A stretch of 64,000 bases of DNA, taken from contig NW_024104621.1 in NCBI RefSeq assembly GCF_003945595.2, positions 372,001 to 436,000 of the forward strand, written 5' to 3'. Made by a program: the position numbers and the translations under genes. Positions within the stretch are counted from its first letter, which is position 1; each line of letters opens with the position of its first letter. The notes below the pieces were generated by a model, which made no database searches, was not told the origin of the DNA, and saw nothing but the letters and a program-made list of their open reading frames with translations. Source of the stretch: Pipra filicauda (Eukaryota > Chordata > Aves > Passeriformes > Pipridae). Positions 1-64,000 of the stretch are shown in pieces.

Positions 1-387
1 CTCCTATGGGGTGGAGGGGCCCTATAAGGTTTTGGGGGGTTCCTGTGGCATTGGAGGGGTCACTATGGGATTTGGGAGGGTCCCTATGAGGTTGGGGATG
101 TAAGTGCTGGCAGTTCTGGGGGTCCTGGGATACCCCTGATCCAAGCGGAGTGCCTCCAGTGGAGGACTGGAGGGGTCTCTGGGGGTCCCTGCCCCTCCCA
201 GACACCCCCTTCTTTCCTCCTAGGGTCGCTGGTGGGAATGAGGGGGACCTATGGGTGGGGCTATGGGCTTGAAGGAGGTTCTGTGGGATAGGGTGGCCCT
301 GCAGGGGGTACCCTTGGTTCAATGGAGGGGGGTGCCTTTGGGGGCTGGGGTGTCTGTGGGGGTCCCTGACCCCTCTGCCTACCCCAG

Positions 388-3300
388 GGTCACTGGTGTC
401 GCATGGAGGCCAGGACCTGGCGTTGGGGGGCCCATGCCCTGGCTGGCGGCAGCAGCGGGGAGCAGCCCGGGGGGCGCTGGCACGGGCTGGGACACAGCTC
501 GGGCCCCTCCTTTGGCTGCAGGGCCAGGAGTTGTGTGAGGTGGGACCCCAAAACTGACACCCCTAAAACTGACCCTGCCCCAAAAGTAACCCCTCTGAAT
601 CTGAGCCCCCCGAAAAGCTGAGCCTCCCCGAAAGTGATACTCCCATGCATCCAAAACCAGATCCCCATGCAAAACTGACCAGGAAAACCCCGCCCAAAAC
701 TGATACCTTAAACCCCACTCGCTGCACCCAAACCCCACCCATGCATGGTAACCATGCCCCCTGCACCTGAAAACTGACCCCCAAACTCAGCTGCCTGCAC
801 CCAACCTCCATACTCTGCACCCCAATTCCCCCGAGAGCCCCCCACTCCTCCCCTGGGACCCCCCAAGCCACCCTTAGAGCCCACCAATACCCTCCTGGGA
901 CACCTCAAATCCCTGTTATAGCTCCCCAGTAACCCTCCTGGAGCACCCGCAATTCCCCCAAGGACCTCCCCTGACCCCCGCTTTCCCTCAGGAGCTGCGT
1001 TCCCATGGGGGAGCCCCCCTGGACCCTTTTGAGGTGTTCACGTTCCACACCTGCAGCACCATCGCACGCCTCCTCTTCGGGGACCTGGTGGGGACTGTGG
1101 GTCTCTGGGATGGGGGCAGGGTTTGGGGGGGACCCGGGTTTTCACGGGGGCCCAGGGGTTTGGAGGGACCCCTGGAGTACCCAGGTGTTTGAGGGGCCCA
1201 GAGGTTCAGGGGGGCCAAGGGGTTTGGGGAGGTCCAGAAGTTTGTGAAGGGGACACCCAGGTGTTTGGGGGGGGGGGCTGGCAGGAGTTTGGGGGCACCA
1301 GAAGTTTGAGGGGACCCAAGTGTCTGGAGCTATGTTTGGGGTGTTCTGGGGGGATCCAGGGTGAAGCCAGGGGTAGTGAGGAGTACCCAGGTGTGTCCTC
1401 TCCCAGGTGCCCCCCCCAGGGGAACTCCGGGCCTTCTCCTGCTGTCTGGGGGAGCTGCTGCAGGTTTGGGGGCGCAGCACTGTGCGGGCTCTTGATCTGC
1501 TGCCCCCGCTGCGGGTGAGCTGGAGGGGGGAGGGGGCTATGGGGCACTATGGGGACACTATGAGCATCTTTGGGGCCTAGGGGAGGCTACAGAGCCCTAT
1601 GGGAGCAGTGCGGGGACTATGGGGCTCTATGGGGGCCCCTGGGGGGCCATAGGGTCCTGGGGAAGGGGGGGGGGGGGTCTATAGGGCCCAGGGTGGGCTA
1701 TGGGGCTGGGAGGTGTCACAGGTTCTATATGGGGCTGGGGGAGGGTATGTGGGGCTGGCAGGGGGCATACAGGATCCATATGGGGCTTGGGGGGTTTTTA
1801 TGGGGCTGGGGAGAGGCTGTATGGCCCTGGGAGGGGTATAATAGGGTCTCTGTGGGGCTGGGGGGGATGTGGATCTGGGTGAAGGAACGTGGGGCTGGAA
1901 GGGGTGTTATAGTGTCTATATGGAGCTGGGGAGGGTGTTACAGGGTCTATATGGTGTTGGGGAGCACTGCGAGGCTGGGAGGGGCAGTTATGGGGGCTCT
2001 ATAGGACTGGGGTGGTCTATATGGAGGATGTGTGTGGGGTAAAGGTCTCTGTGGAGCTGGGGGTGCCTATAGGAACTCAGGTGAGTTTATATGGTTGGAG
2101 GGGCACCTATAGGGTCTGTATGGCCCAGGGGACCACGCATAGGGTTTTTCTGGGGCTGAGGGGAGTTATGGGGTATCTCTGGGGGAGGGAGTGTCTCTTG
2201 GAGGTCAGGGGGTCTCTATGGGGTCCCTTTGGCCAGGCCCTACCCAACCCGGGGCTGCGGGAGCTGCTGCGGCTTGTCCAGCACCGTGACGCCTTTGTGG
2301 AGGCCCAGATCCGGCGGCACCAGGTGGGGGGCAACCAGGGATCAGGAGGGGTTTCGTGGGAATAAGGTGTTGGGGGGGGAATGAGGGGTTGTGGAGCAGA
2401 AACCAGGGGTTTGGGGATCCCAGGGGTTTTGGGGATACCTGTGGGTCTGGGGGTTCCCAGGGTTTTGGGAGGACCTGCATTTTTGGGGTGACCCAAGGGA
2501 TTAGGGGGACCTAGGGCGTCTTGGAGGAACACCAGGGGTTCGGGGGGAGCCAGAGGTTTGGGGGGACCCAGAGCTTTGGGAGGGACCCCCATGTTTGGGG
2601 GCAACAAGGGGTCAGGGGAACACCCACAACACGTGTCCCCCCTTCCCCAGGAGTGTCCCTCCCCCCCCTCAGACACAGTTTTGGGGGCGCTGCTGGGGCG
2701 TGATCCCAGAGTGCAGGGGGCTCCCCTGAGCCCCCTCCGGCTGCACATGGCACTGGTCGACTTGTTCATCGGGGGCACCGAGACGACAGCAGCTGCACTG
2801 GGCTGGGCTGTGGCCTTCCTGCTGCACCGCCCTGAGGTGACACACATGTCACACATGTCACAGCCATGTGACACATGTCACAACCATGTCCAAGCCCCAA
2901 TGCATGTCCCTGGGTGGGTCTCATGTCTACACATGTGTCCCATGTGTACCTTGTGGCCACCACTGTCCCCTAGGCCTGAGATGCCACACACGTATCACAG
3001 CTGTGTCTGTGTCCCTATGTGGTTCCTTGGTTTGGGGTTTCCATGGAGGGGCGGCTTAGGATCTGGGGAGGGAGAGTCCCAAGGGGCAGGTCTGGGGGTT
3101 CAGGGGTCTCTGATGTTTGGTGGGGGCATCTCCAAGGCAGAGGGAGAGGCAGGTTTGGAGGTGGGGTCTGGAGGTTCCAGGGCAGGTTTGGGGGCTTGGG
3201 CAGGGCCTGGGGGCTCGTGGGGTCCCCAAGACTGGGAGAGGGGCAGGTTTGGGAATATTTTGGGGTCACAGGAGCAGGTTTGGGGGGTCTGGGGGTTCAT

Positions 3301-5578
3301 GGGGGTCCCCGAAGCAGGGGGAGGCTTTGGAGGACTTGGAGTCCCAGGGACAGGTTTGAGAGGGTCTGGGGTTTAGGAGGGTCCCTCTGTCACCCCATTG
3401 CCACTGTGTGCCCCCTGGGTGCCCCCTCCCTCAACACCCTGTGACAGTCATGACACACCTGTGCACACCTGTGTCTCACCTGTGCAGCTGCAGGCGCGGC
3501 TGCGGGCGGAGCTCAGGGGGCTACAGGGTCCCCCCGGGCCAGGGGACACGGGACGCCTGCCCCTCCTTCAGGCCACCGTCAGTGAGACCCTGCGGCTGCG
3601 GCCTCCTGCACCCCTGGGGCTGCCTCACTGTGCCCTGCGCCACACCAGGTACAGACCAGTACAGGATGAGAACGGCCAGTGTAAGGAGGGGGGCTGGGAG
3701 GAACCACTACAGACAAGTAGGGACCACTTGACATCATCAATAGGGTCCAGGAGAACCCAGTAGGGCCTGTTAGACCCCAGTAAGTCCCAGTAGGACCCAC
3801 TAGACCACAGCAGAGCCCAGTAAGACCCATTAGGTCCCAGTATGGCCCCAGTAGACCCAAATAGATCCATCAGGTCCCTGTTACTCTCAGCAGGGCCCAG
3901 AAGGGCCCAGTAGACCCCAGCAGGGCCCCAGTAAACCCCAGTAGATGCCAATAGACCAGTATGGCTCAGTAAGTCCTTTTAGGGCCCAGTAGGTCCCAGT
4001 AAGTCCCAGTAGGGCCCAGGAGAATCCAGTCAGGACCAGTATGGATGAGGGGGAACTGGGAGGAATCACTACATACCAATAGGGACTACTCAGCGTCACC
4101 AGTAGAGTCCAGGAGAACCTAGTAAATCCCAGTAGAACCTAGCAGACCCCAGCAGAACCTAGTAAATCCCAGTAGATCCCAGTACCGCCCAGTAGACCCC
4201 AATAAATTCTAGTAAGACCCATCAGGTCTCAGTACGGCCCCAGTAGACCCCCCAGTAGGCCCCAGTATGACCCCAGTACGTCCCAGTAGGCCCCAACTGG
4301 TCCCAGCAGACTGCAGTAGACCCTAAGAGACACCCAGTAGATCCCAGTAGTCCCCATCAGAGCCCAGAAGATTCCAGCAGAAGGTCCCAGTAAGGCCCCA
4401 GTAAGTCTGAGTGTGGCCCCATTAGACCTCAATAAGCATCCAGTAACCCCCAAAGAGTACCAGTAGACCCTAGAGAACCCCAGTATGGCCCCAGCAGGTC
4501 TCTGTATGACCCCAGTAGACCCCAATAGACACTCAATAGCTCCCAGTAGCCCCTAGCAGATTCCAGTATGGACCCTGTAGACATCCAGTAGATCCCAGAA
4601 GACCCCAGAGAGCCCCAGTATAGCCCCAGCATAGCCCCAGCAGGTCCCTGTGTGGCCTCAGTAGGTTCCACTATGGCACCAGCAGGTTCCAGTATGGCCC
4701 CAGTAGCTCTCAGTAGCCCTCAGCAAAGCCCACAGCAGATCTCAGTCCATCTCAGTGACCCCCTGTCCCCCCCAGCCTCGGAGGGCTCCCCATAGTGGCT
4801 GGCACCATCCTGGTCCCCAACCTGCTGGCAGCCCAGCAGGACCCTGTCATCTGGCAGCAACCCGAGGCCTTCCTGCCTGGTACGTGGGTACCCCTGCACC
4901 CCCGGGGCCCTTCCAAAACCCTGGGGTTCTCCCCCTGAACCCCTATCCCCTCCCAGTCCCCTTATCCCCTGGGTCCAGTCCAAAAACCTAGGGCCTCCTG
5001 CAAACATGTGGGTCCTCCATCCCCCTGGGTTCTCCCCATATATCTGGGTACTCTCCAAAACCTGTGGGTCCTCCTGGTTCCCCCTGAGCCCCTGGGACTT
5101 CCCTCAGGTGTCTGACCCCTCTCCAAACATGTGGGTTTCCCCTGACCCCCTTGGGTCATCCTCCAAACCCCTGTGCCCTTGTCCTGAACCCTGGGGTTCC
5201 TTCCAGATCTGTGGGTCCACCCCAAACTCCTGGATCCTCCCATCCTCCCGGACTCCCCCCCAAACCTGTGTGTCTCCCTCATCCCCATGGAGGCCCCCCA
5301 AACCTGTCCTCTGCTTCCCCCCCCCCCCAGAGCGGTTCCTGTCCCCGGGCGCTCCGTGGCGGTCGCTGCTGCCGTTTGGCTGCGGGGCACGATCGTGCCC
5401 GGGAGAGGCGCTGGCGCGGGCCGAGCTCTTCGTGTTCCTGGGGCTGATCCTGCGGGAGTTCCGGCTGGAGCCGGGCCCGGAGGGACTGCCGGGACTTGGG
5501 GTATCACCAGGAACCGTGCTGCGCTGCCCCCCATTTCGTCTGCGCATGGTGCCTTGCCAGCCCCCGGGCTCACCATAA
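388..5578 (+). CDS. CYP21A2: Steroid 21-hydroxylase (cytochrome P450 21), exons 3-10, 5' end outside window
   Basis: P450 that hydroxylates progesterone and 17-OH-progesterone at C21 for gluco- and mineralocorticoid synthesis, in the ER membrane (family knowledge). Exons read here: 388-539, 992-1087, 1407-1514, 2237-2323, 2651-2836, 3488-3648, 4776-4879 and 5331-5578. All join in phase with AG/GT borders and no stop; the 87- and 104-bp exons fit the 10-exon CYP21 layout. Visible motifs: I-helix [17 protein letters not shown] in the 2651 exon, ETLR (ExxR) and the proline-rich PPAPLGLPH in the 3488 exon, and the heme loop [11 protein letters not shown] with its Cys ligand in the last exon, which ends at TAA. 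Exons 1-2 lie upstream. Introns are short and G-rich with minisatellites. The gene looks intact. Called CYP21A1 in chicken. A CYP2-type P450 is the alternative but fits the exon phases and motifs less well. Confidence 0.9.
1515..2236 (+). repeat. G-rich minisatellite in CYP21 intron 5
   Basis: Intron filled with imperfect TATGGGGCTGGGG units. No coding signal. Similar G-rich short-unit repeats occupy most introns of this gene. Confidence 0.6.
3649..4775 (+). repeat. CCCAGTAGACC minisatellite in CYP21 intron 8
   Basis: About 1.1 kb of imperfect 10-12 bp units of the type CCCAGTAGACC / CCCAGTAAGTC. The same core appears, on the opposite strand, at 37.4-38.3 kb and, on this strand, at 38.4-39.3 kb. 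The minus-strand open frames seen here are by-products of the repeat. Confidence 0.8.
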
Positions 5579-6060
5579 CCCTGGCCTGGCCCCTGCGTGA
5601 CTTCCTGAACACTCTGTGACTCACCCAACCCTTTCTGACCCTTTCGGAACATACCTGACCCGTATGTGACACCGCCTGAACTGGCTGACCTCGGCCCCTT
5701 GACTGACCCCACCTGACCCCGGCCTGACCCTGATCCCTCTCTGGCCTGGCTGTGAGCCTGGTCTGACCCCTGCCAGCCCTTGGCCTCACCTTGACACCAG
5801 CCATGACCCCGGCTGTGACTCTACCCAACCCCTTCTGACCCAGTCTGAACCCTGCGTGACCCCATCCCTACCCACTTGACGGTTACTAATTACACCTGAC
5901 TCCACCTGATCCCCCCCGTCCCCTCCTGACCCCTGGGTCCCCCCTATTCAACACCCCAGACGCTTGGGTCCCCCTCACCCGATGCCAGGGTCACTGCAGT
6001 GTGTGGGGAGGGTCACTGGCAGCATTTACCTCCTTCCAATAAAAGTTATACTTTTGACCC
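5579..6060 (+). other. CYP21 3'UTR with poly(A) signal
   Basis: Non-coding tract after the TAA stop, rich in short CTGACC-type repeats (repeated tgacc/ctgacc between 5600 and 5850). A canonical AATAAA lies at 6038-6043, followed by a T-rich stretch, so the CYP21 transcript probably ends near 6060. Confidence 0.7.
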
Positions 6061-6099
6061 CACCCCGCAAGTCCCGGCTCTTCCTGGGACCCCGCCCAC

Positions 6100-6680
6100 A
6101 AAACCTCCGGAACTCCGGGAAGCTACAGCCCCGCCCCGACTCTGACTGGCAACACTCGGCACTTGCCACAGCCGCGACCCTCGGGACAGCATTGGGGGAT
6201 CCTGGCCTGGGCGATCTCCACTTCCCTCCTCCATAAAGCCCCTTCCGGGGGGCGGCTGGGCTCAAGGCTGGGGTCGCAGACCCGCGAGGCGCTCGTCCGT
6301 GCTGCTGGGCGGGCCGGCAACTGAGGACACGTCATCAGGGCGCGCTCTGATTGGCCAAGATGCATGGGTGTACTGGGCACTGCTCCGCCTAGTAACCGAG
6401 GAGTCATGAGCGAAATGCATTTTAATTGGTTTAGTATGGGGGCTGGGTTCTGCTGGTCTGCCTGGCAACTGATGAGTCATAAGCAAAGAGCGCTCTGATT
6501 GGCTTGAATGTGTTGAGGGCGGGAGGAAAGGAGAGCAGACCGCCCTCCCCAGAGCAACATTCCGAGGTAGAAGGACTTGAGGAGAGGGGAGCTGGTGAGT
6601 TGGAGGGGAGAGTGCCCCGCCCCGAGCCACTATCCCGAGGAAGGAGTGGTGGGGAGGGGAGGAGAGCAGAGCGCTGGCCC
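6100..6680 (+). promoter_or_regulatory. CpG-rich interval with three ATTGG boxes, candidate promoter
   Basis: GC-rich stretch with CpG dinucleotides and three inverted CCAAT boxes, ctctgattggcc near 6345, tttaattggttt near 6420 and ctctgattggct near 6490, plus tgagtcat AP-1/CRE-like motifs near 6403 and 6472. If the LTR at 6681-7238 is removed, the flanks read on to gtgtgggtaagcaca (about 7251), which has a splice-donor-like gtaag, so a 5' exon of an unidentified + strand gene is possible. No protein was recognised. Confidence 0.3.
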
Positions 6681-7238
6681 TGTGTAAGGGGGGTACTTTT
6701 GAATTAGATGATCAATGGAGCATAGAGGCGTGAGAAAGGAATCATATTAGGATGTGAAACTAGCTAGAGTATGGTACAATGTAACTTATGGCACAAGCTA
6801 ATTGTAAGGTCCATTGTGCTTTTTAGCAAGTCAGCTTGATATCCCCTATTATCAGAGCTGAGTTCTTCCTTGGTTTTGCTACATATTGCAAGATAGATAC
6901 ATCTACCCTTGAAACACAATGGTAGAGGTCATCCATAGGGGTGAGAAAGATGATGATGGGCGGAAGATTATGTGGGCAGGGGTCGCTGGCCCCTTGCCCT
7001 ACAAGTAGGGCATGCGCAGGCTGTTGCCATTAGGTAATGATTAGGCGGGGTTTGGCTGCCATTCAGGCATCCCCTTATACTACGTACTGGCCCTACGTAG
7101 TGTAATGTGGAACTGATAAAAATGGGGTGTCGGAGCTGCTGAGTCGAGCGATGCTCATTATTCTACCACCGAGACTGTGTTGCTCCGCGGGGACGCCCGC
7201 TAAGCACGGGCACCGACCAGCTGCTGCAGATCCTGACA
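6681..7238 (+). mobile_element. Solo LTR with 4-bp target duplication
   Basis: A 558-bp TG...CA element starting TGTGTAAGGG and ending GATCCTGACA, flanked by GCCC at 6677-6680 and 7239-7242. A TATA-like ctgataaaaatgg lies near 7112, followed by a GC-rich U5-like tail. A 4-bp duplication is typical of gammaretrovirus-like elements. The short TSD is weak evidence by itself. Confidence 0.6.
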
Positions 7239-7242
7239 GCCC

Positions 7243-8466
7243 TGGCCTGTCTGTGTGGGTAAGCACAGTTTGATAGGAAGCAACTGAGAGAACAAACTTT
7301 TTAATATCCTTTTAGTGTTCCTTTAATTCCCCTTTTATGTTTATAGTATTTTTCCTTTGGTTTCCCTTTTTACTAACCAATATCGTGTTATCCATAATAT
7401 TGTGTTAAGATCCTTTTTTGGTATCCGTTTTCACTAGTTAATACTGTATTAAATGCTGTTTGTAGTATTTGTTTCAATGCCACCCGATAAGGTAGTTATT
7501 TTGTATCATTTTTTAGTTTTTAATTCCTTTTGCTAAGTTTATTACTATTACTATTATTCTCACTGTAATAAAAGATATTTTTTGTGTTTGAATATTTCTG
7601 GCACTTGTCTTTATGTATCCAAACAAACTGTTACACCCTGACGCAGACACCCGAGGGACAGAGGGGTGAGGAGGCAGACCCCCACGCCTGCCTGCCCCTT
7701 CCCCTGCCGAGCCACATGCCCGATTGGACACAGCGGCAAGTGATGGGTAGGCAAAGCAAGGCAAGGGAGGGGGCAAGGCAAGGGAAGGTGAGAGAGGGTG
7801 TGTTTGTTTTAACACCAGCCGGAAATTAAACTCCAAATAAGCCACGCCCCTTCCCCTGCCCCTTCTGGTAAGGGAGGGACAAAAGCTGAGACTACAGGTT
7901 GAGATGATAATTTACTGAAAGCACAAAGCAATTAAATAAGACATACACAATAACAGCAGCAGAATTAATAGCAAAAGTATATGAGAAGAGAAGGGGTTTT
8001 ACCCAAAAAGAGATGTTCACCACCCAAAAAACCCCAAGACGGTAGATGCTCCCTGTAGGTTGTGTCCACGTGGCTTCCCCAGATAAAGGCCATACAGGGT
8101 GTCGCCCATGTGACCGAGGAGAACAAAGGCAAGATGGCAAGATGGCCATTAGCATTTGTCACCCTTCTGCCTGAAATAACAAAAACCGATGACAAACAAA
8201 CCCCACAAAAGCTGCCATTCAACACACGTCGATTTGCATTTCGCCGCTGTCCTTTCAGCACCATGTCCTGTAGTTGCATTCCGGGGAAAAATGGGAGGGG
8301 GACGGGTGGGGCAGTGGGGGCTGGGTCCGCAGGGGCAGATGCTGACGACTTCCCAGAGGGAGGCAAAATGGCACACTTCCAGCAGGGCACCTTGTTGAGG
8401 ACCAAGAATCGGAATGGGAACGATTCCAGAAATGGAAAAATATGTATAGCGATTGAACGGACTTTA
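7243..8466. other. Intergenic tract, probably old retroelement debris
   Basis: 7260-7600 is AT-rich and T-rich with aataaaag near 7567, like a 3' end or intron. 7650-7880 is purine-rich with simple repeats of aggcaaggg. 7890-8460 is moderate-complexity sequence that looks retroelement-derived. No ORF with family similarity could be recognised on either strand. Confidence 0.35.
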
Positions 8467-8852
8467 TGTTGCAGGCTTTATAGTTATTATGTATACACAC
8501 ATTGTATGTTCCCCCAGAATTTGTATCTTCCGGGCACATCCAGGCCTGTTCACCTCCCTGCTCCTCAGTTTCTCTGCCGATTGGCTGGAAAAGCTGTAGA
8601 CAGGAGACAGCCCCCATTCGCCCTTTCCTCCCCTGGTTCCTCCTGCGCTCCTCCCCTTTTTGCCCGTGTCCCTACCTTGGTTGGTCCCCTCGCTTGTCTG
8701 TCTCATGCTCCGCCCTATGTTCTGGCCCTTTCCCCTCCTGAGCTGATAAAAGACCGGGTGCACACCTGAGTAAAGTATTCTACCTGCATCCTACCCTCGT
8801 GTCCCGGACTCGTGTAATGCCATGGTCCTCCCCCCCTTTTCGGACCGCGGCA
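8467..8852 (+). mobile_element. 5' LTR of the ERV-K-like provirus
   Basis: Contains a TATA-like ctgataaaagacc near 8740 and tagtaaagtattct-like poly(A) context just after. It ends in CA two bases before the primer binding site. The left edge is approximate because no second LTR is available for comparison. Confidence 0.6.
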
Positions 8853-8854
8853 TA

Positions 8855-8872
8855 TGGCTCCCAACATGCGGC
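8855..8872 (+). other. Primer binding site, tRNA-Lys-like
   Basis: TGGCTCCCAACATGCGGC directly follows the LTR end. It differs at about three positions from the Lys-1,2-type primer site usual in type D/betaretroviruses (family knowledge). It starts with TGG, complementary to a tRNA CCA end. Confidence 0.65.
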
Positions 8873-10320
8873 AAAGGTAGAGGTCATTATCTTAAAAAAC
8901 CTCCCACATGCCACAAGGGCTCAGGCAACGCGGAGAGAAGTGTTTTCGTCCCACTGGTCCTTCCTGGCTGAACCCCAGATCACGACAAGACGGCCACCAC
9001 ACCGAGAAAGGTGAGCACCGGGAAAAGCCTCTAATCCCATCTCCCACCCCCCCCCCCCCCAAAAAAAAAAAAAAAGAACCAGCTGCAGACTAATAGAAGC
9101 CTAAGTAAATCCAAAAATATGGGCCTCTCGCTATCTACCCCTCAAAAGTTTGTATACCACAAGCTTAAAGACTTTATTTTGGAAAACGGACCCCCCTTAG
9201 ACAAAAAAATCTGCAAAAACCCTTGCTAAATGGCTTGAAAACGGAGGGGAAACAGTCTCCAACAGCATGTCTCTAAAAGACTGGGAAAAAATTGGATATA
9301 ATATCTGGAGAGCAAAAGAGAGAGGAGACAAAACTGCTACTGAGGCATTAATCGCCTGGAGACTGATTCTGATGATGCTACAGCATCAGTTGACGAGTTC
9401 CAATGAAAATCTCCAAGAATCACCACGAAAATATAAAAAATCCAACTCAAAATCCCTGACAAAGGACAGGCCCCGGGAAAACGAGCATGGCGGGAGGGAG
9501 AGAAGTGGTGCGGGGAACACGCGGTTTTGGCAACATGCCGACGGTGGGGGGGAAGATCGCCGAGTGGCAGAACGATGCGCAAACTTTTCGCAGGCGCTCC
9601 GTTGGCACCACCCCCCAGCCCGCCTCTGCACCCACCCCCCTACACCCCCGGCATGCCCACGGGCCCTCCCACCAGAACGCCCTCTCCCTTCAGCACCGCC
9701 TCTACCCCCACGTCATCACCCTCCCGGGGTAGATGGAAACTAAGGGGAAGGGCCAGGACCTCTTCTGAAAATAACATCCGGAAAGATGACCGCGCCCATG
9801 AAGCTTTTGTTACCGAGGCTCTCGGCAGTTGCAGGATGGCAAATGCCTCTCTTCCATGCAATGATATTTGGAAGACTTTCCGGACAGAAGCCGCACAGGC
9901 TAACGACGCCGAGTTTTTAAAAGCCTTTCCAATTTATCTAGAGGAGGGTCAAGCTCCAGAATGGCGTCTGGTGTCATACCCTATGTTGAAAGACATCAAA
10001 AAAGCAATTGTAGAGTACGGTCTAGGTTCACCTTATACTGTTGGGCTTTTTGAATTGTTTTTCCTTGCCTGCCGTTTAATACTGTATGATATCAAAGCGG
10101 TAATTAATGGACTGTTATCGACTGTGCAAGCGTCCGTTTTTGAGGTGGAATGGAAACGGCTTATAGTTAAATATGCCAATGAAAAGATGGAAAGGTGTGG
10201 TATTCCTGTGAGCAACGCTATTGATATGCTGTATGGAGAGGGCAACTATGCGAGCCAACAAGACCAGTCTCTTGTGGATTTAAAATACCTGGACATTACA
10301 AAAGAACTGGCAATGGAGGC

Positions 10321-10798
10321 TGTCGCTGGGTATCCGTCGAAAGGTCTCGGTTTCAAAGGGGGAAGAAGGACAGACGACACACACAAGGATGGTGAGACAA
10401 AGAGATGTCTGCCTGCTCAGAGCAGCAGGCAGCCTTTTATTAGGTTTTCCTACCTCTACTTTCTCACACACATAACACAAACATCTTTCTACAAAAATAC
10501 TAAGGAATGTGCACCTGCACACAGCTCAAGGCTGTGTCCATGGGGATTATCTGGTTGGCTTCACTGCTCCCATGAAAAACGGCCTAACACTCCACAATAC
10601 TCCAAAGTCCTCAGACTTCAGCTGGTGGGGCTGTGACTTCCCCCCACATCGTGCCGTCCAACTCTCAGGGCCGCTTCCATGGGAATATGCAGCCACCTCC
10701 ACCTTTCTCAGGGGAACGGTCTTACTCCCCTCAATGCCTCCAGCTCTTCCGCTTTCAGGGGGCCCAGGGGTTCCATGGGCCTGCCATCTCCCCCCACA
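10321..10798 (-). mobile_element. Nested solo LTR in reverse orientation inside gag
   Basis: A 478-bp TG...CA insert flanked by a perfect 6-bp target duplication GGAGGC (10315-10320 and 10799-10804). On the - strand it has a poly(A) signal (CCTAATAAAAGGC near 10440) followed by an R/U5-like region. Removing the insert and one duplication copy restores the gag phase on both sides, so gag was still open here when it landed. A 6-bp duplication is the ERV-K rule. Confidence 0.88.
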
Positions 10799-11353
10799 GG
10801 AGGCCTTTAAAAAGGTTGCTGATGCATATGTCCAAACACCCTCCTTCACCCTAATTCATCAGGGCTCAACAGAACCTTTTGTGGACTTTATAACCCGGCT
10901 AAGGGAAGCTATAGCACGGCAAGTCCAGCAAAAGGAAAGCCAAGACATCCTGTTTAATAAACTTGTGATTGAAAAAGCTAACAAGGATTGCCAACAAGCC
11001 TTAAAAATGCTGAAAGATCCCACAGTTCTGGAGATGATAGAAGCGTGTAAGAATGTGGGGTCTGATTCTCACAAAGCAAGGTTAATAGCCGATGCCCTAG
11101 CCGGGCCACAAACCTGTTTTCACTGTGGTGAGACAGGACATATAAAAAAGAACTGCCCACAATTAATTACAAAGACAGAGCTTCCAAAGACGCCGTGCAA
11201 ACGGTGCGGAAAAGGCAGACACTGGACAAAAGATTGCGGGTCTCTTACTAACATCTACGGAGAACTGCTGCCCCCGAAAAAGTCACCTGACTTAAGGAGA
11301 AAAGTGACTTTTAATTCAATGCCAGATCTTAGACAGTGCGACTGTGAGCTGTC

Positions 11354-11360
11354 GGGAAAC
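11354..11360 (+). promoter_or_regulatory. gag-pro -1 frameshift heptamer GGGAAAC
   Basis: G GGA AAC lies in gag phase (codons GGA at 11355, AAC at 11358). The -1 frame downstream is open into the protease region and gag ends about 110 nt later. This heptamer is a classical betaretroviral slippery site. Confidence 0.8.
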
Positions 11361-12160
11361 GGGGAGACCAGCGCTCGGGGTGGCGCTATGACACCAACAC
11401 CCCCACAGCTGCGCTCCATCCTTCACAGCCCGTCCTTTCAGCAAGTGCCAGCGAACCACAACAATTAGAGTGGATTATATTAGGCCTACCATTCCCTACA
11501 GTCCGATTTAAATATGATGAGCAGATTATGCCAGTGGTGCCCTTCCCATGTTACCCTGACCCTGAATTAGACCCAAATGAAACATATTTGGTCATCTCAC
11601 ACCTGGCAGCATGCGAAAAAGGAATTACAATATTACCAACATTACTAACTGGACTTAACAAACATAACATTTTTATTTGTATTTTTGCCTCTCTCCCACC
11701 TATAGAAGTCGACTGTTTTCCAGTGGCAAAGATGATTTCGATAACTGCTCTGGTGAATCTCATGTCACGAGATGAGGAGCTCGGAGTCAGCGATGAACTA
11801 CAAGTCAATTGGACAACAGTTGTGCAAGCAGAGAGGCCATTTCTAACATGCTCTGTTTACCTTTCAGGATCTCGTAGTCCACAGAAAACTACTGTTAGAG
11901 GCCTTTTGGACACCGGGGCTGATATTGCGATAATCGCTTCCTGGGACTGGCCTCCCAACTGGCCAGCCCACAGTACTAACATCAAAGTTACTGGTGTGGG
12001 TGGCTCACAACAGCCAGTCCAAAGCTTGGAAGTAGTTACCATCCACGGGCTGGAGGGCAGATGTGCAATTCTCCGACCATTCATACTGAACGTGCCGGTG
12101 ATGTTATGGGGACGAGATGCCATGGAGCAGTGGCATATCGGACTGCAAACAAATTTTTAG
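11361..12160 (+). pseudogene. pro frame of ERV-K-like provirus (dUTPase-like region plus protease)
   Basis: Frame -1 to gag, open from the slippery site to TAG at 12158-12160. The C-terminal half is an aspartic protease: catalytic LLDTGADIAII at about 11906, flap-like region GVGGSQQPVQ, and MLWGRDAM near the end. The N-terminal half has dUTPase-like length and spacing, as in betaretroviral pro genes, but I see no clear dUTPase catalytic motif, so that part is only an inference. Processing enzyme of Gag and Pol. The frame itself is undamaged, although the provirus is dead. Confidence 0.75.
12151..12157 (+). promoter_or_regulatory. pro-pol -1 frameshift heptamer AAATTTT
   Basis: A AAT TTT in pro phase, immediately followed by the pro stop TAG. 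The -1 frame is open and enters reverse transcriptase. It fits the X XXY YYZ rule for -1 slippage. Confidence 0.6.
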
Positions 12161-12618
12161 GGAGGGTCACTGAGTGCTTGCAGCTACCCAAACTGACTTG
12201 GAAAACGGAGTTTCTGGTCTGGGTAAATCAGTGGCCCTTGCCTAACCAAAAGCTACAAATTTTAAATGAATTGGTTGATCGGGAATTGGCAAAAGGACAC
12301 CTGGAGCCTTCCACCAGTCCCTGGAACACTCCAGCGTTTGTCATCCAAAAATCCTCAGGATCCTGGAGGCTTCTCCAGGACCTGCGCAAGGTAAACGAAG
12401 TCCTGGAACTCAGGGGAGCCCTACAGCAAGGTATGCCATCCCCATCTATGCTACCTGCTGAATGGCCCATGGTTGTTGTTGATATCAAGGACTGTTTCTT
12501 TCACATTTTTCTTAATTCGAGAGATTCGGCTAAGTTTGCATTTTCTGTCCCAGTGATTAATGTTTGTGAACCTCACCGCAGGTTCCAGTGGCGAGTGCTT
12601 CCTCAGGGGACGAAAACT
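12155..12618 (+). pseudogene. pol of ERV-K-like provirus, N-terminal reverse transcriptase only
   Basis: RT fingers and the start of the palm: WVNQWPLPNQK, LEPSTSPWNTPAFVIQK and motif A with the first catalytic Asp in VVVDIKDCFF, then QWRVLPQG. Immediately after this the sequence changes to rDNA spacer, so the second catalytic block, RNase H and integrase are missing. The frame is intact up to the break. Confidence 0.85.
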
Positions 12619-13084
12619 GTCCGTCCACGCACTCCATCCGTCGCCGTCCGTCCGTCCGTCCGGTGGCCGGCGGGCCGGGTGCCGACAGGGGGCTCCGGCG
12701 CCACGTGCGCGCCGTGCTGGGCTCGGTCTCCCTCCGTGCGGGTCCAAGACCCGAGGCACGGGGTCCCGGGGGCCGGGCCCGAGAGCGAGAAAGGGGGGGC
12801 ACGCGCGGGCTGCCGGCAGCGGCCCGTCCTTCCCTCCGCGCGGGTCCCAGGCCCGGTACGAGGGGCAGGGGGGCGAGGCCACGGCGCGGCGGAGCCCGCC
12901 GTCCTTCCCGCCTGGCGCCGCCCGGCGCCGGGCGCGCGCCCGGTCTTCCCTCCGTGTGGGTCCCGGGCCCGATACGCGGGGCGGGGGGCTCGGGGGCGCT
13001 CCGGTGCCGAGGGGCGGCGGCGGCAAAGGGGGTCCCTCGCCGCGGGGCGCAGGGGCCCTGCCGCCATCCTCTCCCCGCCGGGAG
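12619..13084 (+). repeat. rDNA spacer, very GC-rich repeats of about 100 bp
   Basis: Begins tgtccgtccacgcac with GTCC microsatellite, then three or four imperfect units sharing TCCCTCCGTGCGGGTCC and GCCCGATACG. Open frames on both strands reflect base composition. Placed in rDNA spacer because it runs into the IGS subrepeats and 5'ETS that also precede the second 18S copy. Confidence 0.55.
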
Positions 13085-14065
13085 GTAGACCTGGTGACCC
13101 CCCCGGGCACAGCGGGAAGCGGATGAGCCTCGGCGCCCTCGGGCACGCCTGGGCGGTGCCGTCCACACCGCCGTGCGTGCAGGTGTGGCGCTGGGGGCCG
13201 GTTCTCCCCGTTCCTAGGTGAGGCGGGTAGACCTGTTCCCGGCGAGGGGACTTAGAGCCTGAGTGCCGCGGCTCGGCGGCGGGTAGACCTGTTGCCGGCG
13301 GGGAGCCTTAGAGCGTGAGCGCTGCGGCTTGGCCCGGCGGCAAGCAGACGTGGTCTCTGAGCCCTGTAGGTAGAGCTCTTGTCCAGGTCCGGCAGCTAGA
13401 GCTGGTCCGAAGGCTCGGCGAGGGCCCTCGGCGGGTGCCGAAGCGCTGCCATTTCCGGCCGGTGCTCTGAGCGTGGCACCGAATTCACAGAGCGAGCAGA
13501 CGGCGTGCAAGTGCTAAATCCGCCGATTGGCGCGCCGGCGTGCCCTTCCGGACCTGCCCTGACCTCCCTGATTTCCCCCAGTTCTTAGCGAGTCCTTCCA
13601 GCAGGCATGCTCCGTTGAGTACTCTCTCGAGGGGCTTGCTGTGGAGACTCCATCTCCCATGGCCCTTTGTGGCAGACTTCCTCTCCGGTGTTAAGGCTTC
13701 CCCCTGCCCTGAGGGTGAAAGAAGAGACGTTTCCTGTGGGGCGGGGAAACAGGGGGAGTAACTTGGACTCTGCCTAAGGTGGCATGGCTGTGGCCGCCTC
13801 GGCTCGGCTGCAGAGGTGCGCAGCGGGTAGAGTTGTCGTCTGTGCCCAGCGGGTAGACCTCTTGTCCAAACCCAGCGGGTAGACCTGGTTTCCCAGGGCA
13901 GCGGGTAGACCTGCTCTCCGGGCTCATCGGCTAGACCCGCTCTCCGAGTTGGGCGGCTAGAGCGGGCGCCGAGGCACTGTGCTCTCTGCCTGGGGCTCCG
14001 AGTGGGAAAGAAATGGCATTGTCTGCAGTGCGGGTAAAGAGGGGGAGTAGCTCGGACTCTCTTAA
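13085..14065 (+). repeat. rDNA intergenic spacer subrepeats
   Basis: Imperfect 26-29 bp units with core GCGGGTAGACCTGGTGTCCG, interleaved with longer segments derived from 28S. R2-site-like motifs occur at 13743-13782 and 14032-14065. The latter is directly followed by an R2 element. Related arrays are at 16068-16745 and 59118-60545. Confidence 0.75.
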
Positions 14066-15768
14066 ACAATCAGATCCAATTCAAATTAAAGTGGGTGTTA
14101 AACAAGGGGACCCTATGTCTCCATTGCTATTTAATCTGGCTATGGATCCTTTATTATGTGAATTGGAACAGTATGGAGAAGGGTTCCAGTATAGAAATAA
14201 ATCGATTACTGCAATGGCTTTGCCGATGATTTGGTCTTACTTAGTGGAGCCTGGGAAGGCATGAAAAAGAACATCAAGATTCTTGAGACATTTTGTGATC
14301 TAACCGGTCTTAAGATGCAAGGGGAAAAATGCCATGGTTTTCTCATAAAGCCTACTAGAGATGCATATACAATCAATGATTGTCCCTCATGGATTATAGG
14401 TGGTTTGTCCTCAATATGGTTTGTCCGGGTAGCTCTGAGAAATATCTTGGCGTTCAGATTGATCCTTGGGTACAAATAGCTAAACTGGATTTGTCATCGA
14501 AAATAGAAACATGGTTAAGCCGCATTAGTGAAGCACCACTCAAACCATTACAAAGAGTGGACATGTTAAAAACATATGCGATCCCTCGAATAATATATTT
14601 AGCAGGTCATACAGAGATAAAAGCTGGATTTTTGGAAGCCCTAGATTTAAAGATTAGGGCGACGGTTAAGAAATGGTTACATCTACCGGCCAGCACTTGT
14701 GATGCCATCCTATATTCCAGCATAAAGGATGGTGGGTTAGGTATTACAAAATTACAAGCCTTGATCCCAAGTGTACAAGCCAGAAGGTTGCCTAGGCTGG
14801 CACAATGTTCTGATGACACCTTAAGGGCGGTTTTGCTGGAAGAAAACATCACGCAGATATATGAGAAACTGTGGATAACAGCTGGAGGAGATAAAGATAA
14901 AATACCCGATATCTGGGCACCCAAACTAATGCTGGAAACATCAACTCTGGGTGAGGAAGACACATCAGAATGGGAGAGTAACATACCAAAGAACAGTTAC
15001 CCACGGCCTTGTAATTGGAAGAAAAGGGAATTCCAGAAATGGACTCAATTACAGTCCCAAGGTATTGGGATTACTAATTTTGAAGGAGGCACGATTAGTA
15101 ACAACCGGATTAAGAACTATCGTGGTATACCCCATCGGAAACTCCTGACAGCTCTACAGTTGAGGGTGAATGTTTATCCCACTAGAGAATATTTGGCTAG
15201 AGGGAAGAAAGACGGTTACATCGGGTCCTGTAGACATTGTCAAGCCAGGAATGAATCCTGTGCCCATATCATCGGACAATGCCCAATCGTCAAAGACGCT
15301 AGGATCAGATGTCATAATTACATCTGCAATATGCTCGCTGAGGAAGTGAAAAAGAAAGATTGGATGGTCTATCAGGAACCTAATATAAGAGATACAGATG
15401 GGGAACTGTTTAAACCCAACCTCATTTTTGTGAAAGAGAAACAGGCACTCATCGTGGATGTGACAATAAGGTATGAAGCGGACGACACCATGTTTGAAAA
15501 AGCAGCAAAAGAGAAAGTGAGAAAATATAGACATTTGGAGAAGGAGATCAAGGAATTAACTAATACTGATAAAGTCATTTTCATGGGCTTTCCCCTTGGA
15601 GCAAGGGGTAAGTGGTACAATAAAAATTTTGATCTTTTGCAGACTCTGGGTCTATCAGCCTCAAAGTGGGAAAGGACAACCCGAGCTTTAGCATCCAGAG
15701 CTCTCCTCACCTCTGTTGACATCATACATATATTTGCAAGTAAAAGTTCCACACAGCTTTGTAAGTAG
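14066..15768 (+). pseudogene. R2 ORF fragment: RT C-half and restriction-like endonuclease
   Basis: Site-specific non-LTR reverse transcriptase/endonuclease that uses target-primed reverse transcription. The catalytic FADDL is present at 14219-14233 but one base is missing just before it, putting motif and upstream sequence in different frames. From 14380 to the stop at 15766-15768 a single frame of 462 codons holds the thumb, the CCHC knuckle CRHCQARNESCAHIIGQC, and the PD-(D/E)xK-like endonuclease core (KPNLIFVKEKQALIVDVTIR). It lacks the N-terminal zinc fingers and RT fingers, so it cannot retrotranspose by itself. Confidence 0.87.
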
Positions 15769-16067
15769 TTAAGTCTTTATGTTGTTACTAAGTTTTAATT
15801 TTTCTGGTTTTATCCTTGCATTGCTTTTAATGTCTTTTTACTGTCTTTTATTGTCTTTTACTCTTTTTCTTAGTTTTAGTAATAGTTGTATTAGTTTCCC
15901 TTGTATTTTATTAGTTGTTATTAAAGCTGAGTCTTTTATTGTGACCCTATCCCCCAAAAGTGGTGAATCTTGTAATGATTACTTCTAGCGCTCACTGGAC
16001 ATGACGATGGTGGATGGGCCACCCCTAACCCGGAAAAGGTACATACACTTTGTGTGTGTTCGTTTAA
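14066..16067 (+). mobile_element. R2 non-LTR retrotransposon, 5'-truncated, inserted in an IGS subrepeat
   Basis: Begins inside the RT domain (acaatcag, equivalent to 57149 in the second copy) and runs to the R2 3' end gtgtgttcgttt. Contains the RT palm, thumb and the C-terminal endonuclease domain plus about 300 nt of 3'UTR that is conserved between the two copies (gctcactggacatgac...). The upstream flank ends ggactctcttaa, a copy of the 28S R2 target. The downstream flank resumes the IGS subrepeat. So the copy sits at a target-site mimic, not in a 28S gene. Confidence 0.88.
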
Positions 16068-16745
16068 TGGCACGGCGGTGGCCCACTGGGCTTGGCCGCG
16101 GGGGTGCCGGTGTGTAGAGCTGCTGTCTGAGGCCAGCAGGTAGACCTGGTTTTGGAGCTCAGTGAGTAGAGCCGCTGTCTGTTCTCAGTGGGTAGACCTG
16201 GTGTCCGTGCACAGCGGGAAGACCTGGTATCCCAGTGCAGCGGGTAGACCTGCTCCCTGGGATCGTAGAACCGCTCTCTGAGTCGGGCGGCTAGAGCAGC
16301 TTCTAAGGGCTTAGCTGAGGCCCTCAGCGGGGGCCGAGGCGCTGCTGTTTCTGCCCGGGGCTCCGAGTGGGAAAGAAACGGCATTGTCTGCGGTGCGGGT
16401 AAAGAGGGGGAGTAGCTCAGACTCTCTTGGAGCCCTGACTGGGCTCGACCACGGGGGTGCCGGCGGGTAGAGCTGCTCTCCGAGCCCGGCAGGTAGACCT
16501 GGTTTTGGAGCTCAGGAGGTAGAGCCGTGGTCTGTAGTCACTGGGTAGACCTGGTGTCCGATCACAGTGGGTAGACCTGCTGTCCGAGCCTGGCAGAAAG
16601 ACCTATGTGTCCGAGCCCGGCAGAAAGACCTGGTGTCCGAGCCCGGTGGGTAGACCTGGTGTCTGAACCAGGCAGGTAGACCTGGTGTCTGAACCCGGTG
16701 GAAAGACCTGTTCTCGCAGCTGGTCCTGGAAGTTGGGCAAGGGGT
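16068..16745 (+). repeat. rDNA IGS subrepeats
   Basis: The GGGTAGACCTGGTGTC array resumes after R2. One full 28S-derived segment ends in an R2-site mimic at 16397-16428. The array closes with gaaagacctg variants near 16700. Confidence 0.75.
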
Positions 16746-19369
16746 TGCTGCCTCTGGTTAGGTCCTGGTGAGAGGCGGCCTGCTCTCGCGTGCCTCCCCG
16801 CTGAGGAGATGAGCTGCTTTGGAGGTGCGGCGGGGCCAGGACACATCTGTCTGTACTATGGGCAGGGGTTGCAGAGCAGTGCGGGTTCCGAGGGCCCCTT
16901 TTCTTCCGCGTCTGCTGCAAAGCGCGGCCTTCAGCGCGTACCACGGGCCAGCACCCCACGAGCGGCAGGAAGGTCGGCGAGAAAGCTGCGGGGCTCTCGG
17001 TTGGCTTCCTTGGGCGGCCCGATGACGGGAGGAAGACGAGAGCCGAGCGAAAGTGCAGCAAGGGAGTGTGGGACTGGGACAGCCGAGGGGCACGCGGGGG
17101 CCCAGCAGCATCCAGCCCAAGCCGGTGGCGGATGCTGGTTCCCCGAGGTGGCAGTGAGGGCGGCGAGGTGGCGTCGTCCTTCCGGTGGCCGACCTTAAGC
17201 CGCCGCCCGTCGTCCGGTGGCGGGCATTGTTGCGGTCAGTTGGCGGCCGGAGCTCCGGTGGCCGAGCCTGCACGGGTTTTGCCCAGCCGCCTCCTGAGAG
17301 CCCTGAAGATGACCCAGGCCCGGATGGCGGCACCCTGTCCTCCGCTGACGGTGGCAGCAGTGCCAGTGGCGTGCTGGGGACTGGCAGTGGGTGTGCGGCC
17401 TTGCCTGGGCCCAGCCAGTTTCCAGAGGGGCTCGGTGATGGGACTGCCCGTTGTCAGGTGAGGCGGCGCCCTCGGCGCGCCTCGACTCTTTTGTTCGTTC
17501 CCCCTTCCTCGGCCCTAAACCGGGTACCCGCCCAGCGGGCCGAAGGTGGCAGCACCAGCTGGCCAGGGTGTGGCTGGCAGCCGCGCCCCCAGACCGAGAA
17601 CCCAACAGAGTTACCGGGAGCCCTGGGGACACGATGGCCAGTGGCGAGCGAGGCAATGGCACCTTGCCCCTCCCTCCTCTTCGGCCGGCGCCAGAGCCAC
17701 GATGCCCGGGCAGCCTGTGCGGTCGGGCCTGCCCCGCTGGTGTGGTTACCAGAGGGCTGGGTTCTGCGAAGGTCTGCTGGCCGGAGGCCGGGTTGCAGGC
17801 GAAGTGGGGGCGCCCTCCCGGCCGGTTTGTCTTTTTTTTTTCCTTTGGTGGCCTTAAGCCGCAGTACGCCAAGTGCGCCGGGGAAGAGAGTGAGCGAGAG
17901 TGGCCTGGTGGTGGCTGGTAGCCGCCAAGGCGCAAGTCCGTGGGCAGCGAAAGGGAATCGGGGAGCGAGGGGCGCGGGCCCCACCCCGAGCCCCGGGCGG
18001 CTGTGGCTAGCACGGCGAGCGAGAGGTGCGCATGCTTTTCGGGGCTTTTTTCTTTTTTTCCCCGTCGCCGTCCCCCAGCCTTTCTGGGGGAAACCGACGT
18101 CCACAAGGCGGGCGAAAGCCGGTGGCCTGTGGCAAGGTCAGTGGCGCTTTCGCCCGCTGGAGGCACCGCCGGGGTGAGTTGGGCCATCCGCGGCCCACGC
18201 CTCCAAGCCAGTGGCGCCGCTCTGCGGAGGTGGCTGTGGGCCAGAAGTGTGGTTTGTCCAGAGCCGGGCGTCCGGCGGCACCCACCTCCTGTCGGGCCGG
18301 GAGCGCACTGGAGTGTGCGGACCGCCGGCGTCGGCAGCCTCAGGCGTGCCCTCCTCCGTGTTGTGGCAGGCTGAGTGAGAGTGGCCGTGGGGCCGTTCCC
18401 AAGTCTCGATGGATGAGGCTTTTCGGGAGGCGTGGGAGAGGACCACCAGCAGGCCGGTGCTCCTCCGTGGCCGACCGAGGCGTGGCGGAGGCCGGCATTC
18501 AGGCCGGGCAGTCTCCTTTGCCCGTGGGCTTCCCATGGCAGGCGAGGTGTCGCCCCTCTTGCCGGGGAGGGCTTCTTCACCGTGCCAGGCTGTGTGATGG
18601 CCGTGCGGCCCCGCGAGCCTTTCAGGTGTCCTTGGGAACAGGCGAGGTGCCAGTGATGGCCTCGGTCTGGGTTGCGCCCGTGGGTGCTGGTTGTGAGCAG
18701 CACTGGGCGGCGGTGTGGCTGGAGCCGATGGCAAGCCAGAGAGAGAAAAGAAAGGGAAGGCTCGGGGGTACCGCGAGCCCCCCCTGCCTGCAGGCAGCGC
18801 CGGAGAGCGCAGCGGGTCGCTGCGCCGCCACCCGCTGCCGAGCAAGCCACCCTGGCCAAGGGGCCTCGGTGACCGGGCCACGCCCACCTCGTTGGGTTGC
18901 CGTCTCCTCTAGCATGTCTGCCGCGTGACTGAGCGCTGGCCGGCCGGCTGGGCCAGCCTCAGGGGCGGGTCAGCCCCAGCAGAGCCGCGGTCGGAGGCGT
19001 GCGTGGCCGCGCGAGGGAAGCGAAGGCGAGCCCGCCGGAGGCTGCCTGATGGAAGCTGTGCAGCGGTCCCAGTTCCTTGCCTGCGGCGGCTCAGGAAGGG
19101 CCGGCCGCTGAGGTTGGCCGTCGCCGCAGGTGGTTCCCACCGCCCGCGCTCGGCGCCTTCCCCGCCCAGGCGCCACCCTGTCCACCAGGCCACGGGGCTC
19201 GGCGGGGGCTGCCGGCACCTGTGCCTGCCACGCCACGCCCCGCTGGCGTCCGTCGCGAGGTCCAGAGAGAGGGAGCGAGAAGCTGACCGGCGGGGCGCTG
19301 GGAGGGTTGGCGGGGCCGGCGGGCCACCGCTGTCGGGGTGGTGGCGGGCAGTGTCGCTCGGGTGGTGGC
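16746..19369 (+). other. rDNA spacer / 5' external transcribed spacer, copy 1
   Basis: GC-rich non-coding sequence leading straight into the 18S 5' end. It is collinear with 60840-63365 (for example ctttggaggtgcggcggggc at about 16816 versus the tract at 60898). Very long minus-strand frames here (over 500 codons) come from high GC and are not genes. I could not place the RNA polymerase I start. Confidence 0.7.
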
Positions 19370-19478
19370 TTCTTGGTTGATCCTGCCAGTAGCATATGCT
19401 TGTCTCAAAGCTTAAGCCATGCATGTCTAAGTACACATGGGTGGTACAGTGAAACTGCGAAAGGCTCATTAAATCAGT
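19370..19478 (+). pseudogene. 18S rRNA 5' fragment (about 110 nt)
   Basis: Matches the universal 18S start ggttgatcctgccagtagc and continues to ctcattaaatcagt, then stops. Differs from the conserved sequence at several sites (for example caaagcttaag and gcgaaaggctc). The neighbouring base is already STAG3 exon on the opposite strand. Confidence 0.9.
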
Positions 19479-19608
19479 GCTTCCAGTTTTTCTGTGCCCC
19501 TCCTTCCCAATTCCTTGGCCTTTTCTGCCTCCAGGTGCATCTGGTTGTTCTCCTGCTGGACGTGGACGCCCAAGGCCACGTCCACCAGCGCCGTCATCAG
19601 CTTCAGGG
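19479..19608 (-). pseudogene. STAG3: STAG3 exon cut by the 18S junction
   Basis: Starts after acceptor CACCAG at 19608 with CCCTGAAGCTGATGACG and reads ALKLMTALVDVALGVH, then QQENNQMHLEAEKAK. It ends at GTEKLEAL where the + strand 18S fragment begins; a splice donor is not reached. Confidence 0.85.
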
Positions 19609-19619
19609 CTGGTGAAAAT

Positions 19620-21750
19620 CCTGGATAATGGTGTGGAAAGGGGCGAAAAGAGGGAAAAATCGGGGGGAAATGGGGTGGGATGGGGGGAAAATGGCGGGAA
19701 AGTGGAATTTGGGTGGGAGAAAATGGAGGATTCTGAGGGAAAAGTGGGGGGAAATGGTGGGAAAATGGGATTTGGGTGGGAGAAAATGGACAGTTCTGAG
19801 GGAAAACTGGGGAGAAATGGGAAAAACCAGGTCTGGGATGAGGGAAAATTGGGAGAAAAAAGAATTTGGGTGAGAGAAAATGAAGGATTCTGAGGGAAAA
19901 CTGGGGGAAAATGGCGGGTAAACAGGATTTGGGTGAGAGAAAATGGAGGATTCTGTGGGAAAACTGGGGAGAAATGGGGGGGAATGGGATTTGGGTGGGA
20001 GAAAATTGAGGATTCTGAGGCAAAAGTGAAGGAAAACTGGGGGAAAAGGGATTTGGGCGGGAGAAAATGGAGGGTTCTGAGGGGAAACTGGGGGAAAATG
20101 GCAGGAAAACAGGATTTGGGAGGAAGAAAACAGAGGATTCTGAGAAAAAACTGGGGGAAAATGGTGGAAAAACAGTATTTGGGTGAAAGAAAATGGAGAG
20201 TTCTGAGGGAAAAGTTGGGGGAAATGGTGGGAAAACGGGATTTGGGTGGAAAAAATGGAGGATTCTTAGGGAAAAGTGAGGGAAAACTGGGGGAAAGGGG
20301 ACTTAGGTGGGGCAAAATGAAGGACTCTGAACAAAAACTGAGGGAAAACAGGGGGAAAACAGGATTTGGGTGGGAGAAAAAACAGGATTTGGGTGGGGAA
20401 AACGGGGGGAAAACAGGATTTGGGAGGGTTCTGGGGGAAAACGGCGGGAAAATGGAGGGAAAACAGGTCTGGGATGAGAGAAAATGGGAGAGAAAAGGGG
20501 ATTTGGGTGGGAGAAAATGGAGGATTCTGAGGGAAAAGTGAGGGAAAACTGGAGGAAAAGGGATGTGGGTGTGAGAAAATGGAGGGTTCTGAGGGAAAAC
20601 TGAGGGGAAATGGCGTGAAAAGGGATTTGGGCGGGAGAAAATGGAGGATTCTGAGGGAAAACTGGGGGAAAATGGCGGGAAAACAGGATCTGGGTGGGAG
20701 AAAATGAAGGATTCTGAGGGAAAAGTGAGGGAAAATGGGGGAAAAGGGATTTGGGCGGGAGAAAATGGTGGATTCCGAAGGAAAACTGTGGGGAAATGGG
20801 AAAAACCAGGTCTGGGATAAGGGAAAATGGGGAGAAAAGGGGATTTGGGTGGGAGAAAACAGAGGATTCTGAGGGAAAACTGGGGGGAAATGGTGGGAAA
20901 ACAGGATTTGGGTGGAAGAAAATGGAGAGTTCTGAGGGAAAAGTGGGGGAAAATGGGGGGAAAACGCGATTTGGGCAGGAGAAAATGGAGGGTTCTGAGG
21001 GAAAACTGGGGGAAAATGGTAGGAAAACAGGTCTTGGATGAGGGAAAATGGAGAGAAAAGGGGATTTGGGTAGGAGAAAATGGAGCATTCTGAGGGAAAA
21101 CTGGGGGAAAAGGGATTTGGGTGAGAGAAAATGGAGAGTTCTGAGGGAAAAGTGGCGGAAAATGGTGGGAAAAGGGGATTTGGGTGGGAGAAAATGGAGG
21201 GTTCTGAGGGAAAAGTGGGGGGAAATGGCGGGAAAACAGGTCTGGGATAAGGGAAAATGGGGAGAAAAGGGGATTTGGGTGGGAGAAAATGGAGGATTCT
21301 GAGGGAAAACTGGGGAGAAATAGGAAAAACCAGGTCTGGGATGATGGAAAATGGGGAGAAAAGGGGATTTGGGTGGGAGAAAATGGAGGGTTCTGAGAGA
21401 AAATTAGGCGTAAATCAGGAAAAAATATGGGAATATAGATTCAGGATAAGGGAAAATGCAGGCAAACAGAATTGGGATGGACAAAATGGAGGATTCTGAG
21501 GGAAAACTGGGGGAAAATGGCGGTAAAAAGGGGTGGGATGGGGGAAAATGGGGAAAATGGGATTTGGGTTGGAGAAAATGGATGATTCTTAGGGAAAATT
21601 GGCAGAAAATGGGCAAAAAGTGGACTAGGATGAAAGAAAATGGTGGCAAAACAGGATCTGGGTGGGAAAAAATGGAAGATTCTGAGGGAAAACTGGAAGA
21701 AAATGGGCAAAAAGAGGACTGGGATGAGGGAAAAAGGGGTCCCTGAGGTT
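19620..21750. repeat. Intronic minisatellite, about 64-bp unit
   Basis: About 2.1 kb of units around ATTTGGGTGGGAGAAAATGG followed by AGGATTCTGAGGGAAAACTG and GGGGAAAATGGCGGG. Lies in a STAG3 intron. Long open frames on both strands are produced by the repeat and have no family resemblance. Confidence 0.85.
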
Positions 21751-21801
21751 CCTATCCCCCCTCTGGAATCCCCGGGATCATCCCTAGGGATCCATCCCTA
21801 C

Positions 21802-22006
21802 CTGCCAAGGTGCTGGTGTGGCGGAACGCCCAGACTTGGGAATCCGAGAGCCCGGTGAGGAAGGAAATCCAGGAATCCATGAGGAATCCGTCATAAATGA
21901 CATTGTACTGGCACCTCCACACCACCGTGGCCACCAGCTCCGAGAATCCCGCCTGGAATCGGCACCAGGGCCGGGAACTCATGGATAACGGGTATTCCGG
22001 GGAATC
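21802..22006 (-). pseudogene. STAG3: STAG3 exon (SA conserved region)
   Basis: 205-nt exon, acceptor CCCCCCAG at its upstream edge and donor GTAGGG downstream. Encodes [14 protein letters not shown] and [16 protein letters not shown], then [15 protein letters not shown], one of the best conserved blocks of the SA/STAG family. Confidence 0.9.
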
Positions 22007-22165
22007 CTGGGGGGGTTGGAGGAGGCAAATCCCCAAAAAAATCCCTTAAAAATCCTCCAATATGCACCAAAAATCCCTTAAAAAATCCCCTCAAAATCCC
22101 TTAAAAATCCCCTAAAAATCCCTTAAAAATCCCATTCCTGGCCTTTGGAAGCCCCCCTGAGGCAC

Positions 22166-22242
22166 CTCCTTGAACTTCTCTGTGAGCTATTGGATGATCT
22201 GGGAATTCTGCAGCTCCCGGAACATCTCCGGGGTCACCACAC
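22166..22242 (-). pseudogene. STAG3: STAG3 exon carrying an in-frame TAG
   Basis: 77-nt exon after acceptor CCCACAG. Reads GVVTPEMFRELQNSQIIQ, then TAG (22189-22187), then LTEKFKE. The donor is GTGCCT, a weak match. Exon phase matches both neighbours, so the stop is not a phasing error on my part; a base-calling error or true nonsense mutation remain possible. Confidence 0.82.
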
Positions 22243-22299
22243 CTGTGGGGGATTCCCAATCCCTGTTTTCCAGCTGTTTTCCTTCCATCCCAAACCCAG

Positions 22300-23100
22300 A
22301 ATCCTCCAATTCCTCCAAACCCACTTTGGTTTTCTCCCATTTTCCTCATCCTGTCCCCTTTTCCTTCATCCCAACCCCAGAATCCTTAATTTTCCCACAT
22401 CCCAACCCTCTTTTCCCTCATCCCACACCCCAAATCCTCTTTGTTCCCTCCATTCCATTTTTCTCCCCATTTCCCCCATCCCAACCCCCAAATCCCTGAT
22501 TTTCCTCTATCCCAACCCTCTTTTCCCTCATCCCACTCCCAAAATCCTTTTTTTCCTCCATCCCACTCCATTTCCCCCCTTTCCCCCCATCCCAACCCCA
22601 AAATCCTTAATTTTCCCACATCCCAACCCTCTTTTCCCTCATCCTACATCTCAAATCCTCTTTTTTCCCTCCATCCCACCGCATTTCTCCCCTTCTTTCC
22701 CATCCCAAACCCAGAATCCTTGACTTTCGTCCATCCCAACCCTCTTTTCCCTCATCCCACACCCCAAAATCCCACATTTCCCCCCATCCCACCTCATTTT
22801 TCTCCCCTTCTTCCCCATCCCAACACCAAAATCCTTAATTTTCCTCCATCCCAACCCTCTTTTCCCTCATCTCACACCCCAAATCCTCTTTTTTCCCTCC
22901 ATCCCACCCTATTTCCCCCCTTCTTCCCCATCCCACCCCAGAATCCTTAATTTTCCCACATCCCAACCCTCTTTTCCCTCATCCCACACCCCAAATCCTC
23001 TTTTTACCCCCATCCCACCCCATTTCCCCCCATCCCAATCCCCTTTTCCCCCATTTCCCTCCCTTTTTCCCTCATCCCAACTCCCCATTTTCCTCCCATC
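22300..23100. repeat. Intronic minisatellite, about 115-bp unit
   Basis: Six to seven pyrimidine-rich units containing CCCAACCCTCTTTTCCCTCA followed by TCCCACACCCCAAATCCTC. In a STAG3 intron; no coding signal. Confidence 0.75.
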
Positions 23101-23161
23101 CCGCCCATTTTAGGGGTCTCCCCAACCCAAAGTTTGGGAAGGACCCCCCCCAAAAACCCAC

Positions 23162-23627
23162 CTCTGCACCCGCAAGCCCTGATGATGAAGTTGAGCAGCT
23201 CCAACAATCCCGATTCCCAATCCTGTTTGTACAATTCCAGCCACTCATCCACCAACGTCTGCCAGGAATTCGGAATCGTTGAGACCCCCCTCCTTAATTT
23301 TAGGGACCCCCCCCCTCTAATTTTAGGGATCCCCCTCTTAATTTTAGGGCACCTCCACCACTGCTTTTCCCAACAAAACAGCCTGGAAAAGGGAATTCTC
23401 CTCCGGGTTCGTCTCGATCCCATTGGAACGCCAGGAGTGCTTCAGGGTCTGCCAGAAAACTGGGATAAACTGGGGAAGGGGGTTGTAATTCCTGAAAAAC
23501 TCGGGATTTAAGGGGGAAAAAACAGGAATTACCGGCCCTTGGTTGGACCTCCGGGGGCGTCCACGTTTTTTCTGGGTGGGCAAAGTGGTCTTGAAGTTGC
23601 TGCCGGAGTCGGGATCCGACAGGAATT
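23162..23627 (-). pseudogene. STAG3: STAG3 exons 23627-23533, 23448-23353 and 23258-23162
   Basis: Three consecutive exons in phase. First: SDPDSGSNFKTTLPTQKKR and GRPRRSNQGP, donor GTAATT. Second: SWRSNGIETNPEENSLFQAV then LLGKAVVE, donor GTGCCC. Third: TLVDEWLELYKQDWESG then LLELLNFIIRACGCR, donor GTGGGT. The first exon has two adjacent acceptors (CACAG and CACAGAG); only the second keeps the phase with the ATG exon. Introns of 75-100 nt contain short CCTCCTTAATTTTAGGGAC repeats. Confidence 0.8.
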
Positions 23628-23845
23628 CTCTGTGGGAATGAGGGTGGGAAAAAAAAAAGGGGGTCCAGAGGGAGTTTTGGGGGGAGTTTTGGGGGGTTTT
23701 GGGACCCCCCTAAAAGCACTCACGGGGTGTGGGGGGATGGGGGGGGGCTGCCCTGGGCCCTTGATCCTGGAGTGGGGACAGAGGATCTGGAGGAGGATCC
23801 GGAGGTTCGGGAGGATCTGGAGGTTCCGGAGCTTTGGATCGGGGG

Positions 23846-24391
23846 TGTGCAAGTTTCGAGCTGGCTTCCTGCCAAGTCCCCCAAAACTCGACAACTTCCC
23901 GCCTCCCAGAGAGGGAAAAGAAAAAAAACCAAGCAGCCAAAGCTATAGCAAATATATATATATTTTACATATGAGACAGATACACAAAACGAGAATACCA
24001 CACACCAGGAGCACTTCCAGGGAAGGGGGGGGGAGGGAGAAGGGAGAAGGACAAAAAGGGGCAAGGACCGAACAAGTCAACCAGCCAACCAAAGGCAAAC
24101 TAGCAAAAATCTCACCACTTCCCTTCGAACAGGCAGGATGGCTAGACACGGCCCAAGGCTCTCCCCTCACGCGTGGCAGATAACAGCAGTCACTGTAGGC
24201 CTCAGCTCCAGATAAGCCAGACCGAGACAGGGACCCACCGTTCTCGAACCTCGCCGGAAAGGAAGAGAGAGAGATCCCTCCTGCTGGCTTTATTTATACC
24301 TCAAGTTACGTAAAGGAATCCGTGATCACTTTTCTAGTTCCTTCCTGGTTACAAGCTGGTCTCCAGGAAGGCCTAGAGTGAAACCACCACA
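23846..24391 (-). mobile_element. 3' LTR of the ERV-L provirus
   Basis: 546 bp, TG...CA on the - strand (TGTGGTGGTTTCACTC to CTTGCACA). Contains a TATA box (GTATAAATAAA around 24287-24298), absent from the other LTR. A run of TATATA and a G-rich stretch follow. Confidence 0.9.
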
Positions 24392-24721
24392 TTCTCCACC
24401 CCTTATTCCATACTATTTCTTTACGTAACACCTATGTCTCACGTTCGCCTACATCCCACGCATATATATACACATATACCTATATATATATATATATATA
24501 GTTCTTGTTGGTCTCTTGGCACAGTTGTCTCGTCGTTGGAAAATCAATACCGATGTCAGTTCAGTCCAGATCTTTGGTCTCCTCAGTCACAATTACAGTT
24601 CTGATTTATGGCTGTTTCATCACTGGACTGTCTCATCACCAGATACCAGCATCAGCTTAGTTCAGGTCTCTCTCTCATCTGGTGACTGGTTTCCTGTAAA
24701 AACACAACTTAGGACATACAA
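24392..24721 (-). other. ERV-L region between pol and 3' LTR
   Basis: About 330 bp with no env frame. Contains TATATA simple repeats near 24475-24500 and, next to the LTR, the polypurine tract candidate aaggggtggagaa (- strand). Short repeats of tcagttcagt/tctggtctc type occur at 24530-24690. Confidence 0.6.
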
Positions 24722-27700
24722 TTAGTTTTTCCCCAAGGCTAAATTTCCTTGAGGCACACACTGGATGACTCCATCCTTCCTCATTACCCACCACGTATGT
24801 CCTGGCCCTTGAGCAAAGACAATCCCACGAATGGGTTTGTCTTGGCCTGAGGCAGGGGTAACCCAAACAGCTTTCCCTAGCATTCCCCTCAAATGGATTG
24901 CTGGAACTTTATCTCCATCAACAATGTGAAGGGATTCTGCCTGTGCAGGGCCAGCTCGATTGACAGAACCCCTGGTGTTAACTAGCCAGGTAGCCTTGGC
25001 TAAGTTTTTGTCCCAGTTTTTATAAGTTCCTTCACCTAATGACTTTAGAGTGGTCTTCAATAGTCTGTTATATCTCTCAACCTTCCCAGCAGCTGGTGCA
25101 TGATAAGGAATGTGGTACACCCATTCGACACCATGTTCCCTTGCCCAAGTGGTGACTAATTTATTTTTGAAATGAGTCCCGTTGTCTGACTCAATACGTT
25201 CTGGGGTCCCATGTCTCCACAGGACTTGCTTTTCAAGGCCCAGAATAGTATTTTGGGCCGTTGCGTGGGGCACTGAAAAAGTCTCTAACCATCCCGTTGT
25301 TGCTTCCACCATGGTAAGTACATAGCACTTACCTTGGCGGGTCTATGGCAGTTTGATATAATCAACCTGCCATGCCTCTCCATATTGATACTTATCCCAT
25401 CGTCCACCATACCACAGGGGCTTCAGTCTTTTCGCCTGCTTAATAGCGGCACAATCATGGATAACTTCAGAAATGATATCCATGGTTAAATCCACCCCTC
25501 GGTCTTGTGCCCATCTGTGGGTGGCATCTCGGCCTTGATGACCAGAAGCATCATGGGCCCATCGAGCCAGAAACAGCTCTCCCTTCTGCTGCCAGTCTAG
25601 GTCTACTTGTGACACTCCTATCTGTGCAGCTCGGTCCGCTTCTTTGTTGTTATCGTGTTCTTCATTAGCTCGACTCTTGGACACATGGGCATCTACATGG
25701 TGGACTCTCACATTCAGACTCTTCGCTCTGGCAGCGATGTCCTGCCACAAATCAGCAGCCTAGATGGGTTTTCCTCCATGCCTCCAGTTCATCTTCTTCC
25801 ATCGGTCTAACCATCCCCATAGGGCATTGGCTATCATCCACGAGTCTGTGTAGAGGTAGAGTCTCGGCCAACCTTCTCGTTCGGCAATGTCCAGGGCCAA
25901 TTGGACGGCTTTGAGTTCCGCAAATTGACTCGACTCGCCTTGACCCTCAGCGGCTTCTGCCACTCGTCGGGTGGGACTCCAAACGGCTGCTTTCCACTTC
26001 CGGTTCCTTCCTACAATACGGCAAGAACCATCAGTGAAAAGGGCATAACGCCTTTCTTCATCTGGCAGCTGATCAAATGGTGGAGCTTCTTCGGTTCAGC
26101 TCACTGGCTCTTCTTCTTCTTCTGCCAGACTGAAGTTCCCACCTTCAGGCCAATTGGTTATGATTTCCAAAATGCCAGGGCGATTTGAGTTCCCGATTCG
26201 GACACGTTGCGTAATCAAAGCGATCCACTTGCTCCACGTGGCATCGGTGGCATGATGCGTAGGGGGTACCTTCCCTTTGAACATCCAGCTCAAGACTGGT
26301 AATCGGGGTGCCAGGAAGAGCTGTGCTTCGCTACCAATTACTTCTGAAGCTGCTCGTATACCTTCATACGCCGCTAAGATTTCCTTTTCCACAGGGGTGT
26401 AATTGGCCTCAGAACCTCTGTAGCTTCGGCTCCAGAAACCCAGTGGTCGCCCTCGCGTCTCGCCAGGCACCTTTTGCCAGAGGCTCCAGGAGGGACCTTT
26501 ATCTCCAGCTGCAGAGTAGAGTACATTCTTTACATCTGGTCCCGTTCTAACTGGTCCAAGAGCCACGGCATGTGCAATTTCTTGCTTGATCTGCCTGAAA
26601 GCTTGTTGTTGCTCAGGAACCCACTGGAAACTGTTCTTTTTATGGGTCACAAAGTGAAGAGGGCTCACAATCTGACTGTATTCTGGGATATGCATCCTCC
26701 AGAAACCTGTTGCTCCCAGAAAACCTTGGGTTTCTTTCTTGTTTGTGGGGGGAGCCATTGCTACAATCTTGTTGATTATGTCTGTTGGTATCTGGCGTCG
26801 TCCATCTTGCCATTTCACCCCTAGGAATTGGATCTCTCGGGCAGGTCCCTTGACTTTGCTCTTCTTGATAGCGAAACCGGCCTCGAGGAGAATCTGGATG
26901 ATCTTCTGTCCTTTTTTGAAAACTTCTTCTGCTGTATCTCCCCATACAATGATGTCATCGATGAACTGGATGTGTTCGGGAGCCTTACCCTTCTCTAGTG
27001 TGACCTGGATCAGTCCATGACAGATGGTTGGACTGTGTTTCCACCCCTGGGGCAGTTGATTCCAGGTGTATTGAACGCCCCTCCAGGTGAAAGCAAACTG
27101 TGGCCTGCACTCTGCCGCTAAAGGAATAGAGAAAAACGCGTTGGCTAGGTCGATGGTGGCGTACCACTTTGCTGTCTTGGACTCCAACTCGTATTGGAGC
27201 TCCAACATATCTGGCACGGCAGCACTCAACGGTGGCGTAACTTCATTTAAGCCACGATAGTCCACAGTCAGTCTCCACTCTCCATCAGATTTACGCACAG
27301 GCCAGATCGGGCTGTTGAAGGGTGAATGGGTTCTGCTGACCACCCCTTGACTCTCCAACTTTCGGATCATTTTGTGGATAGGGATCACAGCATCTCGGTT
27401 TGTCCGATACTGTCGTCTGTGTACAGTTGTTGTGGCTATTGGCACTTCTTGATCTTTAACTCGCAGTAGTCCTACAATGGAAGGGTCTTCTGAGAGGCCA
27501 GGAAGGGCAGACAATTTCTTGGACTCCTCTTCAATCACCGTGGCTACACCAAAAGCCCACCGGTACCCTTTTGGGTCCTTGAAGTATCCTCTTCTTAGGT
27601 AGTCCATACCAAGGATGCAAGGGGCTTCTGGCCCCGTCACAATGGGACGCTTTTCCCATTGGTCTCCCGTCAAGCTCATGTCCGCCTCTACTACTGACAA

Positions 27701-27751
27701 TTCTTGAGACCCTCCTGTCACTCCAGAAATAGTAACAGTCTCAGTACTCAT
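24722..27751 (-). pseudogene. ERV-L pol: protease end, RT, RNase H, integrase; three in-frame stops
   Basis: One continuous frame on the - strand from ATG 27751 to 24722. Protease C-terminal end, then ERV-L-type RT (27.5-26.6 kb) with catalytic Asp in ATIDLANAFF and QFIDDIIVWG; tether; RNase H with LFTDGS near 26.05 kb, ELKA and YTDS; integrase with H-x4-H (WAHDASGHQ), a second zinc pair reduced to a single visible Cys, and a D,D-35-E triad (VDYIKL; SDNGTHF; GKVERY). Stops interrupt at about 26098 (TGA), 25760 (TAG) and 25343 (TAG); there is no frameshift. The product would make and insert viral DNA; the breaks make it inactive. Confidence 0.9.
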
Positions 27752-27772
27752 ACTCCGAAGGCATTACAGCAC

Positions 27773-27977
27773 AACGTCTCGCGCTCGGCGCGCGCGGTGA
27801 GAGCAGTCGTGCCCCGCAGCGCCCGCGCGCCGAAGTCCGTGCGGCAGCGCAGGTGGAGGTGCCGCATGAGGCAGCACGCGGGCGACGAGAACGAGCTCGG
27901 GTCCGCCATCGCTCGCGCGTCGTCTGCCCTCCCCGCACGCCCGCGAGCAGCACCGCGACCGCCCCACCCACCGCGGG
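27773..27977 (-). pseudogene. LTA4H: Captured host LTA4H 5'UTR and N-terminal coding sequence inside ERV-L
   Basis: On the - strand a GC-rich leader (27977-27910) leads to ATG at 27909 in good context. The frame reads MADPSSFSSPACCLMRHLHL, then RCRTDFGARALRGTTALTAR and AERETL, then leaves similarity and stops at TGA (27750-27748). HLHLRC, DF, and GT-ALT in this spacing are characteristic of the N-terminal domain of leukotriene A4 hydrolase, a zinc aminopeptidase/epoxide hydrolase making LTB4. Only about 45 residues are present, far short of the catalytic domain, so no enzyme is encoded. It stands exactly where gag is expected. RNPEP (aminopeptidase B) is the next candidate and fits less well. 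Base composition differs sharply from the flanking pol. Confidence 0.78.
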
Positions 27978-28034
27978 GCGTTCAGGTCGCAGTCTCCCTT
28001 GGAGGCGTGGGTTCGAATCCCACTCCTGACACCA
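27978..28034 (-). other. Extended primer binding site: 57-nt imprint of tRNA-Leu(CAG) 3' half
   Basis: On the + strand this reads as a tRNA 3' half: anticodon loop ttcaggt with CAG, variable arm, T arm gtgggttcgaatcccac, acceptor tcctgaca and CCA (28032-28034). It matches the standard vertebrate tRNA-Leu(CAG) from memory with one difference. A usual PBS covers only 18 nt. The 5' half of a tRNA is absent, so this is not a tRNA gene. Seven nt separate it from the LTR. Confidence 0.85.
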
Positions 28035-28041
28035 AAAATGT

Positions 28042-28391
28042 TGTGCAAGTTTCGAGCTGGCTTCCCGCCAAGTCCCCCAAAACTCGACAACAAGGACCCG
28101 CCTCCCAGAGAGGGAAAAGAAAAAAAACCAAGCAGCCAAAGTTATAGCAAAAAAAAAAATAAAATATATATATATATTTTACATATGAGACAGATACACA
28201 AAACGAGAATACCACACACCAGGAGCACTTCCAGGGAAGGGGGGGGAGGGAGAAGGGAGAAGGACAAAAAGGGGCAAGGACCGAACAAGTCAACCAGCCA
28301 ACTGAAGGCAAACTAGCAAAAATCTCACCACTTCCCTTCGAACAGGCAGGATGGCTAGACACGGCCCAAGGCCTAGAGTGAAACCACCACA
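28042..28391 (-). mobile_element. 5' LTR of the ERV-L provirus, promoter deleted
   Basis: 350 bp. Compared with the 3' LTR it lacks about 213 bp between two AAGGC direct repeats (24155-24159 and 24368-24372 in the other copy, fused at 28368-28372 here), removing the TATA region. It also carries small A-rich expansions. Confidence 0.88.
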
Positions 28392-28396
28392 GGGGG

Positions 28397-28421
28397 GAAC
28401 GTTGGGGGGCCATGGTTGGGG
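28397..28421 (-). pseudogene. STAG3: STAG3 start-codon exon, upstream piece separated by ERV-L
   Basis: After a pyrimidine-rich acceptor (CTCATTTTTCCAG) comes CCCCAACC and ATG at 28413-28411, in strong context (CAACCATGG). It encodes MAPQRSP before the provirus. Across the element, counting the GGGGG duplication once, the frame continues into RSKAPEPPDPPEPPDPPP at 23.84 kb. Confidence 0.75.
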
Positions 28422-28424
28422 CTG

Positions 28425-29040
28425 GAAAAATGAGAAGGGGTGTGTGTGAGGTTTGGGGGGTGAGATCCCCTAAATTTGTTCCTCTGGGGAAAATGGGGGG
28501 GAAGGGTTGAGACACCCCCTAAATTTTCCCCCTTGGAAAAACTGAGGGCTGGGACACCCAAATTTGCCTCCTTGGGATAATTGGGAGGGTTGGGACCCCC
28601 CAACCAACCCCCCAGGAGACAACTGGGGGCTTAGACCCCTCAAGCCCCCCCTCAACTCAGAGGGTGTTTAAAGCCCCCCCCGGCCCTCTCCTCAAATTTT
28701 GAGGGGTCAAACCCCACAAAAACTCCTCAAAATACCCCCAAAACCTCCCCAAACCCCCCTGGGGGGTGAAGCCCACTGGGGCCTCTCAGACCCTCCCAAA
28801 CCCCCTCAACTCACCCTCAGGGAGATTTTGAAATCCCCTCCTCACATTTAGGGGGATCAAACCCCCCAAAACACCCCCAAAAACCTCCCAAAACCCCTCT
28901 GGGGGGTGAAGCCTATTGGGGCCTCTCAGACCCTCCCAAATCCCCTCAACTGCCCCCAGCTCACCCTCAGGGGGATTTTGAAATCCCCTCCTCACCTTTA
29001 GGGAGGCCAAACACTCCCCAAAAATCCCCCAAACCGCCTC
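28425..29040. repeat. G/C-skewed tandem repeats in the presumed STAG3 first intron
   Basis: Includes a roughly 140-bp duplication sharing tggggcctctcagaccctcc (about 28778 and 28918) and simple cccccaaaa tracts. No coding signal. Confidence 0.6.
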
Positions 29041-29230
29041 AAAACACCCCCAAAACCGAGGTCATGTGACCTCCCCTCAGCACCGGCCTCGCTTCACGCT
29101 GAACGGGAAATGGTGCCAAACAGGTGCCGGAGCCTCGGGGGGCGGGGCCAAGGCCTGTCACGTGGGTTGAGGGGGCGGGGAATAGGTGTGACTTTGGCTC
29201 GGTCACGTGTACAGGTCCTAAAGGACGAGC
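29040..29230 (-). promoter_or_regulatory. CpG-rich candidate STAG3 promoter with two CACGTG E-boxes
   Basis: Compact interval with GTCACGTG at about 29158 and 29201, gggggcgggg GC boxes at 29134 and 29172, and gaggtcatgtgacctc palindrome near 29060. It lies just upstream of the STAG3 start-codon exon. Vertebrate germline genes are often controlled through CACGTG E-boxes bound by MGA/MAX complexes (knowledge). Assignment to STAG3 rests on position. Confidence 0.45.
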
Positions 29231-29234
29231 AGAG

Positions 29235-29640
29235 GGAGGGGCAGGGTGGTCCCTATAGACCCCCCAAAAATGGGGGTCCCCTCTGGATTAGGGGGGGCTT
29301 CTATGGATCAGGGGGGCTCCTACAGACTGGGGGCCCTATAGACACCTGTAAATGGGGGGTTGGAGAGTGGGGGTCCCCTATAGTCTGGGGGGGTCCCTAT
29401 AGGCCCCCAAAAATGGGGGTCCCCTATGGATTGGGGGGGCTCCTACAGACTGGGGGGGGCTATAGAGACCTGTAAATGGGGGCTGGAGAGTGGGGGGTCA
29501 CTATAGACCCCTATAAGTGTGTGTGTGGGTCACCTATAGATTGGAGGTCCCCTATGGATTGAAGAGGGGCTTCTATGGATTGGGGGGGTCTCTATAGAGC
29601 AGGGGTACCTATAGACCCCTATAGATAGGGTACCCCCAGC
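29235..29640. repeat. CCCCTATAGA / GGGGTCCC minisatellite
   Basis: Imperfect units of CCTATAGACCCCCAAAAATG and GGGGTCCCCTATGGATTGG. No gene. Confidence 0.65.
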
Positions 29641-29644
29641 CATA

Positions 29645-29895
29645 AATGGCCCTGGCCCCATTCCCAATCTCTATCCCATTCCCACTCCCAATCCTGATCC
29701 CGCTCCTGCCCCCGTTCCCATTCCCAGTCCCTGATCCCGATCCTGGTCCCTATCCAATTCCCACTCCCGCTCCCATTCCCATTCCACATCTCACTCCCAC
29801 TCCCGATCCCATTCCTGATCCCATTCTCATTCCTGATCCCATTCCCTTTCCATCCTACTCCCACTATCATTTCTGGTCCCATTCCCACTCCAAAG
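29645..29895. repeat. CCCATTCC short tandem repeat
   Basis: About 250 bp of CCCATTCC / CCGATCC / CCACTCC hexamer-to-octamer units; pyrimidine-rich + strand. Confidence 0.75.
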
Positions 29896-31795
29896 GTGCC
29901 AGCAGAGAAAACTGTTACTGCCCATAAAGTGCCCAGCCTGACCCACTAACTGCAACACAAAGCAAAAGCTTCTAGTTTTTCTTTCCTGGGGATAAGGGCT
30001 TTTGTTTAATGTTTTCAACCCTGCCTCCCAACTACCAGCCTGACTCCCAAAATTGCATACAAAGATTCCTCCCACAGCAAAGAAGCCATTACAGAAAGCT
30101 CTTGCTGCCCATGGAGTCCCTTGGGTGACAAAAAAACTGCAACACAGAGCCAAAGCTTCCAGTCTTCCTTTCCTGGGGATAAAGACTGTTTCCTGTTTTC
30201 AACCCTGCCTCCCAACTGCCAGCCCTACTCCCAAAATTGCATACAAAAAAAGATTCCTCCCAGAACAAAGGTGCCAGCACAGAAAGCTCTTACTGCCTAT
30301 AGAGTGCCCAGCCTGACCCACCAACTGCAACACAAAGCCAAAGCATCCAGGCTTTCTTTCCTGGGGATAAGGGCCGTTGTTTCCTGGTTTTTACCATGCC
30401 TTCAAAATGACAGCCCAAGTCCCAGAATTGCATACAAACAAAGATACCTCACAGACTAAATTTTCCAGCACAGAAAGCTCTTGCTGCTCATGGAGTGCCC
30501 AGCTTGGTCCACCAACTGAAACAAAAAGCAAAAGCTTCCAGGCATTCTTTTCTGGTCGTATGGGCTGTTCTTTCCTGTTTTCAGACCTACTTCCAAAATG
30601 CCAACCTGACTCCCATAATTGCACACAAACAAAGATTCCTCCCAGAGCAAAGGTGCCAGCACAGAAAGCTCTTGCTGCCCATGGAATGCCCAGGTTGACA
30701 CACCAACTGCACCACAAAAAGCAAAAGCTTCCAGGCTTTCTTTCCTGGGGATAAAGACTGTTGTTTCCTTTTTTCAGCCCTGCCTCCCAACTACTAGCCC
30801 GACTCCCAAAATTGCATACTAAAAAAGATTCCTCCCACAGCAAAGGTGCCAGCACAGAAGGCTCTTGCTGCTCATGTAGTGTCAAGGCTGGTCCACCAGT
30901 TGGACCACAAAACCAAAGATTCCAGGCTTTCTTTCCTGGGATAAGGGCTGTTTTTTGAGTTTTCAGACATGCCTACCAACTGTCAGCCCAACTCCCAAAA
31001 TTGCATACGGACGAATATTTCTCCCACAGCAAAGGTGCCAGCACAGAAAGCTCTTGCTGACTAATGGGGTGCCCAGCCTTGCCCAACAACTGAAACACAA
31101 AACCAAAGCTTCCAGGCTTTCTTTCTTGGTGATAAGGGCTGTTGTTTCCTGTTTTCAGCTGTGTCTGACAACTGCCAGCCCGACACTCAAAATTGCATAC
31201 GGATGAAGATTCCTCCCACGGCAAAGATGCCAACACAGAAAGCTTTTGCTGCCTATGGAGTCTCCAGGTTGACACACCAGCTGCACCACAAAGCCAAAGC
31301 TTCCAGGCTTTCTTTCCTGGGGAGAAGGGCTATTGTTTGCTTTTTTGGTCCCTGCCTCCCAACTGCCTGCCGCACTCCCAAAATTGCATACAAAGATTCC
31401 TCCTAGACTGAAAGTGCCAGTACAGAAAGCTCTTGCCACTCATGTAGTGTAGTGCCTAGGCTGGCCCACCAACTGCACCATGAAGCCAAAGCTACCAGTC
31501 TTCCTTTCCTGGGGAGATGGGCTGTTGTTTGCTTTTTTCAGCTCTGTGCTAAAACTGTTAGCCTGACTCCAAAAATTGCATATGGAGGAAGATTCCTCCC
31601 ATAACAAATATGCCAGGATAGAAAGCTTTTGCTACCCCTGGAGCACCTAGGCTGGCCCACAAAACCAAAGCTTCCAGACTTTGTTTGCTGGGGACAAGGG
31701 CTGTTGTTTGCTTTTTTCAACCCTTCACTTATTCTGCCTGCCTGAGTCCCAAAATCCCATATGGACGAACATTCCTCTCAGATCAAAGATGCCAG
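29896..31795. repeat. 190-bp satellite, about ten tandem copies
   Basis: Unit of about 190 bp containing CAAAATTGCATAC, GATTCCTCCCAGAGCAAAGG, TGCCAGCACAGAAAGCTCTT and CTTTCTTTCCTGGGGATAAG. Copies start near 30051, 30233, 30425, 30617, 30810, 31000, 31187, 31381, 31575 and 31755. Diverged copies recur at 49.05-50.40 kb. Frames of about 60-160 codons on both strands are by-products. Confidence 0.88.
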
Positions 31796-31985
31796 TAAAG
31801 GCACAGGGACATCGGTGACATCACTGAGGACAAGGGTTCCACCCTTGGGGACAAAAGTGACATCACAAAGACATTGGTGACAACTTTGAGGACACGGGTG
31901 CCACCCCTGGGGACATCAGTGACATCACAGGTACATTGGTGACATCACTGGGGACACTGGTCGAGACAGAGTCATGCTGCAGTAA
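31796..31985. repeat. GTGACATCAC short repeat
   Basis: Units of ggtgacatcactgaggaca / ggggacatcagtgacatcac. The palindromic TGACATCA resembles a CRE but is repeated as part of a minisatellite. Confidence 0.55.
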
Positions 31986-32400
31986 AAGAGGTGGAATTCC
32001 ATTTTGAGGGAGAAGGAGGGAAATAGAGGACTGTAGGGTGCTGGAAGAGCATTAGGAGAGTATTGGGAGATTTGGGATTCCCCTCAAATTTGTGGGGGAC
32101 TCACAGTGATAGGTAAGTCTTCAGAAAAGCACCAGATGAAGCATCCGGACATTTTTGTCTTATTTGAGGTCTTCTTCCTACGTTTAACACGCTGAGCGCT
32201 CCAGACACCCCTTTCTCTAACCTTCCCTTCCATCTCTCAAAAGCCTGCCCCTTATCAAGGGGCTTTTTGGCCAAAGGGATTCCCCACCAGTGTCCGGGAC
32301 TATGTTCCTTGTTTCTCACAATTGTTCAACTTACCCTTGCAGTTCTCCTCCTCTATTTTGGATCATTTCTGTCATGTTGCTCACAGCAGCACTGCCAGGG
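31986..32400. other. Unassigned sequence
   Basis: Moderate-complexity DNA. The minus-strand 72-codon frame at 32319-32101 has no recognisable family. Nothing else seen. Confidence 0.3.
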
Positions 32401-35200
32401 AGCATCAGCCTTTGGTTTTTCTAGAACTGTCAGTGTGTCAGTGTGTCAGTGTGTCAGTGTGTCAACCCTCTGATCTACAGGCAGGGACAGGCAATTAGCA
32501 CTTCTGTGGCACAGCTGCCCTCCGCAACAGTATTTCCATCCTACCAAGGGATCTCCTTGTGGTAGTGCCTGAAGGTTTAGGTCTTCTTGTAAGTCCTCTC
32601 TCAAGAACATATTGAGGAGAAAAAACACCAGTGAACCTCTCAAGAGTGGCACTGTGTTAGGGGAAAGAACTCAGCAGTGTCAGTGCACTTCCAGCCTCCT
32701 GGGAGAGACATGAAGGACCACCAGGGCAGGGTGGGATCTATTGCCATGTGCACTGGAAAACCCAGATCAACTCCCCAGGGCATTCATCACAGACCTGCCA
32801 ACCACTCTTGGCTGACACAGTAGAACCACTACTTCCAGCACTGGCTTCTCACCCAGCCCACAGAGGTTCTTTAGCCTTTACTGGAGAGACACAGAAGGAC
32901 TAAACAGGGTGTCTCTCTTTGCATTGCACAGACGAGTCTTGAGCACACACCTGGTGTTGGTGTGGGGAGATGACACTGAGCAAGTACAAATGCCATCAGC
33001 CTCCTGGGGGAGCCTTGAAGTTATGTGGGAAAAAGAGTGTCTTGGTGTCACATTGTATTTACAGTGCTAAAGCCTGGCAAAGCCCCTGGATGCAGCTCTG
33101 GGATGTTCTTCTGTGGACAGAGCTCCCCGTGTCCATCCCTCAGGCCGTGGGGCATCTCAGATAGTGGCAGAGCAGGTGGGACCCCACAGGGCTGAGGTGC
33201 ATCCAGGTTCTGGGCGTGGCAGCAGAAACCCCAGGAGATACTGCCCCTGCTGCCATGAACTGTCTGTGTCTGTGTGCAAGGGAAGAACTCGTGTGTCTGA
33301 AACCCCTTGCGTGACTGAGCGGTGAGCCCCTGTCAGGGCACCACTGACTCTTGGCCAACTGGTCATCCACCAGGACCCCAGAGGCCATTTTCCAGCAGTG
33401 TTACGCAGTATGTCCTTCCCAGCCTGTCTGTACATCTGGGGTTGCCCCATCCCAGGGACAGAGTCCGGCAGAAGCTCACTTCTTCCAAATTGTATAAAAA
33501 TCTGTTGTGTTTCTTTTCTCAGTGGAATGCACGGGCAGGCAAAACCCCCTGTATTCCCCGGCCGTAATAAAAGTGTGCTTTACATATTGTTTAAGGACTT
33601 CTTTGAATCAGTGTCTGTGTTTAAAAATACAAAGGACCCTTCGGTCTTTTTTTTTTTTTCCTGAGATCCTTTACCCAAGACCTTTCTTTGAATTTCAGGG
33701 ACAGTTCTGTGTGCAGCAATGGATAGGAAAAGACTCCTGGTATGGTAGATCTTCCAGGAAGCGCCAGTACTTATTCTTCCAGAGTTGCTCTCTTTAACTT
33801 CCACCCTCTGATCTGATCCACCTCTGACTGCTGGTGTAAAGCCTGAGTGCTCTGCCAGCTTGGTCACAATTCTGCTGTGTGTCACTCCTGCAATGCAGGC
33901 AGGGACAGGCCATGGGCACTGCTGGGACAGAACCGAGCTCCAAAAGGAAAGGGGATCTCCTCAGGGCAGTGCCTGAAGGCTCAAGTGTTCTTTCAAAGTT
34001 GCTGCCAAGAACAACCTCCAGGAAGTTTCCTGCTGCATAAAGCACCACTGAAGAGCTGAAGTTGGTGACTGTACAGGATGGGGGCACACAGCCCTGTCCC
34101 TTCCACAGCCAGGCCTCCATGAATACTCTTGAAGGACCAACAGTGACCAAAATAGTCTGGTCTGTGACCCTATTTTCTAGGCCCCCTGCTCAGGGGGCCC
34201 CAGTGCACTCATCACAGACCAGTCCCTTGCAATCACTGTTCCCAGCACTGGTCTATCTCTCCACCTCATAAGGATTGTTTGTCCCCCATGGAGGAACATC
34301 AAATGAGCATATTTGCACTGTAAAGAAGAGAGTTAAGCATTCACACTGTGTGTGTGTGTGTGTGTGGAGAGAGGAATCAGAGTGAGCACAAACACCATCA
34401 GCTACTTCTAGAGAGGCCAGGAAGGACAGTGTCTTGAGATCACTTCATTTTGAGAGTCATATCCCCTTGGAAACCACCTGAATGCAGCCCTGGGATGTGC
34501 TTCTGTGAACACAGCTCCCTGTGTCTGTCCCTCAGGCCGTGGGGAATCTCAGAGAAGGGCAGAGCAGGGTCTCTGACAGCCCAGCACAAGGCTTTGACCA
34601 ACAGGTTGTCACAGGGATTGGGAGATCCCCTCTGCCAGAGGGCCTGGGCTCACTCCAGCAACGGGGCTTCTCTTTGGGCTGCCCGATCCCTCATGCTGAG
34701 CGCAGGATGGGACAGCAGCTGGCACAGCTGGGCCCTGTCTGTGCCAGCAGTTGAAAGGAGCAGCTTGGGGACAGCACATGGAAGCTGCTGCTTCAAGGCA
34801 GGGGAAAGGCCCCAGGAAGGCTGAGGGATTGGCATGCTGCTGGAAAGGCTGTGTCCCACCTGTTGGAGCTTTCCTAGGAGGAAGGAAACTGCCCGAGACA
34901 GAGACACTGCCCCACACTGCAGTTGGAAAGGTGGAGAGAGGGGACGAGGAGAAAGAAATGTCCCTGCAAGGGCATTGCTGTGGGGAGAGAAGCATTCAGA
35001 AGGAGGAGGAGATCACTCCATGTGTGTATTTGAAGAAACGAGTGTGAGGGTGGGCAGCGGTCAGGGAAGGGTTGCAAATGGCAGGGTTGAGAGCCGGGGG
35101 AAGCCGGATGGGTGTTTGCAGCCTGCAGGGAAACAGAAGCAGCTGTGGGACAGCACAGGACAAGTTGTGCTGGAGATGGTCAAGGGCACTGGCAAGGCAT
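32400..35200. repeat. Two diverged tandem copies of a 1.4-kb repeat
   Basis: Copy 1 about 32400-33800, copy 2 about 33800-35200. Matching landmarks about 1.4 kb apart: gcagggacaggc at 32481 and 33900, ggatctcctt/ggatctcctc, gagctccccgtgtccatccc near 33120 and cagctccctgtgtctgtccc near 34512, tcaggccgtggggcatctca and its counterpart near 34535. A TGTGTCAG microsatellite starts copy 1. An LTR-like end (ccgtaataaaagtgtgcttt, TTTGAATCA) lies at about 33562-33612 and resembles the insert at 53.84-54.27 kb. Confidence 0.65.
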
Positions 35201-35516
35201 GCTAACTATTGATTTTAGGACCAGAGCTTGTGCTTGCTTCATAGATGTCAGAAGATTGCTTTAAAACATATTTTTGCAGCCAGACCTTATCACCATCGAT
35301 GACAAACCTTACTAACCTGTCACAATTTGTATTAATAAAGAGTGTTATTCCCTGAACTGTTGGAGTGAGTTCTTTCAGTTGCCAGCGGCGGGAAACACTT
35401 CAGCAGGGTCTGCTGAGGGGTCTCCATGTTGTTGACTGAGATCCCCCTGACAAGGGCACTCAAATCACCCTCTGATCTTGTGAATCTTTACGTGAAGAAT
35501 CTCATTACAGGATGCC
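35201..35516 (+). other. Retroelement-like 3' end with AATAAA
   Basis: Contains attaataaagagtgttattcc near 35330, a poly(A)-signal context like an LTR R/U5 border. No borders could be set. Confidence 0.3.
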
Positions 35517-35750
35517 ATGGACTGGTTGGACACAAGGGTCTCGACTTTCCTGGGGGCACTGAGAGGCAAAAATCTAAACTCCCTCCTTTCGGGTGGCATT
35601 AAATTGCTGCGACGAAGCAGGGTTGTCAAGGATAATCTGCTGCAAAAATACAAATCTCTGCCTTCCCAGGCTGGGAAAGACTTGGTTCAAAGGTTTCAGA
35701 AAGTTAAGGAGAAAATTGTGGTATGCATGGAACAATGTCAGGCTAAGCAG
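35517..35750 (+). CDS. Hypothetical 78-codon open segment running into a minisatellite
   Basis: ATG at 35517 after a splice-acceptor-like ctcattacag. Encodes MDWLDTRVSTFLGALRGKN and then a basic, leucine-rich stretch (LLRRSRVVKDNLLQKYK, FQKVKEKIVV), with normal amino-acid composition unlike the following array. No family recognised. The frame then continues through GGGAAAA repeats, so any real coding part ends by about 35750. Could be an exon remnant or chance. Confidence 0.25.
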
Positions 35751-37325
35751 AAATGTGGAAAAATGGGAAAAATCCGGGAAAATGTGGGAAAATGGGGAAA
35801 AATCTGGGAAAATGTGGGAAAAATGTGGGGAAAATGTGGGAAAATGGGGGAAAAAGGGAAAAAATCTGGGAAAATGGGGAAAAATACGGGAAATTCTGTG
35901 AAAAATGGGGGAAATGGGGGAAAAATGGGAAAAAATCTGGGAAATGTGGAAAAAATGGGGGAAAATGCAGGAAAAATCTGGGAGAAAGTGGGGAAAAATG
36001 AGGAAAAATCCGGGAAAATGGCGAAAAATGGGAAAAATCCGGGAAAATATGGGGAAAATGTGGGGAAAATCCGGGAAAATTGGGAAAAAAATGGGAAAAT
36101 GTGGGAAAAAAGTGGGAAAATGTGGAAAAAATGGGAAAAAATCTGGCAAAATGGGAAAAAATCTGGGAAATGTGGAAAAAATGGGGGAAAATGCAGGAAA
36201 AATCTGGGACAAAGTGGGGAAAAATGAGGAAAAATCCGGGAAAATGGCGAAAAATGGGAAAAATCGGGGGAAAATGGCGAAAAATGGGAAAAATCCGGGA
36301 AAATATGGGGAAAATGTGGGGAAAATCCGGGAAAATTGGGAAAAAAGTGGGAAAATGTGGGAAAAAAGTGGGAAAATGTGTAAAAAATGGGAAAAAATCT
36401 GGCAAAATGGGGAAAAATGGGGGAAAATCTGTGAAAAATGTGGGAAAAAATCGGGGAAAATGGGCAAAAAATGGGAAGAAAACTGGGAAAATTGGGAACA
36501 ATTGGGAAAAAATCCGTGAAATTCTGGGAAAAATGGGAGAAAATCTGGGAAAAATCTGGGAAAAATGGGAAAAATCTAGGAAAATAGGGAAAAAATGGGG
36601 GAAAATCCAGGAAAATCTGGGGAAAAATGGGGAATATTCTGGGAAAATCTGGGAAAAATGGGGAAAAATCTGGGGAAAATTGGGGAAATTAGGAAAAATC
36701 TGGGAAAATGTGGAAAAAATATGGGAAAAATCAGGGAAAATGGGGAAAATGGGAAACAATCCAGGAAAATGGGGAAAAAATGGGGAAAATCTGGGAAAAT
36801 GGGGAAAGATCAAAAGAAATTTGGGAAAAATGGGAAAAAATCTGGGAAAAATGGGGGAAAATCTGGAAAAATGGGGGAAAAAAATCTGGGAAAATCCGGG
36901 AAAAATGTGAGAAAAATCGGGGAAAATGTGGAAAAAATGGGAAAAATCTGCGATAATCTGGAGAAAAATGGGGGAAAATCTGGGAAAATGTGGGAAAAAT
37001 GGGAAAAATGGGGAAAAATCCGGAAAAATGTGGAAAAAATGGGAAAAATCTGGGAAAATGGGGAAAAAATCTGGGAAAATCCAGGAAAATGGGGAAAAAA
37101 TAGGAAATTCCGAGAAAATGGGAAAAAAATGGGAAAAAATCTGGGAAAATGGGGAAAAAAAGGGAAAATGTGGGAAAATGGGGAAAAATCCGGGAAAATG
37201 GGGGAAAAATTCAGGAAAATGTGGAAAAATGGGGGGAAAAATGTGGGAAAATGGGGAAAAATCTGGGAAAATGGGGAAAAATATGGAAAAAATGTGGAAA
37301 AAATGGGGGAAAACCGGATTAAACT
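35745..37325. repeat. GGGAAAAATG minisatellite array (1.6 kb)
   Basis: Short units of 13-15 bp such as GGGAAAAATCTGGGAAAATG, strongly strand-asymmetric (A and G on +). Alternating A3-4 clusters recall the 41-bp PO41/CNM families known from chicken chromosome 16 and microchromosomes, but I did not establish a 41-bp period. The long - strand frame rich in PHFPIF is an artefact. Confidence 0.85.
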
Positions 37326-37329
37326 GGGA

Positions 37330-38345
37330 GAAACTGGGCCAGAGGGAAAGGGCCGTTGTCATGGAAATGTGAACCTGCCCCTCCCCCACCCGGCCCAGGG
37401 CCCGCGGGGGGGGAACTGGGTTAAACTGGGACATACTGGGAGGCATTGGGGGGGACACTGGGAGTTACTGGGAGCTACTGGGAGCTACTGGGGGGTCACT
37501 GATGTTACTGGGATGGACACTGGGGTTACTGGGAGCTACTGGGGGGGTTACTGGGGTTACTGGGAGCTAACTGGGGCTACTGGGAGCTAATGAGGGGGTT
37601 ACTGGGAGTTACTGGGGGCTACTGAGGGGGTCACTGGGGTTACTGGAAGGGGTCACTGGGGTTACTGGGAGCTACTGGGAGGGTCACTGGGGTTACTGGG
37701 AGGATCACTGGAGTTACTGGGGGGGTCACTGGGAGGGTTACTGGGGTCACTGGGGTTACTGGGATGGTCACTGGGAGGGTCACTAGAGTTACTGGGGGGG
37801 TCACTGGGGGGTTACTGGGAGCTACTGGGAGGGTCACTGGGGTTACTGGGAGTTACTGGTGGAGTAACTGGGGTTACTGGGGGGGTCACTGGGGTTACTG
37901 AGAGCTACTGGTGGAGTAACTGGGGTTACTGGGGGGGTCACTGGGGTTACTGGGGGGGTCACTAGGGCGCACTGGGATGGACACGAGGGTTACTGGGAGT
38001 TACTGGGGGGTCGCTGGAGATACTGGGGGCATTACTGAGGTTACTGGGGTTACTGGGAGCTACTGGGAGGGTCACTGGGGTTATTGGGGTTACTGGGAGC
38101 TACTGGGGGGGGTCACTGGGGTTATTGGGGTTACTGGAAGCTACTGGGAGGTCATTGGGGAGGTTAGTGGGGCTACTGGGGGTTACTGGGAGTTACTGGG
38201 GGGGTTGTTGGGGGGGTTAGTGGGGTTACTGGAGGGTTACTGGGAGTTACTGGGGGGTCACTGGGGATTGAGGTGAGTAACGGGGGTTACTGGGGGGGGT
38301 CACTGGAGTTACTGGGAGCTACTGGGAGCCACTGGGAGCGGCCCA
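37330..38345. repeat. TACTGGGAGC minisatellite
   Basis: 10-12 bp units such as GTTACTGGGAGCTACTGGGG and GGGTCACTGG. This is the reverse complement of the CCCAGTAGACC family of CYP21 intron 8. Confidence 0.85.
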
Positions 38346-38760
38346 TCCCCCTCCCGCCCCAAGGTCACCCCGAGGACACGGGGGGGGGGGAGAGAGGGAG
38401 GCCCCGCCCCCTTCCAGTCCCTCCCAGTTCCCTCCCAGTCACTCCCAGTACCTGAACGGGTCGCGCTGGGAGCAGCTCCAAGTCCCCCTCCCCAGTTTGG
38501 GCCCCCCCGGGCTATTTTTGGGACCAGGTGACGTCACTGCGGGGGGAGAGGCCTCGAGGGGGCGGCCCCTCCCCTCTCCCTTCCCAGTACAGACTAGTAA
38601 GGGACCAGTAACAGCCCCCGCCCTCCCAGTTCCACCAGTAAGGCTCCAGTAAGGGCTGGGGGGATCTCGGGGGAGGCTCCCAGTTCGACCAGTAAGGGAC
38701 CAGTGGCGGCGCGAGGCCACGCCCCCTTCCCAGTAACGGACCAGTAACGGACTGGGGAGG
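38346..38760. other. GC-rich spacer between oppositely oriented minisatellites
   Basis: Unique-looking sequence with ccgggctatttttgggacc near 38508 and CCAGTAAGG pieces. The repeat orientation flips from TACTGGG to CCCAGTA here. No gene recognised. Confidence 0.4.
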
Positions 38761-39290
38761 TCCGGGACCCTCCCAGTAACACCAGTAAGAGGCCAGGAAC
38801 CCTCCCAGTAACACCAGTAAGAGCTCAGGGACCCTCCCAGTAACACCAGTAAGAGCTCAAGGACCCTCCCAGTAACACCAGTAAGAGCTCAGGGACCCTC
38901 CCAGTAACACCAGTAACACCAGTAAGAGCTCAGGGACCCTCCCAGTAATACCAGTAAGAGCTCAGGGACCCTCCCAGTAATACCAGTAAGAGGCCAGGGA
39001 CCCTCCCAGTAACACCAGTTAGAGCTCAGGGACCCTCCCAGTAACACCAGTAAGAGCTCAGGGACCCTCCCAGTAACACCAATAAGACCAGTACCAGCCC
39101 AGGGAACCTCCCAGTAACACCAGTAAGAGCTCAGGGACCCTCCCAGTAACACCAGTAAGAGCCCAGGGACCCTCCCAGTAACACTAGTAACACCAGTAAG
39201 AGCTCAAGGACCCACCCAGTAACACCAGTAAGAGCTCAGGGACCCTCCCAGTAACACCAGTAAGAGCTCGGTAAGAGCTCAGAGGGTGGG
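38760..39290. repeat. CCCAGTAACACCAGTAAGAGCTC tandem array, about 38-bp unit
   Basis: Around 13 units of CCCAGTAACACCAGTAAGAG followed by CTCAGGGACCCT, fairly homogeneous, hence recently amplified. Confidence 0.88.
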
Positions 39291-39470
39291 GGAGGGGCGT
39301 GGGAGGGGGGTTTTGGGGGGGGGGGGAGAGGCCTTGAGCGTGGGGGAGGGGCAGGAGGGGACTCCGAATGCGGAGGACAGGCAGGAGGTTCCCTGAGGGT
39401 GGGGGAGGGGCAGGAAAGCCCCTGAGGGTGGGGGAGGGGCAGGAGGGTCCCTGAGGGTGGGGGAGGGGCC
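39291..39470. repeat. G-rich minisatellite with a long G run
   Basis: Units of GGGTGGGGGAGGGGCAGGAG, plus a run of 13 G near 39320. Strong G-quadruplex potential on the + strand. Confidence 0.7.
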
Positions 39471-42400
39471 CTCAGACACACTCAGGCACAGTCCCACACA
39501 CCCAGACACACTCAGACCCACTCAGACAAGCTCAGATACGCTCAGGCACACTGAGAGATACTCAGACACACTCAGGCACACTCAAACACACTCAGACACA
39601 CTCAGACACGCTCAAGTACACTCCCACACAACCAGACACACTCAGAAACATTTGCACACATTCAGACACACTCTCATTCACTCAGAAACGCTCACACATT
39701 CTCAGACACACTCAGACACACTCAGACACAATCGTATACACTCACACACACCTGCAAACACTGACAAACAATCAGACCCATAAATATATACTCAGGCACA
39801 CTCACGCACACTGAGACACACTTGCACACACCCAGACACACTCAGATACACTCCGACACGCTCAGACACACGCAGGCACACCCAGACACACTCAGACACA
39901 CTCAGACACACTCACACACACACTCAGGCACACTCAGGCACACTCAGGCACGCTCAGACACACTTAGACACACTTAGAAACACTCAGACACACTCGCACA
40001 CGCTCAGACACATCTGCAAACACACTCAGATACACTCAGATACGCTTAGACACACTCAGATACACTCAGACAGACACACTCAGACACACTCAAAAACACT
40101 CAGACACACTCGCACATGCTCAGACACAACTGCAAACACACTCGCACAGACTGAGACACACTCAGACATGCTTAGACACACTCAGACACGCTTAGACACA
40201 CTCAGACACACTCGCACAAACCCAGACACATTCGCTCACACTCAGACACACTCAGACACACTCAGACACAGCCAGACATGCTCAGACACAATCAGACACA
40301 CTCAAACAAGCTCAGACACACTCACACATGCTCAGACACAACTGCAAACACACTTGCACACACTTGCACACACTCAGACACACTTAGACACACTCAAGCA
40401 CACTCGCACACACCCAAACACATTCGTTCACACTCAGATATGCTCAGACACACTGAGAGACACTCAGACACACTCGCACACATTCACACACACTCACAGA
40501 CACTCAGAAACTCTCAGACACAACTGCAAAGACACTCAGACACACTCAGACACACTTAGACACACGCAGACACATTCGCTCACACTCAGATACGCTCAGA
40601 AACACTCAGAAACACTCCTAGACAGGCACACACCCAGACACACTCAGACACATTCGCACACACCCCCACACACTCAGATACTCTCAGACACGCTCAGACA
40701 CACTCAGACAAACTCTCACACACTCAGACACACTTGAACACATTCAAACACACCCAGACAAACTGAAGCACACTTGAAAACACTAAGACACACTCAGACA
40801 CACTTAGACAAACCCAGACACACTTGCACACACTAAGACACATTCGCACACACTCAGATACACTCAGACACATTCAGACCCACTCGCACGCACTCCGACA
40901 CTCTGGCACACTGAAACACTCTCGCACACACCCAGACATATTTGCACACACACAGATATTCTCAGACACACTCAGACACGCTCTTACACATTCAGACACA
41001 CTCAGATACACTCAGACACTCAGACACAATTGCACACACTCAGACACAACTGCAAACACTGACAAACAATCAGACCCATAAATATATGCTCAGGCACACT
41101 CATGTACACTGAGACACACTCGTACACACCCAGACACGCTCAGATACACTCCGACAGGCTCAGAAACACTCAGGCACACCCAGAGACACTCAGACACACT
41201 AGAGCACACTCAAACACACTGAGACACACTCAGGTAAACTCAGATATGCTCAGACACACTCAGAAACACTCAGACACACTCGCACACAGCCAGACACATT
41301 TGCTCACACTCGGGTACTCTCAGACACACTCAGTCACACTCGAACAAAGCCAGACAAACTTAAACACACTCAGACACACTCAAACCCACTCCTACTCACC
41401 CAAACACACTCAGATTCACTCAGACATGCTCAGACACACTCAGGTACACTGAGAGATTCTCACCCACTCAGACACACACACACACTCTCAGACACAGTCA
41501 GACACACTTGAACACACTATGACACACTTAGACACACTTGCACACACTCAGACACACTTAGACACACCCAGACACATTTGCTCACACTCAGATACGCTCA
41601 GACACACTCAGACACACTCGCACACAACCAGACACACTTAAACACACTCAGACACACTCAAGCACAGTCCCACACACCCAGACACACTCAGATACACTCA
41701 AACACACTCAGACACACTTAGACACACTCAGAAACACTTAGACACACTCAGACACACTGAGACACACCCAGACACATTTGCTCACACTCAGATTTGCTCA
41801 GACACTCTCCCACACAGCCAGACACACTTAAACACACTGAGACAAACTCAGACACACTCCCACACACCAAGACACACTCAGACACATTCCTACAGAACAA
41901 GACACACTCAGATAACCTCAGACATGGTCAGAAACACGCAGGCACACTCAGAAACACTAGAGTACACTCCCACATATCCAGACACACTCAGAAACATTCG
42001 CACACATTCAGACACACTCAGACACACTCAGAAACACTAGCACACACCCAGACACACTCAGACACATTCCTACAGACCAAGACACACACAAATAACCTCA
42101 GACATGCTCAGAAACACTCAGAGAAACTCTCACACACTCAGACACACTTGCAAACACATTCAAACACACCCAGACACACTGAAATACACTTGAAAGCACT
42201 AAGACACACTCAGACACACTTAGACACACCCAGACACCTTCGCACACACACAGATATTCTCAGACACGCTTAGACACACTCTCATAAAGCCAGACACACT
42301 TAGACACACTCAGACACACTCAGGCAAACCCAGACACACTCAGACACACTTACACACACTCGAACACACTCACACACACTCAGACACACTCAGAAATATT

Positions 42401-44858
42401 CAGACACACTGGTACACACCTAGACACACTCAGATACACTCAGACACACTCACACACACTCAGACACAACTGCAAACACACTCGCACACTCAGACACACC
42501 CAGACACATTTGCTCACAGACAAGCTCAGACACACTCAGACACACTCTCACAAAGCCAGACACACTTAGAAACACTCAGACACACTCAGACACACTCAGA
42601 CAAAATTGCATACACTCAGACACACCTGAAAAAACTGACAAAAAAGCAGACCAATAAATATATGCTTAGGCACACTCACGCACACCGAGACACACTCGCA
42701 CACACCCAGACACACTCAGATACACTCCGACACGCTCAGACACACTCAGGCACACTCAGACACACTAAGACACACTCGCACAAACTCAGACGCACTCAGA
42801 AACACTCAGACACACTCAAACATGCTCAGACACAACTGCAAACACACTCACACACTCAGACACACTTAGACACACTCCCACACCGCCAGAAACACTTAAA
42901 AACACTGAGAGAAACACAGACACTCTCCCACTCACCCAGACACACTCAGACACACTCAGACACACTCAGGCACACAGAGAGAGGAACAGACACACTCGCA
43001 CACACTCAAACACACTTGAGCACACTAAAACACACTCAGACACACTCAGGCACACTCCTACAAATCCAGACACAGAAACATTCGCACACATTCAGACACA
43101 CTCTCACACACTCAGAAACACTCACACACTCTCCGACACACTCAGGCACACTCCGACACGCTCAGACACACTCAGAAACAGTCAGACTCACTCGCACACA
43201 CTCACACTCACTCAAACACACTCAGACACACTCAGGCACACTCAGACATGCTAAGACACAGACACACTCAGACACAACTGCAAACACACTCGCACACTCA
43301 GACAGACACACTCGCACACACCCAGACACATTCGCTCACACTCAGACACGCTCAGACACACTCAGACACACACGCACACAGCCAGAAACGCCCACACTCA
43401 GACACACTCAAGCACACTCCCACACACCCAGACACACTCAGACACACGCAGAGAAGCACAGACACACTCGCACACACTCAAACACACTTGAGCACACTCA
43501 AACACACTCAGGCACACTCAGAAACATTTGCACACATTCAGACACACTCTCACACACTCAGAAACACAAACACACTATCAGACACACTCAGGCACACTCA
43601 GACACATTCACACACACACAGATGTTCTCAGACACACTCAGACACATTCTCACAAAGCCAGACACACTCAGGCACACCCAGACACACTCAGACACACTCG
43701 CACTCACTCAGACATGCTCAGACACAGGCACACTCAGAAACAATCAGACACACTCGCACAGGCTCAGACAGAACTGCAAACACACTCGCTTCATCAGACA
43801 CACTTAGACACACTCGCACACACCCAGACACACTCGCACACACCCAGACATGCTCAGACACACTCAGACACACTCAGACACACTGGAACACACTCAGACA
43901 CACTTAGACACACTTGCACACACTCAGACACACCCAGAAACATTCTCACACACTCAGATACGCCCAGACACACCTGCAAACACTGACAAACAATCAGACC
44001 CTTCAATATATACTCAGAAACACTCACGCGGACTGAGACACACTTGCACACACTCAGACACACTCAGATAAACTCCAACACGCTCCTACACACTCAGGCA
44101 AACCCAGACACACCCAGAAACACTCGCACACACTCGCAAACACTCACACAGAGTCAGACACACTCAGAAACACTCAGACACGCAGACACATTCCCCCCCA
44201 CAGATAGTCTCAGACACACTTAGACACACTCTCACAAAGCCAGACACACTAAGACACACTCAGACAGACTAAGACACACTCAGACACACTGAGACACAAT
44301 CGCATACACACAGACACACCTGAAAGAACTGACAAAAAATCAGACCCATAAATATATGCTCAGGCACACTCAGGCACACTGAGACACACTCGCACACACC
44401 CAGACACACTCAGATACACTCAAACACATTCACAGTCAGACACACCCAGACACATTCGCACACACACAGATAGTCTCAGACATGTTTAGACACACTCTCA
44501 CAAAGCCAGACATACTTAGACACACTCAGACACACTCAGGCACACCCAGAAACACTCAGACACACTCGCACACACTCACACACACTCACACTCACTCAGG
44601 CACTCCCAGACACACTCAGACACACTGGAACACACTCAGGCACACTTAGACACACTCAGACACACTTAGTCACACCCAGAAACATTCCCCAACACTCAGA
44701 TACGCTGAGACACACCTGCAAACACTGACTAACAGTCAGACCCATAAATATATACTCAGGCACCCTCACGCACACTGAGATACACTCACCCACACCCAGA
44801 CACACTCAGATACACTCCGACATGCTACGACACACTCAGGTAAACCCAGACACACTCA
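39471..44858. repeat. Decamer satellite ACACTCAGAC, 5.4 kb
   Basis: Imperfect 10-bp units (CACTCAGACA, CACTCGCACA, CACCCAGACA). Punctuated at irregular intervals by an AT-rich cassette of the form ATCAGACCCATAAATATATG followed by CTCAGGCACACTCACGCACA (about 39772, 41070, 42648, 43997, 44340, 44738). Nearly G-poor + strand. All open frames in it are rich in HTQTHS and are artefacts. Confidence 0.92.
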
Positions 44859-45443
44859 TGTTATCGATAAAGAGGCTATAATTCAGGTTGCAAGGTAAAA
44901 TCAGGTTTATTAATGCCAACAAGCAAAAGCGGCCAACCAGGCGACTGGAGGAAACCCTTGTTCCTGCCTCAGTCGGCAAAATGGGAACAGAAACCACACT
45001 AGTTATACCCTCTGTTGATACCAACCCCCAGAGTCATGTCAATAGTCCATTGGTGAGGGTTTTGTGGGCTGCTTCCTTGCTTTGATCCCTCTTCACGGGC
45101 AGACCTCTGGTTGGTTCCTCCATTCGCGGGCAACTGCCATTGCTGAGGGGCTTCTACAAATAATTTCAGAGTCATTAGTTCCTATGAGGCCTGGAAATTT
45201 CCATCGGGAGATGTCACCTGGTCACAGAATTCCTCGTGGCTTGCCCCTCCATATGGATCTCTATTAATATGCCTGTAACAAACAGTTCACAAATACTGAG
45301 TCGCGTTATGTTCTGCAGCTTACAAACTTGTGGTTAGGTATTTCATAATATGCCAACTCATGACTCTTAACAATATGATCAGTAAAATATAGCAACTTCA
45401 TTAACCCTTTTGAGCAGCAAATTTCTTTATTTCACTTATAACA
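44859..45443 (-). mobile_element. Solo LTR inside the decamer satellite
   Basis: 585 bp, TGTTATCG...ATAACA (TG...CA on both strands). On the - strand it begins TGTTATAAGTGAAATAAAG and has ATTAATAAACC near 44910 as poly(A) signal, so the element probably reads on -. Flanked by CTCA (44855-44858 and 45444-45447), but the satellite context makes the 4-bp duplication weak. Confidence 0.75.
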
Positions 45444-48025
45444 CTCAGACACACTCACACAAACTCAGACACACTCAGACACACCTGCAAACACTGACAA
45501 ACCATCAGACCTCTGAATATATACTCGAGCACACTCACACACACTGAGACAAACCCAGAAACACTCAGATACTCTATGACACTCTCCGACGCACTCAGGC
45601 AAACCCAGACACATTAAGAAACACTCTCACACACACTCACACTCAGTCAGACACATTCAGAAACACTCAGACACACTCACACACACTCAGGCACACCCAG
45701 ACATACCCAGATACACTCAGACACACTCACACATATTCAGAAACACTCAGACACACTCGCACACAACCAGACACATTCATTCAGTTTCAGATACGCTGAG
45801 ACACACTCAGGTACACTCTCACTAGGCCAGACACACATAGACACACTCAGACACAGACCCACTCAGGCACACTCGCACACACCCAGACACACTCGCACAT
45901 ACTCACGCACACTCACAGACAGTCAGACACACTCAGAAACACTCAGACACATTTGCTCACACTCAGACACACTGAGATACAGGCAGACACATTCGCGCAC
46001 ACACAGTCTTAGACACACTTAGACACACTCAGACACACTCTCTCAAGACCAGACACACTTGAACACACTCAGACACACTTAGACACATTTGCACACACTC
46101 AGAAACACTTAGGCACACAGCCAGACCCATTACTCCACAGTCAGATACGCTCAGACACACCTGCAAAAACTGACAAAAAATCAGACCCATAAATATATAG
46201 TCAGGCACATGCAGGTACACTGAGACACACTCGCACACACCCAGACACAGATACACTCAGGCACGCTCACACACAGTCGCAGATATTCAGACACACTCAC
46301 ACACAGACACACTCAGACATGCTCAGACACGCTCAGAGACACTCAGGCACACTCAGACACACGCTCGCAAAGACTGACACACTTAGACACACTCAGACAC
46401 ACTCAGACACCCTCAGACACACTCAGACACAATTGCAAACACTCAGACACACCTGCAGACACTGACAAAAGAACCTATTAATACATATATGCTCAGGCAC
46501 AATCACACTGAGATGCACTCACACACACCCAGACACAGTCACATACACTTTGACGCACTCAGACACACTCAGGCAAACGAAGACACACTGAGACATGCTC
46601 AGACACGCTCAGACACACTCGCACACAACCAGACATATTTGCTCACACTCAGATGCGTTCAGACACACACACAGACACATTCACTCACACTCAGTGCTCA
46701 GAATTATTCAGTCACACCCTCAATAAGCCAGACACACTTAGACACACATGCATACACTCAGACACACCTGCATACACTCAAACACACCTGCAAACACTGG
46801 CAAAAAATCAGACCAATAAATATATGCTCAGGCACACTCACGCACACTGAGACACAATCACACACACCCAGACACACTCAGATACACTGCGACACACTCA
46901 GATACACAGGCAAATCCAGATACACTCAGACACACTAGTACACACTCACAGACACTCAGACAGAGTCAGACACACTCCCACACACCCAGACACCCTCAGA
47001 CACACTCTCACAAAGCCAGACACACTAAGACACACTCAGACACACTGAGACACAATCGCATACACTCAGACAAACCTGCAAAAACTGACAAAAAATCAGA
47101 TCTATGCTCAGGCACTCTCAGGCACACTGAGAGACACTTGCACACACACAAGTCCACTGCTACATACAGGCAAAGCCAGACACACTGAGACACACTTGAG
47201 CGCAGTCAAACACACTGAGGTACACTCAGACATGCTCAGACACACTCAGACACATTCAAAAACACTCAGACACACTCGCACACAGCCAGACACACTTAAA
47301 CACACTCAGACAAAATCAAGCACAGTCCCACACAGCCAGTCACACTCACAGACAATCAGACACACATGCAAACACTGACAAACCATCAGAATAATAAATA
47401 TATGCTCAGGCACACTCACGCACACTGAGAAACACTCGCAGAAACCGAGACACACTCAGATACACTCTGACAAACTCAGACACACTCAGGCATGCCCAGA
47501 CACGCTCAGACACACTTGAGCACACTCAGACACAGTCAGACATGCTCAGGTACACACAGAAACAATCAGACACACTCAAGCACACTCCCACACGTCGACA
47601 CACACAGAGACATTAGCACACATTCAGGCACACATGCAAACACACTCAGAAACACTCACACACTCTAGAAGACACTCAGACACAATCTCACAAAGCCAAA
47701 ACCACTTAGACACACTCAGACTCACTATGGCACACCCAGACACACTGAGATATTTTCGCACACACACACTCAGGCACACTCAGAAAAACTCAGACACATT
47801 CAGATACACAGAGAAACAGTCAGACACAGCCGCACACACTCAGACACTCCTGCACATGCTCAGACACAACTGCAAAGGCACTCGCACACTCAGACACCCT
47901 TAGACACACAGCCACGCACCCAGACATATTCGCTCACCCTCAGACACGCTAAGAAACACTCTCAATATGCCAAACACACTTAGACACACTCAGACACAGA
48001 CACAGTCAGACAGCAGCGCATACAC
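45444..48025. repeat. Decamer satellite ACACTCAGAC, continued
   Basis: Same array as before the LTR, with AT-rich cassettes near 45505, 46183, 46478, 46812 and 47388. More diverged units toward 48 kb. Confidence 0.9.
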
Positions 48026-49050
48026 ACAGACAAGGCGGTTGTCTTGGGGTCTTTCCCCAGGCTTCCGTATGGCATTCTCAGCTGGCCGTCGCAGTTGCGT
48101 AGGTCTTCTCACTCAGCAGCTTCTCGATTCTTGGTGTTCTACTGCTTGTCAGAGCTTTCTCTCCTGATTGTACGTTTGTCGTGTCCTGTGTCAGGTGTGC
48201 TTGTGTTTGTCCTGGAGCTGCTCTACCCTGATGTGTAGATGAGGGGGATGTACGTGGTGTCATCCTGAGTGCACTTAGCTGCCTGAGGTGATGGTTTTCT
48301 ATTCTTGTGGAAGGGGCAGACATGGTCTTTCTGAGTGCAGTCCTGAGAGCAGGGTTTTGTGGAGATGATGGGAACTGCCTGGCAAGGTCATGATTTTTTG
48401 TGGTAGATTTACATGTCTTAATGCAGAATAGAAGGACAACTCTAAATCCGGGTAGATGGAACTCGTTCAGCCCTGTAAGAACATCCATTTAAGGGAAGAT
48501 CACTTCAACCCAAACCTACGTCCTGAGGACTTGGCTGCCACCGTCCAAGCTCTCTCGGCTCCACCGGATGAACCTGAGCTTTAAAGGGTAGGCTGAGTTC
48601 AGCTCATAGAGTCTCACCTAAAAAAATCAATTGCGCAAGCTCGAAGACCTTACCCTCCTTTCCAAAACCCTCTATCACCACCGCGCTTGTAGCAAAAGTG
48701 TTTAGAGACCTTTCTCAAATCTTCGTTGGCGAAGACAGGCCAAGAGGGTCAATGTACAATGTGGCTGACCTGCTTTTCCTGACTGAACTTGAGAACTATG
48801 AAAAGGTTCATTAAGCTTTCATTGAGCTTCTTAGCTGAGCTGAAGAGTCTTTTTTTTTGTTCAGAGGCCAGCAGACAGGGTGTCCAGCAGAATCGGAGGA
48901 AAGTAGAGCAGAAGTGCGAGAGGGTGGGTCGCCACTCTGCCTGGCATGATTTTTGGCTCCGTGAGTTTGGTTTTCATTTTTTGTTCTTGAAGAATGCCAG
49001 CCTTGGGTGGTGTGGGCTACCTGCACCGGAAAGGAGACGAGAAATGTGAG
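48026..49050. other. Unassigned 1-kb island of complex sequence
   Basis: Not repetitive at the short scale, GC about half. A minus-strand frame of 136 codons (48488-48078) shows no recognisable family. A T9 run is at 48848. Possibly old retroelement; nothing supportable. Confidence 0.3.
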
Positions 49051-50400
49051 GGTCCGAGGGTCAAAATTGTATAAGGAAGTATATTCCTCCCAGAGTAAAG
49101 GTGCCCGGAGAGAAAGAGCATTATAAAAATGTAGTTCCGACTGGCGCAACACCCTCTCAGGAGACACAAAAGATCATGGATTTCTTTCCTGGTTGGAGAG
49201 TAGGTCCTTCGCCTGCAGTCTTACAGAGGTTAGTTTCACTATACTCACCTGTGCACACCGGAACACCCCAAAGAACATCCTTGCAGACCTGAAAACATTA
49301 GAATTCCTCCAAGCACATCCGTGCAAAACCAAAGAGACTCGAGCACATCAGAGCAAAACCAAGCATACCTGTGCACACCCGAGCACACTGGAGAAAATCC
49401 AAATACATCCGCAAGAATTCACAGTGAAACACACCTGTAAGCAGTCACAAACGCTTTCTCACGCACAGATAAACACACCTACACCAAAATAAAATGTTTT
49501 TTATTCTCTCTTACTGTGTGCGAATGTCTCTGTGTGTGAGTGTTTGTGAGTGACTTTTTTTTCTGGTTGTGTGCGAGTGAAAAATAATGCTCATGGGTAT
49601 GCCTGGGTGTACTCTGTTCACGGGAGTACTCAGGTGTGCACGGCTCTGCTTTGGTCTTCCAGTGTGTATTCTTGTGTGCCCAAGTGTGTTCGAGGGTGAA
49701 AGATTGTATTTGTGTGTTTTGAGGTGTGTTTGGTGAGTTAACTCGGGACACCAACCGAAAGCACCCGTGGAAATCGGCAGGTGAACTACTGCCCTTCCAA
49801 GCAGGAAAGAAGAGGTCTGACCCTCTGTCTCTCAACTGCCGTTGGTGCACCAATTACGGTTCTAGCTGTACACCAAGAGTTTTCGACGAGGCAGATTCCT
49901 TTAAGAACAAAAGGGCCCGGGAATATAGCACTAGCTGTGCCTTTTGAGCCGAGAGTGGAGAAAAAACGACACAGTAGAGACGGAGCGACAGGGCTTTCTT
50001 TCTTGGTTGGAATGGCAGTTGTTAGCAGGTAGGAGCGATGTGAAGAGAGGAGTTGAGCGGGGTCCAAAATTCTACATGGAAGAAGATTTATACCAGAAGA
50101 AATTTTCCTCCACAGAAAGAGCTTGCTGTGCAGGTAATGAGGAAATCTGTGCAGCAACTGCATAGGAGAGACGGAGGGTCAGGCCTTTCTTTCCTTACTC
50201 GAACAGCACTCACTCAATTGGAGATCAGCTGTCCTGAAAGTTTCAGTCCGAGTGTCAAAATTGAATACTGAAATATATTCCTCCCAGAGTAAAAATATCC
50301 GGGCAGAAAGAGCATTCTGTAGATGTAGTACAGAGAGTGGCGCAGCAGCAGAAAAGAGATGGAGGGCTCAGGGCTTTCTTTCCTGGCTGTAAGGTCAGTC
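49051..50400. repeat. Diverged copies of the 190-bp satellite with inverted decamer pieces
   Basis: 190-bp-type segments at about 49060-49215, 49900-50130 and 50130-50400, recognisable by ATTCCTCCCAGAGTAAA, gcagaaagagc and ctttctttcctgg. Between them, 49230-49490 is CA-type decamer sequence and 49495-49740 is GT-type, meeting near 49490. Confidence 0.65.
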
Positions 50401-51045
50401 ATTCGCCAGTCACGTGTTCTTCTGTGTGCACGGGGTGCACAGGTGAGCTCACCGAAAAACACCCTGTACAGCCGAGAACTCCGAAGTAAACCCGTACAGA
50501 AAGGAATACACCCAGGTTCAGCCAAACGAACCTAATCGCACTCGTGCAAACCCGAGCACACTCAGGCTTACCTGTACAAGCACAAGAAACACGAGCACAA
50601 CCATCCATAACTTTGTAAAGGCCAACAGACCCGTTCACATGGGAGAAAACAAAAAAAGAACTGCACAAGCATAACACACGAAAAAACACTCCCTATCGCC
50701 CGGACGTCATTGCAAACATCCAAATTCATACAATCCCGGACACACCAGGAGTGAGCCACACCCTCTGACAAATACACACAAACACAACGAGAGTCAGAAA
50801 CACCGAGACACCTTCACAAAAAACTGCACACGAAAAGAAAAATTTCAACAAACGCTGTCCCAAACACGCATAGGCACACTGATAAAAAAATCGTACACAA
50901 ATATGTACATTAGTGCACACTAATAAAAAGAAGCAATTGGGGAAAAGAAAGAGAAACGTCGGTAAGCCTCAGACACACTCGCAAAAACAAACAAAATTTG
51001 GCTCACCCGTGAACACACTTTGACACACCTGAACTCACAATGACA
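50401..51045. repeat. Degenerate CA-type decamer sequence
   Basis: GCACACTCAGG/ACACCCTGTAC-like units strongly diverged from the main array; A-rich. No coding signal. Confidence 0.5.
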
Positions 51046-52775
51046 CCAAAGAACAAATTCAGAGTGTGCGAGCGTGTGTCTGCCTGCGTGAGTTTGCCTG
51101 AGGATAGATTTATTGGTCTGATCTTTTGTCGGTGTTCGTAGCTGTGGTTGTGTATGCGATTGTGTCTGAGCTTGTCTAAGTGTATCTGAGCGTGCGAGTG
51201 TGTTTGCAGTTGTGTCTGAGCATGTGCGAGTGTGTCTGAGCCTTTCTGAGTATGTGTGAGTGTTTGCGAGTGTGTCTGAGTGTGTCTGGGACTATCTGTG
51301 TGTGTGCTAGTGTGCATGAATGTGTGCGGATGTGTCTCAGTGTATCTGATTGTGTCTGACTGTGTGTGAATATGTGTGAGTGTACCTGAGTGTGTCTGTG
51401 TGTGTGCAAGTGTGTGTGAGTGTATCTGAGTGTGTCTGGGTGTGTGCGAGTGTGTCTCAGTGTGCGTGAGTGTGCCTGAGCATACATTTATAGGTCTGAT
51501 AGTGAGAGTGTGTCTGAGTGTAAGCGAATGTGTCTGGTTGTGTGCGAGTGTGTCTAACTGTGTCTGAGTGTGTCTGAGTGTGCGAGTGTGTTTGCAGTTT
51601 TCTCTGAGCGTGTGCGAGTGTGTCTAAGTGTTTATGAGTGGGTATATGTCTGAGCGTGTCTGAGTGTGCCTCTGCATGTCTGAGTGTGTGTGTGTCTCAG
51701 CGTGTCTGGGTGTGCCTGAGTGTGTCTTAGCCTGTTTGAGTGTGTCTGGCTTTGTGAAAGTGTGTCTGAGTGTCTCTGAGATGATCTCTGAATGTGCCTG
51801 AGTGTGTGCAAGTGTGTCAGAGTGTGTGTGAGAGTATCTGAGTGTGTCTGACTGTGTGTGTGTGATTGTGTCTGAGTGTGTCTAACTGTGTCTGGCATTG
51901 TGAGAGTTTTTCTAAGTGTATCTAAGTGTGTCTGAGTGTGTCTGAGCGTGTGTGACTGTGTCTGGATGTGTGTGAGTGTCTGCGATTGTGTCTGAGGATG
52001 CCTAAGTGCGTTTGAGTGCTCTGGATATGTGGGAGTGTGCTTGAGTGTGTCTGAGTGTGTTTAAGTGTGTCTGGCTGTTCTTGAGTGTGTCTGAGTGTGT
52101 CTGAGCGTATCTGAGTGTGAGGGAATGTGTCTGGGTGTGTGCGAGTGTGTTTGCTGTTGTGTCCTAGCGAGTGCGAACGTGTGTGTTTCTGCGCGTCTGA
52201 GTTTCTGAGTGTCTCTGAGTGTGTGTGTGAGTGTGTACGAGTGTGTCTGAGAGTGTGTGTGAATGTGTGCGATTGTTTCTGAGTGTGTCTGGGTGTGTGG
52301 TAGTCTGTTTGAGTTTGTCTGAGTGTGTCTGAGTGTGTTTGAGGGTGCTCAAGTGTGTCTGAGTGTGTGCGAGTTTGAGTGTGTCTGCGTGTGTGGGACT
52401 GTGCTTGAGTGTGTCTGATTGTGTTAAAGGGTGTCTCGTTGTACGCGATTTTGTCTGAGTGTCTCTGAGTATATCTGAGTGTGAAAGAATGTGTCTGGGT
52501 GTGAGGCTGTTTAAGTTTATCTGAGTGTGTGAATGTGTTTATAGTTGTGTCTGAGCGTGTTCAAGTGTGTTTGAGTGTTTTTGAGTGTGTCTGCGTGTGT
52601 GAATGTGTGTGAGTGTGTGCAAGTGTGTCTGAGTGTGTCTGTGTCTGTGTCTTAGTGCTTTCAAGTGTGTTTCAGTGTGTCTGGGTGTGTTTGAATGTGT
52701 TCAAGTGTGTTTGAGTGTGTTAGAGTTTCTGAGTGTTTTCTGAGCGTGTCTGAGGGTCACTGAGTGTGAATCATT
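51046..52775. repeat. Decamer satellite in opposite orientation (GTGTCTGAGT)
   Basis: Reverse complement of the 39.5-48 kb array. The AT-rich cassette appears reversed near 51100 and 51480 (gcatacatttataggtctgat). The switch point lies near 51040. Confidence 0.9.
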
Positions 52776-53150
52776 GTGTTATTACATTCTAAATATACAC
52801 TCTCTCCCCTAGAGTTTACCTTTTACAAAAAACCTTTCTTTGGTTTACTCATCTGCAAAGTGTTCATTGTCAAACATCTAGTGAAGTTTGTGAGATATTC
52901 GGCTGAGAGGAGGAAAGAGTATTTTGCTTCTCCATTGGTACAGGTGTCGATAGAGGCCGACAGAGCTTTTGCCTTTATCAGAAAATCGCACAGCTTCTTG
53001 ATTCTCTGGCAGCTTGAAAGGGACCATTGCGATCAAGGGACCATTTTCAGTGACCATTTCTCTCTAAGGGTTAGGATTTTTTTAAACTTCTGTCGTGCCA
53101 GCAAACCTCCTTCGGATCTCCCCCAGCTTTTGACTGTCTCAGCTTGCCCG
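52776..53150 (+). other. Unassigned sequence bordering rDNA, possible 5.8S 3' remnant at its end
   Basis: AT-richer complex DNA with an open frame from 52776 of about 120 codons before GC-rich sequence; no family recognised. The last 35 nt (ggatctcccccagcttttgactgtctcagc) show weak resemblance to the 3' end of 5.8S rRNA, which would be the expected neighbour of ITS2. That assignment is speculative. Confidence 0.25.
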
Positions 53151-53409
53151 TCACCCCGGCCGGCGGCCGCGGCCGCGGAGAAGTGTGGTGGCGGCCGAGG
53201 GGGCATCACCCCCCGGGCCGAGCGCGTCCCCGGCGAAAGGGGTCGAGGACGCCGAGAGGCGGCGGCAGTGCTTGCGTCCGTCTGTCGGTCGGGGCGCGCG
53301 GCTTGGCAGGAGGAGGGCGGCGGGTGGGATTAGCCCCGCGGGCATGGCGGCGGCGTTGTAAGTGCCGGAGGTCGAGGGCGCGCCTGACGACCGGGGCGCC
53401 TTTGGGCTT
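53151..53409 (+). other. ITS2-like rDNA spacer
   Basis: GC-rich sequence (ccggccggcggccgcggccg, gtccgtctgtcggtcggggc) immediately upstream of the 28S 5' end. Confidence 0.65.
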
Positions 53410-53843
53410 GTGACCTCTGAACAGATGTGTCGACCCGATGAATTTAAGCATATTAGTCAGCGGAGGAAAAGAAACTAACGAGGATTCCCTCAGTAACGGG
53501 AAGAGCCCAGCACCGAATTCCCGCCCCGCGGTGGGGCGCGGGACATGTGGCGTACAGAAGCCCCCCTCCCCAGCGGCACTCTCGGGGGACCCAAGTCCTT
53601 GTGATCGAGGCCACAGCTCGCGGACGGTGTGAGGCCGGTAGCGGCCCCCCGGCACGCCGGGCCCGGGGCTTCTAGGAATCAGGTTGCTTGGTAATGCAAC
53701 CCAAAGCAGGTGGTAAACTCCATCTAAGGTTAAATACGGGCACGAGACCGATAGCCAACAAGTACTCTAAGGGAAATTTGAAAAGAACTTTGAAGAAGAG
53801 AGAGTTCAAGAGGGCGTGAAACCATTGAGGTAAACGGGTGGGG
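53410..53843 (+). pseudogene. 28S rRNA 5' segment, degenerate
   Basis: Begins near tgacctctgaacagatg and contains the conserved aatttaagcatattagtcag and cggaggaaaagaaactaac, then ggtggtaaactccatctaag and gagttcaagagggcgtgaa. Many substitutions and small indels relative to the conserved vertebrate 28S, so not a working gene. Ends at gggtgggg, where an insert begins. Confidence 0.9.
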
Positions 53844-54267
53844 TGATTCAAGGAAACATTTGAACAATATGAAAAGCACTTTTATTACGGTTGGGGAATG
53901 CTAAAGGTGCAGATGTTCTCCCCAGTGCACTCCCCTGAGCAAAAAATAGCTTTTCATACAGTTTGAAAATAGTAAGTTTAAAATTATCTACACACTCTTT
54001 TTGCAGTCTGCCTTATCTAAATAGACACTCAGTTTTACCTCCTATTCTTTCCATTATAGAGTAGTTACGTAAAGTTTTATCATTTTAAACAGTTTCAGGT
54101 TCCCCAGCCCTCTCTACATGCTAAAAAGCCTTCCCTGTTCCCTAAGCTTTTTTTATATTCTTTGCCCAGAGTTTGGGCATAAACTTTTTAAGCAGTTTTA
54201 CATTTTGCAAAGTCACACTTACATAGCTAAATTAACATAGCTAAATTTTATTTTATTTTCTATTTCA
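53844..54267 (-). mobile_element. LTR-like insert inside the 28S pseudogene
   Basis: About 424 bp of AT-rich DNA interrupts 28S between gggtgggg and gacccgtgcag. On the - strand it ends with CCGTAATAAAAGTGCTTTTC, ATATTGTT and TTGAATCA, closely similar to 33562-33612 on the + strand, so it is a copy of the same retroelement end. Borders and target duplication are not clear. Confidence 0.55.
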
Positions 54268-55035
54268 GGACCCGTGCAGTTCACCCAGAGTATTCAACCC
54301 GGCGAGTTGCGGTCAGCCCGCACGGGCACAGCGGATCCCTGCCTCAGCCTCCCCTCCCTCCCCTGGGCCAGGCGGGGGCAGGCCAGGGGAGGCAGGACGG
54401 GGTGGGGATTGCCTGGCGCATTTCCTCCAGGTCAGCTGGGAAGGTCTCCGGCGGGCAGGTGGCCCAGATCCGCCGGGCAGCAGGTCTCGCCAAATCCCGG
54501 GGGCGACTGCCGCCGCGCCCTCCTCCTCCCCACCTTGGCAGTACCGTGGTGGGGGTGGCGTGCCCCGTGCCTCTTGCCTCCTCCCTTGGCAGGCCACCGT
54601 CCCGCAGCGCGGCGCGTGCGGGAGGGTGCGGGGGCCAGGCCCACCAGCCCCCGGCACTGCTGTCAACTGGGGTGGACTGCACTCAGTGTGCCCCGACCGC
54701 GCGGTGCCACCGGGCCGTGCATGACCACACCCGGGCGCCTGGGGTCGGCTACCAACCCGACCCGTCTTGAAACAAGGACCAAGGAGTCTAGCACGTGCGT
54801 GAGTCAGGGGCCGTCGAACTAAAGCCCGCGGCGCAATGAAGGTGAGGTTGGACGAGGCGCCACTGGCATGGACTCTGCGGTTGGCACGAGCTGGGGTTCC
54901 CGGCGGGGCATCCCTGGGCCGGCGCCCCGCCTTGGCCGGTGCCTAGCAGCCAGCTTAGAACAGTTGCGGACCAGGGGAATCCGACTGTTTAATTAAAACA
55001 AAGCTTCGCGAAGGCCCGTGGCAGGTGTTGACGCT

Positions 55036-55067
<32 letters not shown>

Positions 55068-55112
55068 AGTGAAGAAATTCAGTGAAGCGCGGGAGTAACT
55101 ATGAATCTCTTA
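54268..55112 (+). pseudogene. 28S rRNA, D2 region and R2-proximal segment with large internal deletion
   Basis: Contains attcaacccggcg, ctaccaacccgacccgtctt, ggaccaaggagtctagcacg and gcgcaatgaaggtga. Around 54850 it jumps to sequence just before cctagcagcc, skipping roughly 2 kb of normal 28S. It continues with aatccgactgtttaattaaa and gatttctgcccagtgctctg to the R2 site. 11 nt are missing next to the site (gcgcggg|agtaac). Confidence 0.88.
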
Positions 55113-58100
55113 AAGGAGTATAGTTACTGACTGGGCTAAGTTGCAGAGGTCGCACCTCCCCGTGGTCCAGCTGGATGCCCTATATGGGTAATTAAGTTGA
55201 CCTCTGCCCCAGCTGGGAGGAGGGGTTACAATCTCTCCCTCCCTATCGTCTGGAGTCACTGCCCAGCAATAGTAATTTAAGAATAGTGATAAAATTTTTT
55301 GGTATTAACCTACAAAAGTTAATCACCCGGAGCCTTGCCCACGGGCTAAAGTTGGGCACAGGTTGACAGGTATTGAGGAGTACCGTTAACCTTGTCTTCC
55401 CTCACTTGGAAGGGAAGATAACGAACTACTTATCTTGACAAAATGGGTCGACTGCTAAGGCTAATGCCACTCAACTTAATGGCTAATGCCACTAAGGCTA
55501 ATGCCACTCAACGGTTACTCAAACCGATCCTAAGAATTGGAAACCTACCATTAAGCCAAATTAAATGAAACACCAACTCCCTTAAAAATAACATCAGATG
55601 AGATTGAATTGCAACAGCTAGAATTCGCTAGTTCTAATGAGATTGAGAACTGGCAGGCAATTCAATCTCTAAAAGAGGGAGATAATTTGGCACTATTTCC
55701 AGAACCTTATGAGTCATTAACACCTGTCTCAGTCAGAGGAAATGGGACCAAAATCTCTGACAATGACAATGAAAGCAACAGAGGTGAAGATGATTCATTT
55801 ACACTCGCAACCGAATCCATCTTATACTCCCAGGAAGACCAAATGCCAGAGGAAATACCACTGGTGAAATTACCGGACAAAAATCCATCTTCTCCGTGTT
55901 GTAAGATCAAAATATGGGGAGTACAGAGGCTTGTAGACCGCCTTCTTAGACTACATGGAAAAAGAAAGATCATTTTCCAATGTATTAAATGTGGTCTGCA
56001 AAGTGATAATTATTGCTCTACTCTCTGTCACTATCCATTGTGCAAGGTGCTAAGGAGGTGGTTATATCTGGAGATTGGATTTGTGAGGAGTGTAGGAGGA
56101 ACTTCCAATCAAAAAGTGGCCTGGGACAGCATAAAAGCCTGAGTCACCCAGAAATCAGAAACCAGGAAAGGATTGCTGCTGCTCGCCCTAGAACAGCTCG
56201 GGAATCATCTTGTAATGCTGGTCAAAAGACTATTGGAGAAACTGGTAAAAAACACGAGGGAGAGAGATATATTAATAAACTAATCACATTAATAAACATA
56301 TTCCATCTAAGACAATTAAACAAATCAGCGATAAAAGGCCGTATATGATTCCTGTACAAAAAGAAAGGGAAGATCAGGAAGTGTTTGTACAGGTAGAGAA
56401 AAGAAAGAAATATCTAACAAACGCAGAAACATTGAGCCCAGGTCAGTTGAGAGTACATTATATAGCAATGATTACAAAAGGGATAAAATCAAGAAAGATG
56501 AACAACTATCCGAGGGCATTCAATAAAATTGTTGAGGGGAGAACAGATATCCACGCAATAGTTAACAATGTAACAAAAGAATGGTATGGACACCTCGAGG
56601 TCAGCTGTTGGATAGATAAAACATCGAATATGAAACCAAAAATAGGCAAAACACAGGATACACAAAGTAAGAGAAAAGCAGCAAATTGGATGAGAACCAT
56701 AAAAACTTATGGTTAACTTATGGGAAAATACCGAACATGATATGGGGATGCCGAACTATATTGCTACCTAAATCAACTAAGCCAGACCGTCTCAATGACA
56801 TCAATAATTGGAGACCCATTACTGTCATGTCTGTAATTTTAAGGTTATTCTCAATGATATTGACGGCTAGGTTAGCAAAGGCGTGCCCCATAAAACCTAG
56901 ACAAAGGGGATTTATAAAATCGCAAGGCTGCTCTGAAAATTTAAAATTATTACATCTTCTTATAAAGACTGCAAAAGGAGAACGCAAAGGGCAGGAGTGG
57001 TGTTTGTTGACATCGCAAAGGCTTTGGACACAGTAAGCCATCAACATATTATCGCAGGCTTGAAACAAAAGGGTATAGATGCTCATATTATTAATTTGAT
57101 TGCAAATATGTACGAAAATATCTACACTCAAATTGGCACTAAAAATGAACAATCAGGTACAATTCAAATAAAAGTGGGAGTCGAACAAGGGGACCCTATA
57201 TCTCCATTGCTATTGGCTATGGACCCTTTATTATGTGAATTAGAACAGTATAGAAAAGGGTTCCATCATAGAAATAGCTCGATCACTGCAATGGTTTTTG
57301 CCAATGATCTGGTCTTACTTAGTGGATCCTGGGAAGGTATGAAAAAGAACACCGAGATTCTTGAGACATTTTGTGATCTAACCGGTCTTAAGACACAAGG
57401 GAAAAAATGTCACGTTTTTTTCATCAAACCTACAAGAGATGCATATACAATCAATGATTTTCCTTCATGGAATCTAGGTGGAACATTCCTCAATATGGTT
57501 TGTCCTGGTAGCTCTGAGAAATATCTGGGCCTACAGATTGATCCTTGGGTACATATAGCCAAGTCAGATTTGTCATCAAGAATAGAAACGTGGCTAAACC
57601 GCATTAGTGAAGCACCACTCAAACCACTACAGAGAGTGGACGTTTTAAAAACATATGGGATCCCTCAAATAATATATCTAGTAGAGACAAAAACTGGATT
57701 CTTGGAAGCCATAGATTTAAAGATTAGGGCAGCTATTAAGAAATGGTTACATCTACCGACCAACACTTGCGATACCATCCTATATTCCAGCATAAAGGAC
57801 GGTGGATTAGGTACTACAAAACTACAGGCACTGATCCCGAGTGTACAAGCCAGAAGGTTACATAGGCTGGCACAGTGCTCTGACGATACTTTAAGGTCTG
57901 TTTTGCAGGAAGAAAACATCACGCAGGTATATGAGAAATTGTGGATAACAGCTGGAAGAGACAAAGATAAGATACTGAATATCTGGGCACCCAAAGCAAT
58001 GGTGGAGCCATCTAATCTGGGTGAGGAAGATATATCAGAATGGAAAATAAGTACACCAAAAGCCATATACCCACAGCATTGTAACTGGAAGAAAATGGAA

Positions 58101-59117
58101 TTTCAAAAATGGACCCAATTACAGTCCCAAGGTATTGGAATTACCAACTTTGAAGAGGATACGATTAGCAATAACTGGATTAAGAACTATCGAGGTATAC
58201 CCCACCGGAAGCTCCTGACAGCTCTACAATTGAGGGTGAACATCTACCCCACCAGAGAATATCTAGCGAGAGGGAAGACAGATGGATACATCTGGTCCTG
58301 TAGACACTGCCAAGCCGGGAACGAATCCTGTTCTCACATCATGGGACAATGCCCAGTAGTTAAAGATGCCAGGATAAAACATCACAATTACATCTGAAAC
58401 ATGCTTTCAGAGGAAGCGAAAAAGAAAGACTGGGGCATCTATCAGGAACCTAATATAAGAGACACAGATGGGGAGCTGTTTAAACACGACCTCATCTTTT
58501 GTGAAGGAAAAACAGGCACTTGTCGTGGATGTTACAGTGACATATGAAGCGGATAATACCACTCTAGAGAAAGCAGCAAAAGAAAAAGTGAAAAAGTATC
58601 AACATCTGGAAAAGGAGATCCAAGAATTAACCAACACAGACAAAGTCATCTTCATGGACTTCCCCCTTGGATTAACGGGTAAGTGGTATAACAAAAATTT
58701 TGATCTTTTGCAGACTCTGGGTCTATCAGCCTCAAAGCAGGAAAGGACAGCCCGAGCTTTGGCGTCCAGAGCCCTTCTCACCTCTGTTGACATCGTACAT
58801 ATGTTTGCGAGTAAAAGTTCACACAACTCTCTAAGTAGTTAAGTCCTTCTGTTGTTCCCAGTGTTTTAGAATTCACTGGTTTTATTCCTTTACACTTTTT
58901 ATCATCTTTTACTGTATTTACTGATTTTATTAATATTACTCTTGGTCTATTGTATTTTACTAACTGCTATTAAAGCTGTGTTATCTGTTGTGACCCTATT
59001 CCGCAAAAGTGGCAAATCTCGTAATGATTACATCTAGCGCTCACTGGACGTGACATTGGTGGATGGGCCACCTCTAACCTGGAAAAGGTGCACACAATAA
59101 AGTGTGTGTTCGTCTAA
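55113..59117 (+). mobile_element. R2 non-LTR retrotransposon at its 28S target, nearly full length, inactivated
   Basis: 5' junction at the R2 position of 28S (actatgaatctctta|aaggag). About 450 nt of 5'UTR, including three short tandem copies of ggctaatgccact at 55458-55512, then a broken ORF and a 3'UTR shared with the other copy, ending cgtctaat. Downstream is IGS subrepeat, not the expected 28S 3' flank. The 5' end of R2 elements normally folds as an HDV-like ribozyme; I could not test this. Confidence 0.9.
55569..58842 (+). pseudogene. R2 ORF: zinc fingers, reverse transcriptase, endonuclease, with frameshifts
   Basis: Pieces in changing frames: 55609-56142, 56013-56348, 56345-56716, 56686-57036, 56997-58397 and 58468-58842. 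N-terminal zinc fingers CIKCGLQSDNYC...HYPLC and CEECRRNFQSKSGLGQHK with a second His four residues on (CCHH). RT from WRPITVMSVILRLF to VEQGDPISPLL. The catalytic motif reads FANDL at 57297-57311, so one catalytic Asp is Asn. C-terminal CRHCQAGNESCSHIMGQC knuckle, then TGA at 58395-58397 and a frameshift before the endonuclease core (ALVVDVTVTYE). Dead copy. Confidence 0.9.
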
Positions 59118-60545
59118 TAGCTTGGACTCTCTTCACAGGGGATGATTGTGGCTGCCTTGATTCGGCTGCCAGGGTGCTGGTGGGTAGAACTGCTCTCCGA
59201 GTCTGGTGGGTAGACCCGGTTTTGGAGCTCAGCCCCATGGGTAGACCTGGTGCCTGAGCCCAGTGGGTACACCTGGTGTCCGAGCTTAGTGGGTAGACCT
59301 GGTGTCTGAGCTCAGCCTGTAGACATGCTGAGTGATCTGCTCACAGCAGGTAGACCTGGTATCCGAGCCCGGTGGCTAGACCTGGTGTCCAAGTCAGGCG
59401 GGTAGACCTGGTGTCCCAGTGCAGCGGGCTCATCGGCTAGACCTGTTCTCCAAGTCGGGCAGTGAGACTGGGTTCCAAGGGCTTAGTCGAGGACCTCGGT
59501 GGGAACCAAGGCACTGCCGTTTCTGCCCGGTGCTCCGAGTGAGAAAGAAATGGCATTGTGTGCATTGCGGGTAAAGAGAGGAAGTAGCTTGGACTCTCTT
59601 AATGTGGTACAGCAGCGGCCGACTGGGTGCGGCCACGGGGGTACTGGCGGGTAGAACCATCGCCCGAGCTTAGCGGACGGAGCTTGTCTCAGGGCTTGAC
59701 CAGGGCCCTTGACGGACCCTGAGAAGGTGTGATTTCTGCCTGCTGTCTGAGTGGGAAAGAAAAGGTACTGTGTGTGGTGCGGGTAAAGATGGGGAGTAAC
59801 TTGGACTCTCTTTAGGTAGGTGGCATGGCTGTGGCCGCCACAGTTCGGCTACTGAGGTGCCGGCGGGTAGAACTGCTCTCCAAGCCCGGCAGGTAGACCT
59901 GGTTTTGGAACTCAGCAGGTAGAGCTGATGTCCACGCTCAGCGGGTAGACCTGTTGTCCAATCACAGAGGGTAGACCTGGTATCTGAACCCAGCGGCTAG
60001 ACCTGGTGTCTGAGCCAGGCAGGTAGACCTGGTGTCCGTGCACAGTGGGTAGAGCTGGTGTCCGTGCTCAGCAGGTAGACCTGCTCTCTGGGTCTAGCGG
60101 GTAGACCTGTTGACCGAGCTCGGCAGATAGACCCATTCTCTGAGCCCGGTGGGTAGACCGGCTGTCTGATCCGATCCCAGTGAGTAGACCTGGTGTCCCA
60201 GAGCAGTGGGTAGACCTGCTGTCAAATTTTATCCCAGCAGGTAGACCTGCTCTCCTGGTCAAGCAGCTAGACCTGGTTCCAAGGGTTTAGCCGAGGCCCT
60301 TGGCAGGCGCCGAGGCACTGCCATTTCTGCCCGGTGCTCCGAGCGGGAAAGAAACAGCACTGTGTGCAGTGCGGGTAAAGAGGGGGATTAGTTTGGACTC
60401 TCTTTAGGTAGGTGGCTGCCGAGGTGCTGGCGGGTAGAGCTGCGCTCCTAGCCCAGCGGGTAGACCTGATTTTGGAGCTCAGCAGGTAGACCTGGTGTCC
60501 GAGCCTGGTGGGTAGACCTGGTGTCTGAGTTTTTTGAGTTGACCA
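59118..60545 (+). repeat. rDNA IGS subrepeats after R2
   Basis: Same 26-29 bp GGGTAGACCTGGTGTCCGAG units as at 13.1-16.7 kb. R2-site mimics at 59120-59135 (partial), 59569-59602, 59781-59820 and 60373-60412; the latter two include gactctctttaggtagg, closest to the true target. Confidence 0.8.
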
Positions 60546-63365
60546 GTTCTCCAACTTAAATGCAGCTGGTCTTGTGTTCTGCCGGGTGCTGGCGAGCATA
60601 AGGTCTACCTGGTTCCGGGGCTGGTGAGCATCAGGTCTACCCAGTTCCAAGGCCATCCAATCTGGTCGCTGCGGCTGCAGATGGTGACCTGTGCCCCGGC
60701 GGCATCCTGGCGCAGGGCTACCAGGTCTACCTGGCTCCGATGGGATTTAGGTGCCTGTTGGTATTTTCGGGGTAGGCCTGTTCTCGCGGCTGGCCCCCGA
60801 AGTCGGGTAAGGGGTTGTTGTTGGGCGTCGCCTCTGGTTAGGTCCCAGCGAAAGGTGGCCTGCTCTTGCGCGCCTCCCCGTTGAGTAGCCTTGAGCCGCT
60901 TTGGAGGCGCGGCAGGGCCAGGACACGTCTGTCTGTATTATGGGCAGGGGTTGTAGAGCAGTGCATGTTCCAAGGGCCCCTTTTCTTCCGCGTCTGCTGC
61001 AAAGCGCAGCCTTCAGCCCGTGACATGGGCCGGCACCCCACGAGTGGCAGGAAGGTCAGTGAGAAAACCGCGGGGCACTCAACTGGCTTCCTCGGGCGGC
61101 CTGATGATGGGAGGAAGATGAGAGCCGAGCGAAAGCGCAGCGAGGGAGTGCGGGACTGGGACGGCCGAGGGGCACACGGGGGCCCAGCAGTGTACAACCC
61201 AAGCCGGTGGCGGCTGCCGGTTCCCCAAGGGCCCTGGGCGAAGGCGGCGGTGAGGGTGGCGAGGTGTCATCGTCTTGTGGCGGGCATTGTTGCGGGCAGT
61301 TGGTGGCCAGGGCTTGGGTGGCCGAACCCGCTCAGGTTTTCCCCAACCGCCTCCCGAGAGCCCCGAAGATGGCCCGGGCCTAGGTGGCGGCACCCTGTCC
61401 TCCTCTGACGAAGGCGGCAGTGCCGGTGGTGTGCTAGGGACTGGCGGTGGGTGTACGACCTTGCCTGGACCCGACCAGTTGCCGGAGGGGCTCGGTGATG
61501 GGACTACCCATTGTCGGGCAAGGCGGTACACTCGGTGTGCCTCAGGTCTTTTGTTCATTCCCCCTTCCTCAGCCCTAAACCGGGGACCCGCCGAGTGGGT
61601 CGAAGGTAGCAGCAGCAGGGTGTGGCCGGAGGCTGCGCCTGCAGCCTGAGAACCCAACAGAGTTGCCGAGAGCCCTGGGTGAGGTGGTGGTGCATCGTCC
61701 CTCCCTTCTCTTCTACTGGAACCAGAGCCAGGTGGCCTGTGCAGTCGGGCCTGCCCCGCCGGTGTGATTGCCGGAGGACTGGGTTCTGCGAAGGTCTGCT
61801 GGCCAGAGGTCAGGTTGCGGGCGAAGTGGGGGCGCCTTCCTGGCCAGTTTGTTTTTTTCCTCTGGCGGCCTTAAGCCGCAGCACGCTGAGTGCGCCGGGG
61901 GAGAGAGCGAGAGCAGCCTGGCGGTGGCCGGCAGCCTCCAAGGTGCAAGCCCGTGGGCAGCGAAAGGGAATCGGGGAGCGAGGGGCGCGGGCCCCGCCCC
62001 GAGCCCCGGGAGGCCGTGGTTAGCACGGCGAGCGAGAGGCATGCGTACTTTTTGGGGGTTTGTTCTTTTTCTCCCCGTCACCTTTCTGGGGGAAGCCGAC
62101 AGCCACGAGGCGGGCGAAAGCCGGTGGTCGGTGGCGCTTTCGCACGCTGGAGGTGCCGCTGGGGTGAGCGGGGCCGTCTGCAGCCCATGCCTCCAACCCA
62201 GTGATGCCGTTCTGTGGGAGGTGGCTGTGGGCCCGGGAGGGCCAGAAGCGTGGGTTGCCCAGAGCCGGGCGTCTGGCGGCATCCGCCTCCTGCCAGGCCT
62301 GGGAGCACTCTGGAGTGTGCGGACCACTGGCGTCGGCGGCCTCGGGCGTGCCGTCCTCCCCATTGTGGTGGCAGACTGAGTGAGAGTGGTCGTGGAGCCG
62401 TTCCCTCAGTAGCGATGGATGAGGCTTTTCGGGAGGCGTGGGAGAGGGCCCCTGGTGGGCCGGTGCTCCTCCGTGGCTGGCCGAGGCGTGGCGGAGGCCG
62501 GTGTTCAGGTTGGGCTGTCTCCTTTGCCCGTGGGCTTCCCGTGGCAGGCAAGGCGCCGTCCCTCCTGGCGGGGAGGGGCTTCTTCACCGTGCTGGGCTGT
62601 GTGACAGCCACTCGCCTCCGCGAGCCTTTCAGGTGTCCTTGGGAACAGGTGAGGTGCCGGTGCCGGCCTTGGTCTGGGTTGCGCCTGTGGGTGCCAGCCG
62701 CGAGCAGCGCTGGGCGGCGGTGCGGCTGGAGCCGACGGCAAGCCAGAGAGAGAATGAAAGGGAAGGCTCGGGGGTACTGCGAACTTCCCCCCCCACAGCT
62801 AGTGCTGGAGAGGGCAGTGGGTCGCTGTGCCGCTGCCCGTTGCCGAGTGAGCCGCCCCGGCCAAGGGACCTTAGTGACCGGGCTGCGCCCGCCTCGTTGG
62901 GTCGCTGTCTCCTCTAGCATGTCCGGTGGTGCCGTGTTGCCGAGTGTTGACCCGGCCGGCCTCGGGGGCCGGTCAGCCCCATCCGAGCCACAGCTGGCGG
63001 TATTGTGCGGCTGAGCGAGGGAAACAAAGGCGAGTCCGCAGGAGGCCACCTGACTGAAGCTGCGCAGCTGTACCGGCTCTTTGCCCGCAGTGGCGCGGGA
63101 AGGGTCGGCCGCCAGGGTTGGCCATCGCCGCGCATGGTTCCCTCCACATGCACGCGGCACCTTCCTCGCCCAGGTGCCGCCTCGTCCGCCGGGCCGCAGG
63201 GTTTGGCAGGGGCTGCCAGCGCCCGTGCCCGCCATGCCCCGCTGACGTCCGCTGCGAGGTCCAGAGAGAAGAGGGAGTGAGAAGCCAGCCGGCGGGGCGC
63301 TGTGAGGGTTGGTGGGGTTGGCGGGCCACCATCAGGGCGACAGGCGGTGCCGCTCGGGTGGCAGC
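60546..63365 (+). other. rDNA spacer / 5' external transcribed spacer, copy 2
   Basis: Non-coding, GC-rich, collinear with 16.7-19.37 kb but diverged by many substitutions and indels. It runs into 18S. Long frames on both strands are compositional. Confidence 0.7.
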
Positions 63366-64000
63366 TACCTGGTTGATCCTCCCAGTAGCATAGGCTTGTC
63401 TCAAAGCTTAAGCCATGCATGTCTAAGTACACACAGGCGGTACAGTGAAACTGCGAATGGCTCATTAAATCAGTTATGGTTCCTTTGGTCGCTCCTCTCC
63501 CGCTCCTTGGATAGCTGTGGTAATTCAAGAGCTAATACATGCCGACGAGCGCCGACCTCCAGGGACGCGTGCATTTATCATACCAAAAACAACCCGGGCC
63601 TGCCTGGCAGCTTTGGTGACTCTAGATAACCTTGAGCCGATCGCACGCCCCTGCGGCGGCGACGACCCATTCGAATGTCTGCCCTATCAACTTTTGCTGG
63701 TACTGTCTGTGCCTACCATGGTGACCACGGGTGACGGGGAATCAGGGTTCAATTCTGGAGAGGGAGCCTGAGAAACGGCTACCACATCCAAGGAAGGCAG
63801 CAGGCGCGCAAATTACCCACTCCCGACCCGGGGAAGTAGTGACGAAAAATAAAAACACAGGACTCGTTCGAGGCCCTGTAATTGGAATGAGTGCACTTGA
63901 GCAAGGATCCATTGGAGGGCAAGTCTGGTGCTAGCAACTGCGGTAATTCCAGCTCCAATAGTGTATTTTAAAGTTGCTGCAGTTAAAAAGCTTGTGGTTG
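63366..64000 (+). pseudogene. 18S rRNA 5' third, degenerate, continues beyond window
   Basis: Starts tacctggttgatcctcccag and follows 18S to the 530-loop region. Deviations at conserved places: cctcccag for cctgccag, ataggc for atatgc, a gap between gagtgcact and gaggatcc-equivalent (tgagcaaggatcc), and gcaactgcggtaattcc in the normally invariant gcagccgcggtaa. These argue for a pseudogene. Confidence 0.92.

Follow-up and report, generated by a model that had tools for sequence, protein, structure and literature searches.

How the 5' end of a cellular gene comes to stand where gag is expected in an endogenous retrovirus (ERV) is the question raised by a 64,000-nt stretch of the genome of the bird Pipra filicauda (assembly GCF_003945595.2, contig NW_024104621.1, positions 372,001 to 436,000), referred to here as the window. 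The provirus concerned lies on the minus strand from window position 28391 to 23846 (4,546 nt), is flanked by CCCCC target-site copies and carries the 5' untranslated region (5'UTR) and N-terminal codons of leukotriene A4 hydrolase (LTA4H). The original prediction, made from the sequence alone, took this arrangement for a capture during reverse transcription, a reading now supported by the host exon, by the structure of related proviruses and by a joint with primer tRNA sequence. The provirus is likely, with a probability of about three in four, a defective ERV-L copy made in one abnormal reverse transcription that combined a jump to LTA4H with an overrun into the primer tRNA.

The assignment to ERV-L (class III), already proposed for this element, is supported by a foamy-like reverse transcriptase (RT), a primer-binding site (PBS) for tRNA-Leu, TG...CA long terminal repeats (LTRs) and a 5-bp duplication. 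The RT, RNase H and integrase core domains of pol score above the Pfam cut-off, and the best solved relatives of the 551-aa RT frame, among the best 60 of 205 matches, are Pr125Pol chains (E 1.1e-48), which we take to be of foamy virus; RT affinity is judged here from these nearest solved kin only. In mammalian ERV-L, a dUTPase domain follows the integrase. The end of the pol frame is separated from the 3' LTR by ~330 nt, inside which the ORF list holds no frame of at least 80 aa, and the provirus is without env, as befits an ERV-L. The protease remnant has no protease domain in Pfam and a single chance match among solved structures (E 1.9), and viral-contig scans return no relatives of either the provirus pol or the LTA4H peptide. 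Outside gaps, 322 of the 328 aligned positions are identical between the 5' and 3' LTRs, and the six differences would mean, at bird substitution rates, a fairly young provirus of some millions of years. The deletion that removed part of the 5' LTR is bounded by GCCTT repeats.

Table 1. Features of the ERV-L provirus and its flanks in the window, in proviral order
Feature	Position	Strand	Remarks
Target-site copy, upstream side	28392..28396		5-bp CCCCC; within a C run, register uncertain
5' LTR	28042..28391	-	350 nt, TG...CA; U3/R lacks 213 bp, TATA box included
LTR-PBS linker	28035..28041	-	7 nt; same in relatives
PBS, tRNA-Leu	28017..28034	-	18 nt
Extra tRNA-Leu(CAG) complement	27978..28016	-	39 nt; covers T-arm, variable arm and anticodon; last base ~tRNA nt 29 by own count
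LTA4H 5'UTR	27910..27977	-	68 nt; match to host exon 1
LTA4H exon 1, coding part	27767..27909	-	47 codons from ATG plus 2 nt; stops 4 nt before inferred splice donor
LTA4H/protease joint (putative template switch)	27766..27769	-	CTG at 27769-27767, in host exon and 20/27 relatives shown
Second half of protease (by eye), RT, RNase H, integrase	24722..27766	-	Frame with three internal stops
Purine tract adjoining 3' LTR	24392..24403	-	By eye
3' LTR	23846..24391	-	546 nt; TATA box kept
Target-site copy, downstream side	23841..23845		5-bp CCCCC, in a C run

The surroundings of the provirus include exons of a cohesin STAG-type subunit (19472-23423, minus strand; STAG domain, SA-1-like), which lie downstream of it in the same direction, and the provirus may sit in or just before this gene. 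A strong base skew of opposite sign at 20000-21750 and 22250-23200 flanks a STAG exon. Domains of Gag p24, zinc knuckles and retroviral protease on the plus strand at 10476-12160 are what is left of another ERV, alongside which an RT match is noted at 12262-12615. Further RT domain remains on the plus strand, at 13935-15768 (below the Pfam cut-off) and 56937-58397, are of non-LTR retrotransposon type by eye, the former presumably R2-like.

The host segment of the provirus is real, as predicted, and consists of 211 nt of LTA4H exon 1; its limits are 27767-27977, not 27773-27977. The frame that opens with the ATG at 27909 reads as originally quoted and aligns with LTA4H starting at residue 1. 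It matches residues 1-47 of chain 4gaa (E 1.9e-7; named MGC78867 protein and presumably from Xenopus) and chain 5fwq, labelled human (E 4.7e-7), while the NCBIfam LTA4H model gives E 0.0052, well short of a whole-protein cut-off that a fragment cannot reach, and Pfam has no match to the captured frame. In the 1.08-Gb assembly, the two candidates scored for the segment (2/2; such match counts are lower bounds) are the provirus itself and C365:947182-947392. The latter is exon 1 of the real LTA4H gene: its frame matches the LTA4H N-terminus (E 5.5e-9; chain labelled human, 5.8e-9), and eight of the 16 matches of the NCBIfam LTA4H model in the assembly lie on C365, on one strand and in protein order, from 950530 to 962041, with one exon of this series matching LTA4H-type chains at E 7.3e-23. 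Exon 1 is missing from the 16 matches, and the remaining eight, on two other contigs, are presumably related peptidases. The host's own exon 1 is the source of the segment, with 200 of 211 positions identical; 192 of the first 200 agree, and the viral side of the joint could instead be the source of the last few positions. This identity, together with the protein-chain matches, rules out a chance resemblance to LTA4H. A search for further copies, also suggested at the outset, finds no second LTA4H-pol chimera among the same two scored candidates.

Ten of the 11 differences between host and provirus are C>T or G>A from host to provirus, a direction that fits the decay of a silenced CpG-island copy; six lie at CpG, and the segment has 40 CpGs in the provirus against 46 in the host exon. 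The CpG richness noticed earlier is borne out, as 27752-27977 has a G+C content of 0.748 and a CpG observed/expected ratio of 1.31, compared to 0.499 and 0.49 in pol. Seven of the differences are coding and change 5 of 47 residues relative to the host exon, so there is no hint of constraint on the captured frame, an incomplete ORF of 47 of the ~610 LTA4H residues with no mark of selection.

The downstream joint is best read from relatives of the provirus. Of 171 candidates in the assembly for its viral part (27440-27766), 40 were scored, and 39 places besides the provirus itself match; 29 of these loci were examined, and the joint position is shown for 27, two (L023 and L024) being without the anchor motif. 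All 27 carry like viral sequence before the joint, with codons of the protease active site (by eye) just before the joint position, and none carries LTA4H. The base triplet right before the joint is CTG in 20 of the 27, CTT in six and GTG in one, and CTG is present in both host exon 1 and the provirus. This microsimilarity would fit a template switch, for which 3 nt alone are weak evidence. Host exon 1 extends 4 nt past the joint to an inferred GT splice donor, which excludes splicing at this donor as the origin of the joint. The capture stays within exon 1, and the exon-exon junctions sought in the segment are not there.

For the region upstream of the joint, 1,500 nt were compared with the matching piece of one relative, L034 (also designated L014). 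Of the 29 relatives, 26, L014 included, align to this gag-side piece over 1,493 nt or more, the exceptions being L007 (864 nt, limited by Ns), L032 (359 nt, internal deletion) and L033 (59 nt, truncated), and the window provirus aligns to it over 0 nt. LTA4H stands in place of the leader, the gag region and the first half of the protease, a stretch of 3,006 nt from PBS to joint in the one relative measured. The predicted absence of gag holds by position, and the loss extends to the leader and half of the protease, which had gone unmentioned. The gag region of L034 and L038 is filled by long ORFs; in L038, the one relative tested, Pfam recognises no gag domain (four weak matches, all below cut-off), and the label gag is used here by position and after the long ORFs of the relatives. 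L032 (C838:3332171-3335499) has its PBS joined near the protease; upstream of what is left of its LTR lies a tRNA-Leu(AAG) gene.

The upstream joint, missed in the original prediction, is the new and most informative part of the locus. The PBS continues directly into further tRNA complement, with no viral leader before LTA4H. Together, these 57 nt present on the plus strand (arms by eye) the CCA end, acceptor strand, T-arm, class II variable arm and a CAG anticodon loop, which identifies the tRNA as tRNA-Leu. Compared with a human-type tRNA-Leu(CAG) sequence, which ARAGORN types as Leu(CAG), 56 of the 57 positions agree. The one mismatch, and the absence of the genome's own tRNA-Leu(CAG) gene from the four matches to the stretch (4/4 candidates scored), speak against the explanation favored here. 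The base that follows the tRNA stretch is already LTA4H, one C being common to both. By comparison, in the U5-PBS region of all 13 relatives examined (L048-L060, from 14 with upstream pieces) the PBS is 18 nt long and one and the same viral leader comes next, which rules out the captured segment as the normal leader of this ERV-L family. Position 10 of the PBS is A in 10 and G in three of these 13, a split that would fit two tRNA-Leu species, with the CAA and CAG types assigned by eye. ARAGORN calls no tRNA anywhere in the window, the result to be expected when a tRNA is incomplete; Rfam detects none in 23000-30000 at E up to 1, and its best match to a 161-nt piece is the tRNA-like family mascRNA-menRNA (E 0.043, below the gathering score). 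A search of phage records matches a single phage, represented by two entries, and the match is at a tRNA-Met.

Overrun of the PBS into tRNA sequence is also found elsewhere in the genome. A pattern of the PBS plus seven further tRNA positions, with one mismatch allowed (reversed control, 0), has five matches in the assembly: the window provirus, one tRNA-Leu gene and three ERV-L copies. The tRNA-Leu gene (L067/L075) has an intron and is CAA-type by eye; ARAGORN run without its intron option reports no gene there. In the copy L066/L071 (C277:1509905, plus strand), the LTR is followed by 50 nt, 48 of which match the L067/L075 tRNA complement, to ~nt 37, and then by non-ERV DNA; no tested viral piece matches before its LTR. 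L073 (C828:454428, plus strand) has a more divergent LTR (~71%) and matches the tRNA complement at 33 of 35 positions, after which the sequence matches no tested viral piece. L068/L072 (C765:807752, minus strand) has ~7 to 9 nt of tRNA past the PBS, then gag-region sequence and pol; a longer tRNA tail in L068 is rejected, as the sequence beyond this point is gag region. Miscopying of a methylated A58 is expected to leave an A opposite that position. All three of these copies have A opposite tRNA A58, and the window provirus has the faithful T. The four overrun copies, three with A, suggest that fossil ERVs may preserve a record of how primer tRNAs were modified, and the fact that the deepest of the four overruns is the one without the wrong base suggests an unmodified primer.

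What the assembly shows directly are the elements of the provirus, its two joints, the source exon in the host and the organization of the relatives; all of these can be accommodated in one round of replication. The minus-strand DNA would have copied viral RNA through pol into the protease and, just past the active-site codons, jumped via the common CTG to an LTA4H RNA that shared the particle. It would then have copied this RNA towards its 5' end, with the result that this strand had no gag, leader or PBS. The plus-strand DNA, starting from the purine tract, would have proceeded through the LTR and the linker into the primer tRNA-Leu(CAG), still attached at that point, and, not stopping after 18 nt at methylated A58, would have run past nt 37 to ~nt 29. 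As the minus strand was without a PBS complement, the tRNA end would have been joined to the LTA4H end instead, with at most 1 nt in common and without PBS homology. The product would have integrated with a 5-bp duplication, the promoter of the 5' LTR being lost later. The order of these steps, RNA (not DNA) as the source of the capture and a poorly modified primer are what we infer, the capture lying inside one exon with no spliced junction to prove an RNA source. The T opposite A58 in the window copy, against the three others, indicates that methylated A58 was absent or was read without error. Against a switch at CTG, seven of the 27 relatives shown are without CTG at the joint. Copying of the RNA to its cap is a candidate reading.

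Known systems lend support to the overrun step. According to HIV-1 work reviewed in PMC13191261, plus-strand DNA normally stops after 18 primer nucleotides at methylated A58, minor products extend to nt 37, and a tRNA without modification is copied all the way to the 5' end. In mouse ERV-L, linker/PBS sequence is found after the 3' LTR in ~6.5% of complete proviruses, for which the authors suggest that the tRNA is removed inefficiently and that plus-strand DNA carries additional nucleotides past the PBS (PMC5930517). These PBS tails and the tRNA overrun in three other copies both favor the step proposed here. A broader suggestion, offered tentatively and with limited confidence, is that tRNA-primer overrun is a recurrent route by which ERV-L acquires foreign 5' ends and that hypomodification of the primer is a cause of capture. 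If so, a plus strand that passes A58 would fail in the second transfer and its end would join any nearby DNA end, the partners being host cDNA in the window provirus, gag in L068/L072 and the chromosome in L066 and L073.

Other histories can be written for the locus. The capture may have taken two steps, in which a lineage with a tRNA-extended PBS arose first and a later jump onto LTA4H RNA and back cost it the leader and gag. Copies with a tRNA extension do exist, including the L068/L072 provirus with gag-like sequence after its short extension; however, no leader lies between tRNA and LTA4H, so the second jump would have to land exactly at the end of the extension, and the 57-nt stretch followed by leader is absent from the four matches (4/4 scored) and the five pattern matches. 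Such a course appears unlikely. Less probable again is a chimeric host transcript, in which an ERV-L residing in LTA4H gave rise to an RNA that ran from the LTA4H promoter into pol, the primer coming from a normal genome. While this would account for a start in the 5'UTR and leave the plus-strand joint alone to explain, the provirus LTR, RT and integrase have no match in C365:945500-994600 (1.7 kb before and 47 kb after exon 1), and the joint falls 4 nt short of the inferred exon end. A spliced LTA4H-pol RNA is disfavored by the position of the joint before the inferred donor and by the lack of an ERV-L match in the same C365 interval.

The confinement of the captured piece to one exon means that DNA could have been its source, by insertion or gene conversion after an ordinary provirus had integrated; an assembly error is a further candidate at the DNA level. 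An origin of this kind is very improbable, since the replacement starts precisely at the end of a tRNA complement that is lacking in 13 of the 13 relatives examined and the LTRs and target-site copies frame the whole element. The single abnormal reverse transcription remains the preferred explanation.

The provirus today probably has no function, given the lack of a TATA box in the 5' LTR, the broken pol and an LTA4H frame that ends soon after the joint. The original prediction pointed to an overlap of the TGA of the LTA4H frame with an ATG of pol and considered termination-reinitiation conceivable. The overlap is present; its ATG occurs in none of the 27 relatives shown, and with the LTA4H frame not that of pol, three stops in pol and no TATA box in the 5' LTR, the idea of termination-reinitiation is not supported. 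A functional LTA4H-pol fusion protein is likewise without support, the two being out of frame, pol broken and the TATA box gone.

Ideas on how retroviruses capture genes are built largely on viruses that carry oncogenes and were selected for function. The acutely transducing retroviruses known from chicken and mammals have cellular sequence in place of viral genes and would need a helper to replicate. The provirus described here resembles these viruses in that viral genes are replaced by cellular sequence; it differs in encoding no complete host protein, in the present absence of the 5' LTR TATA box and in showing no sign of spread. Searches of open-access PMC texts found no report of LTA4H in a retrovirus or of a host gene joined to a tRNA-extended PBS, and the single paper they found to mention LTA4H, endogenous retrovirus and bird together is a melanoma review.

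The closest counterparts differ from the locus in instructive ways. Crocodilian ERVs captured KIT-ligand and nectin3 mRNAs, with env lost in the nectin3 case (PMC4299795), and share with the window provirus host mRNA sequence within an ERV and the loss of a viral gene. The crocodilian elements keep long host ORFs, exist as several copies and are reported to be under purifying selection, whereas the present capture comprises 47 codons, has no second copy found and has 5 of 47 residues changed. LTR-mediated retrocopies formed by template switching are described from several animals, including chicken (Tan et al., as described in PMC5408686), and similarly join cellular RNA to LTR-element cDNA at a microsimilarity; by contrast, one joint of the provirus is attributed here to plus-strand overrun into the primer tRNA and not to a jump between RNAs. 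MuERV-L and experimental ERV-L insertions (PMC5930517) likewise have sequence beyond U5 and an LTR-PBS linker, but their tail meets chromosomal DNA, while the tail in the window provirus extends 39 nt past the PBS, lies on the 5' side and meets a host gene. Compared to these systems, the locus offers an unselected capture event in which both joints, the primer and the host source are all readable, and it would tie the acquisition of host sequence on the 5' side to a tRNA stop that failed.
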